This document shows positions 1-64,000 of a stretch of DNA of 64,000 nucleotides, piece by piece. The first letter of the stretch is position 1. Every line of letters starts with the position of its first letter. The DNA comes from Pectobacterium peruviense (GTDB taxonomy: Bacteria; Pseudomonadota; Gammaproteobacteria; Enterobacterales; Enterobacteriaceae). The notes under the pieces were generated by a model. That model was not told where the DNA came from. It did no database searches and saw nothing but the letters and a program-made list of their open reading frames with translations. Location of the stretch: NCBI RefSeq assembly GCF_002847345.1, contig NZ_LXFV01000001.1:124001-188000 (forward strand), read 5' to 3'. The translations under genes were made by a program, and so were the position numbers.

Positions 1-1378
<1,378 letters not shown>

Positions 1379-1469
1379 CTGATTTGAACCAGCCAGTTTT
1401 AGTACAAAATCGAGTATTGCAACGCTGGCGTTAATCACACCAGCGTCAGCTATAACGGCAAGAATACCA

Positions 1470-2108
1470 TCAAACGGATGGGCAACGCGCCAATATCTGT
1501 TTCGCTTCTTTGACCAGTTGACTGCGTGAGAACATCAACTGTAAGCGCCCACCACCAATCTGTTGCCAGAGCACCGTAGAACGGATTCCGGCCAGCAGCG
1601 CGGCACGGACTTTAGCTTGCACCTGGCTGTTTTTCAGCACTTCTGGTGAGCCAGTAACCTGAATACGTGGCCCCAGCGTGCTGATGACATCCACGTAAAT
1701 CGCGGCGAGCGCGCTAACGATCGTTTCGGAAAGTAGCTCAAAATGCTCCAGTTGGCGTTCCAACTGCCCGATGCGCTTACCTAATTCGTCAAGCGCAGCA
1801 GATTTCGCATTCAGCTTGCGTTCTAACGCGATCAGACTGAAGGTATAGCGCGATAATTCTGCACCCGCGCCTTTGTTACTGCTGGTATTCAGAATACCCA
1901 GTAGCGTTTCCAGCCCAACCTTCAGGTTTTGCTCGTCATTGCCGTAAACGGCCAACGTAGATGCCGGATTGAGGTTCAACACGCTGTTCAGCGAGGTATG
2001 CAGCACATCATTATTACAGTTTCCCGTGTGGGCCAACTGCTGGACTAAATGTGCTGATTGGCAAATGCCTGCGAGCGCCAGCGTGATTTCATAATAATTC
2101 TTAGCCAC
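1470..2108 (-). CDS. hflD: high frequency lysogenization protein HflD
   Basis: The 212-residue product begins (GTG)[24 protein letters not shown] and matches HflD in length (E. coli 213) and sequence. I chose GTG at 2108 because an ACAGGAGTAACC ribosome site precedes it and the family start aligns here; an upstream ATG would add 15 residues from inside mnmA. HflD is a peripheral inner-membrane protein that binds lambda CII and lowers lysogenisation (established for E. coli). It starts 2 bp after the mnmA stop, and its ribosome site lies within the last mnmA codons, indicating translational coupling. Confidence 0.93.
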
Positions 2109-2110
2109 GG

Positions 2111-3217
2111 TTACTCCTGTAAGCGTTCTTCGATGATGCCGCCACCAAGGCAAACGTCGTCTAGGTAAAAGACAGCGGATTGGCCCGGAGTTACGGCAGC
2201 GACGGGCTCATCAAAACGCACGGTAATGCGATCGTCGCCAAGTGGGGTGACGGTGCAGGGAATATCCGCCTGACGGTAACGGGTTTTCACCGTGCAGCGT
2301 AATTCAGCGGTCAGCGGCTGGCGATCGACCCAGTGTAACTGCTGTGCGATTAAGCCGTACGACATCAGACGAGGGTGTTCGTGACCCTGCGCGACATACA
2401 GAATATTGTTGGCGACGTCTTTATCCACCACGTACCAAGGATCTTCGCCGCCGTCTTTGACGCCGCCAATCCCCAGTCCTTTGCGCTGTCCCAGCGTGTG
2501 GTACATCAGCCCCTGATGTTGTCCCATCGGTTTATTGTCGTCGACGGACAGAATCGGGCCGGGCTGTGCGGGAAGGTAACGCGCCAGAAAATCGGTGAAT
2601 TTGCGTTCGCCGATGAAGCAAATACCCGTAGAGTCTTTCTTCTTCGCGGTAGCCAGTTCAAGTTCTTCGGCGATCTTGCGCACCTGTGGCTTTTCCAGTT
2701 CGCCGACGGGGAACAGACTTTGTGAAATTTGTTCATGGCTCAGCGTATAAAGAAAATAGCTCTGGTCTTTGTTGCCGTCCATGCCGCGCAGCAAACGGCT
2801 TTTGCCGTCAACGTCGTGACGACGGACATAGTGGCCTGTCGCGATATAGTCCGCCCCGAGATCCTCGGCAGCGAACTCCAGGAAGGCTTTGAATTTGATT
2901 TCTTTATTGCACAGGATATCGGGATTGGGGGTGCGGCCCGCTTTATATTCTTCAAGGAAGAGTTCAAAAACGTTATCCCAATATTCCGCGGCAAAATTGA
3001 CGGTATGTAATTCGATACCCAGTTTGTCGCAAACGGCCTGTGCATCAGCAAGGTCAGTGGCCGCTGAGCAATATTCCGTGTCGTCATCCTCTTCCCAGTT
3101 CTTCATGAACAGGCCTTCAACATGATAGCCCTGTTGCTGTAACAGGTAAGCGGAAACGGAGGAATCAACACCGCCGGACATACCGACAATCACTTTTTTC
3201 TGGCTGTTATCTGACAT
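2111..3217 (-). CDS. mnmA: tRNA-specific 2-thiouridylase MnmA
   Basis: The 368-residue protein has the PP-loop SGGVDSS near residue 15, the catalytic Cys in [11 protein letters not shown] and the second Cys in [10 protein letters not shown]. It transfers sulfur to U34 of tRNA-Lys, -Glu and -Gln in the s2U pathway with IscS/Tus relay proteins (family knowledge). Length equals the E. coli enzyme. It heads the mnmA-hflD-purB set; nudJ ends 138 bp upstream. Confidence 0.97.
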
Positions 3218-3355
3218 GGGAGTCTCACGAACTGAAATTTACTGGCGCATTGATGCGAAAAACAAGCGGCATATTTTAGCATGTTGAACCGAGGGCTGCA
3301 TCGCTATTCCTGCCGCGTGGTGGTTAGCTCACGCGTGGCAGGAATGGCAAGATGT

Positions 3356-3802
3356 CTAAAAAGGCCAGTTAAACGCGCCCAATACGGTTAACGGATAGCG
3401 TTCTGGCTGCTGATAGCAGCGAATACTTTCGGCCACCAGTGGTGAACGAAGCTGGCGAGAATGCAGAATTTCTTCGGCGGTCACCCAGCGACAGCATTCG
3501 ATGTCGCTGTCGTGCGGTTGGGTGTCGACCCGCTGAGGCAGATCGAGCGCGAAGCAAAAGCGTAAAAACGGTGTGTTATCTGGGGCAATCCATTGATGCA
3601 GACGCAAGAAACTGTGTGGCGCTGCCTGAATGCCGGTCTCTTCCCATAGCTCACGGCTCGCCGCCTGAATCAGCGTCTCGTCGGCTTCCAGATGGCCCGC
3701 GGGTTGGTTCCACAATAATTTGTCGTTAATTAACTCTTCGACGACCAGAAAATAGTTCTCGGCCTGTACCACACAGGCAACCGTTACATGGGGTTTAAAC
3801 AT
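3356..3802 (-). CDS. nudJ: Nudix phosphatase NudJ
   Basis: The 148-residue protein carries a full Nudix box (G37[22 protein letters not shown]). NudJ hydrolyses nucleoside di- and triphosphates and HMP-PP (known for E. coli YmfB). The gene start overlaps the end of rluE by 8 bp, so the two are translationally coupled; rluE-nudJ-mnmA order is conserved with E. coli. Confidence 0.94.
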
Positions 3803-4421
3803 CCGCTATCTCCTTCCATTCTCCGGGTAACAGGTTTTCTACGGTTTGATTGGCCATGCCGTATCGAATCAGACGCAGGGTAGGATACCCGATATTCGCC
3901 GTCATACGACGGACTTGCCGATTACGACCTTCATACAGCGTAATTTTTAGCCAGCAGTCAGGAATGCTTTTACGTTCGCGTATTGGAGGATTACGCGGCC
4001 ACAGCCAGTCAGGTTCCGGCACGATCTCCGCGCCTGCAGGCTGCGTTTTACCGTCATTCAGTTCCAAACCGGTACGAAAGCGCGTCAGTGCGGCCTCATC
4101 AGGAATGCCTTCAACTTGAACATAGTAGATTTTGGCCGTTTTTTTCGTCGGCTGAGTTAGCCGTGCCTGAAGCTTGCCGTCATTGGTGAGAATCATCAGG
4201 CCTTCGCTGTCGCGATCCAGACGCCCAGCGGCATAAATGCCGCTAATCGGAATGTAATCTTTCAGCGTGCTACGCCCAGCTTCATCAGTGAATTGCGGCA
4301 AGACATCGAAGGGCTTGTTGAACAAAACAATCCGGCGCGGCGTATTCTCAGGCTGCCTTTTTCTTGCTGGCTGTGAGCTGAATCGTTTAACTTTGTGATT
4401 TTTAACAGGGAATTTATTCAT
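3795..4421 (-). CDS. rluE: 23S rRNA pseudouridine(2457) synthase RluE
   Basis: The RsuA-family protein shows [16 protein letters not shown] followed by the catalytic motif [15 protein letters not shown] with the conserved Asp, and KPTKKTAK-like [17 protein letters not shown]. It makes pseudouridine 2457 in 23S rRNA. I start at the ATG at 4421 (4424 is also possible); an in-frame ATG at 4451 is unlikely because it overlaps a TATAAT promoter element. It lies divergent from icd. Confidence 0.92.
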
Positions 4422-4449
4422 CATCTTTATAGTCGCGGATAACAAAAGC

Positions 4450-4455
4450 ATTATA
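4450..4455 (-). promoter_or_regulatory. candidate -10 box of rluE-nudJ
   Basis: The minus strand reads GAGTATAATG here, a perfect TATAAT, 29 bp upstream of the chosen rluE start. No good -35 is visible. It argues against the longer rluE reading frame beginning at 4451. Confidence 0.55.
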
Positions 4456-4552
4456 CTCGAAATGGTTTGCGATTGGCGCGGGCTAAATATTCAAGTAGTA
4501 TTGACACGCATCTTACAAGTCATTAACAAAATTGCGCTCGAAGGAGAGGTTA

Positions 4553-5806
4553 ATGGAAAGCAAAGTAGTGGTACCGACAGAAGGTCAGAAAATCACGGTT
4601 GATGCTCAAGGCAAACTGGTTGTTCCGAACAATCCGGTTATCCCGTTTATCGAAGGTGACGGCATTGGTATCGATGTAACGCCAGCCATGATCAACGTAG
4701 TGGACGCCGCCGTGAAAAAAGCCTATCAGGGCAAGCGCGCGATTTCCTGGATGGAGATCTACACAGGTGAGAAATCCACGCAAGTTTACGGTAAAGATGT
4801 CTGGCTGCCAGATGAAACGCTGGATCTGATCCGTGAATATCGTGTGGCGATTAAGGGCCCGCTGACAACGCCAGTCGGCGGTGGCATTCGTTCTCTGAAC
4901 GTTGCACTGCGCCAACAGCTGGATCTGTATGTTTGCCTGCGTCCGGTACGCTACTACGAAGGTACACCTAGCCCAGTTAAACAGCCTGAACTGACTGACA
5001 TGGTGATCTTCCGCGAAAACGCCGAAGACATCTATGCAGGTATTGAGTGGAAAGCGGGGTCTGCTGAAGCAGACAAAGTGATCAAATTCCTGCGTGAAGA
5101 AATGGGCGTTAGCAAAATCCGTTTCCCTGAGCAGTGTGGCATCGGCGTGAAGCCGTGCTCCGAAGAAGGTACCAAACGTCTGGTTCGCGCTGCGATCGAA
5201 TACGCGATTACCAACGACCGTGATTCCCTCACGCTGGTACACAAAGGCAACATCATGAAATTCACCGAAGGCGCGTTTAAAGACTGGGGTTACCAGTTAG
5301 CGCGTGAAGAATTCGGCGGTGAACTGATCGATGGCGGTCCGTGGGTGAAGATCAAGAACCCGAACACGGGCAAAGAGATCGTGGTAAAAGACGTGATCGC
5401 CGATGCATTCCTGCAACAAATCCTGCTGCGTCCTGCTGAATATGACGTAATCGCCTGTATGAACCTGAACGGTGACTACATTTCTGATGCGCTGGCAGCA
5501 CAGGTTGGCGGTATCGGTATTGCTCCGGGCGCAAACATCGGTGACGAATGTGCACTGTTTGAAGCCACGCACGGTACTGCACCGAAATATGCTGGTCAGG
5601 ATAAAGTGAACCCAGGTTCTGTTATTCTGTCTGCTGAAATGATGCTGCGTCACCTGCAATGGTTCGAAGCGGCTGACCTGATTGTTAAAGGCGTTGAAGG
5701 CGCGATCAAGAACAAGACCGTGACTTACGATTTCGAACGTCTGATGGAAGGCGCTACGCTGCGGAAATGTAGCGAGTTTGCGCAGGACATCATCGATAAC
5801 ATGTAA
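4553..5806 (+). CDS. icd: NADP-dependent isocitrate dehydrogenase
   Basis: The 417-residue protein begins [14 protein letters not shown] and contains the substrate and regulatory loop [17 protein letters not shown], whose Ser corresponds to the AceK phosphorylation site (Ser113 in E. coli), and the C-terminal [20 protein letters not shown]. It oxidises isocitrate to 2-oxoglutarate in the TCA cycle. ATG 4553 follows AAGGAGAGG at 4541-4549; an in-frame TTG at 4532 lacks such a site. A TTGACA at 4501-4506 may be its -35. Confidence 0.98.
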
Positions 5807-5832
5807 TCTGCAGTTAAGTGCAGATGACTATC

Positions 5833-5859
5833 AGGGGCCGATTCGGCCCCTTAATTTTT
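5833..5859 (+). terminator. rho-independent terminator of icd
   Basis: AGGGGCCGATTCGGCCCCTT forms a strong hairpin followed by AATTTTT, 27 bp after the icd stop codon. Confidence 0.85.
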
Positions 5860-5923
5860 CCCTCAGATTCCTTTCCCCAAAACCATCCTATTTTGTATTC
5901 ATCGCCGTTGACCTAATTATTCT

Positions 5924-7051
5924 TTACGGGTGACCAATGCCCTGTGAACCGGGGATGAGCTGGAAGTACATCTGTTCTGGAATCGGGCTGTCCCAGCCTC
6001 CCGTATACATTGCGAAACCGATTATGCCGAAAAGGATGCCGAGCACCAGTACAGTCATCGCAATACCTGACAGTGCGGTTTGTCGCCATAGTGGTTTGGC
6101 TGCGTCACTGTCTTTTTCCTGCGATCCTGAAGGCTGAATCAGTGAGAAATGGAGCGTCGATGCCACCGGACAGGATTCGACGCAGGTCATGCAGGCTGTG
6201 CATTCTGCGGTTCTCACCTGAATTAGCTTATCCACCGGAATGTTAGAGGGACAGGCCTTTGCACACTTGCCGCAATCGATACAGCTAGTGGCATTTCGGC
6301 GGATCTTGAAGGGTGACAGCAGCGAAAATACGCCCAAGAGCGCACCATAAGGACATAGGTAGCGACACCAAAAATGACGGACAAACAGGCTGGCAAGCAT
6401 AAAGAGAAAAATACAGACCAGCGTGACGGTGCCGATATTGCGGAAAAAACCGAGCATTTTGACGTCAGCGATCAGACCGTAAGGTGACATCAGAAACATA
6501 TAAATGCCCTGTGCTGGCATTGATAAGGCGATGTAGAGGAAAAAACTCAATAATAGATATTTTAGGCTACGTAGCAGAATGTCCAGCCATCTTGGAAGAA
6601 TGAAGTGGCGGCCAAACATTTTTTTCCCCAATGCACCTACCCACTCGGAAATCGTGCCGATAGGGCACAGCCAGGAGCAGAACGATTTTTTCAGCAACAG
6701 GCTGGTGAGAATAAATGCGAGAAGTAATAGCATTGATGCAAGGTGGATAGGGGGGAAATTACCCGTTTCCCAGGTGAACTTAACGTTCATCAATCCTGCA
6801 ATTGGCAGCCAGCCTTCGATACCGCCTGGCCTCGACATATAAAGCGTCGTGCCGCCAGTTTCAAAGTAACGTACCCAAAAATAGAAAGTGACGCCGATAT
6901 AGACATTGACCGTCAGTAGCAGGATCTGTGTTGCTCTGCGCCAAGTCAGTGCGTTACGCCAGTCGTTCCAAGGACGTTTACCGCCGACGGTTCCGGGTCG
7001 GCGTTGCCACCGCTTTCTTACTTTCTCGCTCATTGCTTTCAATTGCCCCAT
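5924..7051 (-). CDS. NapH/YccM-type membrane polyferredoxin
   Basis: The 375-residue integral membrane protein has about five or six hydrophobic segments, two CxxxCP motifs (FCSWLCPIG and FWCRYLCPYG) and, near residues 255-300, two ferredoxin clusters (CIDCGKCAKACP and CTACMTCVESCP). This is the layout of the NapH/CcoG/YccM family, which passes electrons from the quinone pool to periplasmic or membrane partners. No nap, tor or other reductase gene is next to it, so the partner is unknown. Start is uncertain: ATG 7051 or ATG 7033, neither with a strong ribosome site. Confidence 0.85.
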   Translation of the reverse strand: MGQLKAMSEKVRKRWQRRPGTVGGKRPWNDWRNALTWRRATQILLLTVNVYIGVTFYFWVRYFETGGTTLYMSRPGGIEGWLPIAGLMNVKFTWETGNFPPIHLASMLLLLAFILTSLLLKKSFCSWLCPIGTISEWVGALGKKMFGRHFILPRWLDILLRSLKYLLLSFFLYIALSMPAQGIYMFLMSPYGLIADVKMLGFFRNIGTVTLVCIFLFMLASLFVRHFWCRYLCPYGALLGVFSLLSPFKIRRNATSCIDCGKCAKACPSNIPVDKLIQVRTAECTACMTCVESCPVASTLHFSLIQPSGSQEKDSDAAKPLWRQTALSGIAMTVLVLGILFGIIGFAMYTGGWDSPIPEQMYFQLIPGSQGIGHP

Positions 7052-7283
7052 TTATTTTTTTTCACTCGGCGTTTTCAACACGCCGAAGGGATCGTGGGGC
7101 AACGTTATCATGCTCTTAACGGTCAAAAATTGATTTGTGCATTACAAATGCATGTTTTTGAGGTTTTTAGCTGCTTGATTTGTATAAGAAGATAGGTAGT
7201 AACGTGAGCGACATTGCATATGTATTGAATGACTCAATATAGTGTTGGAGGGGTTTTTCTGAAAAAAAAACGGGGTGTTAGAT
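7052..7283. other. AT-rich spacer without a recognisable gene
   Basis: About 230 bp between the polyferredoxin start and the putative mor terminator. I see runs of A and T and no convincing ORF or operator. It may hold the promoter of the polyferredoxin gene, but no good -35/-10 pair could be assigned. Confidence 0.4.
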
Positions 7284-7315
7284 ATATAAAAATGATGGGC
7301 ACGCAAGCGTACCCA
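7284..7315 (-). terminator. candidate terminator downstream of the mor-like gene
   Basis: On the minus strand TGGGTACGC-TT-GCGTGCCCA is an imperfect 9-bp hairpin followed by TCATTTTTATA. It lies about 215 bp beyond the stop of the Mor-family gene; the intervening 215 bp (7316-7530) are very AT-rich with no ORF. Confidence 0.45.
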
Positions 7316-7530
7316 TTCTATTAATTACCTGGTGAAAATATAGTTGAATATATCTGTTATATTTAAAATTCCGTGCATTTCCTGAATCATCGAATAGAAT
7401 GTCTTGTTGCATTCACTGCAACTTGAGTTTTTAATTAATTTTTAATTGAGGTTATAAGTTTTTTTATTAAACTGTATTTTTATTTCTTTATTTAATTTCT
7501 GTGCGAAATTATAATTTATTATTCTTTATA

Positions 7531-7881
7531 TTACGCTAGGTTTTTTTGCTTTTCCTGTAGCTCATCCTTTCTCATGGTTCTGACAATTTTATAAATCCAT
7601 TGCAGTGAGACATTATATTTCTTCGCAAGAGCACTATGATTGCGCCCATCGAATTCTTCATATATTTGGAGATCCCGCTGAGAGGCACGCCAAGAAATCC
7701 CCATCGGGAAATAAACATTTTGTCCGCCCCACACGGTCATCATATGTTTGGCAACGGCATTGCCGACCAGTTCGGCGGTTTGTGGATCCAACTCAGTGAC
7801 GTTTTTGACTGTATCGGCAACGTGTTGAGAAAGTTCGACCAGAAGCTCAGGGCCTTTACTGCGAAATTGTGGCTCAGTCAT
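7531..7881 (-). CDS. Mor (Mu middle operon regulator) family transcription activator
   Basis: The 116-residue protein fits the Mor/C family of phage Mu: an N-terminal dimerisation part with VWGGQNVYFPMGISW, then a C-terminal helix-turn-helix DLQIYEEFDGRNHSALAKKYNVSLQWIYKIVRTMRKDEL. Mu Mor (129 aa) activates the middle promoter. No Mu structural gene is nearby, so this is an isolated regulator. AAGGTG precedes the ATG. Its promoter upstream carries a sequence related to the operator of the adjacent CI-like repressor, suggesting it is repressed by it. Targets are unknown. Confidence 0.85.
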   Translation of the reverse strand: MTEPQFRSKGPELLVELSQHVADTVKNVTELDPQTAELVGNAVAKHMMTVWGGQNVYFPMGISWRASQRDLQIYEEFDGRNHSALAKKYNVSLQWIYKIVRTMRKDELQEKQKNLA

Positions 7882-7933
7882 AAATCACCTTATCCTTAAA
7901 GAAAATAATTACTGCTTATGTGGGGATTTGTTC

Positions 7934-7956
7934 ATTGCTATCTCTGGGATAGCAAT
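7934..7956 (-). other. perfect inverted repeat in the mor-like 5' leader
   Basis: ATTGCTATC and GATAGCAAT (9 bp each, 5-nt loop) lie 53-75 bp upstream of the Mor-family ATG and downstream of its putative promoter, so they would form a hairpin in the leader RNA or a protein-binding palindrome. Confidence 0.55.
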
Positions 7957-7970
7957 CGCGTTATGTGTTC

Positions 7971-7999
7971 ATTTAAAACTATAGTTGTTTTTGTGTCAA
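7971..7999 (-). promoter_or_regulatory. mor-like promoter with embedded operator O3
   Basis: Minus strand: -35 TTGACA (7999-7994), 17-bp spacer, -10 TTAAAT (7976-7971). The spacer holds ACAACTATAGTTTT (7975-7988), a near-palindrome resembling the operator at 9075-9092. Two further GTTGT half-sites follow at 8020-8024 and 8030-8034. Assignment is by inspection only. Confidence 0.5.
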
Positions 8000-8087
8000 C
8001 ATCTTTAGTTTTAATTCGAGTTGTTTTTGGTTGTTAATGGCAGTGGGCGCAGTAACGCGATATGCAGACAAGGGGCCAACGAGCAGC

Positions 8088-8113
8088 AAAAAAAATCCCG
8101 CCATAGGGCGGGA
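8088..8113 (-). terminator. terminator downstream of the CI-like repressor
   Basis: On the minus strand TCCCGCC-CTAT-GGCGGGA is followed by eight T residues, an excellent intrinsic terminator. It separates the repressor transcript from the mor-like promoter. A weaker hairpin (8247-8278) lies between it and the repressor stop; the rest of 8114-8330 shows no gene. Confidence 0.8.
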
Positions 8114-8330
8114 AAGCAACACATAGACAGGAGGAATAACACAACATCAACAAGGGGTGATAAAACCATAACATGGTGATTGTATAAAACTGTTATGCGT
8201 GGGTAAGGTTATCTGGGAGAGGGTAAACGTTTTTGAAGTACGGAACAAAGCTGGTGTCCGCATTGGCTCACCGGCTTTGGTTAGAGGAAAAACGCGATAG
8301 CGACGTAAGCGAAGAACTATCTAAGCCGTG

Positions 8331-9065
8331 CTATAACAGTACCGAATACCAGAACACACGGCCGATGATTTCGACCTCGGATTCGTAGGCTTCTTCGTCA
8401 GCATCGCGGTTAAAGCTATGGATGACAAGGAGGCCGCCAGGCTTGCGGTAAAGTTGTTTGATTCGCTTGAGCTTATCGTTGCCACTGCCTTCCTGAGCAA
8501 TGGCGTAGAGCTTTCCATCAATGATGCGTTTGTTGTTAGTATCAACTGCAACGGTGGTGCCATCCGGGATGATGGGTTCCATACTGTCACCCGCTGCCGG
8601 GAAACAAAGAACACCTGAACCGTCAGTATTTGCACCGACCTTACGCAGCGTGGCTTTGGAAAAACGGAGCTTAAAGCCGTTGTAATCCTCACTTTGAATG
8701 CGCCCGTCGCCGCATGCAAACTCAATATCCTTTAAAAAAGGCACTTCCACCTCGTCCTCTGATAGTTCTGTCGTGCTGTCCCAAGCGGATACGGTGCCCC
8801 ATTTTGATGTTGGCGGAATGCTCGATTCCTGGAGTGATCGAACCACCCTGTCGCTACGCATTGGGCCTTCGCCATTTGCCAACCATTCAGGTCGAATATG
8901 TAGTGCATTGGAAAGCTCAACAATTTTGGTTGTCTGCGACGCTTTCCCCACCTCAATCTTCTGTATGGCGGCCTGAGATACACCAATCATGTCGCCAAGT
9001 GCTTTTTGGCTAAGCCCTTGTGCAGTCCTGGCGGTCTTTAATCGTTCTGCAAGTGTCGTTTTCAT
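8331..9065 (-). CDS. CI/LexA-like self-cleaving phage repressor (XRE HTH + S24 peptidase)
   Basis: The 244-residue protein has an XRE helix-turn-helix at about 5-60 (LSQKALGDMIGVSQAAIQKIE) and a C-terminal S24 domain. The catalytic Ser is S161 in GDSMEP and the likely Lys is K200 in LKRIK. The probable autocleavage bond is C118-G119 in FACGDG, as in UmuD. Such repressors are cleaved with RecA during SOS. No cro, integrase or other phage gene adjoins. The ATG at 9065 has no ribosome site and sits where its promoter should start transcription, so the mRNA may be leaderless like lambda PRM. It likely represses itself and the mor-like gene. Confidence 0.9.
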   Translation of the reverse strand: MKTTLAERLKTARTAQGLSQKALGDMIGVSQAAIQKIEVGKASQTTKIVELSNALHIRPEWLANGEGPMRSDRVVRSLQESSIPPTSKWGTVSAWDSTTELSEDEVEVPFLKDIEFACGDGRIQSEDYNGFKLRFSKATLRKVGANTDGSGVLCFPAAGDSMEPIIPDGTTVAVDTNNKRIIDGKLYAIAQEGSGNDKLKRIKQLYRKPGGLLVIHSFNRDADEEAYESEVEIIGRVFWYSVLL

Positions 9066-9071
9066 TCGTTC

Positions 9072-9100
9072 AATTTACAACCTAGGTTGTAATTTATCAA
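9072..9100 (-). promoter_or_regulatory. repressor promoter with perfect palindromic operator O1
   Basis: Minus strand: -35 TTGATA (9100-9095), 17-bp spacer, -10 TAAATT (9077-9072), predicted start at the A of the ATG at 9065. The 18-bp perfect palindrome TTACAACCTAGGTTGTAA (9075-9092) fills the spacer, so a repressor bound there would block RNA polymerase, consistent with autoregulation. Confidence 0.65.
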
Positions 9101-9178
9101 GTGGATATTAATCTTGTTTAAAAAAACCAAAGCTATGTATCGTTGGTGTGCGAAGGTCATCATAAATACAACCATAAA

Positions 9179-9194
9179 AACAATTTAAGTTGTT
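9179..9194. promoter_or_regulatory. second operator-like palindrome O2
   Basis: AACAATTTAAGTTGTT has 7 of 8 symmetric pairs and shares the ACAA...GTTGT halves of O1. A lone half-site, TACAACC, lies at 9167-9173. Spacing from O1 is about 103 bp centre to centre. Confidence 0.5.
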
Positions 9195-9338
9195 ATTCCG
9201 CGAGGTGAAACCTGTGCGGATGTATGAGACAGCATCAAAATAATGCTATCGCCTGACTATCAAAAATTCTAATAAATGTCAGGCTGTCATAGTATCGTCT
9301 TATTCCATCTCCTGATTTGACTTAAACATGTGTGTAGC

Positions 9339-9352
9339 TTGATCTAAATCAC
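9339..9352. promoter_or_regulatory. FNR/CRP-type site
   Basis: TTGATCTAAATCAC matches the FNR half-sites TTGAT-N4-ATCAA at 9 of 10 positions and also the right half of a CRP site (ATCACA). It lies about 107 bp before the chosen start of the small gene at 9459. Otherwise 9195-9458 shows no gene. Confidence 0.4.
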
Positions 9353-9458
9353 AATCTGACTGTATGCATTTTGCTCTTATGGAAATCCCGTTGTGGGAAA
9401 TACAACCAATAAATTCGTTTCATTAAGCATGCGCATGACTGCGTGTCGCGGAGGATGT

Positions 9459-9716
9459 ATGTCTGTAATTCGCACGTGTTTAAGTCTGTTTGGCGGTGAT
9501 ACGGTAATTGTCCGGTGTGCTAATACATTTGAAGTACAAATGAGTAATGGTGAACAGGAATCGATGACCGAAGAGAATAGTGCTACACAGGATTCTATTT
9601 TCCGTCATGCTGAAGGTGAAGTGTATTTAACCGTGCCTTATACAGGAACTTGGGATGTCGTTATTCGAGCAAAAAATGACACACCTGAACACTCGATAAC
9701 CTATTTTCCCGCCTGA
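9459..9716 (+). CDS. small DUF1883-like protein
   Basis: The 85-residue product starts MSVIRTCLSLFGGDTVIV. The pattern GDxVxVxC at the N-terminus and VYLTVPYTGTWDVVIRAK near the C-terminus resembles the DUF1883 fold, recalled from family members that have GDVVxVxC and VPxxGxWxVxI. No signal peptide or membrane segment. I chose ATG 9459 because GGAGG at 9450-9454 precedes it; the frame is open back to 9393. Function unknown; DUF1883 can occur with TIR domains, but none is present here. Confidence 0.5.
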   Translation: MSVIRTCLSLFGGDTVIVRCANTFEVQMSNGEQESMTEENSATQDSIFRHAEGEVYLTVPYTGTWDVVIRAKNDTPEHSITYFPA

Positions 9717-10108
9717 TAATCCCTTGGTTGGTTATATTCTGTTAATAACTTGATAATCTATTGTCGTTATCCGGTAGTGAGTCTCTGAATATACCAACCT
9801 TCTCCTTTCTTTTCTGCCGACATTGCTCAACGTTGTGAGTGCATCGGTAGCTTTCTATTTCGTTTTTCATCTATCATCTTAATTGATACGTCCATTTGTT
9901 ATTATTAATGATTCTAAGGGATGATAGAGTCTGGATCTTTTGCCATACTCACACTCAGCCACCATGCGTCTTGGCTCTTGGCAAGAGAGGGAGCGTTGGT
10001 TTACTCATGCTGGCCTGTTGCTCTTGTCGTGCTCATTGCTGCAACATTTTGGATTTATAGCTAAATTTTGTCTAATCTGAACATTAATACGATGGGAGGG
10101 GGGAACCC
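9717..10108. other. intergenic region, nothing recognised
   Basis: About 390 bp with no convincing ORF, repeat or terminator. It must contain the promoter of the downstream GGDEF-EAL gene, whose ribosome site is GGGAGGGGGG at 10094-10103. Confidence 0.4.
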
Positions 10109-12277
10109 ATGAGCCGTGCCCCAATAAGCAAAGATGAAGACAAACGTCTTGCTGCTCTTCGTGAGTATGGCATTAAGAACGTATTATTTGACCCAGGTTT
10201 GAGTAACCTGATTAGCTTGGCCGCTAACATCTTTAGTGCGCCTATTGTTTTGGTATCGTTGGTAGAGGCTGAACGTCAACTGTTTGCCGCCAGCGTCGGG
10301 GTTCCGTTTTGTGAAACGCCCCGAGATATCTCTTTTTGTGCCCACACGATCCTAAAGAAAAAGATCATGGTGGTGCCTGATGCGCTCAATGATGCGCGTT
10401 TCAAAAATAACCCGCTGGTTGTAGGCATTCCCTACATTCGTTTTTACGCGGGCATCCCATTAATTACGCCGTCCGGACATGCTATTGGCACACTGTGCAT
10501 TATCGATTTGAAGCCCAGAGCGACATTCACCAAGCGTGATGAGCATAATATGCAGGATCTGGCTTCATTGGTCATGGACAAGCTGGAAATGCGACGTCTT
10601 GAACTCGCGCGTAAAGCCAGTCAGGTTCGTTTTGAAAATATCGCTAATACCTCACCGGATACGATTTTGTGTGTTAATGAGAAGGGGATGATTACTTTCT
10701 GGAATACCGCTGCGGAAAATATGCTGGGATACAGTGACGAGGACATTATTGGTCTCAATATTAATACCATTGTTCCTGATGCCTTTATCGTGCAGCTCAA
10801 CCATTTAGTGACCGACCGTGATTCGCTGATGAAAGGTGTGACGTTAGAACTGAATGTGCAAGCTAAAAGCGGCAGTCTGGTACCGGTTGAATTGTCGGTT
10901 TCTATGTGGGAAGACAACGACAATATTAGCTATGGTGCGATATTGCGTGACATCACAGAACGTCGCCGCAATGAAGAACGACTGTTTTTGTTAGCGCACA
11001 TGGATCCGCTTACGGGGTTGGCAAACCGGACATTATTAACATCCAATCTCGAAACCGCGCTAAAGAATGAACCTGCCGTCTGTATCATGATGGTCGATCT
11101 GGATGGATTTAAAGATGTTAATGACAGTCTGGGGCATTCCAGCGGCGATGATATTCTGGTGCACGTCGCTAAAAAAATAAAAGCGACGGTCCGTTCCGGC
11201 GATGTTGTGGCGCGAATGGGCGGGGATGAGTTCGCACTGCTGTTTCCTGGCCTGAATGATAAAAGAGTCGCAGGAAAAATTGCCGAGCAAATTATTCATG
11301 AAATTTCTCAGGCGATGATTATTGACGATCACCAAATCAATATTAGCGCCAGCATTGGCGCAGTGCTGTATCCCGACTATGGATTGACGGTGCAAGATCT
11401 CTTGACCAGCGCCGATTTAGCGCTGTATCAGGCGAAGTCCGAAGGTCGAAATTGTTACCGTTTTTTCACGCGTGAGCTGCTTGAGGTGTTTCAGGCCAAG
11501 CATGCTTTTCAGCTCGAGTTTGTGCGGGCTTACGAGCAGCATGAATTTGAAATGTTCTATCAGCCACAGGTAAAACTGGCGACAAATGAGATTGTTGGTG
11601 CGGAAGCACTGCTGCGTTGGCGTCACCCTGAAAGAGGATTGCTTGGCCCGGCCGCATTCCTCACCGCACTGGAAAATGGCCCGTGGGCGGAGCGAGTCGG
11701 CGATTGGATCGTAGAAACAGCATGTAAGCAGGCCGCAGAGTGGTGTCAGGCTAGCGACAAATATTTTCGTATCAGCATTAACCTTTTCAGTGCGCAGTTT
11801 CGTACCGGCCTTTTGGCGCAGAAAATTATGGATACCCTCACTCGAACAGGGTTGGAACCCAGCTCGCTGGAACTGGAGATTACAGAAAACATTATCCTGC
11901 GTTACGACGAGAATATGATGCAACCGTTAAAGACGCTGCGGGAAGCGGGAATCGGCATTGCATTTGACGATTATGGAACGGGCTATGCCTCTCTCAGTAT
12001 GCTTAAAAACTACCCAGTGACTCGATTGAAGATCGATCAAACCTTTGTCAGGACCATGTGCGAATCTCCGCCGGATGCGGCGATTGTCAGGGCGATCTTG
12101 TATCTTGGAAAAAGTTTTGGCCTGGGCGTGATTGCCGAGGGTGTGGAAACATTAGAGCAGAGCGAGCGGCTACGCGGCAAGGGGTGTGAGGAAGCGCAGG
12201 GATATCTGTTTGGGCATCCGATGCCTGCGGAGGAATTCACTCAGCTACTGAAATTGAATAAGCCGATAGACGTGTAA
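10109..12277 (+). CDS. GAF-PAS-GGDEF-EAL cyclic-di-GMP signalling protein
   Basis: The 722-residue cytoplasmic protein has an N-terminal GAF domain (about 25-165, with CETPRDISFCAHTI and FYAGIPL), a PAS domain (about 172-290), a GGDEF domain with an intact GGDEF at 371-375, and an EAL domain with EAL at 499-501, FDDYGTGYASLSML and KIDQTFV. Both diguanylate cyclase and phosphodiesterase motifs look complete, so either or both activities are possible. No membrane segment, so it likely senses a cytosolic ligand through GAF/PAS. It is monocistronic and ends in a good terminator. Confidence 0.93.
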   Translation: MSRAPISKDEDKRLAALREYGIKNVLFDPGLSNLISLAANIFSAPIVLVSLVEAERQLFAASVGVPFCETPRDISFCAHTILKKKIMVVPDALNDARFKNNPLVVGIPYIRFYAGIPLITPSGHAIGTLCIIDLKPRATFTKRDEHNMQDLASLVMDKLEMRRLELARKASQVRFENIANTSPDTILCVNEKGMITFWNTAAENMLGYSDEDIIGLNINTIVPDAFIVQLNHLVTDRDSLMKGVTLELNVQAKSGSLVPVELSVSMWEDNDNISYGAILRDITERRRNEERLFLLAHMDPLTGLANRTLLTSNLETALKNEPAVCIMMVDLDGFKDVNDSLGHSSGDDILVHVAKKIKATVRSGDVVARMGGDEFALLFPGLNDKRVAGKIAEQIIHEISQAMIIDDHQINISASIGAVLYPDYGLTVQDLLTSADLALYQAKSEGRNCYRFFTRELLEVFQAKHAFQLEFVRAYEQHEFEMFYQPQVKLATNEIVGAEALLRWRHPERGLLGPAAFLTALENGPWAERVGDWIVETACKQAAEWCQASDKYFRISINLFSAQFRTGLLAQKIMDTLTRTGLEPSSLELEITENIILRYDENMMQPLKTLREAGIGIAFDDYGTGYASLSMLKNYPVTRLKIDQTFVRTMCESPPDAAIVRAILYLGKSFGLGVIAEGVETLEQSERLRGKGCEEAQGYLFGHPMPAEEFTQLLKLNKPIDV

Positions 12278-12303
12278 ATGGTCGTACTGTGCCAATCTTC
12301 CCT

Positions 12304-12327
12304 AAAAGCCAGCGTCTGCTGGCTTTT
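12304..12327 (+). terminator. terminator of the GGDEF-EAL gene
   Basis: AAAAGCCAGC-GTCT-GCTGGCTTTT is a 10-bp perfect hairpin ending in T residues, 27 bp after the stop. Confidence 0.85.
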
Positions 12328-12424
12328 ATACTTTGCGCTTCCTACGCGGTTAACAGACTAAAAAGTGGAATGTGGATCACATTTTTTCTATAGTGCTGGC
12401 TTGTAACCCAGTACCGGATGTCCC

Positions 12425-14167
12425 GTGCACGAAATATTTGAAATGCTCCTTGCGGTCTTTGACCGCGCTGCCCTGATGCTGATTTGCCTATTCTTCCTGA
12501 CTAGAACGCGCCAGTTCAGGCAATTGCTGCAAAAAGAGCAACATTCACCGAGAGAGCGAGTGACGGTGACGGCCATCTTTTCTCTGTTTGCTCTGTTCGG
12601 TACGTATTCCGGAATTAATGTTGAAGGATCGCTCGTCAACGTGCGGGTGATTGCCGTGATGTCTGGCGGTATTCTCTTCGGCCCTTGGGTGGGGATCGCG
12701 ACGGGTATCATTGCGGGAGCACACCGTTATTTAATTGATATTGATGGCATTACCTCTGTACCTTGCCTGATTACCAGCATCATCGCGGGTATCACTTCCG
12801 GTTACATCAATAAGAAAATCAAAAAAGAGCAGCAGTGGAGTATCGGGATTCTGGGCGGAATGCTGTGTGAGTCATTAACCATGCTGCTGGTTGTTGCATG
12901 GGCGACGCCGATCGAGTTAGGACTGGATATTGTTTCAAAAATTGCCGTGCCGATGATTCTTGGCTCCATCTGTATTGGCCTGATTGTACTGCTGGTGCAG
13001 AGCGTCGCGAATGAAAAAGAGGTGATTGCCGCTAGGCAGGCCAAACTCGCGCTGGATATCGCACACAAAACACTGCCGTATTTCCGCAACATTAACAGCG
13101 ATTCACTGACGGCTATTTGTAGGATCATTCGTACTGAAATTAATGCGGACGCAGTGGCGATAACGAACACGCAGCACATTCAGGCTTACGTGGGGATTGG
13201 GGAAGACAAATATAATATCGGCCACGATATTATCAGCCCGATGACTCAGCAGGCGATCCATGACGGTAAAATCATCATTAAAAATAATGATGAACAGCAT
13301 CTTACGCCGGAAATTCATTCGATGATTGTCATCCCGCTGTGGGAACACGGGCAGGTGACTGGCACGCTGAAAATCTATTATCGCCATGCCCATAAAATTA
13401 CTTATTCATTACGCGTGATGGCTGTCGGCCTATCGCAAATCATGTCAACGCAAATTGAGGTTTCCCGTACAGAACAACTGCGTGATATGGCAAATAAGGC
13501 GGAACTGAGAGCGCTGCAAAGTAAAATCAATCCGCACTTTCTTTTTAATGCTCTGAATGCGATTTCCTCGTCCATTCGTATTAATCCCGATACGGCGCGC
13601 CAGTTGGTCATCAATCTGTCTCGCTATTTGCGCTATAACCTCGAACTTAACGACGATGCGCTGATTGATATAAAAAAAGAGCTGTACCAAATTCAAGATT
13701 ATATCGCGATTGAGCAGGCACGCTTTGGCGCGAAGTTGACGGTGATTTACGACATTGACGACGATGTGGCGTACAAAATTCCTAGCTTATTAATTCAGCC
13801 GCTGGTGGAAAATGCGATTGTGCATGGTATTCAGCCTTTCAAAGGGAAGGGAACCGTGGTGCTGTCCGTGAAAGATCAGGGCGATAAGTTGCTGGTGGCG
13901 GTAAAAGATACGGGCCACGGCATCAGTCAGGAAACGATGGATCGCGTTGCGCGCAATGAATTGCCGGGGAATAAAATCGGCCTGCTGAATGTTCATCACC
14001 GGGTCCGGCTGCTCTATGGTGATGGCCTGCATATTCGCCGTTTGGAACCTGGAACTGAGATTTATTTCTACATCCCACGAGACGATAAAACCCCGTCGGC
14101 ATTGCCGGATACCGTGCAAGTGCCGTCATCAAGCTATGCTGCTGAGCAAACAGGAGGCAACCCATGA
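12425..14167 (+). CDS. ypdA: LytS-type sensor histidine kinase YpdA (PyrS)
   Basis: The 580-residue protein is collinear with E. coli YpdA from its first residues (GTG start, [19 protein letters not shown]). It has a 5TM-LYT membrane sensor (about 1-180), a GAF domain (about 220-350) and a His kinase domain with [10 protein letters not shown], His371 being the phospho-acceptor, and [22 protein letters not shown] in the ATPase part. In E. coli YpdA/YpdB responds to pyruvate (established). It is about 15 residues longer than E. coli at the C-terminus. A CRP-like half-site (GGATCACAT near 12374) and TATAGT (12389-12394) lie upstream. Its stop overlaps ypdB by ATGA. Confidence 0.95.
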
Positions 14168-14913
14168 AAGCCATTATTGTTGAAGATGAGTTCCTCGCGC
14201 AGCAAGAGCTGAGTTATCTCATCAAGCAGCACAGTGATATTACGATTGAGGCAACATTTGATGACGGGTTGGATGTCCTGAAGTATCTGCAACATAACGA
14301 AGTCGATGCGATCTTTTTGGATATCAATATTCCATCGTTAGACGGCGTTTGGCTGGCGCAAAATATCAGCAAATTCGCGCACAAGCCTTACATCATTTTT
14401 ATTACGGCGTACAAAGAACATGCGGTCGAGGCATTTGAAGTCGAGGCTTTCGATTACATTCTCAAGCCGTATCATGAATCTCGCATCATTACGATGTTGC
14501 GTAAGCTGGAAGCGACCTGGCAACAGCGGCAAATTGCACCCGCTGTTGAAACGGGCGCGCATTCGAGCGCACCAAGAGGCGCACAGCAAACGATTAATTT
14601 GATGAAAGACGAACGGATTATCGTCACGGATATTAACAATATCTACTACGCGGCCGCGCAGGAAAAGGTCACGCTGGTTTATACCCGCCGTGAGGAATTC
14701 ATCATGCCGATGAATATTACGGAGTTTTGTAGTCGCCTACCGGAAGACTATTTTTTCCGCTGTCATCGTTCTTACTGTGTCAACCTGACGAAAATCCGTG
14801 AAATTGTGCCGTGGTTTAACAATACGTATATCCTGCGATTGAACGATCTGGATTTTGAAGTCCCGGTCAGCCGGAGCAAAATAAAGGAGTTCAGGTCATT
14901 GATGCGTCTTTAA
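14164..14913 (+). CDS. ypdB: LytTR response regulator YpdB (PyrR)
   Basis: The 249-residue protein has a receiver domain with acidic EDE at 7-9, phospho-acceptor D53 in [11 protein letters not shown] and K in LKPY, and a C-terminal LytTR DNA-binding domain ([26 protein letters not shown]). It starts inside the ypdA stop (ATGA). A direct repeat matching the known YpdB site begins 2 bp after its stop, in front of yhjX. Confidence 0.96.
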
Positions 14914-14914
14914 A

Positions 14915-14984
14915 GGCATTTCATTCCGCGTTTCAGGCATCTCATTCCCCATTCGATCAATCACTGTCAGCCCGCTTGTATACT
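14915..14984 (+). promoter_or_regulatory. YpdB binding repeats and yhjX promoter
   Basis: GGCATTTCAT (14915-14924) and GGCATCTCAT (14936-14945) are separated by exactly 11 bp, the arrangement known for YpdB at E. coli yhjX (from memory GGCATTTCAT-N11-GGCATTTCAT). A -10 TATACT lies at 14979-14984 with no good -35, as expected for an activator-dependent promoter. Confidence 0.85.
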
Positions 14985-15009
14985 GGCCTCAGCCCATAAG
15001 CTGACAGTG
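14962..15009. repeat. 10-bp inverted repeat flanking the yhjX -10 box
   Basis: CACTGTCAGC (14962-14971) and GCTGACAGTG (15000-15009) are perfect inverted copies 28 bp apart, with the -10 TATACT in the loop. It may be an operator for a looping or dimeric regulator, or a leaky terminator for ypdAB (followed by TTTTG). Confidence 0.6.
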
Positions 15010-15097
15010 TTTTGATGGCTTTTCTCTTCTCCACATCAGCTTATATTTTTTAGCGTGCCGAGTGAATCGGACCAATTTTTGATGTAGGGGAAAACCC

Positions 15098-16321
15098 ATG
15101 AATACTAAACCTGTTAATCGGGGATTGATTGTCCTCGGTACCATTATCACCCAAATGGGACTTGGCACGATTTACACCTGGAGTTTATTCAACCAGCCGC
15201 TGGTGGACAAATTTGGCTGGACGTTGAGTTCCGTTGCAACGACGTTTTCAATCACCAGCTTCTGTCTGGCATTTGCAACGCTATTTGCTGGTAAATTTCA
15301 GGAACGTATTGGCTTGCGCCGCTTGACCATGATTGCTGGCATCGCGCTGGGTGCCGGTCTGATGGCGAGTGCCGTGAGTCCGTCGCTGACGCTGATTTAT
15401 CTGCTAGTGGGGGTGGTTGTCGGTTTTGCTGACGGCACGGCTTACATCACGACGCTGTCCAATTTGATCAAATGGTTCCCCAATCGCAAAGGGCTGATCG
15501 CGGGTATTTCGGTTGGCTCATTCGGTACCGGAAGTCTGTTGTTTAAATATGTAAACAGCTTTTTGATTGCGGAAGTGGGTGTATCAGAAACCTTTTTCTA
15601 CTGGGGAATTATCGTTATGGCGATGATTCTGGTCGGGAGTTCATTGCTGAAAGAGCCCGCTGCGGTGCCGGTACAACAAGCTGCGATTCAGGGACAGGCG
15701 CGTGATTTCTCGCTGGCTGAGATGTTGGCAACCAAAGAATCGTATTTGCTGTTTATTATCTTCTTCACTGCGTGCATGAGCGGTCTGTATTTGATCGGTA
15801 TTGTGAAAGATATCGGCGTGCAAATGGCCGGAATGGATATGGCGACGGCGGCAAATGCCGTGTCTGCGATTGCGATTTTTAATACCGTTGGGCGTATTGT
15901 GCTTGGGGCGCTTTCCGATAATGTCGGGCGTATGCGGGTCATCACCTTTACGCTGTTTGTGACAATTCTGGCTGTGTCCGTGATGACGTTCCTGCCGCTT
16001 AATCCAATTCTGTTCTTTACCTGTGTCAGCGCGATTGCCTTCTGCTTTGGCGGCAACATCACGGTGTTCCCAGCGATTGTTGGTGATTTCTTCGGCCTGA
16101 AAAATCACAGTAAAAATTATGGCGTGATTTATCAGGGATTTGGTATCGGCGCGTTGTCTGGCTCGTTTATCGCCGCACAACTCGGTGGATTCCAGGCGAC
16201 ATTTATGGCAATCATCATTATGTCTGTTGTCTCGCTGCTGATTACCCTGTGGATTAAACCGCCTAAACATCAGCCCGTTGCTGCCTCAATGCGTGCTGAT
16301 ATGGCACACGCACAGAGCTGA
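15098..16321 (+). CDS. yhjX: OFA-family MFS transporter YhjX
   Basis: The 407-residue protein has twelve hydrophobic segments and follows E. coli YhjX through TIITQ-LGxxYTWSLFN, SGKLQERxGxRRxTM-like FAGKFQERIGLRRLTM and FGGNITVFPAIVGDFFGLKNHSKNYGVIY. It is in the oxalate:formate antiporter branch; E. coli YhjX is induced by YpdA/YpdB with pyruvate and was proposed to move pyruvate. AGGGG precedes the ATG. Here it directly follows ypdAB, whereas in E. coli it is unlinked. Confidence 0.92.
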   Translation: MNTKPVNRGLIVLGTIITQMGLGTIYTWSLFNQPLVDKFGWTLSSVATTFSITSFCLAFATLFAGKFQERIGLRRLTMIAGIALGAGLMASAVSPSLTLIYLLVGVVVGFADGTAYITTLSNLIKWFPNRKGLIAGISVGSFGTGSLLFKYVNSFLIAEVGVSETFFYWGIIVMAMILVGSSLLKEPAAVPVQQAAIQGQARDFSLAEMLATKESYLLFIIFFTACMSGLYLIGIVKDIGVQMAGMDMATAANAVSAIAIFNTVGRIVLGALSDNVGRMRVITFTLFVTILAVSVMTFLPLNPILFFTCVSAIAFCFGGNITVFPAIVGDFFGLKNHSKNYGVIYQGFGIGALSGSFIAAQLGGFQATFMAIIIMSVVSLLITLWIKPPKHQPVAASMRADMAHAQS

Positions 16322-16344
16322 TAGAACGCCACGTTAACAGAACA

Positions 16345-16386
16345 TCGCGCTGGGTCTCATATGTTGCCCAGCGCGAGATTATTTCT
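16345..16386 (+). terminator. terminator of yhjX
   Basis: TCGCGCTGGG and CCCAGCGCGA form a 10-bp perfect stem with a 12-nt loop, followed by GATTATTTCT. The rest of 16387-16520 shows no gene. Confidence 0.7.
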
Positions 16387-16520
16387 CTTTCCTGCCTCAA
16401 AACACCTTCTCTTCATCTGCTGAAATATCGCGATACAGTTCATCACTTTCCCAGTCATACACGTGTCACAGGCGAACCCTAGCGTCGTTATCGGCACGTT
16501 TTTTCCCTGAAGCGGGCTTC

Positions 16521-16584
16521 CTTAAAAACAACCGATCTTAAAAATGACGTCCTTTAAACATGACGTCCCTTGAAAATGAGAATA
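16521..16584. repeat. four 16-bp tandem repeats upstream of the ugpB-like gene
   Basis: Units start at 16521, 16537, 16553 and 16569: CTTAAAAACAACCGAT, CTTAAAAATGACGTCC, TTTAAACATGACGTCC, CTTGAAAATGAGAATA. Units 2 and 3 agree at 14 of 16 positions; the outer ones keep mainly the left half. The array ends 6 bp before the GGAG ribosome site at 16591. It resembles the purB array in period and placement. Confidence 0.7.
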
Positions 16585-16602
16585 GTAACCGGAGAAAACA
16601 CC

Positions 16603-17940
16603 ATGATGATTCGGTTTAGGTTCACATCTGTTTTTTTGATGCTGTTGAGTATGGTTTTACTTGTCCCGCTGTCTGCCAGAGCGGCCGTTGAACTGACATT
16701 TTGGCATGGCATGGACAGCAACCTGAACACGGAATTGATACGGCTGGTCAATCGGTTTAACGAATCTCAGACGACGTACCACGTTGAACCTATCTATAAG
16801 GGCAGCTATGAGCAGACGCTTGCCGCTGGCATTGCCGCCTATCGCACCGGTAACGCGCCGGATATTTTGCAGGTTTATGATGTCGGTACGCCGAATATGA
16901 TGCACAGCGGAGCGATTGTCCCAGTGTATGACCTGTTCAAACAGGTTGGTATCGATAATGACGAAAAAGCCTTTCTGCCCGCCGTGGCGCTGTTTTACAG
17001 CGACAGCCAGACCGGACATCTGATTTCCCAGCCGTTTAATAGCTCAACGCCTGTTCTCTACTACAACAAAGATGCGTTCATCAAAGCGGGACTCGATCCC
17101 GATAAGCCTCCACGCACCTGGAATGAGCTAGCGTACGATGCGGCACGACTGCGTCAGAGTGGGATGACATGCGGCTATACCAATGCAGGACAGCAGGGGT
17201 GGATATTATTGGAGGCTTTTAGCGTGTGGAACGGGCTGCCGATTGCGACGAAAAACAATGGTTTCGATGGTGTTGATGCGCATCTGTTGGTGAACGGCCC
17301 GTTGCAGGTCGCACACATTGCTCAGCTTGCAGAGATGATGAAGAAGAAGGAATTCAGCTATTTCGGCCGCAATGACGAGGGCACTACCCGCTTTTATAAC
17401 GGTGATTGCGGCATATTGACTACCTCATCGGGTGGGCTACGCAAGATTCAGAACTATGCCAAATTCCATTACGGTGTAGGGATGCTGCCTTACAGCGAAG
17501 AGGCTAAAGGCGCGCCGCAGAATACGTTCATCGGAGGGGCAAGCCTCTGGGTTATGAAAGGCCAAACGGCCTCTCATTATCAAGGGATTGCTGAATTCCT
17601 GCATTTCCTTACGCTGCCGGAAAATGCTGCCGAATGGCATCAGATGACAGGCTATTTGCCGGTGACGCAGCCAGCCTACGATCTGACGCGCGAGCAGGGG
17701 TTTTATGCCAGATACCCCGGCAGTGATGTTGCCATGAAACAGATAACCAATAAGCCACCATTGCCTTATACGCGCGGGTTTCGATTAGGCAATATGCCGC
17801 AAATTCGTACCATCATGGACGAAGAGTTGGAGAAAGTTTGGGCAGAACAAGAAACGCCCCAGCAGGCGCTGGATAATGTGGTTTCGCGCGGTGATCTTCT
17901 GTTGCAGCATTTTGCGCAGTCGGTGTCCCGTCATTCGTGA
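16603..17940 (+). CDS. UgpB-like periplasmic solute-binding protein
   Basis: The 445-residue protein has a Sec signal peptide (hydrophobic core [14 protein letters not shown], cleavage near ARAA-VEL) and the ABC type-1 binding fold [21 protein letters not shown] that is typical of UgpB (glycerol-3-phosphate/glycerophosphodiester binding). Start: ATG 16603 after GGAGAA at 16591; an upstream in-frame ATG at 16570 falls in the repeats. A glycerophosphodiesterase gene follows, but no ugpA, ugpE or ugpC lies nearby, so its permease must be elsewhere or it is an orphan. Confidence 0.85.
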
Positions 17941-17970
17941 TATATCCCGTTTATGTGGAGTTTTCGACTG

Positions 17971-18819
17971 ATGACAAAGCAAGGTAAAGGTATAACTCAG
18001 GAATTAATTACAGCGCAAAACACGGCGGTTCTGGCAGTAGCACATCGCGGTGTTTGGGCATCGGCGCCGGAAAATTCGCTGGCGGCGCTGCGAGAAGCTA
18101 TTCATCTGGGTGTGGATATCGTGGAGATCGATGCGCAATTAACGGCAGATAGCCACGTTGTCGTGATTCACGATGATACGCTTGATCGCACGAGTGATAT
18201 GAGCGGTCGCATTGGCCAGATGACGCTGGAGGAGATTCGTCGGGCGCGCTTACGTGGGAGTGACGGTGGTTCGGCATGGCCGCTGAGTAACGAAAAGGTC
18301 CCACTGTTATATGAGATTCTCGAAGAGGCGCGAGGGCGTGTGATCATCAATGTCGATGTGAAGCACGATCGCGAATTTGGTGTGATCGCACGCGATATTC
18401 GTGATAAAGGACTTAGCGCGGGCGTAATCATGAAAAGTCCGGTTAATCTTTCTTCAGCCTGTTTTCCTATCTTATCGCCGTCTCAGGATACCCAGATACC
18501 GTATATGCCGCTGATTCACCTTCAGCGGGGGATAACTGTTGATATTCTGAGGCAGGTTGACGATTTCGGCGTTGCCATGGTGGAAGCTAATTTTGACTAC
18601 ATTGAGGCGTTGGTTGAGACGTCTGCTGAATTTCAACGGCTTGGCGTACGAATTTGGGTGAACTCGCTGGATTGCGCGCATTCGCTCGATTATAACGATA
18701 CGCGAGCCTTAGCCGATCCTGATGCGGTATGGGGAGCATTAATTCGCGCTGGCGTGGGTGCAATTCAGGTAGATCACGCGGCAGCATTTATTGATTTTCG
18801 GTCAACGCTGTCGCGCTGA
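17971..18819 (+). CDS. glycerophosphodiester phosphodiesterase
   Basis: The GDPD signature is clear: VAHRGVWASAPENSLAALREA, then DIVEIDAQLTADSHVVVIHDDTLDRTS, with catalytic His/Glu/Asp residues, and a C-terminal VRIWVNS...GVGAIQVDHAAAF. It would hydrolyse glycerophosphodiesters to glycerol-3-phosphate plus alcohol. No signal peptide, so cytosolic like UgpQ. The ATG at 17971 follows a GGAG (17957-17960); an earlier in-frame ATG at 17953 lacks a ribosome site. It starts 30 bp after the UgpB-like gene and is probably its operon partner. Confidence 0.85.
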   Translation: MTKQGKGITQELITAQNTAVLAVAHRGVWASAPENSLAALREAIHLGVDIVEIDAQLTADSHVVVIHDDTLDRTSDMSGRIGQMTLEEIRRARLRGSDGGSAWPLSNEKVPLLYEILEEARGRVIINVDVKHDREFGVIARDIRDKGLSAGVIMKSPVNLSSACFPILSPSQDTQIPYMPLIHLQRGITVDILRQVDDFGVAMVEANFDYIEALVETSAEFQRLGVRIWVNSLDCAHSLDYNDTRALADPDAVWGALIRAGVGAIQVDHAAAFIDFRSTLSR

Positions 18820-18983
18820 TGCATAAGGATTATCAGTAGGCAGGGGGCCGCTTTCCTTTTGAAAAGTGTAAAGTTATGTGGATTTAGTAACTGAAAAGTT
18901 AAGAATGCTTGAAAATGCCACGGCAACCCATACGATGTAGGTGTTGCAAACTTTATCTTTCTGCGAGAGGAAATCAGACTTTT

Positions 18984-19865
18984 ATGATGCGTATTGCGCT
19001 TTTCCTGATCACCAACCTGGCGGTGATGTTGGTTTTCGGGCTGGTACTCAGCCTGACGGGAATTCAGTCCAGCAGTGTCCAGGGCTTAATGATTATGGCT
19101 GGGCTGTTTGGCTTTGGCGGTGCGTTTGTTTCACTGCTGATGTCTAAATGGATGGCGTTACGGTCCGTTGGCGGTGAAGTCATTGAACAACCACGTAACG
19201 AAACCGAACGTTGGCTGGTGGAAACCGTGCGTTCACAGTCACAGCAGGCTGGGATCGCGATGCCACAGGTGGCAATCTACCATGCACCTGACATCAATGC
19301 GTTCGCAACGGGAGCCCGTCGTGATGCATCGCTGGTGGCAGTAAGCACCGGTTTGCTGCAAAACATGAGCCGTGATGAGGCCGAAGCGGTTATCGCGCAC
19401 GAAATCAGCCACATCGCGAATGGCGACATGGTGACGATGACGTTGGTTCAGGGGATAGTAAACACCTTCGTTATCTTTATCTCTCGTCTGATCGCTCAGG
19501 TTGTTTCCGGCTTTCTTTCTGGCAACCGCGATGAAGGTGAAAGCAGCAACGGTAATCCGTTGGTTTATTTTGCTGTCGCAACCGTGCTTGAGCTGGTGTT
19601 CGGTATTCTTGCCAGCATTATCACCATGTGGTTCTCACGCTACCGTGAATTCCATGCGGATGCCGGTTCTGCCAAGCTGGTGGGGCGTGAGAAAATGATT
19701 GCTGCACTACAACGCTTGAAGACCAGTTATGAGCCGCAGGAAGAAGGCAGCATGATGGCCTTCTGCATTAACGGCAAATCGAAGTCCTTCAGCGAACTGT
19801 TCATGTCACACCCGCCGTTGGATAAGCGTATTGAAGCGTTGCGCTCCGGCGAATACTTGAAGTAA
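18984..19865 (+). CDS. htpX: membrane zinc metalloprotease HtpX
   Basis: The 293-residue protein equals E. coli HtpX in length, starting [16 protein letters not shown], with two N-terminal membrane segments, the M48 zinc motif HEISH (in [13 protein letters not shown]), a second hydrophobic pair and the third ligand in [12 protein letters not shown]. It degrades misfolded membrane proteins alongside FtsH and is usually CpxR-controlled. Upstream in-frame ATG at 18909 is not family-like. Confidence 0.96.
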
Positions 19866-19884
19866 TTCACGCTATTATCTTCCC

Positions 19885-19912
19885 AAAGGCCCATTCGGGC
19901 CTTTGTTATTTC
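19885..19912 (+). terminator. terminator of htpX
   Basis: AAAGGCCC-ATTC-GGGCCTTT hairpin followed by GTTATTTC, 19 bp after the stop. Confidence 0.75.
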
Positions 19913-19997
19913 TGCGGTTGCTGATTCACCAACCCTGTACTTTCTTCGTCCGACTGTTTTCATTAGATCTGAAACAGGTGGTGAAAATATGAAGAAT

Positions 19998-20014
19998 GTT
20001 TTATAAAATAAAAC
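19998..20014. repeat. inverted repeat upstream of the ogl promoter
   Basis: GTTTTAT-AAA-ATAAAAC, a perfect 7-bp inverted repeat centred about 32 bp upstream of the KdgR box. It could be a second regulator site. Confidence 0.5.
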
Positions 20015-20028
20015 CACGATCACGGAAA

Positions 20029-20050
20029 AATGAAACATTGTTTCTATAAT
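20029..20050 (+). promoter_or_regulatory. KdgR box overlapping the ogl promoter
   Basis: AATGAAACATTGTTTCTAT (20029-20047) fits the KdgR operator pattern RAAAYRNYGTTTY completely, and overlaps a perfect -10 TATAAT (20045-20050). KdgR bound here would block transcription of ogl. The predicted leader is about 150 nt. Confidence 0.85.
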
Positions 20051-20207
20051 GCCGATATAACAGGCGTCTCGCGTGAGATTGGTGGCCTGATTTTTGAACA
20101 ACCGCTGTCGGGGTGACCGATACGTCGGACGATCAGGAATGTCAGGTTATCGGAGAGTATGCGCGTGTGGCGTCAAATTCTTCATGATAAGTTCTAAGGA
20201 TTTACGG

Positions 20208-21374
20208 ATGGCCAAAGGTAACAAGATCCCCCTAACGTTTCATACCTACCAGGATTCAGCAACCGGCACCGAAGTTGTGCGTCTAACCCCGCCCGATGTT
20301 ATCTGCCACCGCAATTATTTCTACCAGAAGTGTTTCTTCAATGACGGTAGCAAGCTGCTGTTTGGCGCTGCATTTGATGGCCCATGGAACTACTATCTGC
20401 TGGATTTAAAAGAGCAGAACGCCACACAGTTGACGGAAGGCAAAGGCGATAACACCTTTGGTGGTTTCCTGTCTCCGAACGACGATGCGCTGTATTACGT
20501 GAAAAATACCCGCAATCTGATGCGTGTTGATTTGGCTACGCTGGAAGAGAAAACGATTTATCAGGTGCCTGACGACTGGGTCGGCTACGGTACTTGGGTT
20601 GCCAACTCCGATTGCACCAAAATGGTCGGTATTGAGATCAAGAAAGAAGACTGGAAGCCACTGACCGATTGGAAAAAATTCCAGGAGTTCTACTTCACTA
20701 ACCCTTGCTGTCGTCTGATTCGCGTCGATTTGGTAACGGGCGAAGCAGAGACTATCCTTCAGGAAAATCAATGGCTGGGTCACCCAATCTACCGTCCAGG
20801 TGATGACAACACGGTTGCTTTCTGTCACGAAGGCCCGCATGACTTGGTTGATGCCCGTATGTGGTTCATCAACGAAGATGGTACCAACATGCGTAAAGTG
20901 AAAGAGCATGCTGAAGGCGAAAGCTGCACTCACGAATTCTGGGTGCCAGATGGTTCAGCGATGATTTATGTCTCTTACCTTAAAGACGACACCAACCGCT
21001 ATATTCGCAGTATCGATCCCGTTACGCTGGAAGATCGCCAACTGCGCGTTATGCCGCCGTGCTCTCACTTGATGAGTAACTATGATGGCACGCTGTTGGT
21101 CGGTGATGGTTCCGATGCACCGGTCGACGTGCAGGATGATGGTGGCTACAAAATTGAGAACGATCCGTTCCTGTATGTTTTCAACCTGAAAACGGGCAAA
21201 GAACATCGTATTGCGCAGCACAATACATCCTGGGAAGTGTTGGAAGGGGACCGTCAGGTCACTCACCCGCACCCATCTTTCACGCCGGATAATAAACAGG
21301 TTCTGTTTACTTCTGACGTAGATGGAAAACCAGCGCTGTATCTGGCGAAGGTTCCTGATTCAGTCTGGAACTAA
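20208..21374 (+). CDS. ogl: oligogalacturonate lyase
   Basis: The 388-residue protein starts MAKGNKIPLTFHTYQDSATG, the length and sequence expected for cytoplasmic Ogl (PL22, seven-bladed propeller). It cleaves digalacturonate and unsaturated digalacturonate to 5-keto-4-deoxyuronate. No signal peptide. His residues for Mn binding lie in VICHRNYF, CHEGPHD and SCTHEFW. ATG 20208 has AAGGA at 20196-20200; the frame is open upstream but unlike the family. Repressor gene kdgR follows in the same direction after a terminator. Confidence 0.96.
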   Translation: MAKGNKIPLTFHTYQDSATGTEVVRLTPPDVICHRNYFYQKCFFNDGSKLLFGAAFDGPWNYYLLDLKEQNATQLTEGKGDNTFGGFLSPNDDALYYVKNTRNLMRVDLATLEEKTIYQVPDDWVGYGTWVANSDCTKMVGIEIKKEDWKPLTDWKKFQEFYFTNPCCRLIRVDLVTGEAETILQENQWLGHPIYRPGDDNTVAFCHEGPHDLVDARMWFINEDGTNMRKVKEHAEGESCTHEFWVPDGSAMIYVSYLKDDTNRYIRSIDPVTLEDRQLRVMPPCSHLMSNYDGTLLVGDGSDAPVDVQDDGGYKIENDPFLYVFNLKTGKEHRIAQHNTSWEVLEGDRQVTHPHPSFTPDNKQVLFTSDVDGKPALYLAKVPDSVWN

Positions 21375-21386
21375 TAATACTAATAA

Positions 21387-21420
21387 ATCCGCGCCACGTT
21401 TCATGGTGCGGATTATTTTA
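21387..21420 (+). terminator. terminator of ogl
   Basis: ATCCGCGCCA and TGGTGCGGAT pair (one G-T) around a 7-nt loop, followed by TATTTT. Confidence 0.75.
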
Positions 21421-21588
21421 AAATATTTACTTACATATTATTTTATTAAGTCTCTGACGCGGTTATTTCTCAAACTTAACTTGATTATCGTTATTGCTCC
21501 ATTGCCATAATCAAAGCGTTCCCTTTATACTAAAACCATTGTTCTATTTTTTTTAAAACAAAAAAACCTGAGTAGGGTAACCACAAAA

Positions 21589-22380
21589 ATGGCTATTGCA
21601 GATTTAGATAAACAACCCGATTCCGTGTCGTCCGTTTTAAAGGTTTTTGGTATTTTGCAGGCATTAGGTGAAGAGAGAGAAATTGGTATTACCGAGCTTT
21701 CTCAGCGAGTCATGATGTCTAAGAGTACCGTTTACCGCTTCTTGCAGACGATGAAATCCCTGGGCTATGTCGCGCAGGAAGGTGAATCAGAGAAATATTC
21801 GCTGACGCTCAAGTTGTTTGAACTTGGTGCAAAAGCATTGCAGAACGTAGACTTAATCCGCAGTGCGGATATACAGATGCGCGAGTTGTCTGTGCTGACG
21901 CGGGAAACGATCCACCTTGGCGCGTTGGATGAAGACGGCATCGTTTATATCCACAAGATTGATTCTATGTATAACCTGCGCATGTATTCGCGCATTGGTC
22001 GCCGTAATCCATTGCACAGTACCGCAATTGGTAAAGTGCTGTTGGCGTGGCGCGATCGCGGTGAAGTGGAAGAGGTTCTGTCTACTGTCGAATTCACGCG
22101 GAGTACGCCGCACACGCTGTGTACTGCGGAAGATCTTCTCAATCAATTGGATGTCGTGCGCGAGCAAGGCTACGGGGAAGATAAAGAAGAACAGGAAGAA
22201 GGGCTGCGTTGTATCGCTGTGCCAGTATTCGACCGTTTTGGCGTGGTGATTGCTGGCCTCAGTATTTCTTTCCCAACGATTCGTTTTTCGGAAGACAACA
22301 AACACGAATATGTGGCCATGCTGCACACCGCAGCCAGAAATATCTCTGAGCAAATGGGCTACCACGATTACCCTTTCTGA
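21589..22380 (+). CDS. kdgR: IclR-family repressor of pectin genes KdgR
   Basis: The 263-residue protein has a winged helix-turn-helix (GITELSQRVMMSKSTVYRFLQTMKSLGYV, about 34-62) and an IclR effector domain with HSTAIGKVLLAW and GLRCIAVPVFDRFGVVIAGLSIS. It is the KdgR repressor that senses KDG and controls pel, kdu, tog, ogl and kdgM genes in soft-rot bacteria (established). Candidate operators occur at ogl, kdgM, pelW and kdgF in this window. None was found at its own promoter. Confidence 0.96.
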   Translation: MAIADLDKQPDSVSSVLKVFGILQALGEEREIGITELSQRVMMSKSTVYRFLQTMKSLGYVAQEGESEKYSLTLKLFELGAKALQNVDLIRSADIQMRELSVLTRETIHLGALDEDGIVYIHKIDSMYNLRMYSRIGRRNPLHSTAIGKVLLAWRDRGEVEEVLSTVEFTRSTPHTLCTAEDLLNQLDVVREQGYGEDKEEQEEGLRCIAVPVFDRFGVVIAGLSISFPTIRFSEDNKHEYVAMLHTAARNISEQMGYHDYPF

Positions 22381-22399
22381 TATTCCCTATCGATTCTTG

Positions 22400-22428
22400 A
22401 GCCTGTCTTTATCGACAGGCTTTTTTTT
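22400..22428 (+). terminator. terminator of kdgR
   Basis: AGCCTGTC and GACAGGCT, 8-bp stem with 6-nt loop, then a long T run. Confidence 0.9.
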
Positions 22429-22565
22429 TATTTTTGTACCAGTACCATAGCGATGTGCATCAACATGATGCGGTTAACGGATGGGTTTGGGTATCGAACT
22501 TGGCTATGCCACGGTGTTAAGATAGCCGACAGGTACTGTCATAGGTAGTTATAAGTGGAGTCGTT

Positions 22566-22829
22566 GTGAACATATTAGAAGTGGTTTTTGTCTTGCTGGT
22601 TGTGCTGTTGGCGGCGCTGGTCTGGTTTTTTGTCAATCGGGCGAGTGTCAGAGCAAATGAGCAAGTGAAATTGCTGCAAGAGATCGTAGAGCAGCAACGT
22701 CAGCAGTTAGCATTATTGAAAAAATTGCTGCCCCAGAATGTAGAGAAAAGCGAGCCTGAAACGCTTGCTGCCGAGCTCGATAGTGATGATGTAGAGCTAA
22801 CGTTTAAAAGTGTCATCCCTGAACGTTAA
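22566..22829 (+). CDS. yebO: YebO-like small inner membrane protein
   Basis: The 87-residue protein has one N-terminal membrane segment (VVFVLLVVLLAALVWFFVNRAS) followed by a charged helical tail (NEQVKLLQEIVEQQRQQLALLKKLL). The WFF(V/I)NRAS-x-R-x-NEQ stretch matches E. coli YebO. GTG start at 22566 with GGAG at 22557-22560. In E. coli it sits by mgrB and kdgR; the kdgR neighbour is kept, but no mgrB ORF is visible in the 185-bp gap. Function unknown. Confidence 0.8.
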   Translation: MNILEVVFVLLVVLLAALVWFFVNRASVRANEQVKLLQEIVEQQRQQLALLKKLLPQNVEKSEPETLAAELDSDDVELTFKSVIPER

Positions 22830-22942
22830 TGGCTCAGTCACTGTGTCGCGCCTTTGCCTGTTTACGCCATCTTTCATGCTGATGGTGCGAACAGGTATTG
22901 AGATAAAAAGAAAGAAGGCTTTACAGGAAGCTCAAAAATAAC

Positions 22943-24349
22943 ATGGCAAATGCTCAAAACAACATAGCAGATGATCAACAGGAACTGGTTTTAAAACGAG
23001 GGTTAAAAAACCGACATATTCAGCTGATTGCGCTGGGTGGTGCGATTGGTACTGGATTGTTTCTAGGAATATCGCAGACTATCCAAATGGCAGGGCCGTC
23101 CGTTTTATTGGGCTACGCTATCGCCGGAATGATTGCGTTTCTGATTATGAGACAGTTGGGTGAGATGGTGGTGGAAGAGCCCGTTGCGGGTTCGTTCAGC
23201 CATTTTGCTTTTAAATACTGGGGTGACTTTGCAGGATTTCTGGCTGGCTGGAACTACTGGGCGATGTTTATTCTGGTCGGGATGGCTGAGCTGACGGCCG
23301 TAGGGATTTACATCCAATATTGGTGGCCTGAGACGCCGACCTGGCTGTCCGCAGCGATATTCTTCGTGCTGATTAACCTTATCAATTTGGTTAATGTGAA
23401 GATGTTTGGGGAAACAGAATTCTGGTTCGCTATTATCAAAGTGCTTGCCATCGTCGGGATGATTGTCTTCGGCAGTTGGCTGTTGCTGAGTGGTAATGGC
23501 GGCGAAACGGCAACGGTACGTAACTTATGGATCCATGGCGGATTCATGCCGAATGGCGCAAGCGGATTGATCATGGCAATGGCAGTGATCATGTTTTCAT
23601 TCGGTGGTTTGGAGTTAGTCGGGATCACGGCTGCTGAAGCTGCCGATCCGAAACGCTCTATTCCTCAGGCAACCAATCAGGTGGTATATCGCATCCTGAT
23701 TTTCTATATCGGCGCGCTATCGATTTTGTTATCGCTCTATCCATGGGGAAATGTGGTTGGCGGCGGCAGCCCGTTTGTTCTGATTTTCCATGCACTGAAC
23801 AGCAACATAGTGGCAAACGTACTTAACGTTGTGGTGCTGACGGCGGCGCTATCGGTGTATAACAGCGGTGTATATTGCAATAGTCGGATGCTGTACGGCT
23901 TGGCAAAACAGGGCAATGCGCCGAAATCTCTCGCCAAGGTCAATGCACGTGGTGTTCCCGTCCGTTCTATCGCGCTATCAGCGCTAGCGACTTCACTGGG
24001 TGTGGCGATTAACTATCTGATGCCGGGTAAAGCCTTTGAACTGTTGATGGCGCTGGTGGTGTCAACGCTGGTAATTAACTGGATCATGATCTGCTTTGCA
24101 CACCTGCGTTTTCGTCAGGCAATGATAGAGAAGGGGATTGAGCCTGCGTTTAAAGCCTTCTGGTATCCGTGGGGTAACTATCTGTGTCTGGCGTTTCTGG
24201 CGGGGATTTTGGTGATTATGCTGTTGTCGCCGGGGATTCGCATTTCGGTATTGTTAATTCCGTTCTGGATTGCTCTCATTTGGCTTGGCTTCCGGTTCTC
24301 CCGCAAAAATAATGCTAGTGCTGCGCTGAAGTCGACTCAAACGCAGTAA
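22943..24349 (+). CDS. pheP: aromatic amino acid permease, PheP/AroP type
   Basis: The 468-residue APC-family protein has twelve membrane segments and the family motifs LKRGLKNRHIQLIALGGAIGTGLFLG and AEAADPKRSIPQATNQVVYRI. Several stretches favour PheP over AroP (IQMAGPxVLLGY, GIYIQYWWP, ETEFWFAxIKVLAIxGMI, INWIMICFAHLRFR), so phenylalanine is the likely main substrate; AroP-like breadth cannot be excluded. AGGAAG precedes the ATG. It is monocistronic. Confidence 0.85.
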   Translation: MANAQNNIADDQQELVLKRGLKNRHIQLIALGGAIGTGLFLGISQTIQMAGPSVLLGYAIAGMIAFLIMRQLGEMVVEEPVAGSFSHFAFKYWGDFAGFLAGWNYWAMFILVGMAELTAVGIYIQYWWPETPTWLSAAIFFVLINLINLVNVKMFGETEFWFAIIKVLAIVGMIVFGSWLLLSGNGGETATVRNLWIHGGFMPNGASGLIMAMAVIMFSFGGLELVGITAAEAADPKRSIPQATNQVVYRILIFYIGALSILLSLYPWGNVVGGGSPFVLIFHALNSNIVANVLNVVVLTAALSVYNSGVYCNSRMLYGLAKQGNAPKSLAKVNARGVPVRSIALSALATSLGVAINYLMPGKAFELLMALVVSTLVINWIMICFAHLRFRQAMIEKGIEPAFKAFWYPWGNYLCLAFLAGILVIMLLSPGIRISVLLIPFWIALIWLGFRFSRKNNASAALKSTQTQ

Positions 24350-24565
24350 GCCGTCTTGTGGCCTGTTCGTCACGATGCAAAGGTGAGCAGGCTACCCATC
24401 CGGCTTTAACACACAACTTATAAGGTGTATTATTGCCTCGACGTTATCCATGTCACGCTAATGCGCGCCTATCGTCGTGTGCATCATGTGTATATATTTC
24501 GCAGAGTACAGAGAAATAGCATGGTTAACACTTTTGATTTTCAATTGATATGCGATTTTTTGCAT

Positions 24566-24586
24566 GTGGGCTTTCGTGTGGCTCAC
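24566..24586 (+). promoter_or_regulatory. thrS translational operator hairpin (tRNA-Thr mimic)
   Basis: GTGGG (24566-24570) and CTCAC (24582-24586) form a hairpin whose loop carries CGT (24575-24577), 22 nt upstream of the thrS ATG. In E. coli ThrRS represses its own translation by binding a leader domain that mimics the tRNA-Thr anticodon arm with CGU in the loop. Assignment by position and loop sequence. Confidence 0.65.
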
Positions 24587-24608
24587 CACTGTAAATAAGG
24601 GAATTATA

Positions 24609-27082
<2,474 letters not shown>

Positions 27083-27156
27083 GGCATTCAAGTAGCAATA
27101 CCGTGCGGCCTTTGTGTTGTGCGGTTTTGTTCGCCTTATCTGATTCGTTTTATTAA

Positions 27157-27375
<219 letters not shown>

Positions 27376-27400
27376 GTAACCTTTTTTTAATTCAGAATAA

Positions 27401-27775
<375 letters not shown>

Positions 27776-27783
27776 GTCAGTTG

Positions 27784-27810
27784 AAAGAGGGAGCTTTGGC
27801 TCCCTCTTTT
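27784..27810 (+). terminator. terminator of the infC-rpmI-rplT unit
   Basis: AAAGAGGGAGC-TTTG-GCTCCCTCTTT, an 11-bp perfect stem followed by T residues. Confidence 0.9.
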
Positions 27811-27847
27811 CGTCACGCACCATATCGTCAAGTACCCTAGTTTTTGT

Positions 27848-27879
27848 TATTCACAAGACTTTTTATTTACAAGACAAGG
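27848..27879. repeat. two 16-bp tandem units before pheM
   Basis: TATTCACAAGACTTTT (27848-27863) and TATTTACAAGACAAGG (27864-27879) share 11 of their first 12 bases. The second ends in the AAGG that may serve pheM translation. Confidence 0.5.
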
Positions 27880-27889
27880 TAACGCAAGT

Positions 27890-27934
27890 ATGAACGCTGC
27901 TATTTTCCGTTTCTTTTTTTACTTTAGCGCCTGA
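27890..27934 (+). CDS. pheM: pheST operon leader peptide PheM
   Basis: A 14-codon ORF reads MNAAIFRFFFYFSA, with five Phe codons, matching the E. coli pheM peptide except for its last residue (T in E. coli). Translation speed across the Phe codons controls the attenuator at 27981-28005, coupling pheST expression to charged tRNA-Phe. Confidence 0.95.
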   Translation: MNAAIFRFFFYFSA

Positions 27935-27980
27935 ACTCAGGGGGCTTTGCGCGTAAGAAAAAAAACGAAAAGTAGCGCTT

Positions 27981-28005
27981 AAGCCTCCCTCAGGGAGGCT
28001 TTTTT
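27981..28005 (+). terminator. pheST attenuator
   Basis: AAGCCTCCC-TCA-GGGAGGCTT followed by a T run, 47 bp after the pheM stop and 92 bp before pheS; the intrinsic terminator of the phenylalanine attenuation system. Confidence 0.92.
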
Positions 28006-28013
28006 GTTTATAA

Positions 28014-29081
<1,068 letters not shown>

Positions 29082-29095
29082 GGCGGGTATACATC

Positions 29096-31483
29096 ATGAA
29101 ATTCAGTGAACTCTGGCTACGCGAGTGGGTAAACCCGGCAGTTGACAGCGAAACGCTATCCGAACAAATCACGATGGCCGGGCTGGAAGTGGATGGAATT
29201 GAACCCGTTGCTGGCGCATTCCACGGTGTGGTTGTCGGTGAGGTGGTTGAATGTGGGCAGCACCCAAATGCAGATAAACTGCGTGTGACGAAAGTCAATG
29301 TAGGCGGCGAGCGCGTGCTGGACATCGTCTGTGGCGCGCCGAACTGCCGCCAAGGCCTGAAAGTGGCGGTAGCGACAGTCGGTGCCGTGTTGCCGGGTGA
29401 TTTCAAAATCAAAGCAGCCAAACTTCGTGGCGAACCGTCTGAAGGCATGCTGTGCTCATTTTCCGAATTGGGTATTTCCGACGATCACGATGGCATCATT
29501 GAACTGCCAGCAGATGCACCGATTGGCACGGATATTCGTGACTACCTGAAGTTAGATGACAACGCGATTGAAATCAGCGTGACGCCAAACCGTGCGGATT
29601 GCTTAGGCATCATCGGCGTGGCACGTGATGTCGCTGTGTTGAATCAGCTGGCGCTGAATGAACCGGTTGTTGAGCCCGTTGCCGCGACGATTCAGGATAC
29701 TTTCCCGATTCAGGTCGACGCACCGCAGGCATGTCCGCGTTATTTAGGCCGTGTAGTGAAAGGCATCAACGTTAAAGCGGCAACGCCATTGTGGATGCGT
29801 GAAAAACTGCGTCGTTGCGGTATTCGTTCTATCGATCCCGTGGTTGACGTGACTAACTACGTTTTGTTGGAACTCGGCCAGCCGATGCACGCATTCGATC
29901 TTGACCGTCTCAACGGCGGCATTATTGTGCGTATGGCAGAAGAAGGTGAAACGCTAACGCTGCTGGATGGCAACAAAGCGACGCTGAATGCGGATACGCT
30001 GGTTATTGCTGACCAACAGAATGCGCTCGCAATGGGCGGCATCTTTGGCGGCGAGCATTCTGGCGTCAACGAAGAAACGCAAAATGTTCTGTTGGAATGT
30101 GCCTATTTTAACCCGCTGTCGATTACCGGACGCGCACGTCGTCAAGGTTTGCACACCGATGCTTCCCACCGTTACGAGCGTGGCGTCGATCCGGCGTTAC
30201 AACACAAAGCGATTGAACGCGCCACTCGTCTGCTGATCGATATTTGTGGTGGCGAAGCAGGTCCGGTCGTTGATGTTACCAGCGACGCTGATTTGCCAAC
30301 GCGCGCAACGATTACGCTGCGTCGTGAGAAGCTGGATCGTCTGATTGGCCATGTTATTGCCGATGAGCAGGTGAGCGATATCCTGCAACGTCTGGGCTGT
30401 AACGTGGTGAAAACCGATGCGGGTTGGCAGGCGACTGCACCAAGCTGGCGCTTCGATATGGAAATTGAAGAGGATTTGGTTGAAGAAGTCGCGCGTATTT
30501 ACGGCTACAACAACATTCCGAATATTCCGACTCAGGCTCCATTGATCATGACCTCGCATCGCGAAGCGTCGCTGTCATTGAAGCGCGTGAAGACATTATT
30601 AGTCGATCACGGCTACCAAGAAGCAATTACTTACAGTTTTGTTGACCCGAAAATTCAGGGGCTAATTCATCCGAATGAGGCGTCGCTGAGCTTGCCGAGC
30701 CCGATTTCTGCAGAGATGTCGGTGATGCGTTTATCGCTGTGGAGCGGCTTGCTGAGCGCAGCAGTGTATAACCAAAACCGTCAACAAAGCCGCCTGCGTC
30801 TGTTTGAAAGCGGTCTACGGTTTGTACCGGATGCGGGTGCTGACCTGGATATTCGTCAAGATCTGATGCTGGCGGGTGTGATTACTGGCACGCGTTATGA
30901 AGAGCATTGGGATCTGGCGCGTCAGGCCGTTGACTTCTATGATTTAAAAGGCGATTTGGAGGCGGTACTCGCGTTGACGGGTAAGTTGTCTGAGGTTGAA
31001 TTCAAGGCCGAAAACAATCCGGCATTGCATCCAGGGCAAAGTGCTGCTATTTATCTGTGCGGAGAACGCATTGGATTTATTGGCGTTATTCACCCAGAAC
31101 TGGAGCGCAAGTTGGATCTTAACGGGCGCACCGTGGTGTTCGAATTGTTGTGGGATAAGGTCGCAGACCGCGTATTGCCTGATGCGAACGAGATTTCCCG
31201 CTTCCCCGCGAACCGTCGCGATATTGCCGTTGTGGTCGCTGAAAATGTCCCTGCGGGCGACATTTTGGCTGAGTGTAAGAAAGTTGGCGCAAATCAGTTA
31301 GTTGGCGTAAACTTATTCGACGTGTACCGAGGGAAGGGCGTAGCGGAAGGTTATAAGAGTCTGGCTATCAGCCTGACCCTGCAAGATACCACGCGTACAC
31401 TGGCAGAAGAGGAAATTGCCGCTACCGTTGCAGAATGCGTAGCAGCATTAAAACAGCGATTCCAAGCATCCTTGAGGGATTGA
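29096..31483 (+). CDS. pheT: phenylalanyl-tRNA synthetase beta subunit
   Basis: The 795-residue protein contains the tRNA-binding OB domain ([25 protein letters not shown]), B3/B4 editing domain, B5 domain and the C-terminal ferredoxin-fold anticodon-binding domain ([14 protein letters not shown]...FDVYRGKGV). Length matches E. coli. ihfA follows 4 bp after the stop, so it is cotranscribed. Confidence 0.98.
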
Positions 31484-31487
31484 ACCT

Positions 31488-31784
31488 ATGGCGCTTACTA
31501 AAGCTGAAATGTCAGAATACCTGTTTGAGAAGCTCGGGCTGAGCAAACGGGATGCCAAAGAGCTAGTCGAGCTGTTTTTTGAAGAAGTTCGTCGCGCTTT
31601 GGAAAATGGCGAGCAGGTCAAGTTGTCAGGTTTTGGCAATTTTGATTTGCGAGACAAGAACCAACGTCCGGGGCGTAACCCAAAAACTGGCGAAGATATT
31701 CCGATTACGGCGCGCCGTGTGGTCACGTTCCGTCCGGGGCAAAAGCTAAAAAGCAGGGTAGAGAACGCCTCTCCCAAAGAGTAA
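31488..31784 (+). CDS. ihfA: integration host factor alpha subunit
   Basis: The 98-residue HU/IHF-family protein [20 protein letters not shown] has the DNA-bending arm with [12 protein letters not shown]. It forms a heterodimer with IhfB. Cotranscribed with pheST, as in E. coli. Confidence 0.98.
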
Positions 31785-31796
31785 CAGTGTCACCCA

Positions 31797-31820
31797 AAAA
31801 GGCCGCGCAAGCGGCCTTTT
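31797..31820. terminator. bidirectional terminator between ihfA and ygbA
   Basis: AAAAGGCCGC-GCAA-GCGGCCTTTT, a symmetrical hairpin with A and T tracts on both sides, serving the two converging genes. Confidence 0.85.
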
Positions 31821-31825
31821 CCTAT

Positions 31826-32260
31826 CTATACACTTTTCACTTTATCAGCGTCATTGTCTGCTGATGCAGCATGCCGCGCGGCTAAACGAACGGTTCGTTC
31901 GGTTGCCATCTTTGGCGATGTTTCTCTTTTGGGGTAATCCGGCACTGGTCGATGATCGTCAATTAAATGGCGTATTGCCAGAATCGGGTGACGTAGCAAC
32001 ATCCGTGGTCCCGACCAGCGCATAATCGCTTTGATCGCCTCGCGTTTTGCGGGTTGGTAGCAGTGAATAGGGCAATGCTTACACGCGGGTTTATCTTCAC
32101 CGAAATGACAACGCTCCAGACGTTTGATGGCGTAGCTGAATAAGTCCTTATACTGTGCACTCGCTCCGGTTTCAGGGTGATGTTTTTCATACAAATCGAT
32201 CATCAATCCGACGGTACGGATCTCCCGCTGTCGATATTTTCCCAGGGGTTTTCTCGCCAT
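31826..32260 (-). CDS. ygbA: YgbA-type nitrosative-stress protein
   Basis: The 144-residue protein shares with E. coli YgbA the core RQREIxTVxxMIxLYEK and RCxFGEDKPACKxCPxHCYQPxKRExxK...MRWxGPRMLxRHPILxxRHLIDD. Four conserved cysteines in CHFGEDKPACKHCPIHC could bind metal or a cluster. YgbA belongs to the NsrR regulon in E. coli, and an NsrR-like palindrome lies just upstream. The start is uncertain (32260 or 32269). Compared with my recollection of YgbA it carries extra C-terminal residues. Confidence 0.85.
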   Translation of the reverse strand: MARKPLGKYRQREIRTVGLMIDLYEKHHPETGASAQYKDLFSYAIKRLERCHFGEDKPACKHCPIHCYQPAKREAIKAIMRWSGPRMLLRHPILAIRHLIDDHRPVPDYPKRETSPKMATERTVRLAARHAASADNDADKVKSV

Positions 32261-32288
32261 GTTCGTCATGTCCTGATGAAATCACAAT

Positions 32289-32309
32289 AGGTGTATTTTA
32301 AATGCAATT
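32289..32309 (-). promoter_or_regulatory. candidate NsrR operator of ygbA
   Basis: TGTATTTTAAATGCA (32292-32306) is symmetric at 6 of 7 pairs and resembles the NsrR consensus ATGCATTTNAAATGCAT. It lies about 30 bp upstream of ygbA. Confidence 0.5.
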
Positions 32310-32402
32310 TATTGCAAGGGAAACCACTGAAGTCACATCTATGTTTATATGTTTAAAAGGAAGAGGAAAAAGGCGAGGTGGACCCTCGCCGAAAGTAGGT
32401 AA

Positions 32403-34121
32403 TCAGGCCTGACCGAACTGTGCCTGATGCAATCTGGCATAGATACCACTTTGTTCCAGCAGCGTTTGATGGCTACCTTGCTCAATGATACTGCCGTTAT
32501 CCACCACCACAATGCGTCCCGCGTTCTGTATGGTTGCGAGTCTGTGGGCGATGATTAACGTGGTACGGCCCGTGGAAAGCTCACTGAGCGACTGCTGTAT
32601 CGCCTGCTCCGTTGCTGTATCCAGTGCGGATGTCGCCTCGTCTAGAATCAATATCGGCGGGTTTTTCAGGAAAATACGCGCAATAGACAAACGCTGTTTT
32701 TGCCCGCCGGACAGCTTAACGCCGCGTTCGCCGACCACCGTATCCAGCCCTTCAGGTAAATTCTCGATCAACTCATCTAACCGGGCTCGTCGTGCGGCTT
32801 CCATGATTTCCCCGTCGTTGGCGCCGAGTTTACCGTAAGCGATATTTTCCCTAATGGTGCCGCCGAACAGGAAGACATCCTGTTGTACGATACCGATTTG
32901 GCTACGTAACGATGCCTGCGTCATCTGGCGGATATCCATGCCGTCAATGGTGATGGCACCATGGGTTAAATCGTAGAAACGGGGTAGCAGAGAACAAAGC
33001 GTGGTTTTGCCTGCACCGGATGGGCCGACAAACGCCACAGTTTCCCCCGCGCGAATCGACAGGTCGATATTGCGTAGAATCGGGCGATCGGCGGAGTAGC
33101 CAAAGCTTACCTGATTAAACTGGATGTCACCTTTCAACGGACCGGCATCACGCGCATTAGGTGCATCGGTAATTTCAGGAACCGTATCGATCAGCTGAGT
33201 AAAGCGCTTGAATCCCGCAATGCCCTTGGGATAGCTCTCTAGCACGGAGGTAATTTTGGCGACCGGGCGGAAGAATACTTCAATCAGCAGCAGGAAGCCG
33301 ATAAAACCGCCATAGGTGAGTTCGCCCTGAATGACATACCAAATACCGGCTAGCATCACGATAAGCTGTATCAGGCGCGTACTGAGGTAGCTAAGCGTCA
33401 TGCTGGCTGTCATGATGCGATAGGCTTGCAATTTAGTACGACGGTAGTTTTCGTTATCGTGAGAGAACAATTTCTTCTCATGGGCTTCATTGGCAAACGC
33501 TTTAACAACGCGGATACCGCCTACGCTCTCTTCGATTCGGGCGTTGAAGTTACCCACTTGACCGAAGAGTTGGCGCCAGGTTTCCGTCATGCGTGCGCCA
33601 TAGCGGCTGACGAGATACCCCATGAAAGGCACGATAACAATCGTCAACAGCGCCAGGTTCAGGTGAACCGTTGCCATCAGAATGAATGCACCAATAAACG
33701 TCATGATAGCGAGGAAGAGGTCTTCTGGGCCGTGGTGGGCGATTTCACCAACTTCTTCCAGATCTTTGGTAACGTGAGTGATGATATGCCCGGTCTTCAT
33801 ATTGTCGTAGTAACGGAACGGCAAATTTTGCAGATGCTCAAACGCCTGTCGCCGCATGTCGGTTTCAATCCCCACGCCCAGCGCATGTCCCCAATAGTTG
33901 ACGATGGCCATCAGTGCGGTATTTAGCAGATAGACCGCCAATAGCGCCACCGACGCTAACAGGATCAGAGACCAATCCTGAGCTGGCAACAGTTTGTCGA
34001 TGAACGCTTTAATCGCCATCGGAAACCCTAGTTCAAGCAGACCAGCGATAATGGCGCAGCCAAAATCGAGGACGAATAACCCTTTGTAAGGGGAATAGTA
34101 AGAAAAGAAACGCCTTAACAT
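32403..34121 (-). CDS. ABC exporter (fused permease and ATPase), MsbA/LmrA type
   Basis: The 572-residue half-transporter starts MLRRFFSYYSPYKGLFVLDF, with six membrane segments (about 15-315) and an ATPase domain with Walker A GPSGAGKTTL, Q-loop IVQQDVFLF, signature LSGGQKQR and Walker B ILILDEATSALD followed by the H-loop. It probably works as a homodimer exporting a lipid or drug; the substrate cannot be told. The frame runs on to 34532, but those residues come from inside yddG on the same strand and are not family-like, so ATG 34121 is used; its ribosome site is weak. Confidence 0.88.
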   Translation of the reverse strand: MLRRFFSYYSPYKGLFVLDFGCAIIAGLLELGFPMAIKAFIDKLLPAQDWSLILLASVALLAVYLLNTALMAIVNYWGHALGVGIETDMRRQAFEHLQNLPFRYYDNMKTGHIITHVTKDLEEVGEIAHHGPEDLFLAIMTFIGAFILMATVHLNLALLTIVIVPFMGYLVSRYGARMTETWRQLFGQVGNFNARIEESVGGIRVVKAFANEAHEKKLFSHDNENYRRTKLQAYRIMTASMTLSYLSTRLIQLIVMLAGIWYVIQGELTYGGFIGFLLLIEVFFRPVAKITSVLESYPKGIAGFKRFTQLIDTVPEITDAPNARDAGPLKGDIQFNQVSFGYSADRPILRNIDLSIRAGETVAFVGPSGAGKTTLCSLLPRFYDLTHGAITIDGMDIRQMTQASLRSQIGIVQQDVFLFGGTIRENIAYGKLGANDGEIMEAARRARLDELIENLPEGLDTVVGERGVKLSGGQKQRLSIARIFLKNPPILILDEATSALDTATEQAIQQSLSELSTGRTTLIIAHRLATIQNAGRIVVVDNGSIIEQGSHQTLLEQSGIYARLHQAQFGQA

Positions 34122-34234
34122 GTATGACTTTTTAGGTAACGAAATGTGAAGGTGACTATAACAGGTTAGCGAGAGGAATGTGACCGCGGGCAGATTAAGG
34201 TTTTTATTGGCTGGGAAGCCCAGCCGAAAACGGA

Positions 34235-35122
34235 TCAGCGTGTGGACGACCGTGTCGCATACCAGCAGAGCAGTGAGCCTATTGTGACCATTGCGACGCC
34301 TTGCCAGAATGAAAGGGCGGGCGTGATGTTGAGCCAGATTGCCGCCAGCAATGTAGAAAGCACGGGCGTAAAGTAAGAGGCGGTTGCCAGCAAGGTCAGA
34401 TTGCCATATTGAATACCGGCATTCCATGCTGAATAGGCCAATGCGGCTGAAGCACCCATAAAGATCAATTCCAGCGAACTTGGCAATGTTAATGAAATTG
34501 GCCCTTCGGCACTGAAGGAATACTGAATCCATAACACGAGCGAAGCGATGAAAAAGAACAGCGATACACCACTTTTTCCTTGCCCGTAACGCTTGGTGAT
34601 ATTGCAGTATAGCGCCCAGGTCAAGGCCGCAGAAAACGCTAGGCTGTAGGCTAACGGGTTAGCAAGAATGTTGTTCCACAGTAGCTCTGGCGTCCAGTCA
34701 CTTTCCCCTTTCATAATCCACACAATGCCGCCCAGCGAGAGCGCAAGGCCGGGCCAAAGTAGAAAGCGGCTTTTCTGCTGATTGATAAAAAGAGAAAAGA
34801 GTATGGTCAAACTGGGCCATAAATAGTTAATCATTCCGATTTCCATCGCCTGCATACGGCTATCGGCTAATCCGATGGACAGGGACAGAAATATTTCATA
34901 GCAAACGAATAATGCGCCGCCCGCGAACAAATAGATTCTGGGTAACGTTTTAATGCGTGGTAGACCATAAAAGATCAGGAGACACAACGTGCTGGTGGAG
35001 TAAATCATCGCTGCGCCGCCAAGAGGGCCTAGCACTTCGGTCAGGCTACGAATAAGCCCAACGGATGTGCTCCATAGGACGATAGCCAGTAGGCCCGTGA
35101 GTGTGGCGCGCTGTGGCGTCAT
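34235..35122 (-). CDS. yddG: EamA-family aromatic amino acid exporter YddG
   Basis: The protein (295 residues from 35122) has ten membrane segments and follows E. coli YddG: TLxGLxAIVLWSTxVGLIR, MINYLWPSLTILF, SYFTPVLSxxLAA, SFWQG. YddG exports aromatic amino acids and some toxic compounds. The ATG at 35122 aligns with the E. coli start; an in-frame ATG at 35137 is possible. It follows nadE on the same strand after a hairpin. Confidence 0.9.
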   Translation of the reverse strand: MTPQRATLTGLLAIVLWSTSVGLIRSLTEVLGPLGGAAMIYSTSTLCLLIFYGLPRIKTLPRIYLFAGGALFVCYEIFLSLSIGLADSRMQAMEIGMINYLWPSLTILFSLFINQQKSRFLLWPGLALSLGGIVWIMKGESDWTPELLWNNILANPLAYSLAFSAALTWALYCNITKRYGQGKSGVSLFFFIASLVLWIQYSFSAEGPISLTLPSSLELIFMGASAALAYSAWNAGIQYGNLTLLATASYFTPVLSTLLAAIWLNITPALSFWQGVAMVTIGSLLCWYATRSSTR

Positions 35123-35223
35123 GTTTATACCCGTCATGCTTCACGTTGCCTGTACGTTGGTTTTTCTGCTACTCGAATGATGAAGAGATCGATGAAGAGT
35201 GCGCAGAAGGAATTAATAGCAAG

Positions 35224-35247
35224 CCGGACGCCATTATCCGCGTCCGG
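35224..35247 (-). terminator. hairpin between nadE and yddG
   Basis: CCGGACGC and GCGTCCGG form a perfect 8-bp stem with an 8-nt loop, 20 bp past the nadE stop. There is no T run, so termination is weak or it may serve RNA stability. Confidence 0.5.
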
Positions 35248-35266
35248 TGATGTTCATTGCGATGGT

Positions 35267-36091
35267 TTACTGCCAGAAGTCATCAAAAACAGTAATGGGG
35301 GGGTGACGCTTGTGTTCGGTTTTGCGATACCAGTTTTCGATAATGGCTGCATCATTAGCATCGATCTGTTGGCCTTCCAGATAATCGTCGATCTTTTCAT
35401 AGGTGACGCCCAATGCGACTTCATCGGGGAGCGAGGGGCGGTCTTCTTCCAGATCTGCGGTTGGGGCTTTGGTATAAAGATGAGAAGGGCAGCCAAGTTC
35501 GCGCAGCAGCGCTTTACCCTGACGCTTATTCAGTCGGAAAATCGGATTGATATCGGTACCGCCATCACCGTACTTGGTGAAAAAACCCGTTACCGCTTCC
35601 GCCGCATGGTCGGTACCCACAACAAGCCCGGCATTCATGCCTGCGATGCTGTACTGCGCCTTCATGCGTTCTCTGGCTTTCTCGTTGCCTTTTACAAAAT
35701 CGGAAAGCTCCACGCCAATGGCACGTAAGGTGGCTTCACTGGCCTCGATAGCGGGCTTGATATTTACGGTTAATACGCGGTCAGGTTGGATAAAGGCGAT
35801 GGCATCCTGGCAGTCAGCTTCATCAGCCTGCACGCCGTAAGGCAGTCGAACGGCGATGAACTGATAGCGAGAATTTCCGGTTTCATTACGTAATTCCGTG
35901 ATAGCCGTCTGGCACAGCTTTCCTGTCAACGTAGAATCCTGACCGCCGCTGATGCCCAAAACTAACGACGTAACGAACGGGTGAGCATTCAGATAATTCT
36001 TTAAAAAATCAACGCTAACACGGATTTCCTGTGCTGGATCGATGCTACTTTTCACACCCAACGCAGTGATAATGTCGTTTTGTAATGACAT
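35267..36091 (-). CDS. nadE: ammonia-dependent NAD synthetase
   Basis: The 274-residue protein has the PP-loop SGGQDSTL (about 46-53) and [27 protein letters not shown], as in E. coli NadE (275 aa). It amidates deamido-NAD with ammonia as the last step of NAD synthesis. No glutaminase domain. It is divergent from osmE. Confidence 0.97.
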
Positions 36092-36317
36092 GCCATCTCC
36101 CTCCTGAACCTATTGATACTGCAAAAGAATTATTACGATTGCTTGAGTGTAAAACGAATCGGCGTGAAGAAAAAGGACAAGCTGTCAGGTAGTCGTTTTC
36201 CCTATAGATAACCCGTTTTAGACTATCGGCCAATATGTTACATACCCGTGTTATGATTTGAAAAAGTGGTCGCAGCCGACTAGCCTTAGTGTGACCCATT
36301 AATAATGAGGTGATGAG

Positions 36318-36647
36318 ATGAAGAATAACAGATTACTGATGTGTATTGCGGCAGCAGGTGCTGTCATGTTGGCGGGATGTTCGGCTTATAACAAAGCAGA
36401 AAGCTATGTCAATGAGCCTGTGGTGAAAGATGTGAAAGTGGGAATGACGAAGCAGCAGGTGCATCAACTCGCAGGCAGCGGAATGGAAAAACGGCTGGTG
36501 AATGCCAAGGGAACCTGTAGTGATTATCTGCTGAAAAACCGCGATGGGACTGCGCAGAACTATTTCGTGAGTTACAACGACACGGGACATGTTCTCAATA
36601 AAGGTTTCCAGACCTGCCAGGCTTATGACACAAATCCACAGCGCTAA
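36318..36647 (+). CDS. osmE: osmotically inducible lipoprotein OsmE
   Basis: The 109-residue lipoprotein has a lipobox MLAGC (Cys21) and the SmpA/OmlA fold: PVVKDVKVGMTKQQVHQLAG, RDGxxxxYFVxxxDTGHVxNxGxQTC, shared with E. coli OsmE. It is outer-membrane anchored and osmotic/stationary-phase induced in E. coli. Confidence 0.92.
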   Translation: MKNNRLLMCIAAAGAVMLAGCSAYNKAESYVNEPVVKDVKVGMTKQQVHQLAGSGMEKRLVNAKGTCSDYLLKNRDGTAQNYFVSYNDTGHVLNKGFQTCQAYDTNPQR

Positions 36648-36702
36648 GTAGCCTGATTGCTCGAAATTGTCATCAAAAAGAGCATGTGAATATGTGATAA
36701 AT

Positions 36703-36740
36703 AAAAAAACGCCGACAGCACCAGCCGTCGGCGTTTTCTT
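36703..36740. terminator. bidirectional terminator osmE/tcyP
   Basis: AAAACGCCGAC and GTCGGCGTTTT, an 11-bp perfect stem with A tract left and T-rich right, serving converging osmE and tcyP. Confidence 0.9.
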
Positions 36741-36758
36741 TTATGCGGCAAGCGCGGC

Positions 36759-38153
36759 TTAGCGGTGTGTCAACTCCGCGTCATCCTGTGCGTTGAAAAC
36801 CGTTTTATCCGTTTGCTTCATCAACTGGCTGGTGACGGTACCGGCTGTCATCGAGCCGCTAACGTTAAGCGCAGTACGGCCCATATCGATAAGCGGTTCA
36901 ATGGAGATCAGCAACGCGACGAGGGTCACTGGCAGCCCCATCGCGGGCAGGACGATTAACGCGGCAAAGGTTGCGCCGCCGCCCACACCGGCCACACCGG
37001 CAGAACTGATGGTGACGATACCTACCAGCGTCGCGATCCAAACAGGATCCAACGGGTTGATTCCCACCGTAGGTGCGACCATCACAGCCAGCATCGCCGG
37101 GTAAAGCCCTGCACACCCGTTCTGACCGATGGTGGTACCGAAAGAAGCCGCAAAGCTGGCGATAGATTGCGGTACGCCAATACGGCGTGTTTGTGCCTCA
37201 ATGCTGAGAGGGATCGTTGCGGCGCTGGAGCGGCTGGTAAACGCGAATGTCAGTACTGGCCATACTTTGCGATAAAAACGCGCTGGATTGATACCCGTGA
37301 AAGACAGGATCAATGCATGGACACCGAACATAATCGCCAGTCCCAGATAGGACGCGACAACGAAGCTGCCCAACTTGAGGATATCTTGCAAGTTAGAGCT
37401 GGCGACCATTTTGGTCATTAGCGCCATAACACCATAAGGTGTCAACTTCATCACCAGACGAACAAGTTTCATCACCCAGGATTGCAGTGTGTCAATCGCG
37501 GTTAACACACGTTCGCCTTTCACTGCGTCATCTTTCAGCAGTTGTAGCGCAGCAACGCCAAGGAAAGCGGCGAAGACGACGACACTGATAATAGACGTTG
37601 GGTTTGCACCGGTCAGTTCCGCAAACGGGTTTTTAGGAATGAATGACAGGATAAGCTGAGGAACGTTAAGGTCGGCGACTTTACCGGCATAGTTGCTTTC
37701 AATCGCCGTTAATCTCGCGGTTTCCTGCGCACCCTGCACGAGTCCGGTTGCCGTCAAACCAAACAGGTTGGTGACAAAAACGCCGACCAACGCAGAGATC
37801 AGCGTGGTAATCAGCAGAGTAGACAGCGTCAAGACGCTGATTTTCCCCAATGATGAGGCATTATGCAGTTTGGCAACGGAATTAAGGATGGAAATAAATA
37901 CCAGCGGCATCACGATCATTTGTAATAGCTGCACATAGCCATTACCGACGATGTTAAACCATGAGATTGACTGCTTAACAACCGGGTTGTCACCGCCATA
38001 AATCAGATGCAGCACCAGACCAAATAACACCCCAACAACCAACCCTAACAACACTTTTTTCGCCAGACTCCAGGATGGGTTGCGACTGGCGTAACCTAAT
38101 CCGAGTAGTAATGCGACAAATAGCAGAATATTTATGAGTAGCGGAAAATTCAT
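36759..38153 (-). CDS. tcyP: L-cystine symporter TcyP (YdjN)
   Basis: The 464-residue DAACS-family protein starts [20 protein letters not shown] and has the conserved [20 protein letters not shown] hairpin-loop motif and [18 protein letters not shown]. It imports cystine using proton or sodium gradients; CysB controls it in E. coli. Confidence 0.94.
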
Positions 38154-38330
38154 CCGGCTTTGCTCCCTATCAGTGAATCGCTTTGCGTCACACTATCCAC
38201 GGGTGTGCAATAACGCACAGTGCCGTAAGCGACAGCACGATCTTTCGCGATAAAAAATAACAAAGACGCACAGAATAACAGTTCTTTTGCCATCATGTTA
38301 CAGAGATATGTCTGACGGCGACCAACGCTG

Positions 38331-38906
38331 TTATTTCATGTATTGAAAGAGGTACGTTTGTGCCGACTGGAAAAAGCGAAATGATTGCTCGTAGGTGCAG
38401 CAATCCAAATTTTTTTGCGGTTGATACAGTGAAAAGCCGATGCAGGCAATACACAGAAAGCGTTCTAATTGGTTACCTTTTTGACTGTTTAAAATCGGCA
38501 ACCGGAAACGCCACCGGCAGGGCCAGAGCAGGGGGACACCGGAGGGGGTCAACATATCAGCGAGAATGTGGCTTAGATAGCCGACAATCATGGCATGGTA
38601 GGCATCCGTCGGAATCGGCCAATCTTGCGGCAGACGCGTCTGAATAAAAAAAATACCCGCGGCGATAGCAAGAAAACTGTGGGTAAAACCTCGATGTCCA
38701 AAGAGGCGGGCGATCGGCACGGAAAGCCACTTCAGGCGTTGTCCGAGAACGGATTTTGGGTGATCGATGTCAGGCAGCAGCGCGGTAAGGAGTGCTCCGG
38801 GGATAATGTGCCACCAGTCTCCGGCAGCCAGCGCTGGCGATAGCTCAACTTTTTTAGCCAGAATCGCACAGGCGACAGAAAACAGCAGGTGTCCTTCCGC
38901 AGTCAT
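38331..38906 (-). CDS. ydjM: LexA-regulated membrane protein YdjM
   Basis: The protein starts MTAEGHLLFSVACAILAKK and keeps the metal-binding pattern DIDHPKS...GHRGFTHS...LSHILADMLTPSGVPLLWP of the YdjM/YbhB hydrolase-like family (191 residues; E. coli 196). The C-terminal ~45 residues diverge. ATG 38906 is chosen by homology. An SOS box lies 19 bp upstream, as for E. coli ydjM. Confidence 0.92.
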   Translation of the reverse strand: MTAEGHLLFSVACAILAKKVELSPALAAGDWWHIIPGALLTALLPDIDHPKSVLGQRLKWLSVPIARLFGHRGFTHSFLAIAAGIFFIQTRLPQDWPIPTDAYHAMIVGYLSHILADMLTPSGVPLLWPCRWRFRLPILNSQKGNQLERFLCIACIGFSLYQPQKNLDCCTYEQSFRFFQSAQTYLFQYMK

Positions 38907-38924
38907 GAAACTTCTCAAATAAAA

Positions 38925-38940
38925 CTGTTATTTTATACAG
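38925..38940. promoter_or_regulatory. LexA (SOS) box of ydjM
   Basis: CTGTTATTTTATACAG fits CTG-N10-CAG with an AT-rich centre, 19 bp upstream of the ydjM ATG. Confidence 0.88.
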
Positions 38941-39016
38941 TATAAGAGATTATCCCTGCCTGCGGAAGCGGTGACGGCGTAACGATTTATTTCGGTTACG
39001 GTGTTCGCTATACCTT

Positions 39017-39979
39017 TTATGGCGCGGCTTTCGGCGATTCGTTGCTTGCAGGCAACGCGCGCAGCCAGTTATCCAACAGTTGAGGCCAAGCAGCGGCAGG
39101 AAGCCCCTTAGTACCGCGTAGACCAAAACCGTGTTTACCTTTCTCAAAGAGATGCATTTCTACCGGAATCTGCTTTGCCCGCAGCGCGCTAAACATCACT
39201 AGGCTGTTATCAACTGACACTGACGGATCGTCAACCGCATGTACCAAAAACGTGGGGGGCGTCTGATCGGTAACCTGCTTCTCAGGAGAATAGCGCACCA
39301 CTTGTGCTTCCGCGGGTTGCTCGCCGATTAACTGTTTGCGCGAACCGGCGTGCGCAATATCCGCCTGCATAGAAATAACGGGGTACATCAGCACCATAAA
39401 GTCAGGGCGTGCGCTGACGCTATCAACGGTGTCCATAGCGGGGTAAACGGACTGTGCGAATCGAGTTCCAAGGCTGGCAGCAACGTGACCACCCGCAGAG
39501 AATCCCATGATACCGATGCGCTGTGGGTTAATGTGCCACTTTTCGGCGTTGGCTCTCAGGGTTCTGATGGCGCGCTGGGCATCGGCTAGCGGGGCGTCAG
39601 CGCCTTCTTTATGGCCTTCACCGGGCATGCGATAAGTCATCACGAAAAGGGTGTAGCCCTGTTGATTAAAGAAAGGTGCTAGATCGCTGCCTTCTTTGTC
39701 CAGCACGACGCGTTGGTAAGAACCGCCTGGAGTAATGAGCAATGCCATGCCATTAGGTTTCTCTGCCTGATAAACGGTAATTTCAGGGCTTCTAATGCCC
39801 GTTGCGGCTCGATCGGGAAGAGATGGATCTTTACTCCGTTCGACCACTTGTGGTTGTGCGGTTGAAGAAGAGGCACCTGGTGCTTCACCGTGTGGCCAAA
39901 CAGGAAAAACAGGTTGGGCGTAACTTAATCCATTTACAGACATCATAATGGCCCCGACAAGCAGAGAACGAACAATCAT
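39017..39979 (-). CDS. paeX: periplasmic pectin acetylesterase PaeX
   Basis: The 320-residue alpha/beta hydrolase has a signal peptide ending near LSYA-QP, an oxyanion segment ITPGGSY, nucleophile S161 in GFSAGG, acid D250/D251 in HAVDDPS and H283 in KGKHGFGL. Sequence and position beside kdgM and togMNAB fit PaeX, which removes acetyl groups from oligogalacturonides in the periplasm (known in Dickeya). It lies 339 bp downstream of kdgM with an intervening long inverted repeat, so it may have its own promoter. Confidence 0.85.
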   Translation of the reverse strand: MIVRSLLVGAIMMSVNGLSYAQPVFPVWPHGEAPGASSSTAQPQVVERSKDPSLPDRAATGIRSPEITVYQAEKPNGMALLITPGGSYQRVVLDKEGSDLAPFFNQQGYTLFVMTYRMPGEGHKEGADAPLADAQRAIRTLRANAEKWHINPQRIGIMGFSAGGHVAASLGTRFAQSVYPAMDTVDSVSARPDFMVLMYPVISMQADIAHAGSRKQLIGEQPAEAQVVRYSPEKQVTDQTPPTFLVHAVDDPSVSVDNSLVMFSALRAKQIPVEMHLFEKGKHGFGLRGTKGLPAAAWPQLLDNWLRALPASNESPKAAP

Positions 39980-40220
39980 GATAGATCACCTGACAAAGGG
40001 AATGAGGAGGGAGTCGTTGGACGGTGGTAAAAAATAGGGTAGCCATCACATCGGAGAAAAAATGACCACCCTGAACCGCAAATCTTAATAAAGAAATAAC
40101 ATTCATACACGAAGAGGGTAAATCAGACACAGCAATTCCAACTGCTAAAACACATGTTGCTAAATCAGATATAACAAAGAAACGTAACTAACCTGCTGAA
40201 CCTACGACGGACATCATAAT

Positions 40221-40279
40221 AAAGGGATGTTAATGATAAAAATGAAACTGAATAAATCGATTAACAATAACATCCCTTT
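40221..40279. repeat. 12-bp inverted repeat between kdgM and paeX
   Basis: AAAGGGATGTTA (40221-40232) and TAACATCCCTTT (40268-40279) are perfect inverted copies, 35 nt apart, 39 bp beyond the kdgM stop. In the minus transcript they form a hairpin ending CCCTTTATTATG, a probable terminator or RNA-stability element. The remaining 39980-40220 has no ORF I can support. Confidence 0.65.
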
Positions 40280-40318
40280 TGCCAACTAATAACGCTTATT
40301 TAAATAACAAGACCATTA

Positions 40319-41047
40319 TTAGAAGCTGTACTGCACACCAACACGGTAACGAGTTTGACGCTCGTCGGTATTCTTATCGCCGACAACGTTACCAACTGCC
40401 ATATAAGGCTTCCAGTTTTTGTCTAACTTATAAGCCAGTTTGACATCGTGTTCGATCTTCCAGTTTTCTTTGTCTGCTTGAAAACCGCTCGGTCCTGCTT
40501 TGTTGGCTTTTTTGTAGTCCAATTCGTAATCAATCTGATAATCTTTCAGGAATTTGTAGCTAACAACGGCTGTTAAATTATAACCCGTTTCTTGGGTATA
40601 GTTGCTTGCTCCAGTTTTATTCGTATTCCCGCTTTTTCTTAAATAATAAGGACGATAGCGAAGGGAAGTTGACAAATCGTCAGTAATATTTACTTTACCA
40701 CGCAGGTAAGGGCGGTAGTTGTTGGAATCAGAGCTTGAATCTAAAGAGAAACCTGGTTCCAGAGAGAAGGTTTTGTTGAAGTTGTAAACATAGCTGGCGA
40801 CAACTTCAGTGCCATTGCTGACGGTTTCATTAAATGGCTTATTCGGTGTATTGTCAGAACCGGATTGTTTCCATTTTGCTTCAGCAGATAAACCGAAACC
40901 ATTAGCGAAACGGTGAGACATTGAAAGACGATCTTTATGGTCGTTTTTGACAGTGTCTTGCATTTCATGACGATAATCAATTGTTACGGCCATTGCATTT
41001 ACACTAATTAATGACGTAACAGCCAGAGCTAATAATTTAAATTTCAT
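40319..41047 (-). CDS. kdgM: oligogalacturonate-specific outer membrane porin KdgM
   Basis: The 242-residue precursor has a signal peptide (MKFKLLALAVTSLISVNAMA), an N-terminus VTIDYRHEMQDTVKNDHKDRLSMSHRF typical of KdgM/NanC porins, alternating beta strands and a terminal Phe. Such 12-strand monomeric porins let negatively charged oligogalacturonides cross the outer membrane. It is separated from togB by a terminator and has candidate CRP and KdgR sites upstream. It could be the related KdgN. Confidence 0.88.
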   Translation of the reverse strand: MKFKLLALAVTSLISVNAMAVTIDYRHEMQDTVKNDHKDRLSMSHRFANGFGLSAEAKWKQSGSDNTPNKPFNETVSNGTEVVASYVYNFNKTFSLEPGFSLDSSSDSNNYRPYLRGKVNITDDLSTSLRYRPYYLRKSGNTNKTGASNYTQETGYNLTAVVSYKFLKDYQIDYELDYKKANKAGPSGFQADKENWKIEHDVKLAYKLDKNWKPYMAVGNVVGDKNTDERQTRYRVGVQYSF

Positions 41048-41140
41048 TGTTATATTCCCTATTGGTTAGGATGTCGCTTAATAAAAAACACGCATTATGC
41101 TTTTTGGGACAAGTTCTATTCTATTTATTATTAAATTACG

Positions 41141-41211
41141 TTCTGTGATCGAGATCGGTTTGAGTAACAAAAAGTAAAATGGGGTTTCAAATTGTGAGGG
41201 AGATCGAATTG
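41141..41211 (-). promoter_or_regulatory. kdgM control region: two CRP-like sites around a KdgR box
   Basis: CRP-like sites TGTGATCGAGATCGGT (in 41141-41162) and TGTGAGGGAGATCGAA (in 41190-41211) flank AAAATGGGGTTTC (41176-41188), which fits the KdgR pattern at all but one position. The sites sit 95-165 bp upstream of the kdgM ATG. Confidence 0.6.
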
Positions 41212-41242
41212 AATATAGCGGGTGTTTTAATTTAAATGAAAA

Positions 41243-41268
41243 ATCCCTGCCGGCAGTGCGGCAGGGAT
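41243..41268 (-). terminator. terminator of the pelW-togMNAB operon
   Basis: Minus strand ATCCCTGCCG-N6-CGGCAGGGAT followed by TTTTTCATTT, 28 bp after the togB stop. Confidence 0.88.
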
Positions 41269-41295
41269 GAATTACAGGATAAATCGAGTACTACA

Positions 41296-42585
41296 TTATT
41301 TCATTGCACGTTTCAGAATACGCTCTGATTGACGCTGGAAATATTTCGCTGCGTCTTCAACCGATTTCTGACCGTAATCGATAGACTGGATGGTATCACC
41401 AAACAGAGAAACGATTTGTGGGTCGTCGAAATAAGGAGAAACAGCAACGTCATGTGGCAGAGACAGCGCCAGCTTCAACCCGGCAACAGCTGGAGCATCA
41501 TCTTTGATGACGCCATCAGCAGTCAACTGAGCCACTGCTGCTTTACTCAACGGTACACCACGTTCCAGACCCAGAGCCTGAGCACCTTCTTTGCTGTTCA
41601 GCAGGAAGTTGATCAGCTGAGCAGACTCTTTAGGATGCTTGGTTGACTTACCAATAGACAGCATCTGTGCAGGTTTGAAGAATAAACCAGAGTCTTTCGC
41701 GCCTGGCAGCATTGGGTAGTTACCCAATTCCAGTTTTGCTGGTGGTTGCAGGTTGTCAGAGTACTTGGTAATAGTGGAGTTCCACATGTAAGTACCAGAC
41801 CATTCACCATTGATCCATGGCTTCATTTCATACATGTTGCTCTTACCGAAAGACGCATAGTATTTCGCATCAGGCATGACATGGCTGTCGATCAATTTCT
41901 TATACATGCCAAAGAATTCAACCCATTGTGCATCGGTATAGGCGAATTTCTGACTTTTTACATCAATAGCTGGAATGTTGTATTTCTGAACCATGTAAGA
42001 GTTCAGCAGTGCCAGAGAATCCTGATGCTCCAACACGATAGGGTAGTATTGGTCGCCCAGTTTTTCTTTGAACACTTTACCGGCAGTCAACAACTCGTCC
42101 CACGTCTTAGGATATTCCAGACCTGCTTTTTTCCAGCTTTCGGTGTTGAAATAGAACACGCGAGCGGTAACAGAGATTGGAATACCATTCAGTTTGCCGT
42201 TAACTGTGGTGTTTTGCAGTTCTTTTGCATCGAACTGGGTCAGATCCAGAGAATCTTTAACCTTGTTCAGATCGTAAAAACCATCGCCGTTTTTGGAGAA
42301 AATCGGCAGCCAGTTCCAGTTGGTCTGCATCACATCTGGCTCAGTGTTACCGGCAATCTGTGTTGTCAGACGAGACAGGTGACCATCCCACCCGGTGTAT
42401 TCCGCTTTCACTGTGATGTCTGGGTGCTGCTTATGGAACTCTTCAATTGCCTTGAGCGTCTGTTGGTGACGGCTGTTGCCGCCCCACCAGGACATTCTCA
42501 ACTCAACCTGATCGGCTGCCAGAGATGGCATTGCAACTAATGCCAAAGATGAAGCTATTAACGTGTGTAGGATCGCTTTTTTCAT
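41296..42585 (-). CDS. togB: oligogalacturonide-binding periplasmic protein TogB
   Basis: The 429-residue family-1 solute-binding protein has a signal peptide (to PSLAA) and VELRMSWWGGNSRHQQTLKAIEEFHKQHPDI. As the fourth gene after togM, togN and togA, it is the binding component of the TogMNAB oligogalacturonide importer, also reported to act in chemotaxis to these sugars in Dickeya. It starts 15 bp after togA. Confidence 0.93.
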   Translation of the reverse strand: MKKAILHTLIASSLALVAMPSLAADQVELRMSWWGGNSRHQQTLKAIEEFHKQHPDITVKAEYTGWDGHLSRLTTQIAGNTEPDVMQTNWNWLPIFSKNGDGFYDLNKVKDSLDLTQFDAKELQNTTVNGKLNGIPISVTARVFYFNTESWKKAGLEYPKTWDELLTAGKVFKEKLGDQYYPIVLEHQDSLALLNSYMVQKYNIPAIDVKSQKFAYTDAQWVEFFGMYKKLIDSHVMPDAKYYASFGKSNMYEMKPWINGEWSGTYMWNSTITKYSDNLQPPAKLELGNYPMLPGAKDSGLFFKPAQMLSIGKSTKHPKESAQLINFLLNSKEGAQALGLERGVPLSKAAVAQLTADGVIKDDAPAVAGLKLALSLPHDVAVSPYFDDPQIVSLFGDTIQSIDYGQKSVEDAAKYFQRQSERILKRAMK

Positions 42586-42600
42586 CGGTTACTACTCCTG

Positions 42601-43728
42601 TTAAAGAGAGATATTTTTTTCTGTTTTTGCATCAAAAATATGGCATTTTTCCATGTCGAACTGGAAATATACCGGACGATGCAGTCCCTTCTCGATAATC
42701 AGCCGACCTTCGTCATAAGGAATGCGGCTGGTTAATTCAAAGCCATCGACTTTAATGTACATAAAGAATTCGTGACCCATGTTTTCTACGCGAACCAGTT
42801 CACCCTGTGAGTGGTTGCCTTCAAATGGCGTATCTGACACGGAAACATAGTCTGGGCGAACACCGAAGAATACGTCTTGTCCTACATAGCTACGGACTTT
42901 GTCTTGCTTCTCGCTGTTCAATACCAGCGCGTTATTACCCACAACAACGCCAATCTGACCGTCTTTCTCGACCAGTTTGCACGGCTTAATGTTCATTTCT
43001 GGTGAGCCAATGAAGCCAGCAACGAACATGTTGACTGGGAAGTGGTACAGGTTATCCGGCGTATCGACCTGCATGATGTGACCGAGTTTCATCACGCAGA
43101 TACGGTCACCCATGGTCATGGCTTCAGTCTGGTCGTGGGTAACATATACCGTCGTTGCCGCTTTACCGCTTTTCTTCAACTGCTTATGCAGGTCAGAAAT
43201 ACGGATACGCATGGAAGCACGCAGTTTGGCATCCAGGTTAGATAACGGTTCGTCAAACAGGAACACATCCGGCTTTTTAACGATGGCGCGCCCTACGGCC
43301 ACACGCTGTGCCTGACCACCAGACAGCTGGCGTGGCAGACGATCCATTAGGTCTTCCAGTTCCAGAATTTTGGAAGCTTCAGCGACCTGCGCTTCAATTT
43401 GCTCTTTAGGCATTTTGCTCAGTTTCAGACCAAACGCCAGGTTCTCTTTTACCGTCATGTGAGGGTAGAGGGCGTAGTTCTGGAACACCATGGCAATCCC
43501 GCGATCTTTCGGCACCAGATTGTTAACAACGCGCTCACCGATACGTACTTCACCGCCGCTGATGGTTTCCAGACCCGCCAGCATACGCAGCGTAGTGGAT
43601 TTCGCACAGCCAGACGGGCCGACGATAACCATGAATTCACCGTCTTTAATCGTCAGGTCGATGCCGTGAACGGCTTTGAAACCGTTGGAGTATACTTTTT
43701 CCAATTTATTGAAAATAACTTCAGCCAT
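42601..43728 (-). CDS. togA: oligogalacturonide ABC transporter ATPase TogA
   Basis: The 375-residue MalK-type ATPase has Walker A GPSGCAKST (Ala in place of the usual Gly before Lys), signature LSGGQAQRVA, Walker B VFLFDEPLSNLD and C-terminal TOBE/regulatory domain. It lies between togN (13-bp gap) and togB. Confidence 0.95.
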   Translation of the reverse strand: MAEVIFNKLEKVYSNGFKAVHGIDLTIKDGEFMVIVGPSGCAKSTTLRMLAGLETISGGEVRIGERVVNNLVPKDRGIAMVFQNYALYPHMTVKENLAFGLKLSKMPKEQIEAQVAEASKILELEDLMDRLPRQLSGGQAQRVAVGRAIVKKPDVFLFDEPLSNLDAKLRASMRIRISDLHKQLKKSGKAATTVYVTHDQTEAMTMGDRICVMKLGHIMQVDTPDNLYHFPVNMFVAGFIGSPEMNIKPCKLVEKDGQIGVVVGNNALVLNSEKQDKVRSYVGQDVFFGVRPDYVSVSDTPFEGNHSQGELVRVENMGHEFFMYIKVDGFELTSRIPYDEGRLIIEKGLHRPVYFQFDMEKCHIFDAKTEKNISL

Positions 43729-43741
43729 GATAAATCCTCTA

Positions 43742-44647
43742 TTAACCTTTAATTCCGCTGCTGGTCACGCCTTGTACGAAGTAACGCTGTGCCAGGAAGA
43801 AAACAATAATGGATGGCAGAATGGAGATGCTGGACATGGCCAGGATTTCATTCCACGGAGCGCCTTCAGTAACGTCGATAGACATTTTCAGCGCCAGCGC
43901 AATCGGATATTTATCCACGCTATAGACATAAATCAGCGGACCGATGAAGTCGTTCATTGACCACATGAACTGGAACAGCGCAACAGAGATGATGGCTGGT
44001 TTCAAAATCGGTACGACCACATACCACAGTACCTGGAAGGAGTTACAGCCATCGATCTGGGCCGCTTCTTCCATATCACGTGGTACACCACGCAGGAACT
44101 GGATCAGCATGAACACAAAGAACCCTTGTGTTGCAAACGCCAGCGGTAAGTACAGTGGCAGATAGCTGTTCAACATGCCCATTTCGCGGAACATGAGGTA
44201 CTGCGGAATCAACAGTACGGTGCTTGGCAATAGCATGGTGGTGATCAGTGTCGCAAACCAGAAGCCCTTCCACGGAATGTCAAAGCGAGCGAAGCCATAA
44301 GCCACAATCACCGAGGAAATAACGGTCAGAGCCACTTTCGGAATCACGTACTGGAAAGTGTTAATCATGTAGTGACCGAAATTGTATTCCGTACCGGTTT
44401 TCCAACCGTTAACGAAACCGTCCCATGTGGCGTGTTCTGGCCACAGGCCTAGTGTCGTGAAGATCTCATTGTTCGGTTTGAACGAGGCTGAGAACATCCA
44501 CGCCAGTGGGTAAAGCATCAGTAAACCAACGAACAGCAGTATCACGTAACGGATAACGGCACTGATTTTTTCTTTACGCAGCGTGCGGCGTACTTCTGCA
44601 GCAGCAATTTCTTGTGCTGTAGTCAGGTTTGAATGCATGTCAGCCAT
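43742..44647 (-). CDS. togN: oligogalacturonide ABC permease TogN
   Basis: The 301-residue MalG-type permease has six membrane segments and the EAA loop EEAAQIDGCNSFQVLWYVVVPILKP. The ATG at 44647 is preceded by AAAGGAGG; it overlaps the 3' end of togM by 8 bp. Confidence 0.94.
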   Translation of the reverse strand: MADMHSNLTTAQEIAAAEVRRTLRKEKISAVIRYVILLFVGLLMLYPLAWMFSASFKPNNEIFTTLGLWPEHATWDGFVNGWKTGTEYNFGHYMINTFQYVIPKVALTVISSVIVAYGFARFDIPWKGFWFATLITTMLLPSTVLLIPQYLMFREMGMLNSYLPLYLPLAFATQGFFVFMLIQFLRGVPRDMEEAAQIDGCNSFQVLWYVVVPILKPAIISVALFQFMWSMNDFIGPLIYVYSVDKYPIALALKMSIDVTEGAPWNEILAMSSISILPSIIVFFLAQRYFVQGVTSSGIKG

Positions 44648-45530
44648 TTTTTCCTCCTTTATCAGCGGAGTAGAACACCCAGTATTTCGACGACTTAAAG
44701 GAGATCGACGCAAATACTGCAACAACCAGGAACAGAACCCATGCTAACGCAGCACCATAGCCCATATCGAAATACTTGAACGCCGTATCATAGATATAGA
44801 GCGAGAACAGGTAGGTGTAGTGCGTTGGACCGCCGCCGGTAATGACGTAAGGTGCCGTAAACTCCTGGAATGCCTGGGTGGTCTGCATGATAAAGTTAAA
44901 GAAAATAACGGGTGTAATTAGCGGTACTGTTACTTTCAGGAACATTTGCCATTTGGATGCACCGTCGATCATGGCGGCTTCATACTGTGATTGCGGAACG
45001 TTCTGCAATGCAGCCAGGAAGATAACCATCGCGGAACCGAACTGCCATACGCGCAGCAGGGTTACCGACATCAGTGCCAGCGAAGGTTCACCCAGCCAGT
45101 TGATGGCGTCAAAGCCAAACACGCCGAGGAAGCTGTTTAACAAACCATCGATGGCGAACAGTGCACGCCACAAAACGGCGATTGCCACGCTGCTGCCCAG
45201 AATAGAAGGCACATAGTAAGCAGTACGGAAGAAACCGATACCACGTAATTTGAAATTAAGTACAAACGCAATTAACAGCGCGAAGATTAATTTCAGTGGA
45301 ATGGTCAGAAATACATAGGCAAAGGTGACGCCCATTGATTTCCAAAAGAGATCATCCTCCAGGAACATGCGGTGATAGTTTTCTAGCCCCGTAAATTCAG
45401 GTGGATTTATCAAATCATACTCAGTAAAACTGAGGATAAATGACGAAACAAAGGGGAAAGCGGTAAAAACTATCAGCCCTATAATATAGGGGGAGATATA
45501 GGCTAACCCCAGCATTCTGTTTTCATTCAT
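44640..45530 (-). CDS. togM: oligogalacturonide ABC permease TogM
   Basis: The 296-residue MalF-type permease has six membrane segments and the EAA loop YEAAMIDGASKWQMFLKVTVPLITP. It follows pelW by 45 bp and overlaps togN by 8 bp, consistent with one pelW-togMNAB transcript. Confidence 0.94.
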   Translation of the reverse strand: MNENRMLGLAYISPYIIGLIVFTAFPFVSSFILSFTEYDLINPPEFTGLENYHRMFLEDDLFWKSMGVTFAYVFLTIPLKLIFALLIAFVLNFKLRGIGFFRTAYYVPSILGSSVAIAVLWRALFAIDGLLNSFLGVFGFDAINWLGEPSLALMSVTLLRVWQFGSAMVIFLAALQNVPQSQYEAAMIDGASKWQMFLKVTVPLITPVIFFNFIMQTTQAFQEFTAPYVITGGGPTHYTYLFSLYIYDTAFKYFDMGYGAALAWVLFLVVAVFASISFKSSKYWVFYSADKGGKNG

Positions 45531-45575
45531 AATGCTTACCTATTTGTAATTGTGAATCATTAAAAAAATATAAAA

Positions 45576-47207
45576 TTAAGCCGTTAATAACTCTGGATAA
45601 ATTAACTCCACGTCATAAACAATTCTATTTTCCCCGTTAACGCAAAAATCACCGTGAACATATCCACCTTGCGTCAAGAACGGTGGAATAGCGTTTAATT
45701 TGTTGCGACAAGCGGCAACGAAAGTCAGTAAAGCCAGCGGATAAGTATCATCCAGACGAACATAACGATGCTGTGCAGAGCGAACAAACAAGCCACGATG
45801 GAAATGTTGTTCAAACAGAACGCCAGCCAGCTGCGCGGCGTAATGTGCCCAGGATTCTGATTGCTTGTGATCGGCCAGTTCGATAACGGTCAACAAAAGC
45901 AGCGGACTGGCGATGTGCTGAATGTCTTCTTTATTCAGCCGTGTCAGCATGGTGTTAACCAGTGCGTACAGATCTTCATCACCACTCAAACGATAAGCGC
46001 GAACCAGCGGTAATAAATAATCACCTTCTAATGCGAACGGTTTTAGTTCCATTCCCGCTTTGCCGTAATAGCCATCGCGTTTAAAGCGGTAGCCTGTCAT
46101 GTCTTGGCCGTTGTTCCACATCGGGCGCAACGTATTGCTGGTGACATCGTAGGCGTACTGATAGTAATTTTTTAACCCTGAAATAACCCAGTTCAGCATT
46201 TCTGCATCAGGCTGCGTGCGGAGGATATCCAGCATCGCCAGCGGGTTATCAATCAGCAGTGGACGCATATCGCGGAACAGCACATTGGCTTCACGCGCGA
46301 TTTCACCGAACTCTGGACCAAACTGGCGTTGAGCACGATCGCCAAACCAGGACTGCGTCTGGTTATCGTCTTCCGGTACCGGTTGACGCTGCTGTGGTGA
46401 ACTGAATTGATATACCGGCATACCGGTTTCTGGGTTGCGCGCCAGAACGTATTGGCGGTAAAGGTGTTTACCCCATGCTGCAGCATGGCTATCGCCCGTG
46501 TACTCTGCATATTTGAACGCGGCGTAAATCAGGTCTGTGCCAGCATTAACAAACGTCAGTCCTTTTGTTAACGGCAGAACGGGCCACTGTGCTGGATCGA
46601 CGACATCATGGCGAGCATGCAGGAAAACATTAGGATCGCGTTTTTTGCTGTAATCGCCATGACGACCCAGATCCAGAGAATCCCAGTCTTCAACGTGCGC
46701 GTTCCAGAAACCCTGAAAGAAGTTCAGCGTCTTTTCCGCATTAACACGATGCAACAGCGCGTAATAGGGTAGGTGATGTTTTAATTCATGCACCTGAGCT
46801 TTGGATTCTGGCCCTTCGCCTTCCAGCGTATCCAGATTAATAAAGCGGTGACCGCCCCAGTAGAACAGGCCGCTATTATCATCAACGAAGTGATCCAGGA
46901 AATATTCGCTTTGTGCGATAGCGTGCTGTTGGTAACTATCATCACCCGTAACGACGCTCATGGCGCACAGTGTTCTTAGCCAATTCTGCTGGCTGGCAAA
47001 ATTAGAAATAGGTGCGCTGTGCCCATCTGGGAATTGCCATACGGCTGGCGCATAATTTTCCACATCAAAACCATCAGCCAATAATTGCGTTGGTTTACTT
47101 TGGCTGCGGCCTTTTTCCTGAACGCAGGCTATATGGCTATCTAGTGCTGCAACCCATTCGTCGAGCTGCGATTTCCTGCTGGTGTATAAGTTTTCAAAAA
47201 TACTCAT
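45576..47207 (-). CDS. pelW: cytoplasmic exopolygalacturonate lyase PelW (PL2)
   Basis: The 543-residue protein starts MSIFENLYTSRKSQLDEW and lacks a signal peptide, matching intracellular PL2 exo-lyase PelW, which releases unsaturated digalacturonate from imported oligomers for Ogl. ATG 47207 follows AAGAAGG; the upstream extension to 47258 would overlap the promoter. It heads the tog operon, preceded by a KdgR box over the start region. Confidence 0.93.
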   Translation of the reverse strand: MSIFENLYTSRKSQLDEWVAALDSHIACVQEKGRSQSKPTQLLADGFDVENYAPAVWQFPDGHSAPISNFASQQNWLRTLCAMSVVTGDDSYQQHAIAQSEYFLDHFVDDNSGLFYWGGHRFINLDTLEGEGPESKAQVHELKHHLPYYALLHRVNAEKTLNFFQGFWNAHVEDWDSLDLGRHGDYSKKRDPNVFLHARHDVVDPAQWPVLPLTKGLTFVNAGTDLIYAAFKYAEYTGDSHAAAWGKHLYRQYVLARNPETGMPVYQFSSPQQRQPVPEDDNQTQSWFGDRAQRQFGPEFGEIAREANVLFRDMRPLLIDNPLAMLDILRTQPDAEMLNWVISGLKNYYQYAYDVTSNTLRPMWNNGQDMTGYRFKRDGYYGKAGMELKPFALEGDYLLPLVRAYRLSGDEDLYALVNTMLTRLNKEDIQHIASPLLLLTVIELADHKQSESWAHYAAQLAGVLFEQHFHRGLFVRSAQHRYVRLDDTYPLALLTFVAACRNKLNAIPPFLTQGGYVHGDFCVNGENRIVYDVELIYPELLTA

Positions 47208-47248
47208 GGAGTACCTTCTTATGGAACCGTGTGAACAGTTCCTTATAA

Positions 47249-47275
47249 ATAGAAACACTGTTTTGATTGATTATA
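47249..47275 (-). promoter_or_regulatory. pelW-tog promoter with KdgR box
   Basis: GAAACACTGTTTT (47252-47264) fits the KdgR core completely. A TATAAT -10 lies on the minus strand at 47275-47270, so the box covers the predicted transcription start. A CRP-like half-site, TGTGATCAAAG (from 47317), lies near -65 relative to it. Confidence 0.78.
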
Positions 47276-47414
47276 TTGCGCTATTAACCTTGTCGTCATG
47301 CACGCAATCTCGAAAGTGTGATCAAAGTCGGAACGTTGTTTTGATTTTTTTTAAGAAAGGATTTTGGCAGGAGAAAGAATGATGAAAAATGAAATAAGAA
47401 ATTGAAAAATAAAT

Positions 47415-47442
47415 AAAAAGCACAACCTAAATTGTGCTTTTT
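47415..47442. terminator. terminator between kduD and pelW
   Basis: AAAAAGCACAA and TTGTGCTTTTT, an 11-bp perfect stem with A and T tracts on both sides, 39 bp past the kduD stop. It separates kduD from the pelW-tog operon. Confidence 0.88.
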
Positions 47443-47480
47443 ATCGAAAATTGGCGAAACGCCGCTAAGAAAAATTACAC

Positions 47481-48242
47481 TTAGCGAGCCAGCCAACCAC
47501 CATCAACGGCAATTGTGTAGCCATTAATGTAATCAGATGCGCTGGATGCCAGGAAGACGGATGGGCCCATCAGGTCCTGCGGTAAACCCCAACGGCCAGC
47601 CGGGATACGATCCAGAATCTCTTTGCTGCGGTCTTCATCGGCGCGCAGTTGCTGAGTATTGTTGGTTGCCATGTATCCTGGAGCGATGGCGTTAACGTTG
47701 ATGCCGTGTTTTGCCCACTCGTTAGCCAGCAGACGGGTTACACCCATTACTGCGCTTTTTGATGCGGTATAAGAAGGCACGCGGATACCGCCCTGGAAGG
47801 ACAGCATAGACGCGATGTTGATAATCTTGCCGCCTTTACCTTGTTTGATGAACTGGCGCGCAACGGTCTGAGACATAAAGAAAACACTCTTAATGTTCAG
47901 GTTCATGACGTCGTCCCAGTTTTTCTCGCTGAAATCGATCGCGTCTTCACGACGGATGATACCGGCGTTGTTGACCAGAATGTCAACGTGGCCAAATTCA
48001 GCAACGGCTTTTTCTACCAGCTCGGCATGACCAGACACGTTGCTCATGTCAGCGGTCAGGCTGAGGAAACGGCGTCCCAGTGCAGTGACTTTTTCGATAG
48101 TATCTTTCGGTTCAACGATGTTGACGCCGACGATATCACAACCAGCTTGCGCCAGACCGATAGCCATACCCTGACCCAGACCCGTATCACAACCTGTGAT
48201 AAGAGCAACTTTACCTTGCAAATCAAAAGAATTTAAAATCAT
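47481..48242 (-). CDS. kduD: 2-dehydro-3-deoxy-D-gluconate 5-dehydrogenase KduD
   Basis: The 253-residue short-chain dehydrogenase has the nucleotide motif TGCDTGLGQG, NNAG, catalytic Ser in NIASMLSFQGG and YxxxK as YTASK. It reduces 2,5-diketo-3-deoxygluconate to KDG in pectin breakdown. AGAGAG precedes the ATG. Its usual partner kduI, immediately upstream, is only a remnant here. Confidence 0.95.
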   Translation of the reverse strand: MILNSFDLQGKVALITGCDTGLGQGMAIGLAQAGCDIVGVNIVEPKDTIEKVTALGRRFLSLTADMSNVSGHAELVEKAVAEFGHVDILVNNAGIIRREDAIDFSEKNWDDVMNLNIKSVFFMSQTVARQFIKQGKGGKIINIASMLSFQGGIRVPSYTASKSAVMGVTRLLANEWAKHGINVNAIAPGYMATNNTQQLRADEDRSKEILDRIPAGRWGLPQDLMGPSVFLASSASDYINGYTIAVDGGWLAR

Positions 48243-48323
48243 AGCTGTAATCTCTCTGTAAGCGACAATACTTAGTCGTTAGCTGTTACTGTAGGGAACA
48301 CCGGTAATTCCGGTTGAAAGCGA

Positions 48324-48506
48324 TTAACGTAACTCGCTAACCTTGACGTGATCCATGTCACCGAAAACTTGATTCTCGCCAACCATGCCCCAGATAAAGG
48401 TGTAGCGTCTGGTGCCAACACCGGAATGAATCGACCAGCTCGGTGACATCACCGCCTGCTCATTTTTTATCACTATGTGACGGGTTTCCTGCATTTGTCC
48501 CATCAT
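48324..48506 (-). pseudogene. kduI: kduI remnant (C-terminal ~60 codons of 5-keto-4-deoxyuronate isomerase)
   Basis: The fragment starts [19 protein letters not shown] and runs through [12 protein letters not shown] and [17 protein letters not shown] to the normal stop, aligning with the last ~59 residues of KduI (278 aa in E. coli). The first ~220 codons are absent: an in-frame TGA lies two codons before the ATG and no N-terminal KduI sequence is found in any frame between here and kdgF. It sits where kduI belongs, between kduD and kdgF, so this is a decayed gene. A second functional copy elsewhere is possible. Confidence 0.85.
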
Positions 48507-48641
48507 CCATCATTCCTGGCGAAAGCGCCGGGCGAAACAGATGATGCCGCGTGGCAGTGACAACGTCACCTGTTCCTCAACATGCCCGGTTCTTTCTTGT
48601 TATGCGGGATGATAGTTTGGATGGGATGTGAATTCAATAAA

Positions 48642-48660
48642 AATGAAATAATGTTTTATT
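48642..48660. promoter_or_regulatory. KdgR box between kduI remnant and kdgF
   Basis: AATGAAATAATGTTTTATT matches the KdgR operator pattern RAAAYRNYGTTTY at every position. It would have controlled divergent kduI and kdgF. The region 48507-48641 holds no gene I can identify. Confidence 0.8.
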
Positions 48661-48818
48661 TATTTCTTGAGGGCCGTCATGGTTTTGCTTATTTTATGTT
48701 TCTTCTGGTACTGATGTGGCTAAAATGTCGCAATCCATAGCCATACATTCATTGTCGTGCACGGTTTGTTGACGCAATAGAAGGTATGGGCAATAAAAGC
48801 GTTAGAGGAGAGATGATG

Positions 48819-49151
48819 ATGAGAAGATATTTTATTGATGATGAAACGCCATGGGAAGAACTGGGCGGTGGCATTAAGCGTAAAATCATGACCTGGAGCG
48901 ATGAGCTGATGATGGTTTACGTGCACTTTGATAAAGGTGCAATTGGTACGCCGCACTTCCATGAGATTCACGATCAGATTGCTTATGTTGCCGCTGGCAG
49001 CTTTGAAGTTGTGATCGAAGGTGAGAAACGTATCCTGAAAACGGGCGACGCCTATCTGGCGGTGAAACACGAGATGCACGGTGTGGTTTCGCTTGAAGAC
49101 GGTAGCGTACTGATCGATGCTTTCTCGCCTAAGCGAGCTGATTTCCTGTAA
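48819..49151 (+). CDS. kdgF: cupin protein KdgF (uronate linearisation)
   Basis: The 110-residue cupin starts MRRYFIDDETPWEELGGG and carries metal ligands in GTPHFHEIHDQIAYV and HEMHGVV. KdgF converts unsaturated 4,5-galacturonate to its linear ketone, upstream of KduI (known). Three ATGs at 48813, 48816 and 48819 follow AGGAG (48806-48810); 48819 gives the best spacing. Confidence 0.92.
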   Translation: MRRYFIDDETPWEELGGGIKRKIMTWSDELMMVYVHFDKGAIGTPHFHEIHDQIAYVAAGSFEVVIEGEKRILKTGDAYLAVKHEMHGVVSLEDGSVLIDAFSPKRADFL

Positions 49152-49157
49152 TTCCTC

Positions 49158-49191
49158 AAAGCGTGGCCGGGATATACGTCGGCCACGCTTT
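49158..49191 (+). terminator. terminator of kdgF
   Basis: AAAGCGTGGCCG and CGGCCACGCTTT, a 12-bp perfect stem with a 10-nt loop and short T run. Confidence 0.85.
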
Positions 49192-49238
49192 CGTCATATC
49201 CTGCGACATCTGCTTTTCTATTCTTCTTATTCCTACAT

Positions 49239-49904
49239 CTACACTAAATGTTCAGCAGTCAGTTGATTCAGAGAATCCAACTGATAGTCAGCCAGCACCC
49301 AGCGTGCGTCAGCGCGAAACTCAGCCTGTGGAATAACGATGGAACGCATGCGTGCTGCTTTGGTTGCGATCATGCCATTCACCGAATCTTCCAATGTCAC
49401 GCATTGCGCAGGAGATACGCCGAGTCCGTTTGCTGCATTCAAATACACTTCGGGGTGAGGCTTACTGTATGGCAGTGCCTCGGCAGACATCAGGACATCA
49501 AAATAGTGCTCCAGATTAAACATACGCAGTACCTGCTGCTGCATGTGGAGCGGCGAAGCTGAAGCGAGTCCAATCTTGAGATTCTGTTCACGACACAGTT
49601 GCAGCGCATGTTCGACGCCAGGCAGAAGAGGACGCTGCTCGGCAACGAGTTCGATGGCGCGATCGATAATACGTCGGACAACTTCATCCCGACTTGGAGT
49701 AGTCCAGGGAGAATGCTGATACCAGAGCTCGACAACCATATCGATGCGTAAACCCAGCGTATCTTTCATTGCGTGTCGTAACGAAATATCTACGCCCAGT
49801 GAGGCGATAACCTCCAACTCGGCCTTATCCCACAATGGTTCTGAGTCGATCAGCAGCCCATCCATATCGAAAATTGCCGCGCGTATAGAAGAATTAAAGG
49901 ACAT
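49239..49904 (-). CDS. hxpB: HAD-family hexitol/2-deoxyglucose-6-phosphate phosphatase HxpB (YniC)
   Basis: The 221-residue HAD phosphatase has DMDGLLIDSEPLW (Asp nucleophile), the motif II Ser in LASASPLHMQQ and K/D motifs in YSKPHPEVYL and LEDSVNG, matching E. coli YniC. It is divergent from yniB as in E. coli, but an ERIC-like element lies between them. Confidence 0.93.
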   Translation of the reverse strand: MSFNSSIRAAIFDMDGLLIDSEPLWDKAELEVIASLGVDISLRHAMKDTLGLRIDMVVELWYQHSPWTTPSRDEVVRRIIDRAIELVAEQRPLLPGVEHALQLCREQNLKIGLASASPLHMQQQVLRMFNLEHYFDVLMSAEALPYSKPHPEVYLNAANGLGVSPAQCVTLEDSVNGMIATKAARMRSIVIPQAEFRADARWVLADYQLDSLNQLTAEHLV

Positions 49905-49949
49905 ACCACTTGCTCCGTCAGCAAAGAAAAAGAAAATTTAAGGGTAAAC

Positions 49950-50084
49950 TATACCCTAATAAATCGAGTTGCAGGACAAAACGCTAGCGTTTGGAACAAC
50001 GCGAAGTGTTGGCTCGTCAGGGCGAGGCTATGGAAGGACTGCGTAATACAGTTAACACACGTTGCGTGAAGTATGGCGGGTATA
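49950..50084. repeat. ERIC-related chimeric element A
   Basis: It begins TATACCC and ends GGGTATA, with ERIC-like outer parts (CGAGTTGCAGGA; GCGTGAAGTATGGCGGGTATA). The interior GACAAAACGCTAGCGTTT... is shared with the insertion in element C, while the ERIC central palindrome (CCCCAGGAGCTTACAT) is missing. Length 135 bp. The next 50085-50211 shows no gene. Confidence 0.75.
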
Positions 50085-50211
50085 ACGTTGCTATTGTGGC
50101 TTATCAAGCGGCGTGGGAGATAAAGTATTGACTGCTCCCAAACTTACAGTAGGCTACCCGTCGTACTAAAACGATACATTACTAATGTTGCGTCGCTAAG
50201 AAGGGGTTCTC

Positions 50212-50760
50212 ATGACGTATCAACAGGCTGGCCGTATTGCCGTCGTTAAACGCATTGCCGGATGGATCCTTTTTATTCCTGCGCTGCTTTCAACGCTCGT
50301 CTCGCTGGCTAACTATCTCTACGCTTATACCCAGAAAAAACAGGGCATCGATGCTGTTCTTCTGGATTTTCTGCATCTAATGGTCGACATGGTGCGCTTT
50401 AATACGTCTTTCCTGAACATTTTTTGGTACAACTCGCCAGTACCGGATTTTACGCGTTTTTTCAGTGCGGCGACGCTGATGTTTTGGCTGATCTACATCC
50501 TGATTTTCATTGGCCTGGCATTGCAGGTATCGGGGGCTCGGATGTCTCGTCAGGCGAAGGCAATTCGGGAAGGTATTGAAGATCAACTGATTTTAGAGAA
50601 GATGAAAGGTGATGCAGGAAACACGCGTGAGACGCTGGAGTCTCGAGTTGTGGTTCCTGGGCACACGATTTTTGTGCAATTCTTTCAGCTTTACATCCTG
50701 CCGGTGATTATCGCGGGTGCTGGCTACATGGTATTACGCCTACTCGGGTTGCCAGTCTGA
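50212..50760 (+). CDS. yniB: inner membrane protein YniB
   Basis: The 182-residue protein has about four membrane segments and is in the YniB place between hxpB and yniA. Function is unknown. AAGGGG precedes the ATG. A 10-bp hairpin (50768-50791, TCTGGCGCAA/TTGCGCCAGA) follows its stop. Confidence 0.88.
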   Translation: MTYQQAGRIAVVKRIAGWILFIPALLSTLVSLANYLYAYTQKKQGIDAVLLDFLHLMVDMVRFNTSFLNIFWYNSPVPDFTRFFSAATLMFWLIYILIFIGLALQVSGARMSRQAKAIREGIEDQLILEKMKGDAGNTRETLESRVVVPGHTIFVQFFQLYILPVIIAGAGYMVLRLLGLPV

Positions 50761-50831
50761 ATGACGGTCTGGCGCAACTTTTTGCGCCAGATGCTGAAAC
50801 ACCCTACCTGTCTTAGATCAAACGTCTTACA

Positions 50832-51692
50832 TTAGATCAAAAGCTGTCGCTCTATAAGCTGTTGTGCCTCAACAATATGCTTGCCGCCGAAAAGATTGGC
50901 GCGGTTAAGCAGATAGTAAATCTGGTAAATGGGTTGGCGATCGATAAAGCCTTTATCCAGCGGCCATACGCTCTGGTAACCATCATAAATCTGCGCGGGT
51001 AGGGACGGATAGCGTGGCAACATTGCCAAATCGCACTCTCTGTCTCCCCAATAGCAGGCCGGATCGAACAAATACGCCCCGTACTGACTATTCGCACAAT
51101 TATCCGGCCACAGGTCACCGTGCAAGAGCGACGGCTGTGGCTGATGCCCAGCGAGACGTTCATCGACACGAGCGATCAGTGTTTCAATGTGGCCAAAATG
51201 CATCCCTTTTTCCGCCGCTAGCTGCAATTGCCACCCGATTCGCTGTTCGGCAAAAAAGGTCGCCCAGCGTCGCTGCCAGCTGTTTGGCTGTGGCGTTGTC
51301 GAGAGGTCATTATCTAAATCCAACCCAAATTGTGGCTGATCGCTCCACTGGTGTAGACGTGCTAATTGTTCGCCCAAACACCAGGCACTGTGGGCATCCA
51401 ACGGTTTGACCGGAAGATATTGCAGAAGCAGGAAACTGTAATCGCGTGAGCTGCCGACACCATAGACCTTGGGCACGCGAACGGTATTACTGCGGCTCAG
51501 TAAGTGAAGCTGATCGGCTTCAGCAGTGAATTTAGCCAGCATTTCACGACTATCGCATTTTACGAAGACGTCATGCTCGCCGTAGCGGACGTACCAGGCT
51601 GGGTGTATTTCACCGCCAGGTAATTCGCGGTGTTCCTGAATATCCGCAGTACCGTGATGCTCTTCCAAAAGTCGGCTGATAGCTTGCCACAT
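50832..51692 (-). CDS. yniA: fructosamine/ketosamine kinase-family protein YniA
   Basis: The 286-residue protein starts MWQAISRLLEEHHG and is strongly similar to E. coli YniA (ELPGGExHxAW, FVKCDxRExL, SLLHGDLWxxN, IFDPACYWGDRECDLAML). The HGDLW and DPACYWGDRE motifs are kinase catalytic and metal sites. ATG 51692 follows GGGAGG; upstream residues are not family-like. It converges with yniB. Confidence 0.93.
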   Translation of the reverse strand: MWQAISRLLEEHHGTADIQEHRELPGGEIHPAWYVRYGEHDVFVKCDSREMLAKFTAEADQLHLLSRSNTVRVPKVYGVGSSRDYSFLLLQYLPVKPLDAHSAWCLGEQLARLHQWSDQPQFGLDLDNDLSTTPQPNSWQRRWATFFAEQRIGWQLQLAAEKGMHFGHIETLIARVDERLAGHQPQPSLLHGDLWPDNCANSQYGAYLFDPACYWGDRECDLAMLPRYPSLPAQIYDGYQSVWPLDKGFIDRQPIYQIYYLLNRANLFGGKHIVEAQQLIERQLLI

Positions 51693-51786
51693 AAGGTCAT
51701 CCTCCCGTTGATGTTGCCCGATAACGATGCTGTTCACTGGGGTGATTCGTTTACGGTAACCCATTGAGCGCAATAAAAATGGAATC

Positions 51787-51913
51787 TATACCTCAAATAA
51801 TTCGAGTTGCAGGAAGGCGGCAAGAGAAAGCATCCCGATGAGCTTACTCATGTAAGTGATTCGGGCGAGTGAACGCAGCCAACGCGCATGCAGCTTGAAG
51901 TATTACAGGTATA
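51787..51913. repeat. full-length 127-bp ERIC element B
   Basis: Starts TATACCT, ends AGGTATA, with the standard central part GATGAGCTTACTCATGTAAG and GCAGCCAACGCGCATGCAGC. The length equals a canonical ERIC. It lies upstream of yniA in otherwise empty DNA (51693-52090). Confidence 0.9.
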
Positions 51914-52090
51914 CAGCACAGTGATACCGATAGGTGGAGATAGCGAGAAACAAGTATAGCCGTAATTAAAAATCACGGAGTTAGGATGATGCTCAATCCG
52001 GCAAATAAGGCAGTAAAATAAAGCATTTAATGACGTAACCGACGGCTGTTTTCCGGTTACGTCATGCTAAAAGGCTGAGGAGCGGGGGGA

Positions 52091-52948
52091 TTACAGCGCG
52101 TCGGTGGCAGTCTGAGAAGCAGCCTGACGACGCTGCTTAAGCTGGTGGTAAGTCAACGCCAGTGTGAAGAACACCGCCTGAACGATGACGATGCAAGGGC
52201 CGGTTGCGCCATCAATATAGAAACTAATCAGGGTGCCAGCAATACAGGAAACGACGGAAACTAACGTGGCGACAAGCACCATGCGTTCGAAACGTTTACA
52301 GACCATGAAGGCAATAATACCCGGCGCAATCAGCATCGCGATCACTAAAATAACGCCGACGGCCTGTAAGGATGCGACGATGGTCATCGCCAGCAGGCTC
52401 AGCAACCCGTAGTGCAGTAGCTTAACAGGGAGGCCAATGACGCGAGCATGATTGGGATCGAAGCAGTACAGCATGAAATCTCGACGTTTTAACAAGATGA
52501 TAGCCAGCGTCACTCCGGCGATCAGTAATATTTGCGTCAGTTCTTGCTGAGTGATGCCCAGAACGTTACCAAACAGAATATGGTTCAGATGCTGATCGGT
52601 ATCGATGCGCGCAAACATAACGAGCCCTAGCGCAAACATGCCGGAAAAGATAATCCCCATTACGGTATCTTCTTTGACCCGACTGTGCTCTTTCACGTAT
52701 CCCGTCGCTACCGCACAAAAAATACCGGATACGAAAGCCCCTATAACCAACGGGATCCCCAGCAGGAAGGCGACAACGATGCCGGGCAACACGGCATGAG
52801 AAATGGCATCGCCCATTAGCGACCAGCCTTTCAGCACCAGATAGCATGACAACACCGCACAAACGGTTCCTGTTACCACAGCGGCGAGTAGCGCACGCTG
52901 CATGAACGGGTAGGACAGGGGATCAATTAGCCAGCTAATGAGCGTCAT
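52091..52948 (-). CDS. sitD: Mn/Fe ABC permease SitD (YfeD)
   Basis: The 285-residue ABC-3 family permease has eight or nine membrane segments (MQRALLAAVVTGTVCAVLSCYLVLKGWSLMGDAISHAVLPG). It overlaps sitC by 4 bp (ATGA) and is last in the sitABCD operon. Confidence 0.92.
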   Translation of the reverse strand: MTLISWLIDPLSYPFMQRALLAAVVTGTVCAVLSCYLVLKGWSLMGDAISHAVLPGIVVAFLLGIPLVIGAFVSGIFCAVATGYVKEHSRVKEDTVMGIIFSGMFALGLVMFARIDTDQHLNHILFGNVLGITQQELTQILLIAGVTLAIILLKRRDFMLYCFDPNHARVIGLPVKLLHYGLLSLLAMTIVASLQAVGVILVIAMLIAPGIIAFMVCKRFERMVLVATLVSVVSCIAGTLISFYIDGATGPCIVIVQAVFFTLALTYHQLKQRRQAASQTATDAL

Positions 52949-53808
52949 AATGCATCTCCTGATTGATCGCGTAACCGCAGGCGGCGCGATGCGAGTAACC
53001 CATGCTTGGGTGCAAAGACAAACGCCAACAGGAAGACGATGGTTTGTAAGGTGACAATCACGCCGCCGGTTGCACCATCAAGGAAGAAGCTCAGATACGC
53101 GCCTGCTGCGCTGGTGATAGCGCCGAGCGCAATAGAAATCACAACCAGACGACCAAAGCGGTCAGTGAGCAGGTAAGCCGTCGCACCCGGCGTAATCACC
53201 ATCGCGATGACTAAAATCGCCCCGACGGTTTGCAGCGCTGCGACAGTGCAAGCACTCAGCAGCGTAAAGAACAAAATTTTCAGTTTCAGCGGGGAAAGAC
53301 CAATCGAGCGTGCGTGGTTCTCATCAAAGAACACGGCCAGCAGATCCTTCCACAGCAGACAGAGAATCACGAACGTCACGCCGATAATGACTTCAACTTG
53401 CAGGACATCTTCGTCGGCGATGCCTAAAATATTGCCAAAAATGATGGACTGCACGTTAACCGATGTCGGATTGAGCGAAATAATCAGCAGGCCGACAGCA
53501 AAAAACGTTGAGAAAATAAAGCCGATAATCGCATCTTCGCGTAATCGGGTAATGTGGCGGATGAGAGTCATTGCCAAGGCTGCGAGCATACCGGTAAAAA
53601 ACGCACCGGCCGCGTAGGGCAGGCCCAATGCATAGGCACCTGCAACGCCGGGGACGACGGAGTGGGAGAGTGCATCGCCCATCAACGACCAGCCTTTCAA
53701 CATCAGGTAGGCAGAAAGAAAAGCGCACACGCCGCCGACTATTGCGCTGACCCAGATCGCTTTGACCATGTAGTTATAGCTGAATGGCTGCAACAGGATA
53801 TCGATCAT
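52945..53808 (-). CDS. sitC: Mn/Fe ABC permease SitC (YfeC)
   Basis: The 287-residue ABC-3 permease is a paralogue of SitD, with the same SAYLMLKGWSLMGDALSHSVVPG motif. Its ATG overlaps the sitB stop by one base (TGATG). Together with SitD it forms the membrane channel. Confidence 0.92.
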   Translation of the reverse strand: MIDILLQPFSYNYMVKAIWVSAIVGGVCAFLSAYLMLKGWSLMGDALSHSVVPGVAGAYALGLPYAAGAFFTGMLAALAMTLIRHITRLREDAIIGFIFSTFFAVGLLIISLNPTSVNVQSIIFGNILGIADEDVLQVEVIIGVTFVILCLLWKDLLAVFFDENHARSIGLSPLKLKILFFTLLSACTVAALQTVGAILVIAMVITPGATAYLLTDRFGRLVVISIALGAITSAAGAYLSFFLDGATGGVIVTLQTIVFLLAFVFAPKHGLLASRRLRLRDQSGDAL

Positions 53809-54698
53809 CAGGGCTTTTTCTCCTCCGGTATCACACGTGACGCTGGAGGGTCGCTCTTGGTCGAACCATAGAACACGGCCGGACGTTCATCATCTGTCAA
53901 CACCGTCACAGAGCGGACATCGTCGTCATCGTGAAGGTGAGCTCCCCCGAGGTTAATGTGCCGTAGAACGCCGCCGAACGTTTTCTCCAAATTGCTTTGG
54001 GTAAAGGTACTGTGCGTCGGTCCTGCGGCTAAAACGGTGCGATTGACCAAAATAACGTTATCGCAAAACTCGGGAACGCTGCCGAGGTTATGCGTTGCCA
54101 CCAGAATCAAATGCCCTTCGTCGCGTAAGGTGCGAAGCAGATCGATGATCGCGTTCTCTGTTTTGACGTCTACACCGGTAAAGGGCTCATCCAGCAGCAA
54201 AACACTGCCCTGTTGAGCCAATGCCCGCGCCAGGAAAACGCGCTTTTTCTGCCCACCGGACAGTTCACCGATCTGGCGATGTTGCAGCGATGAAAGTCCG
54301 ACACGCTCCAACGATTCCGCCACAATCGCACGGTCTTGTTTACTGGGAATACGCAGGAAATTCATTCTTCCATAGCGTCCCATCATGACCACGTCGGAAA
54401 CCAAAACGGGGAAGTTCCAGTCCACATCCTCTGTTTGTGGAACATAGGCAACCAGATTCTGTTTCAGCGCCTGATAAATTGGTTGCTGATTGAGCAGTAC
54501 CTGCCCTGAGGTTGGCTTGACCAACCCCATGATGCTTTTGAACAACGTCGATTTTCCGCTGCCGTTTACGCCAACCAAGGCGCAAATCGTTCCGCCAGTC
54601 AGAGAAAATGAGGCGTGGCGAATGGCCTGATGCCCGTTGCTGTAAGTAACCGAAACATCATTGACTTCTAATGACTGTACTGCTCGATCACTACTCAT
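53808..54698 (-). CDS. sitB: Mn/Fe ABC transporter ATPase SitB (YfeB)
   Basis: The 296-residue ATPase has Walker [12 protein letters not shown], signature [15 protein letters not shown] and Walker [13 protein letters not shown]. It overlaps sitA by 4 bp. Confidence 0.94.
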
Positions 54699-55609
54699 TG
54701 ATTAAATCCTTTAGCGATGGTTTCCACCGTCACTTGTAACAGGTCGATATAGGTCGGCACGGGGCCTTTTTCTGTAGAAAGCGAATCAACATACAGCACG
54801 CCGCCATATTTCGCCCCCGTTTCTTTGCTGACCTGTTTTGCTGGCTTATCGGAAATCGTGCTCTCGCTGAATACCACAGGGATAGCTTTTTCACGCACGG
54901 TGTCAATTACTCGGCGTACCTGCTGAGGTGAACCCTGCTCATCGGCATTGATTGGCCAGAGGTAAACTTCATTGAACTGATAATCCTTCGCCAAATAGCT
55001 GAATGCACCTTCACTGGTGACTAACCAACGCTGCTGCTCTGGGATACGGGCGAGACGTTCACGTAGCGGTGCGTCGAGAGCCTTAATTTTTTCAGCATAG
55101 GTTTTTGCGTTACGGTTGTATGTTTCTGCATTAGCCGGATCGGCTTGAACCAGACCTTTGCGGATATTTTCAATATAAATTAATGCATTCGAGGGTGACA
55201 TCCAGGCATGCGGGTTCGGATTGCCATTATAGGCACCTTCACGGATAGGAAGCGGGGTGATGCCTTCCGTTACCACAACGGCGGGGACATTTTTCACATT
55301 CTCGAAAAAGCGCGTAAACCAGCGTTCGAGATTCATACCGTTCCACAGCACCAGTTGTGCCGACTGTGTCTTCACGATATCGCGCGGTGTCGGTTGATAA
55401 TCGTGAATCTCTGCGCCGGGTTTGGTAATGGACTCAACGGTTGCGGCATCGCCTGCGATGTTTTGTGCGATATCCTGAATGATGGTAAAGGTGGTGATGA
55501 CTTTAAGTTTTTCAGCCGCCTGAGCGGATGTGTTGGCTAAAAGCAGCAATGCGCACGGCAGCGCAACACGGCGAAACAGAGCGGACAAAGGGAGGTGAAA
55601 GCCAATCAT
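54695..55609 (-). CDS. sitA: Mn/Fe-binding periplasmic protein SitA (YfeA)
   Basis: The 304-residue ZnuA/PsaA-family (cluster 9) binding protein has a signal peptide (to SAQAA), metal-binding His in [11 protein letters not shown] and NPHAWMSP, Glu in [11 protein letters not shown] and Asp in YVDSLS. It delivers Mn2+ and Fe2+ to SitBCD. A Fur box lies 35 bp upstream of its ATG; no clear MntR box was seen. Confidence 0.93.
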
Positions 55610-55643
55610 GCGGATATCCTTACAAACCGTGAAAGAGTTATAT

Positions 55644-55662
55644 GAGAATAATTATCAATATC
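55644..55662. promoter_or_regulatory. Fur box of sitABCD
   Basis: GAGAATAATTATCAATATC agrees with the 19-bp Fur consensus GATAATGATAATCATTATC at 15 positions, 35 bp upstream of sitA. Confidence 0.8.
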
Positions 55663-56018
55663 ATTTAAGTCAAGAGGCAGAAAAAAGCGGGGAGTTAATA
55701 TTGAAGGGTGTCTCATGACACAAGAAATCACTGTTCGCAGGCCCGCAGCACGCGCTTGCGTAGGTAAGGAACGCATCATGCTCCTTTAGTAACAGAAATG
55801 TTGCTTTAATTTAATGAATCGTACTTAAGGTTACAACGAAAGTCTAACGGTAACAGTAGTGAACTGTCTTGCAACTATACATAGCTATACACATGGCGAA
55901 ATTTACGCCAAAAAGCGAGATAAATCTTCTATAGACTTAAGAAAATTCTGATGCTTGCCGATAAACCATAAAGACTGTGAGAGATGTCTCTATTTTATAC
56001 AAAAGGATTGTCAGTGAT
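55663..56018. other. intergenic region, nothing recognised
   Basis: About 350 bp between the Fur box and a small membrane ORF. No supported ORF or terminator. It must contain any promoter for the 31-residue ORF downstream. Confidence 0.35.
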
Positions 56019-56114
56019 ATGAGCACAAAATCAGAACGGCGTTGGAAGTTGGCAAGTTTGGTCTTATTGACTTTTTTGATGGTACTAATAGCACTGCTGG
56101 TTCAAGCAAGTTAA
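56019..56114 (+). CDS. 31-residue single-pass membrane protein (hypothetical)
   Basis: A short ORF reads MSTKSERRWK followed by a continuous hydrophobic segment (LASLVLLTFLMVLIALLVQ) and stop. AAGGA at 56003-56007 is a possible ribosome site, although the 11-bp spacing is long. Positive N-terminus and one helix are typical of small enterobacterial membrane proteins. I do not recognise the family. The following 56115-56558 has no ORF I can support. Confidence 0.5.
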   Translation: MSTKSERRWKLASLVLLTFLMVLIALLVQAS

Positions 56115-56558
56115 TTTCCAGCATAATGAAAGGTTAGGCTATAAATAATTTCTATTATGTAATGTATTAATGCAAAAGATATAGATAGCATAAAAATGAC
56201 AATCGATTTTAAACATTGATATAAGCGTGGTCGATGTCTGGCTCGCTTTTCGCTAGTGGTCAATATCTCTTCATATAAGAACGCTAATTATAGCTTTTTG
56301 TTATGATTGCATGGGCGTTTTGGCTCGAATTGCGACAGTCGTCGCGTATTTTTTTACATAATAGAATCTGAAATTCACTTATTGCTTAGCGTCAGAAGGT
56401 GCATGTGAATATAGGCAGTCAGACTGTGTTATCGCGTATTAATGAACCAATGATGATGTGAATTTGTGCGGCACATCCACGACTGATAAAAAAGCCCTTG
56501 CCATCGTTTACATAGTGTGTAATAACGCTTCTGGGTAAAACGAGGTACAGTTCTGTAT

Positions 56559-56675
56559 ATGAATGGCATTTTCAGTAAAGAAGACTTAAGTACAACCTTT
56601 AGCGTTGCATGTTGCTTCTCTGCCGATCCTTATCTTAGTGCCTCAAGCAGTAACGACTTTGGTTTGTCTGTATAA
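56559..56675 (+). CDS. yobF: YobF-like small stress protein
   Basis: The 38-codon ORF reads [19 protein letters not shown] then [19 protein letters not shown], matching E. coli YobF (MCGIFSKEVLS..., FSAEPYISASSSN). It sits 41 bp upstream of cspC, exactly as in E. coli, where yobF-cspC is cotranscribed. It ends at residue 38 rather than about 47. Function unclear; E. coli YobF accumulates under stress. Confidence 0.88.
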
Positions 56676-56716
56676 CGCCTTTTTGGCGGTTTAAACAATT
56701 AAAGGAAATATTTGAA

Positions 56717-56926
56717 ATGGCAAAGATTAAAGGTCAGGTTAAGTGGTTCAACGAGTCTAAAGGCTTTGGTTTCATCACTCCTGCTGACGGCAGCAAAGAT
56801 GTATTCGTACATTTCTCTGCAATTCAAGGCAACGGCTTCAAAACTCTGGCTGAAGGCCAGAACGTAGAATTCGAAATTCAGGATGGCCAGAAAGGTCCTT
56901 CCGCAGTAAACGTCACTGCGCTGTAA
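56717..56926 (+). CDS. cspC: cold-shock-like RNA chaperone CspC
   Basis: The 69-residue protein [36 protein letters not shown] is nearly identical to E. coli CspC, with RNP1 KGFGFI and RNP2 VFVHF. AAAGGAAAT precedes the ATG. The yobF context supports CspC over CspE. Confidence 0.96.
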
Positions 56927-56943
56927 TTTTACAGCTCTGTTGC

Positions 56944-56969
56944 AAAACCCGCCATGGTGCGGGTTTTTT
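56944..56969 (+). terminator. terminator of cspC
   Basis: AAAACCCGC and GCGGGTTTT stem with 6-nt loop, followed by further T residues. Confidence 0.9.
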
Positions 56970-57054
56970 GTTGTCTGCGTTTTATATGCACTCGTGATAC
57001 TTTTATCTACACCCGTAATACGATAAAGACGTTTTTAATGAGGAAAATGTGCCG

Positions 57055-57885
57055 ATGAGTTATCAGTGTCCGCTATGCCAGTTACCTCTGGAGCGACACC
57101 CGCGGCAATGGACGTGCGGTAAACATAGCTTTGACTGTGCGAAAGAAGGTTACGTCAACCTGTTGCCAGTACAGTTTAAGCGTTCGAAACAACCCGGCGA
57201 TAGCGCGGAAATGATGCAAGCCCGGCGCAACTTTCTGGAAGCCGGTCATTATCAACCGCTACGCGATGCAGTCTCACAACATATTGATAATATTGTTGTG
57301 GATGATGCCGCTGCGTTGCTGGATATCGGCTGTGGGGAAGGGTATTACACCGCAGAGCTTGCACATCGTCTTACATCGCGCAGGGCGATGATGATATATG
57401 GGTTAGATGTCTCCAAAGCAGCGATTCAGCGTGCGGCAAAGCGGTATGACAACGTTGAGTTCTGTGTTGCTTCTAGCCAGAGATTGCCTTTTCGCGATCA
57501 ATCTCTTGATGCTGTGGTAAAGATTTATGCGCCGTGTAATGACGCAGAGTTGCAGCGTACGATTAAGATTGGCGGCTGGGTGGTGACGGTGTCTCCGGGG
57601 CCACGACATCTTTATCAACTGAAGTCGGAAGTCTACGATGAGGTGCTGTTGCACCCGAGCAAAGATGAAGTGCTCGCAGGTTTTCAACTGATGGATCGGC
57701 AGACGCTCGCGTACCCCATGCAGTTATCTGGACGTGAGGCTGCTGCGCTATTGCAAATGACACCTTTCGCCTGGCGGGCAACACCTGACGTGAGCGAGCG
57801 GTTGCAGGCAACCACAGCGTTTAGCTGTGAAACGGATTTTATTATTCGCCTGCATCAGCGTGTTGAGAGCGATGCTGACGCGTGA
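57055..57885 (+). CDS. rlmA: 23S rRNA (guanine-745) methyltransferase RlmA
   Basis: The 276-residue protein starts [13 protein letters not shown], with zinc ligands C5, C8, C21 and H24, then [15 protein letters not shown] and SAM motif [11 protein letters not shown], as in E. coli RrmA. It methylates N1 of G745 in helix 35. A GTG at 57049 has better ribosome spacing, so the true start could be two codons earlier. Confidence 0.94.
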
Positions 57886-57902
57886 TCGGGAAGAATAAAA
57901 AC

Positions 57903-57934
57903 GGGCAGCGCGGTAGCGGGCTGCCCATTGCTTT
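57903..57934 (+). terminator. probable terminator of rlmA
   Basis: GGGCAGC and GCTGCCC, 7-bp stem, followed by ATTGCTTTT. Confidence 0.55.
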
Positions 57935-58132
57935 TATACCCTAAATAATTCGCGTTGCGTGACAAAACGCTAGCGTTTTGAACAACGTCAAAGCGTTGGC
58001 CCTCTAGGGCAAGGCTCATTTATGGGCCTTGTAACGCGGCAACTGCGCGAATCCCCAGGAGCTTACATAAGTAAGTGACTGGGGTGAGTAAGGGCTGCCA
58101 ACGCACAAGCAACGTGAAGTATGACGGGTATA
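57935..58132. repeat. ERIC element C with a ~71-bp insertion
   Basis: Starts TATACCC, ends GGGTATA, 198 bp, i.e. a 127-bp ERIC plus 71 bp. It contains the standard ERIC core (AATCCCCAGGAGCTTACATA, AGTAAGTGACTGGGGTGAG) and an extra GACAAAACGCTAGCGTTTT... segment after the left end. Its right end abuts the mntP stop codon directly. Confidence 0.92.
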
Positions 58133-58705
58133 TCAGGCGGCGTAGCCGAGATGTTCGTACAGGATATTACAGCCGATACCAATCAGAACCAGCCCACCTA
58201 TAATTTCTGCTTTTTTACCGAGAATTGGACCGATATAGCGGCCGATCATCATCCCAATCGTAACCATAATCATGGTGGCACAGCCAATAACCATCGCAGT
58301 ATGGAAGATATTGACCTGAAGAAATGCTAAACCGACGCCAATTGCCATGGCATCCAGGCTAGTGGCGATCGCAGTACAAACTAACAGCGCCAAACTATGA
58401 TTTTTGACTGGTTCGCAGCGACAGTCTGAGGAACCTTTAAATCCTTCAACGACCATGCGGCCACCGAGAATCAATAACAGCGTAAAGGCAACCCAGTGAT
58501 CCCATTCGAGAATATATTGGCTGGCAAAAAAACCAAGCGCCCAGCCGATGAGCGGGGTAATGGCTTCGATAACGCCAAAAATGAGACCAGTACGGATCGC
58601 ATCACGGAAACGAGGGTTATGCAGGACGGCACCTTTACCGATTGACGCGGCGAAGGCATCCATTGACATACCAAATGCTAGGATAAGTGTTGCTGACATA
58701 TTCAT
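58133..58705 (-). CDS. mntP: manganese exporter MntP
   Basis: The 190-residue protein has six membrane segments and two DAxAxxxGxG-type repeats ([31 protein letters not shown]), the hallmark of MntP (YebN). It exports Mn2+. The leader carries a yybP-ykoY riboswitch. An ERIC element abuts its stop codon and would form part of the mRNA 3' end. Confidence 0.96.
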
Positions 58706-58745
58706 TGTAAAATAGCCTCGGCTGGACGATTAACCATATACACGC

Positions 58746-58773
58746 AGATCATCCCCAACCCGAATGATGATCT
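58746..58773 (-). other. hairpin between riboswitch and mntP
   Basis: AGATCATC and GATGATCT form a perfect 8-bp stem with a 12-nt loop, 41 bp upstream of the mntP ATG. It may belong to the expression platform of the riboswitch; it lacks a T run. Confidence 0.5.
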
Positions 58774-58782
58774 TACGTGTCT

Positions 58783-58924
58783 ATGGTCTCGCCTGCCAAT
58801 CACGCTTGGCCGCCCGCACCACGTTTTATACCCCAGTAATATGGAGATAGAACGAGTATGTTGATACGAGCATTTCTGAAAAGTTACTAATGAGTATTTA
58901 CTAATCAGAAATCGGCTACTCCCC
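58783..58924 (-). ncRNA. yybP-ykoY manganese riboswitch upstream of mntP
   Basis: The minus-strand leader begins GGGGAGTAGCCGATTTC, followed by a stem partner CAGAAATGCTCG, CATACTCG and a 3' GGCGAGACCAT, which matches the E. coli mntP yybP-ykoY motif as I recall it. Mn2+ binding raises mntP expression. The 3' boundary is approximate. Confidence 0.85.
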
Positions 58925-58953
58925 AATGACGGCGCAACCTTACCATATTATTT

Positions 58954-59172
58954 ATGATGCAAACAACACTAAAAGTTTTAAGTGTTAACAATGCAATTGA
59001 TAATTATTTTCATTTGGTTATCGATGACGAGGGATCGTATAAAATAACGACAATGTTATTGGGGTTAAAATACCATCAAAACATGAGGTGTATATCTGAA
59101 GCTATTTTAGATAATTTGAAAGGGAAATTTACCTCATTGATTTTCAATCATAAATTTATATATTTTTTCTAA
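58954..59172 (+). CDS. uncertain 72-residue ORF
   Basis: An AT-rich frame starting [30 protein letters not shown], divergent from the mntP leader and overlapping the 3' end of yobD by 39 bp. No ribosome site, no recognised family. It may be spurious, but nothing else explains 58930-59133. Confidence 0.25.
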
Positions 59173-59592
59173 ATCATCGAGCTGAGTAACCTGTATCAAT
59201 AAACGGCGTTTCTCAAGATCGATAACTAATACGCCATCTTCAGATAAATTCATATTTTTAATTCTGGTATAAGGAATGAATATATTTGCATAAAAGAAAC
59301 CGGTCGATTTAAAAAGTAGTTTAGGGCGGCGAATATAGGCCAGATAGCATGCTATGAAGGCTAGAGAAATCAAAAGATAGGTCGTGATAATGGCGCCATT
59401 ACTCATCACATTCTGATAAATAAGAATACCCACTAAACCAATGAAAATCAGCGTGTCGAGACGGTTCATCCGCTTTAGAGGGACGAGGAGTTTTGTTTTC
59501 CCGTTGAGTTTATCCATGATGAATTCGTCATAGATGGCATACGTCAGTGCTAAGGCAATCAGTACCACTAGTGCGATATCCGTTATCGTCAT
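59134..59592 (-). CDS. yobD: UPF0266 membrane protein YobD
   Basis: The 152-residue protein has three N-terminal membrane segments ([56 protein letters not shown]) and a soluble C-terminus, the pattern of YobD (DUF986). It lies downstream of manZ, as in E. coli. Function unknown. Confidence 0.9.
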
Positions 59593-59623
59593 CCGTATTA
59601 CCTTTGTCGGTTTGTATCAGTGA

Positions 59624-59660
59624 ATAAAAAAACAGCCGGACGCATTGACGCCCGGCTGTT
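59624..59660 (-). terminator. terminator of manXYZ
   Basis: Minus strand AACAGCCGG and CCGGCTGTT, 9-bp stem followed by seven or more T residues, just past manZ. Confidence 0.88.
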
Positions 59661-59665
59661 GGATT

Positions 59666-60508
59666 CTACACGCCTAGCAGGCCGATCCAGTATCCGAAGA
59701 TACCAATGGCGAAGAAGCCCATAATCAGCCACAGCGCGTTCACCTTGCGCCGTAACAGCCACATACAGCCGAACGTCAGCAGTAGAGGCACGAGCCCCGG
59801 CATGAGCTGGTCAAGAATGGATTGAACCGTGGTTACCGTGGTTTCCCCGTTCTGGTTCGTCACTGTCGACACCACCATCGGTATATTGACGTGGGTCCAT
59901 TTATTGACCAATGCCCCCATGACAAACAAGCCGAGGATTGACGCCGCTTCGGTCATTTTTTGCAGGAAGCCGCCGCCCATATCACTGACGATATCGATCC
60001 CTTTGCGGTAACCGTAGGCGACGCCATAGTAACGTACCAACAGACGAACCAGGTTAAACAGGACAAAGAAGAGAACCGGCCCCAGCAGACTGCCGCTCAT
60101 GGCAATCCCCGCGCCTAGCGCAGCGAATACCGGACGTGCGGTGCCCCAGAATATCGGGTCGCCGACGCCAGCCAGTGGCCCCATCAACCCGACCTTCAGA
60201 CCGTTTATCGCTGCGTCATCAATGGGCGCGCCGTTAGCACGTTGTTCTTCCATTGCCATGGTTACGCCGAGTACTGGAGCGGCAACAAAAGGCTGCGTGT
60301 TGAAGAACTCCAGGTGACGCTTGATCGCTTGTTTACGCTCTTCCGAATTTTCAGGATAAAGACGGCGAATCACTGGCACCATGGAAAAACAGAAACCGAG
60401 TGCCTGCATACGTTCAAAGTTCCAGGAACCTTGAAATAGGTTGGAACGGATAAACACCGCGCGGATGTCGCTGTCAGTGAGTTTTTTGACATTCTTATTT
60501 TCGATCAT
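59666..60508 (-). CDS. manZ: mannose PTS membrane subunit IID
   Basis: The 280-residue protein contains RSNLFQGSWNFERMQALGFCFSM and GLMGPLAGVGDPIFWGT, diagnostic of IID-Man. ATG 60508 is preceded by AGGAG with 9-bp spacing; a GTG at 60517 would be too close to it. It follows manY by 14 bp. Confidence 0.95.
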   Translation of the reverse strand: MIENKNVKKLTDSDIRAVFIRSNLFQGSWNFERMQALGFCFSMVPVIRRLYPENSEERKQAIKRHLEFFNTQPFVAAPVLGVTMAMEEQRANGAPIDDAAINGLKVGLMGPLAGVGDPIFWGTARPVFAALGAGIAMSGSLLGPVLFFVLFNLVRLLVRYYGVAYGYRKGIDIVSDMGGGFLQKMTEAASILGLFVMGALVNKWTHVNIPMVVSTVTNQNGETTVTTVQSILDQLMPGLVPLLLTFGCMWLLRRKVNALWLIMGFFAIGIFGYWIGLLGV

Positions 60509-60522
60509 TTTTCTCACTCCTG

Positions 60523-61320
60523 TTAATCCAGTTCGTTATCAAGACCATTATTGCCTGATGTAACAGACTGGCCTTGAACCTTGTTATATTTCGGGCTGAG
60601 TTGGATATACAGCACCGCCATCACAATACCGATTACGCCCAGAGCGACCAGATTGAACTCAGTGAACGCGGCGGTAACGAAGCCAAGATAGAAGAACGGC
60701 ATCAGGTAGCCCGCACGCATCATGTTGATGACCATCGCGTAACCGACGACAACAATCATCCCACCTGCGATATTCAAGCCGTTGGTGACAACCTCTGGGA
60801 TGGAGTTCAGCAGGGCGTGAACAGCGTCAGTACCCACAGAAACTGCGACAATAACGGCAGGAATCGCGATACGCATCGCCTGAAGTAGCAGGGCGGAAAC
60901 GTGAATCCAACTGATAGCCGTCAGGTTACCTCGCTCTGCCGCACTGTCTGCCGCATGTTGGAACGCGACGGTGATGGTACGAACAATAATGGTTAATACT
61001 TGCCCAGCGGCAGCGAGTGGAATCGCCAGAGCAATCCCGGCGCCAATCCCCTGACCACCGGCAATAACCAGAATGGTTGAGATAATGGAAGCCAGCGCCG
61101 CATCGGGTGCGACTGCCGCACCGATGTTCATCCAGCCTAATGCGATCATTTCCAGCGTACCGCCAATGATGATCCCGGTTTTTAAATCACCTAATACTGC
61201 GCCAATCAGCGTACAAGCAACGAGTGGACGGTGGAACTGGAATTCATCGAGAATCGAACCCATCCCCGAAACACACGCGACGATAAATATCAGCACAATT
61301 TGAAGTGTGGTAATCTCCAT
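60523..61320 (-). CDS. manY: mannose PTS membrane subunit IIC
   Basis: The 265-residue hydrophobic protein MEITTLQIVLIFIVACVSGMGSILDEFQFHRPL is IIC-Man, the sugar channel with ManZ and the entry receptor for some phages and bacteriocins. ATG 61320 follows AGGAGAAG. Confidence 0.95.
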   Translation of the reverse strand: MEITTLQIVLIFIVACVSGMGSILDEFQFHRPLVACTLIGAVLGDLKTGIIIGGTLEMIALGWMNIGAAVAPDAALASIISTILVIAGGQGIGAGIALAIPLAAAGQVLTIIVRTITVAFQHAADSAAERGNLTAISWIHVSALLLQAMRIAIPAVIVAVSVGTDAVHALLNSIPEVVTNGLNIAGGMIVVVGYAMVINMMRAGYLMPFFYLGFVTAAFTEFNLVALGVIGIVMAVLYIQLSPKYNKVQGQSVTSGNNGLDNELD

Positions 61321-61464
61321 CGTACTTCTCCTATAAAATGCGTCTGAGTAAAAATAAATCGCCATCCCCATTGATTTTCTATGTCGACATAAAGCTTTTC
61401 AATATCGACATAAATGCATATTTTGAAAATCTCCAGGTCTATAAAACTATTATTGATGGTGATG

Positions 61465-61474
61465 TTAACGTTAA
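61465..61474. promoter_or_regulatory. TTAACGTTAA palindrome in the manX-manY gap
   Basis: A perfect 10-bp palindrome within GTTAACGTTAAT in the 177-bp spacer between manX and manY. The same GTTAACGTT word occurs as an inverted pair upstream of manX. Confidence 0.4.
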
Positions 61475-61497
61475 TAACCTTCGTATCGAGACAGGCA

Positions 61498-62466
61498 TCA
61501 ACGCGGCATTTTGTTAATCAAGTCCATCATTTTAATCCGGGAATCGGTTGATACCTTCCGAACCTCCAATTCAATACCGCGTTTATCTAATTCACGGAAT
61601 GCCACAATATCCTTCTCATCGATAGAAACGGCATTATTTACCTGAGTTTTCCCCTGTTTGAACGCCATGCCGCCAATATTGACCGAGGTGATTTTTACGC
61701 CATTTTCGATCAGCGTTAATACATCCGTCGGATTGGTGAACAGTAACATCACACGATCGGTGGCATATTTCGGGTTGTCATAAACACGAACGGCTTTTGC
61801 TACATCCACCACGTGCGCGGTAACGCCCGGTGGCGCAACCTGAGTCAGCAACGTTTTACGCACGTGATCGGCAGCGACTTCATCGCTGATAACAATAATG
61901 CGCGAAACATTGGTTTCTTTCGTCCAACGGGTGGCGACCTGACCATGAATCAGACGGTCGTCGATGCGTGCCAACCCAATCTTCATATGTTCGCCGGGAC
62001 CTGCCGGTGTGGGTACAGCGTTGGCTTTGGGGGGCGGTGGAGGAGAAAGATGGGGGACTTTGGGTTTTTCCTGATGCTTCAGCGCCTTGACGCCATCTCT
62101 GCCAGCCTCCAGTGCAATAGAAACCAGATCGGAGAAGGACGGATTATCATCCCGAGCCATAAAGGTTTCCGCCAGCATGGGGATATTCACGCCGGCGATA
62201 ACATCATGGTTTTCTTTATCCGTGACGAGGCGACTGGCGGCGTTAAACGGGCTGCCGCCCCATGTATCAACGAGAAACAGCACGCCTTGCGATGTGTCTA
62301 AGTGCGTGAGTTTTTCCTGATATTTTTCTATCAATGTTTCGGCGTTTTCTCCGGGAACGAAATCAATCCAGGCGACATTACTTTGTTCACCAAGAATCAT
62401 TTCTGCTGTCTTTAACAGCGGTCCCGCAGTGGCGCCGTGAGTGCATAACATGATTGCAATACTCAC
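61498..62466 (-). CDS. manX: mannose PTS cytoplasmic subunit IIAB
   Basis: The 322-residue fusion has a IIA domain with phospho-His10 (LCTHG), a Pro-rich linker (PPPPP near 146-150) and a IIB domain with phospho-His174 in DRLIHGQVATRW. It receives phosphate from HPr and phosphorylates mannose and related sugars through ManYZ. It heads manXYZ; the 177-bp gap before manY is large. Confidence 0.95.
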   Translation of the reverse strand: MSIAIMLCTHGATAGPLLKTAEMILGEQSNVAWIDFVPGENAETLIEKYQEKLTHLDTSQGVLFLVDTWGGSPFNAASRLVTDKENHDVIAGVNIPMLAETFMARDDNPSFSDLVSIALEAGRDGVKALKHQEKPKVPHLSPPPPPKANAVPTPAGPGEHMKIGLARIDDRLIHGQVATRWTKETNVSRIIVISDEVAADHVRKTLLTQVAPPGVTAHVVDVAKAVRVYDNPKYATDRVMLLFTNPTDVLTLIENGVKITSVNIGGMAFKQGKTQVNNAVSIDEKDIVAFRELDKRGIELEVRKVSTDSRIKMMDLINKMPR

Positions 62467-62519
62467 TTGCTACCTCCTCACGTTCACGATCAAAAAGAGT
62501 CAATGTGTCAGGAAACAGA

Positions 62520-62548
62520 GTTAACGTTCCGGTAGTGAAAACGTTAAC
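62520..62548. promoter_or_regulatory. inverted GTTAACGTT pair upstream of manX
   Basis: GTTAACGTT (62520-62528) and AACGTTAAC (62540-62548) are perfect inverted copies 11 bp apart, 54-82 bp before the manX start. They look like sites for a dimeric or tetrameric regulator. Confidence 0.5.
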
Positions 62549-62648
62549 CGTCGCGGTATTAGTATGGCTGCAAGAAAAAATTTTACCGTGGATTCATGAC
62601 ATTCACTGTATTCCTCCAGGTTGTCAGGCGAGAAATCGTGACTGACGG

Positions 62649-62676
62649 ATTTATTTTACTTATCGAAAAAATAAAT
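62649..62676. promoter_or_regulatory. Mlc/NagC-type operator of manXYZ
   Basis: ATTTATTTT (62649-62657) and AAAATAAAT (62668-62676) form a perfect 9-bp inverted repeat with a 10-bp spacer, the style of Mlc and NagC sites that control E. coli manXYZ. A CRP-like TGTGATGATGCTCTAA (from 62679) adjoins it. Confidence 0.6.
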
Positions 62677-62699
62677 AGTGTGATGATGCTCTAATGCTG

Positions 62700-63035
62700 A
62701 CCAGTTAAGCAGGGGACTAAAATGGCGCGGAATAGGAAAATTTGAACGTGTTATCAATGCGAAGCGGGTCTACGAAATTCTTTGTGAAAAATGGTAACAA
62801 CCTGTTAGAGTAAACATCCCATTAATTGCTTAGGAGCACCGGGCATCAGCCCTTCCCATGGACTGTCACCGACAAACTGTTCTCTGTTTCCCCGCTAATG
62901 CTGGCGGTTTTCTGTACTCAGCTGGTCACTCAGACCACATTCAGAATCTCTCTGATTCACACCAACTCTTTTTATTACCATTCAATGCGGCTCATGCATT
63001 GATGTCATCTGCTCGTTCATTTTCTGGAGTCTGAC
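62700..63035 (+). other. leader region of yoaE
   Basis: About 335 bp with no ORF. It contains short potential hairpins such as GGGCATCAGCCC (62842-62853) and pyrimidine-rich stretches before GGAG at 63026-63029. I looked for a GGGGAGTAG yybP-ykoY start, since TerC genes often carry one, and did not see it. Confidence 0.35.
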
Positions 63036-64000
63036 ATGGAATTTTTGCTAGATCCTTCAATCTGGGCAGGCCTATTGACGCTGGTGGTACTTGAAATTGT
63101 TCTGGGTATCGACAATTTGGTGTTTATCGCCATTTTGGCGGATAAATTACCCCCCAAGCAGCGAGATAAAGCCCGCATTATCGGTTTAAGCCTGGCGTTG
63201 TTCATGCGTCTGGGCCTGTTGTCTTTGATTTCCTGGATGGTCACACTGACGCGTCCATTGTTTAGCGTTGGCGATTTCAGCTTCTCGGGTCGTGACCTGA
63301 TTCTGCTGTTCGGTGGGGTATTCCTACTATTTAAAGCCACAGTGGAATTGCATGAACGGCTAGAGAATAAAACGCACGATGGCAACGGTAATCGCGCGCA
63401 TGCCAGCTTCTGGGCCGTGGTTGCGCAGATCGTCGTGCTGGATGCGGTGTTCTCACTGGATGCCGTCATTACCGCGGTGGGGATGGTGGATCACCTGGGC
63501 GTCATGATGACGGCGGTGATCATTGCAATGGGCGTCATGCTGATTGCTTCTAAACCACTGACCAACTTCGTCAACGAGCACCCAACGGTGGTTGTCCTGT
63601 GTCTCAGCTTCTTGCTGATGATTGGTCTGAGCCTGATGGCGGAAGGTTTTGGCTTCCATATTCCGAAAGGCTACCTGTATGCAGCGATTGGTTTCTCTAT
63701 CCTGATCGAACTGTTTAACCAAATTGCCCGTCATAACTTTATGAAGCATCAGTCGCACCGTCCTTTGCGTGAACGTACCGCAGAGGCCATTCTGCGCCTG
63801 ATGGGCTCACGGAAAAACATGGACGATGTGGATGCGGATGAACCGCAGAAGAAGCTCACGACAGAAGAATTTGCTGAGGAAGAGCGCAATATGATCAGCG
63901 GTGTGCTGACATTAGCCTCGCGTTCGCTGCGTAGCGTGATGACGCCGCGTACTGAAATTTCCTGGGTAGATAGTGGCAGTTCTGTCGAACAGATCCGGAT
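63036..64000 (+). CDS. yoaE: TerC-family membrane protein YoaE with CBS/CorC-like tail (3' end beyond window)
   Basis: The frame [39 protein letters not shown] has the TerC pattern of seven or so membrane segments with acidic residues ([20 protein letters not shown]), then a cytosolic part beginning [25 protein letters not shown] typical of CBS-domain hemolysin-like proteins. It matches E. coli YoaE and lies divergent from manX as there. At least 321 residues are present. TerC proteins are linked to Mn and other metal handling. Confidence 0.92.

Follow-up and report, generated by a model that had tools for sequence, protein, structure and literature searches.

The rdgA-rdgB locus of Pectobacterium peruviense: a cleavable CI-type repressor and a Mor-family activator under apparently phage-derived promoters

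The window, i.e., the whole stretch of 64,000 nucleotides of the Pectobacterium peruviense genome that was analysed, contains two adjoining genes on the same strand which, judged from the open reading frames and the sequence, each possess their own promoter:

7531..7881, minus strand: rdgB, 116 aa, transcription activator of the Mor/C family
8331..9065, minus strand: rdgA, 244 aa, phi80-type CI repressor with an S24 self-cleavage domain

An earlier note on this DNA had described a self-cleaving CI-like repressor (S161, K200, cleavage bond C118-G119) and a phage Mu Mor-type activator, standing alone without phage structural genes. The residues were correctly assigned, as they line up with those of phi80 CI in an alignment. 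RdgA matches the Pfam domains Peptidase_S24 (2.4e-15) and HTH_3 (1.4e-11) and shares 58.7 % identity with CI of phi80, 60.7 % with CI of phiEt88 and 65.1 % with a Klebsiella phage CI; its matches in NCBIfam were below cut-off only and yielded no family name. The assignment of RdgB is borne out by a full-length match to the Pfam family Mor (PF08765, 1.3e-40, 138.2 bits versus a curated cut-off of 24.9, positions 1-107 of 107), by similarity to the solved chain of Mu Mor (1rr7, 1.4e-11, phmmer) and by a match to the PHROG late transcriptional activator (2e-40). At the DNA level, rdgB agrees at 94-97 % with named contigs of Pectobacterium. The isolated position is consistent with the listed open reading frames (1-18000 of the window), among which no phage structural genes were found in the neighbourhood of rdgA-rdgB. 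A cro-like open reading frame of at least 60 aa is absent from the plus strand between 9066 and 9393. An 85-aa open reading frame divergent from rdgA (9459-9716, plus strand) has no match in Pfam, NCBIfam or PHROGs at 0.001.

The pair is the RdgA-RdgB switch of Pectobacterium, a known system. In Erwinia carotovora subsp. carotovora/Pectobacterium, the same two genes of the same genus exert DNA-damage control of pectin lyase and carotovoricin, and no difference from the published RdgA-RdgB (Liu et al. 1994, 1996; Yamada et al. 2008) was found. A P. versatile paper names RdgA and RdgB as pectin lyase regulators, citing Liu et al. 1994 (PMC7843439); the 1994 description has RdgA-RdgB regulating a DNA-damage-inducible pectin lyase. 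Judged by their titles or one-line statements, publications also cover the DNA-damage induction via RecA, the relief of rdgA autoregulation by RecA, and RdgB binding sequences for the bacteriocin and pectin lyase genes (Yamada et al. 2008, cited in PMC12227328). A table row 'RdgA-RdgB regulate system of pectin lyase production' in PMC6286560 gives the counts 29, 9, 15, 3, 10, 6, 8 and 4, which sum to 84, the genome number in the title, and three dashes where adjoining rows give Dickeya locus tags.

The rdgA promoter region comprises the following features, the positions of the two promoters and of the operators in their spacers having been counted by hand:

9072..9100, minus strand: rdgA promoter (PRM-like), -35 TTGATA at 9095-9100, 17-bp spacer, -10 TAAATT at 9072-9077
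9075..9092, strand not assigned: rdgA operator, 18-bp perfect palindrome TTACAACCTAGGTTGTAA, core 9077-9090, at -25 from the ATG
9123..9136, minus strand: decayed copy of the phage -72 operator, ATAGCTTTGGTTTT, 3 mismatches
9180..9193, strand not assigned: third operator-like site, 1 mismatch, at -128 from rdgA

The 18-bp perfect palindrome which the earlier note had placed in the spacer of the repressor promoter is indeed found there, between TTGATA and TAAATT and overlapping the -10, and the third copy that it had given as 9179-9194 corresponds to the site at 9180-9193. The start codon of rdgA follows 6 nt past the -10, and the transcript is therefore probably leaderless. A second, damage-induced start of rdgA was reportedly described in 1994. 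Alignment of the rdgA promoter across 23 loci revealed the operator at -25 with at most one mismatch in all 23, the third site (at -128 to -132, at most two mismatches) in 22, Samsonia being the exception, and a 2-mismatch version of the -72 operator at -71/-72 in 6. The motif ACAACN4GTTGT occurs at 112 sites in 4.78 Mb (at most one mismatch), four of them within 1.2 kb at the locus versus about 0.03 expected; genome-wide it is not enriched, since a backwards-pattern control gives 215 sites. One of the four, inside rdgA (8920-8933), was dropped as operator, being coding sequence with no counterpart seen in the phage layout described below.

Upstream of rdgB, a promoter of apparent lambdoid PL type and two operator-like sites were recognized:

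7971..7999, minus strand: rdgB promoter (lambdoid PL, as it appears), -35 TTGACA at 7994-7999, 17-bp spacer, -10 TTAAAT at 7971-7976
7975..7988, minus strand: OL1, ACAACTATAGTTTT, predicted RdgA operator in the rdgB promoter spacer
7999..8012, minus strand: OL2, AAAACTAAAGATGT, operator-like with 2 mismatches, situated 24 bp upstream of OL1 and in contact with the -35

OL1 is the near-palindrome previously noted in the 17-bp spacer of the mor-like promoter, one base off in register relative to the rdgA promoter. It is identical in 21 of 24 loci, the centre TATA being changed symmetrically to CATG in two and reading TTTA in one. OL2, two bases off the operator consensus and overlooked in the earlier note, shows no variation among the 24 loci, not even in Samsonia, where the sequence flanking OL1 and OL2 barely aligns over much of its length (by eye). 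A pair of this type with 24-bp spacing occurs once in the 64-kb window and in none of 20 shuffles. Further upstream of OL2, two ACAAC half-sites 10 bp apart (8020-8034, minus strand) are present in most aligned loci. The operators of rdgA and rdgB are approximately 1.1 kb apart, and looping between them may be possible. The rdgB leader contains a hairpin TTGCTATC...GATAGCAA (7934-7956, minus strand); upon folding of 24 leaders, many other species form a GCAGAG...CTCTGC-type hairpin at about the same place, such that pairing seems to be kept while the sequence changes. This hairpin is possibly an RNA element or a nut relic; no likeness to the phage leaders was noticed.

A match to rdgB was obtained in 24 of 25 genomes of the genus; in one of these (P. 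brasiliense CFBP8736) it is a contig-end fragment. Among 25 compared loci (the window, Samsonia erythrinae and 23 matches from the genus), rdgA adjoins rdgB without stops in 24, one of which is cut at the end of the locus. In Samsonia erythrinae, a member of a different genus, both genes are retained at 91-92 %. The dN/dS values relative to the window range from 0.036 to 0.087 for rdgA and from 0.009 to 0.056 for rdgB (six comparisons each), i.e., both genes are under strong purifying selection. The pair is thus not a recent fragment that is absent or broken in close relatives, a finding which, according to the earlier note, would have refuted its reading. Some relative of Mor is encoded in 16 of 149 genomes of the family, that of the window included; among the Mor loci other than the window's, a match to RdgA in the flanks (at most 1.5 kb) was found for Samsonia only.

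Viral contigs were scanned with the N-terminal 75 residues of RdgA, and 80 of 133 relatives were kept. Considering distinct upstream regions of at least 100 bases, the operator (at most one mismatch) was located at -25 or -26 in all 43 viral-contig regions with an RdgA-like HTH, whereas any such site appeared in 0.6 % of shuffled regions. Of the 43, L153, L154 and L156 resemble rdgA of Pectobacterium itself and do not count as independent. The remaining 40 phage-like loci also carry an operator at -72 or -73, many of them being near-identical relatives rather than 40 independent events. These phage operator sites are predictions, annotated ones existing in phi80 only. Sites like those of rdgA are also present in phiEt88, the HTH of which is like that of RdgA; phi80 has a different HTH and other operators, although in its annotation, too, a CI operator occupies the spacer of pRM.

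The rdgB promoter likewise has phage counterparts. Among the blastn-short matches listed, these lie downstream of cI in lambdoid loci and point the same way (L196, 33 bp, 94 %, 2e-8; L161, 35 bp, 91 %, 3e-7; E-values for the 83-locus set). Out of 77 loci examined (phiEt88 and L157-L232), eight with short downstream sequence and one repeat were set apart, and of the 68 that remained, all from phages or viral contigs and encoding an RdgA-like DNA-binding domain, 58 carry the OL1/OL2 pair with 24-bp spacing downstream; in the other ten, it was not found within the available downstream sequence. The phage OL2 reads ACAACTATTGTTGT in most loci and runs into the -35 as does the block at rdgB. Thus, the locus shares with lambdoid immunity regions of the phi80 and phiEt88 type the CI repressor, the operator in the PRM spacer, and, downstream of cI, an equally oriented PL whose spacer holds OL1, with OL2 24 bp upstream. 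It differs in having no divergent cro, a decayed -72 operator, and rdgB after PL in place of an N-type antiterminator. From the phage-like CI, operators and PL in the absence of cro, the locus can therefore be read as a lambdoid immunity region in reduced form, in which PL is followed by a mor gene, the rdgB promoter appearing to be a captured lambdoid PL.

The carotovoricin cluster (including the sheath) lies at the end of contig C3 of the same genome, and a pectin lyase of 314 aa is encoded on contig C26. The latter is presumably Pnl, judged from its length and from the box described below. The 2008 work reportedly located RdgB footprints on a perfect 7-bp inverted repeat in the pnl promoter as well as at the carotovoricin promoters P0, P1 and P2; these labels follow that work and were placed here by sequence. 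RdgB-box-like sites were recognized at the pnl and carotovoricin promoters of the same genome, purely as sequence likeness and backed by alignment for pnl, P0 and P1; the P2 box was read by eye in this genome only. The pnl box TTATTAA-N6-TTAATAA is present in 20 of 20 aligned upstream regions, its distance to the -10 being ambiguous (34 to 38 nt by hand). With the prophage tail genes L129-L131 and the prophage-type lysis genes L101-L106 left out of the counts, the exact core string of P0 was found in 21 of 23 aligned upstream regions and that of P1 in 22 of 22. A strict pattern, built from P0 and pnl themselves and as such bound to miss P1 and P2, retrieved three sites in the genome at no more than one mismatch: P0 and pnl (0 mismatches each) and C15:48105 (1 mismatch). 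The last was rejected as a further RdgB target, probably being due to chance, as a backwards control also gave three sites.

Searches across the 25 genomes of the genus recovered pnl (E up to 1e-100) in 20, the carotovoricin lysis gene in 23 and the 155-aa tail gene in 23, one of the latter (G155) having a 45 % prophage relative only. This genome, P. betavasculorum (L033, L060, L100, L129), possesses rdgA-rdgB, pnl and the carotovoricin lysis gene but no close copy of the 155-aa tail gene. For this species, partial loss of carotovoricin is published (PMC13195805), and the absence of the tail gene fits this loss, the switch being retained. Genome G151 lacks rdgB, pnl and close carotovoricin matches; it contains an 85-residue fragment of the lysis gene (L237, 78 %) with a stop. 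Samsonia possesses the carotovoricin lysis gene (88 %) with the box TTAAACCCCTTTAAAATC; a match to pnl was not obtained there at 1e-10, an empty result that is weak evidence.

The best phage matches of RdgB (58.6-59.5 % identity) are found in PhiKM (Bcepmuvirus), in the record of KP12, where the gene bears the note 'DNA-binding protein rdgB', and in Phi06_2974 B. Judged from sequence, RdgB is nearest to Mor of BcepMu-like phages, with Mor/C of Mu also among the closest known activators. The KP12 record (Klebsiella phage KP12, OM835952.1, L151) is filed in Vequintavirinae, yet contains a transposase, FluMu-like proteins and the gene noted as rdgB; this segment probably represents another phage or prophage under that name. 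PhiKM has box-like sites upstream of its own lysis, head and tail genes, which were chosen by eye as putative counterparts of the sites in P. peruviense: TTAACGCGCTTTAAAATC for lysis versus TTAAACTCCTTTAAAATC at P0, CTAAAGCAGATTAAAA at the head gene versus CTAAAACAGATTAAAA at P1, and CTTAATCTCCTTTAATATC at the tail gene versus CTAATTCACTTTAAAATC at P2. Three Pectobacterium genomes (G155, G161, G169) encode a further Mor at 59-60 % identity, with a gene related to that for carotovoricin lysis approximately 10 kb away. The surroundings of this mor gene were inspected in G169 and in part of G155; the prophage region of G169 encodes a sheath 82 % identical to the carotovoricin sheath as well as a transposase (PHROG 2e-132). 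Candidate repressors of three prophages (G169, G104, G117), picked by position, possess HTH domains (that of G169 below cut-off) but no S24 domain. Since an S24 domain is missing from these candidate repressors of three related prophages, BcepMu-like phages seem to be without SOS control. In contrast to Mor of such phages, RdgB is unlinked from its targets, stands beside a cleavable lambdoid repressor and reaches a host enzyme gene.

Taken together, we consider it very probable that RdgA represses its own gene and rdgB, and that damage-triggered cleavage allows expression of RdgB, which activates carotovoricin and pnl. RdgA would bind to the palindromic operators in its own promoter and to OL1 and OL2 of the rdgB promoter. 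Following DNA damage, RecA filaments would promote self-cleavage of RdgA at C118-G119, thereby opening both promoters, and RdgB would then activate the carotovoricin promoters and pnl; lysis genes of the carotovoricin cluster would finally release the products. The proposal of the earlier note, i.e., one cleavable repressor over both genes and a Mor-like activator acting on unlinked targets, perhaps carotovoricin, is thus supported in outline: it corresponds to the published RdgA-RdgB system, and both targets carry box-like sites. We infer the occupancy of the operators, a control of rdgB by repression alone, the cleavage of RdgA in this strain and the chimeric origin discussed below. A comparable arrangement is that of the pyocin regulators PrtR/PrtN of Pseudomonas aeruginosa, likewise a cleavable repressor over an activator of phage-tail bacteriocin genes; PrtN is not known to belong to the Mor family.

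Derepression of both promoters followed by RdgB activation of the tailocin and pnl may be regarded as the parsimonious reading. One reported observation does not fit: rdgA was reportedly required for mitomycin induction of the pectin lyase gene in the genetics of 1994, and derepression predicts constitutive rdgB without RdgA. Such a requirement would favour an RdgA that is both repressor and activator, intact RdgA repressing itself, while rdgB would depend for its activation on RdgA in cleaved form or at a low level, or on RdgA bound to OL2 or the upstream half-sites. The stricter constraint on OL2 (24 of 24 loci) than on OL1, its contact with the -35, where activation of the lambda CI type could occur, and the two extra ACAAC half-sites in most loci are compatible with this role. 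However, OL1 in the spacer occupies a position for repression, PL is repressed by CI in lambdoid phages, and cleavage usually abolishes DNA binding of such repressors; an activating RdgA is accordingly considered rather unlikely. Still less probable, and in our view doubtful, is an activation of rdgB by its own product via the conserved block just upstream of the -35, taken as something other than OL2. The left half of this block (TAAAAC) and the left arm of the carotovoricin boxes are about equally far from the -10 (hand count), but the right arm misfits, and an operator with two mismatches at the exact phage OL2 spacing explains the block without RdgB, dual use being possible; this candidate was set aside for OL2 after comparison with the phage PL. 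That the pair merely represents a decaying prophage remnant without a role, as the missing cro, the decayed -72 operator and the lack of phage structural genes among the neighbouring open reading frames might suggest, can practically be dismissed, being contradicted by its conservation: almost every genome of the genus that was searched has the pair intact, as has Samsonia, dN/dS is low, the operators are kept while their flanks drift, and a function is published.

With derepression by RdgA cleavage as the preferred reading, the origin of the switch may be considered. We regard it as likely that two unrelated phages contributed to rdgA-rdgB as a natural chimera. Of a lambda-type immunity module, PRM-cI-PL would have been kept, and the mor gene of a BcepMu-like phage would have entered in the place of N, bringing the tail and lysis genes of that phage (now carotovoricin, with the Mor boxes kept in place) under SOS control. 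The gene of a host virulence enzyme would then have gained a box of greater regularity and entered the regulon. A domesticated Mu-like tail cluster thus appears to be driven by an immunity module of lambda type in which mor replaces N. The presence of rdgAB and a boxed lysis gene in Samsonia, together with the lack of a pnl match, suggests that regulator and tailocin came first and pectin lyase later, pnl seemingly being a later recruit to the regulon.

The pair and its role were already known. The PL/OL anatomy, OL2 as a second operator and the likeness of the boxes to phage sites appear to be new, no mention of them, nor of a BcepMu link of RdgA-RdgB, having been found in the limited literature searched, which did not include the primary papers of 1994, 1996 and 2008. 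It is established that, in a major group of crop pathogens, the switch ties DNA damage to bacteriocin release and to that of a plant-cell-wall enzyme. The PL/OL anatomy, if true, predicts exact RdgA sites at rdgB, namely OL1 and the second site OL2, and would explain how a Mu-like tail cluster became SOS-inducible.
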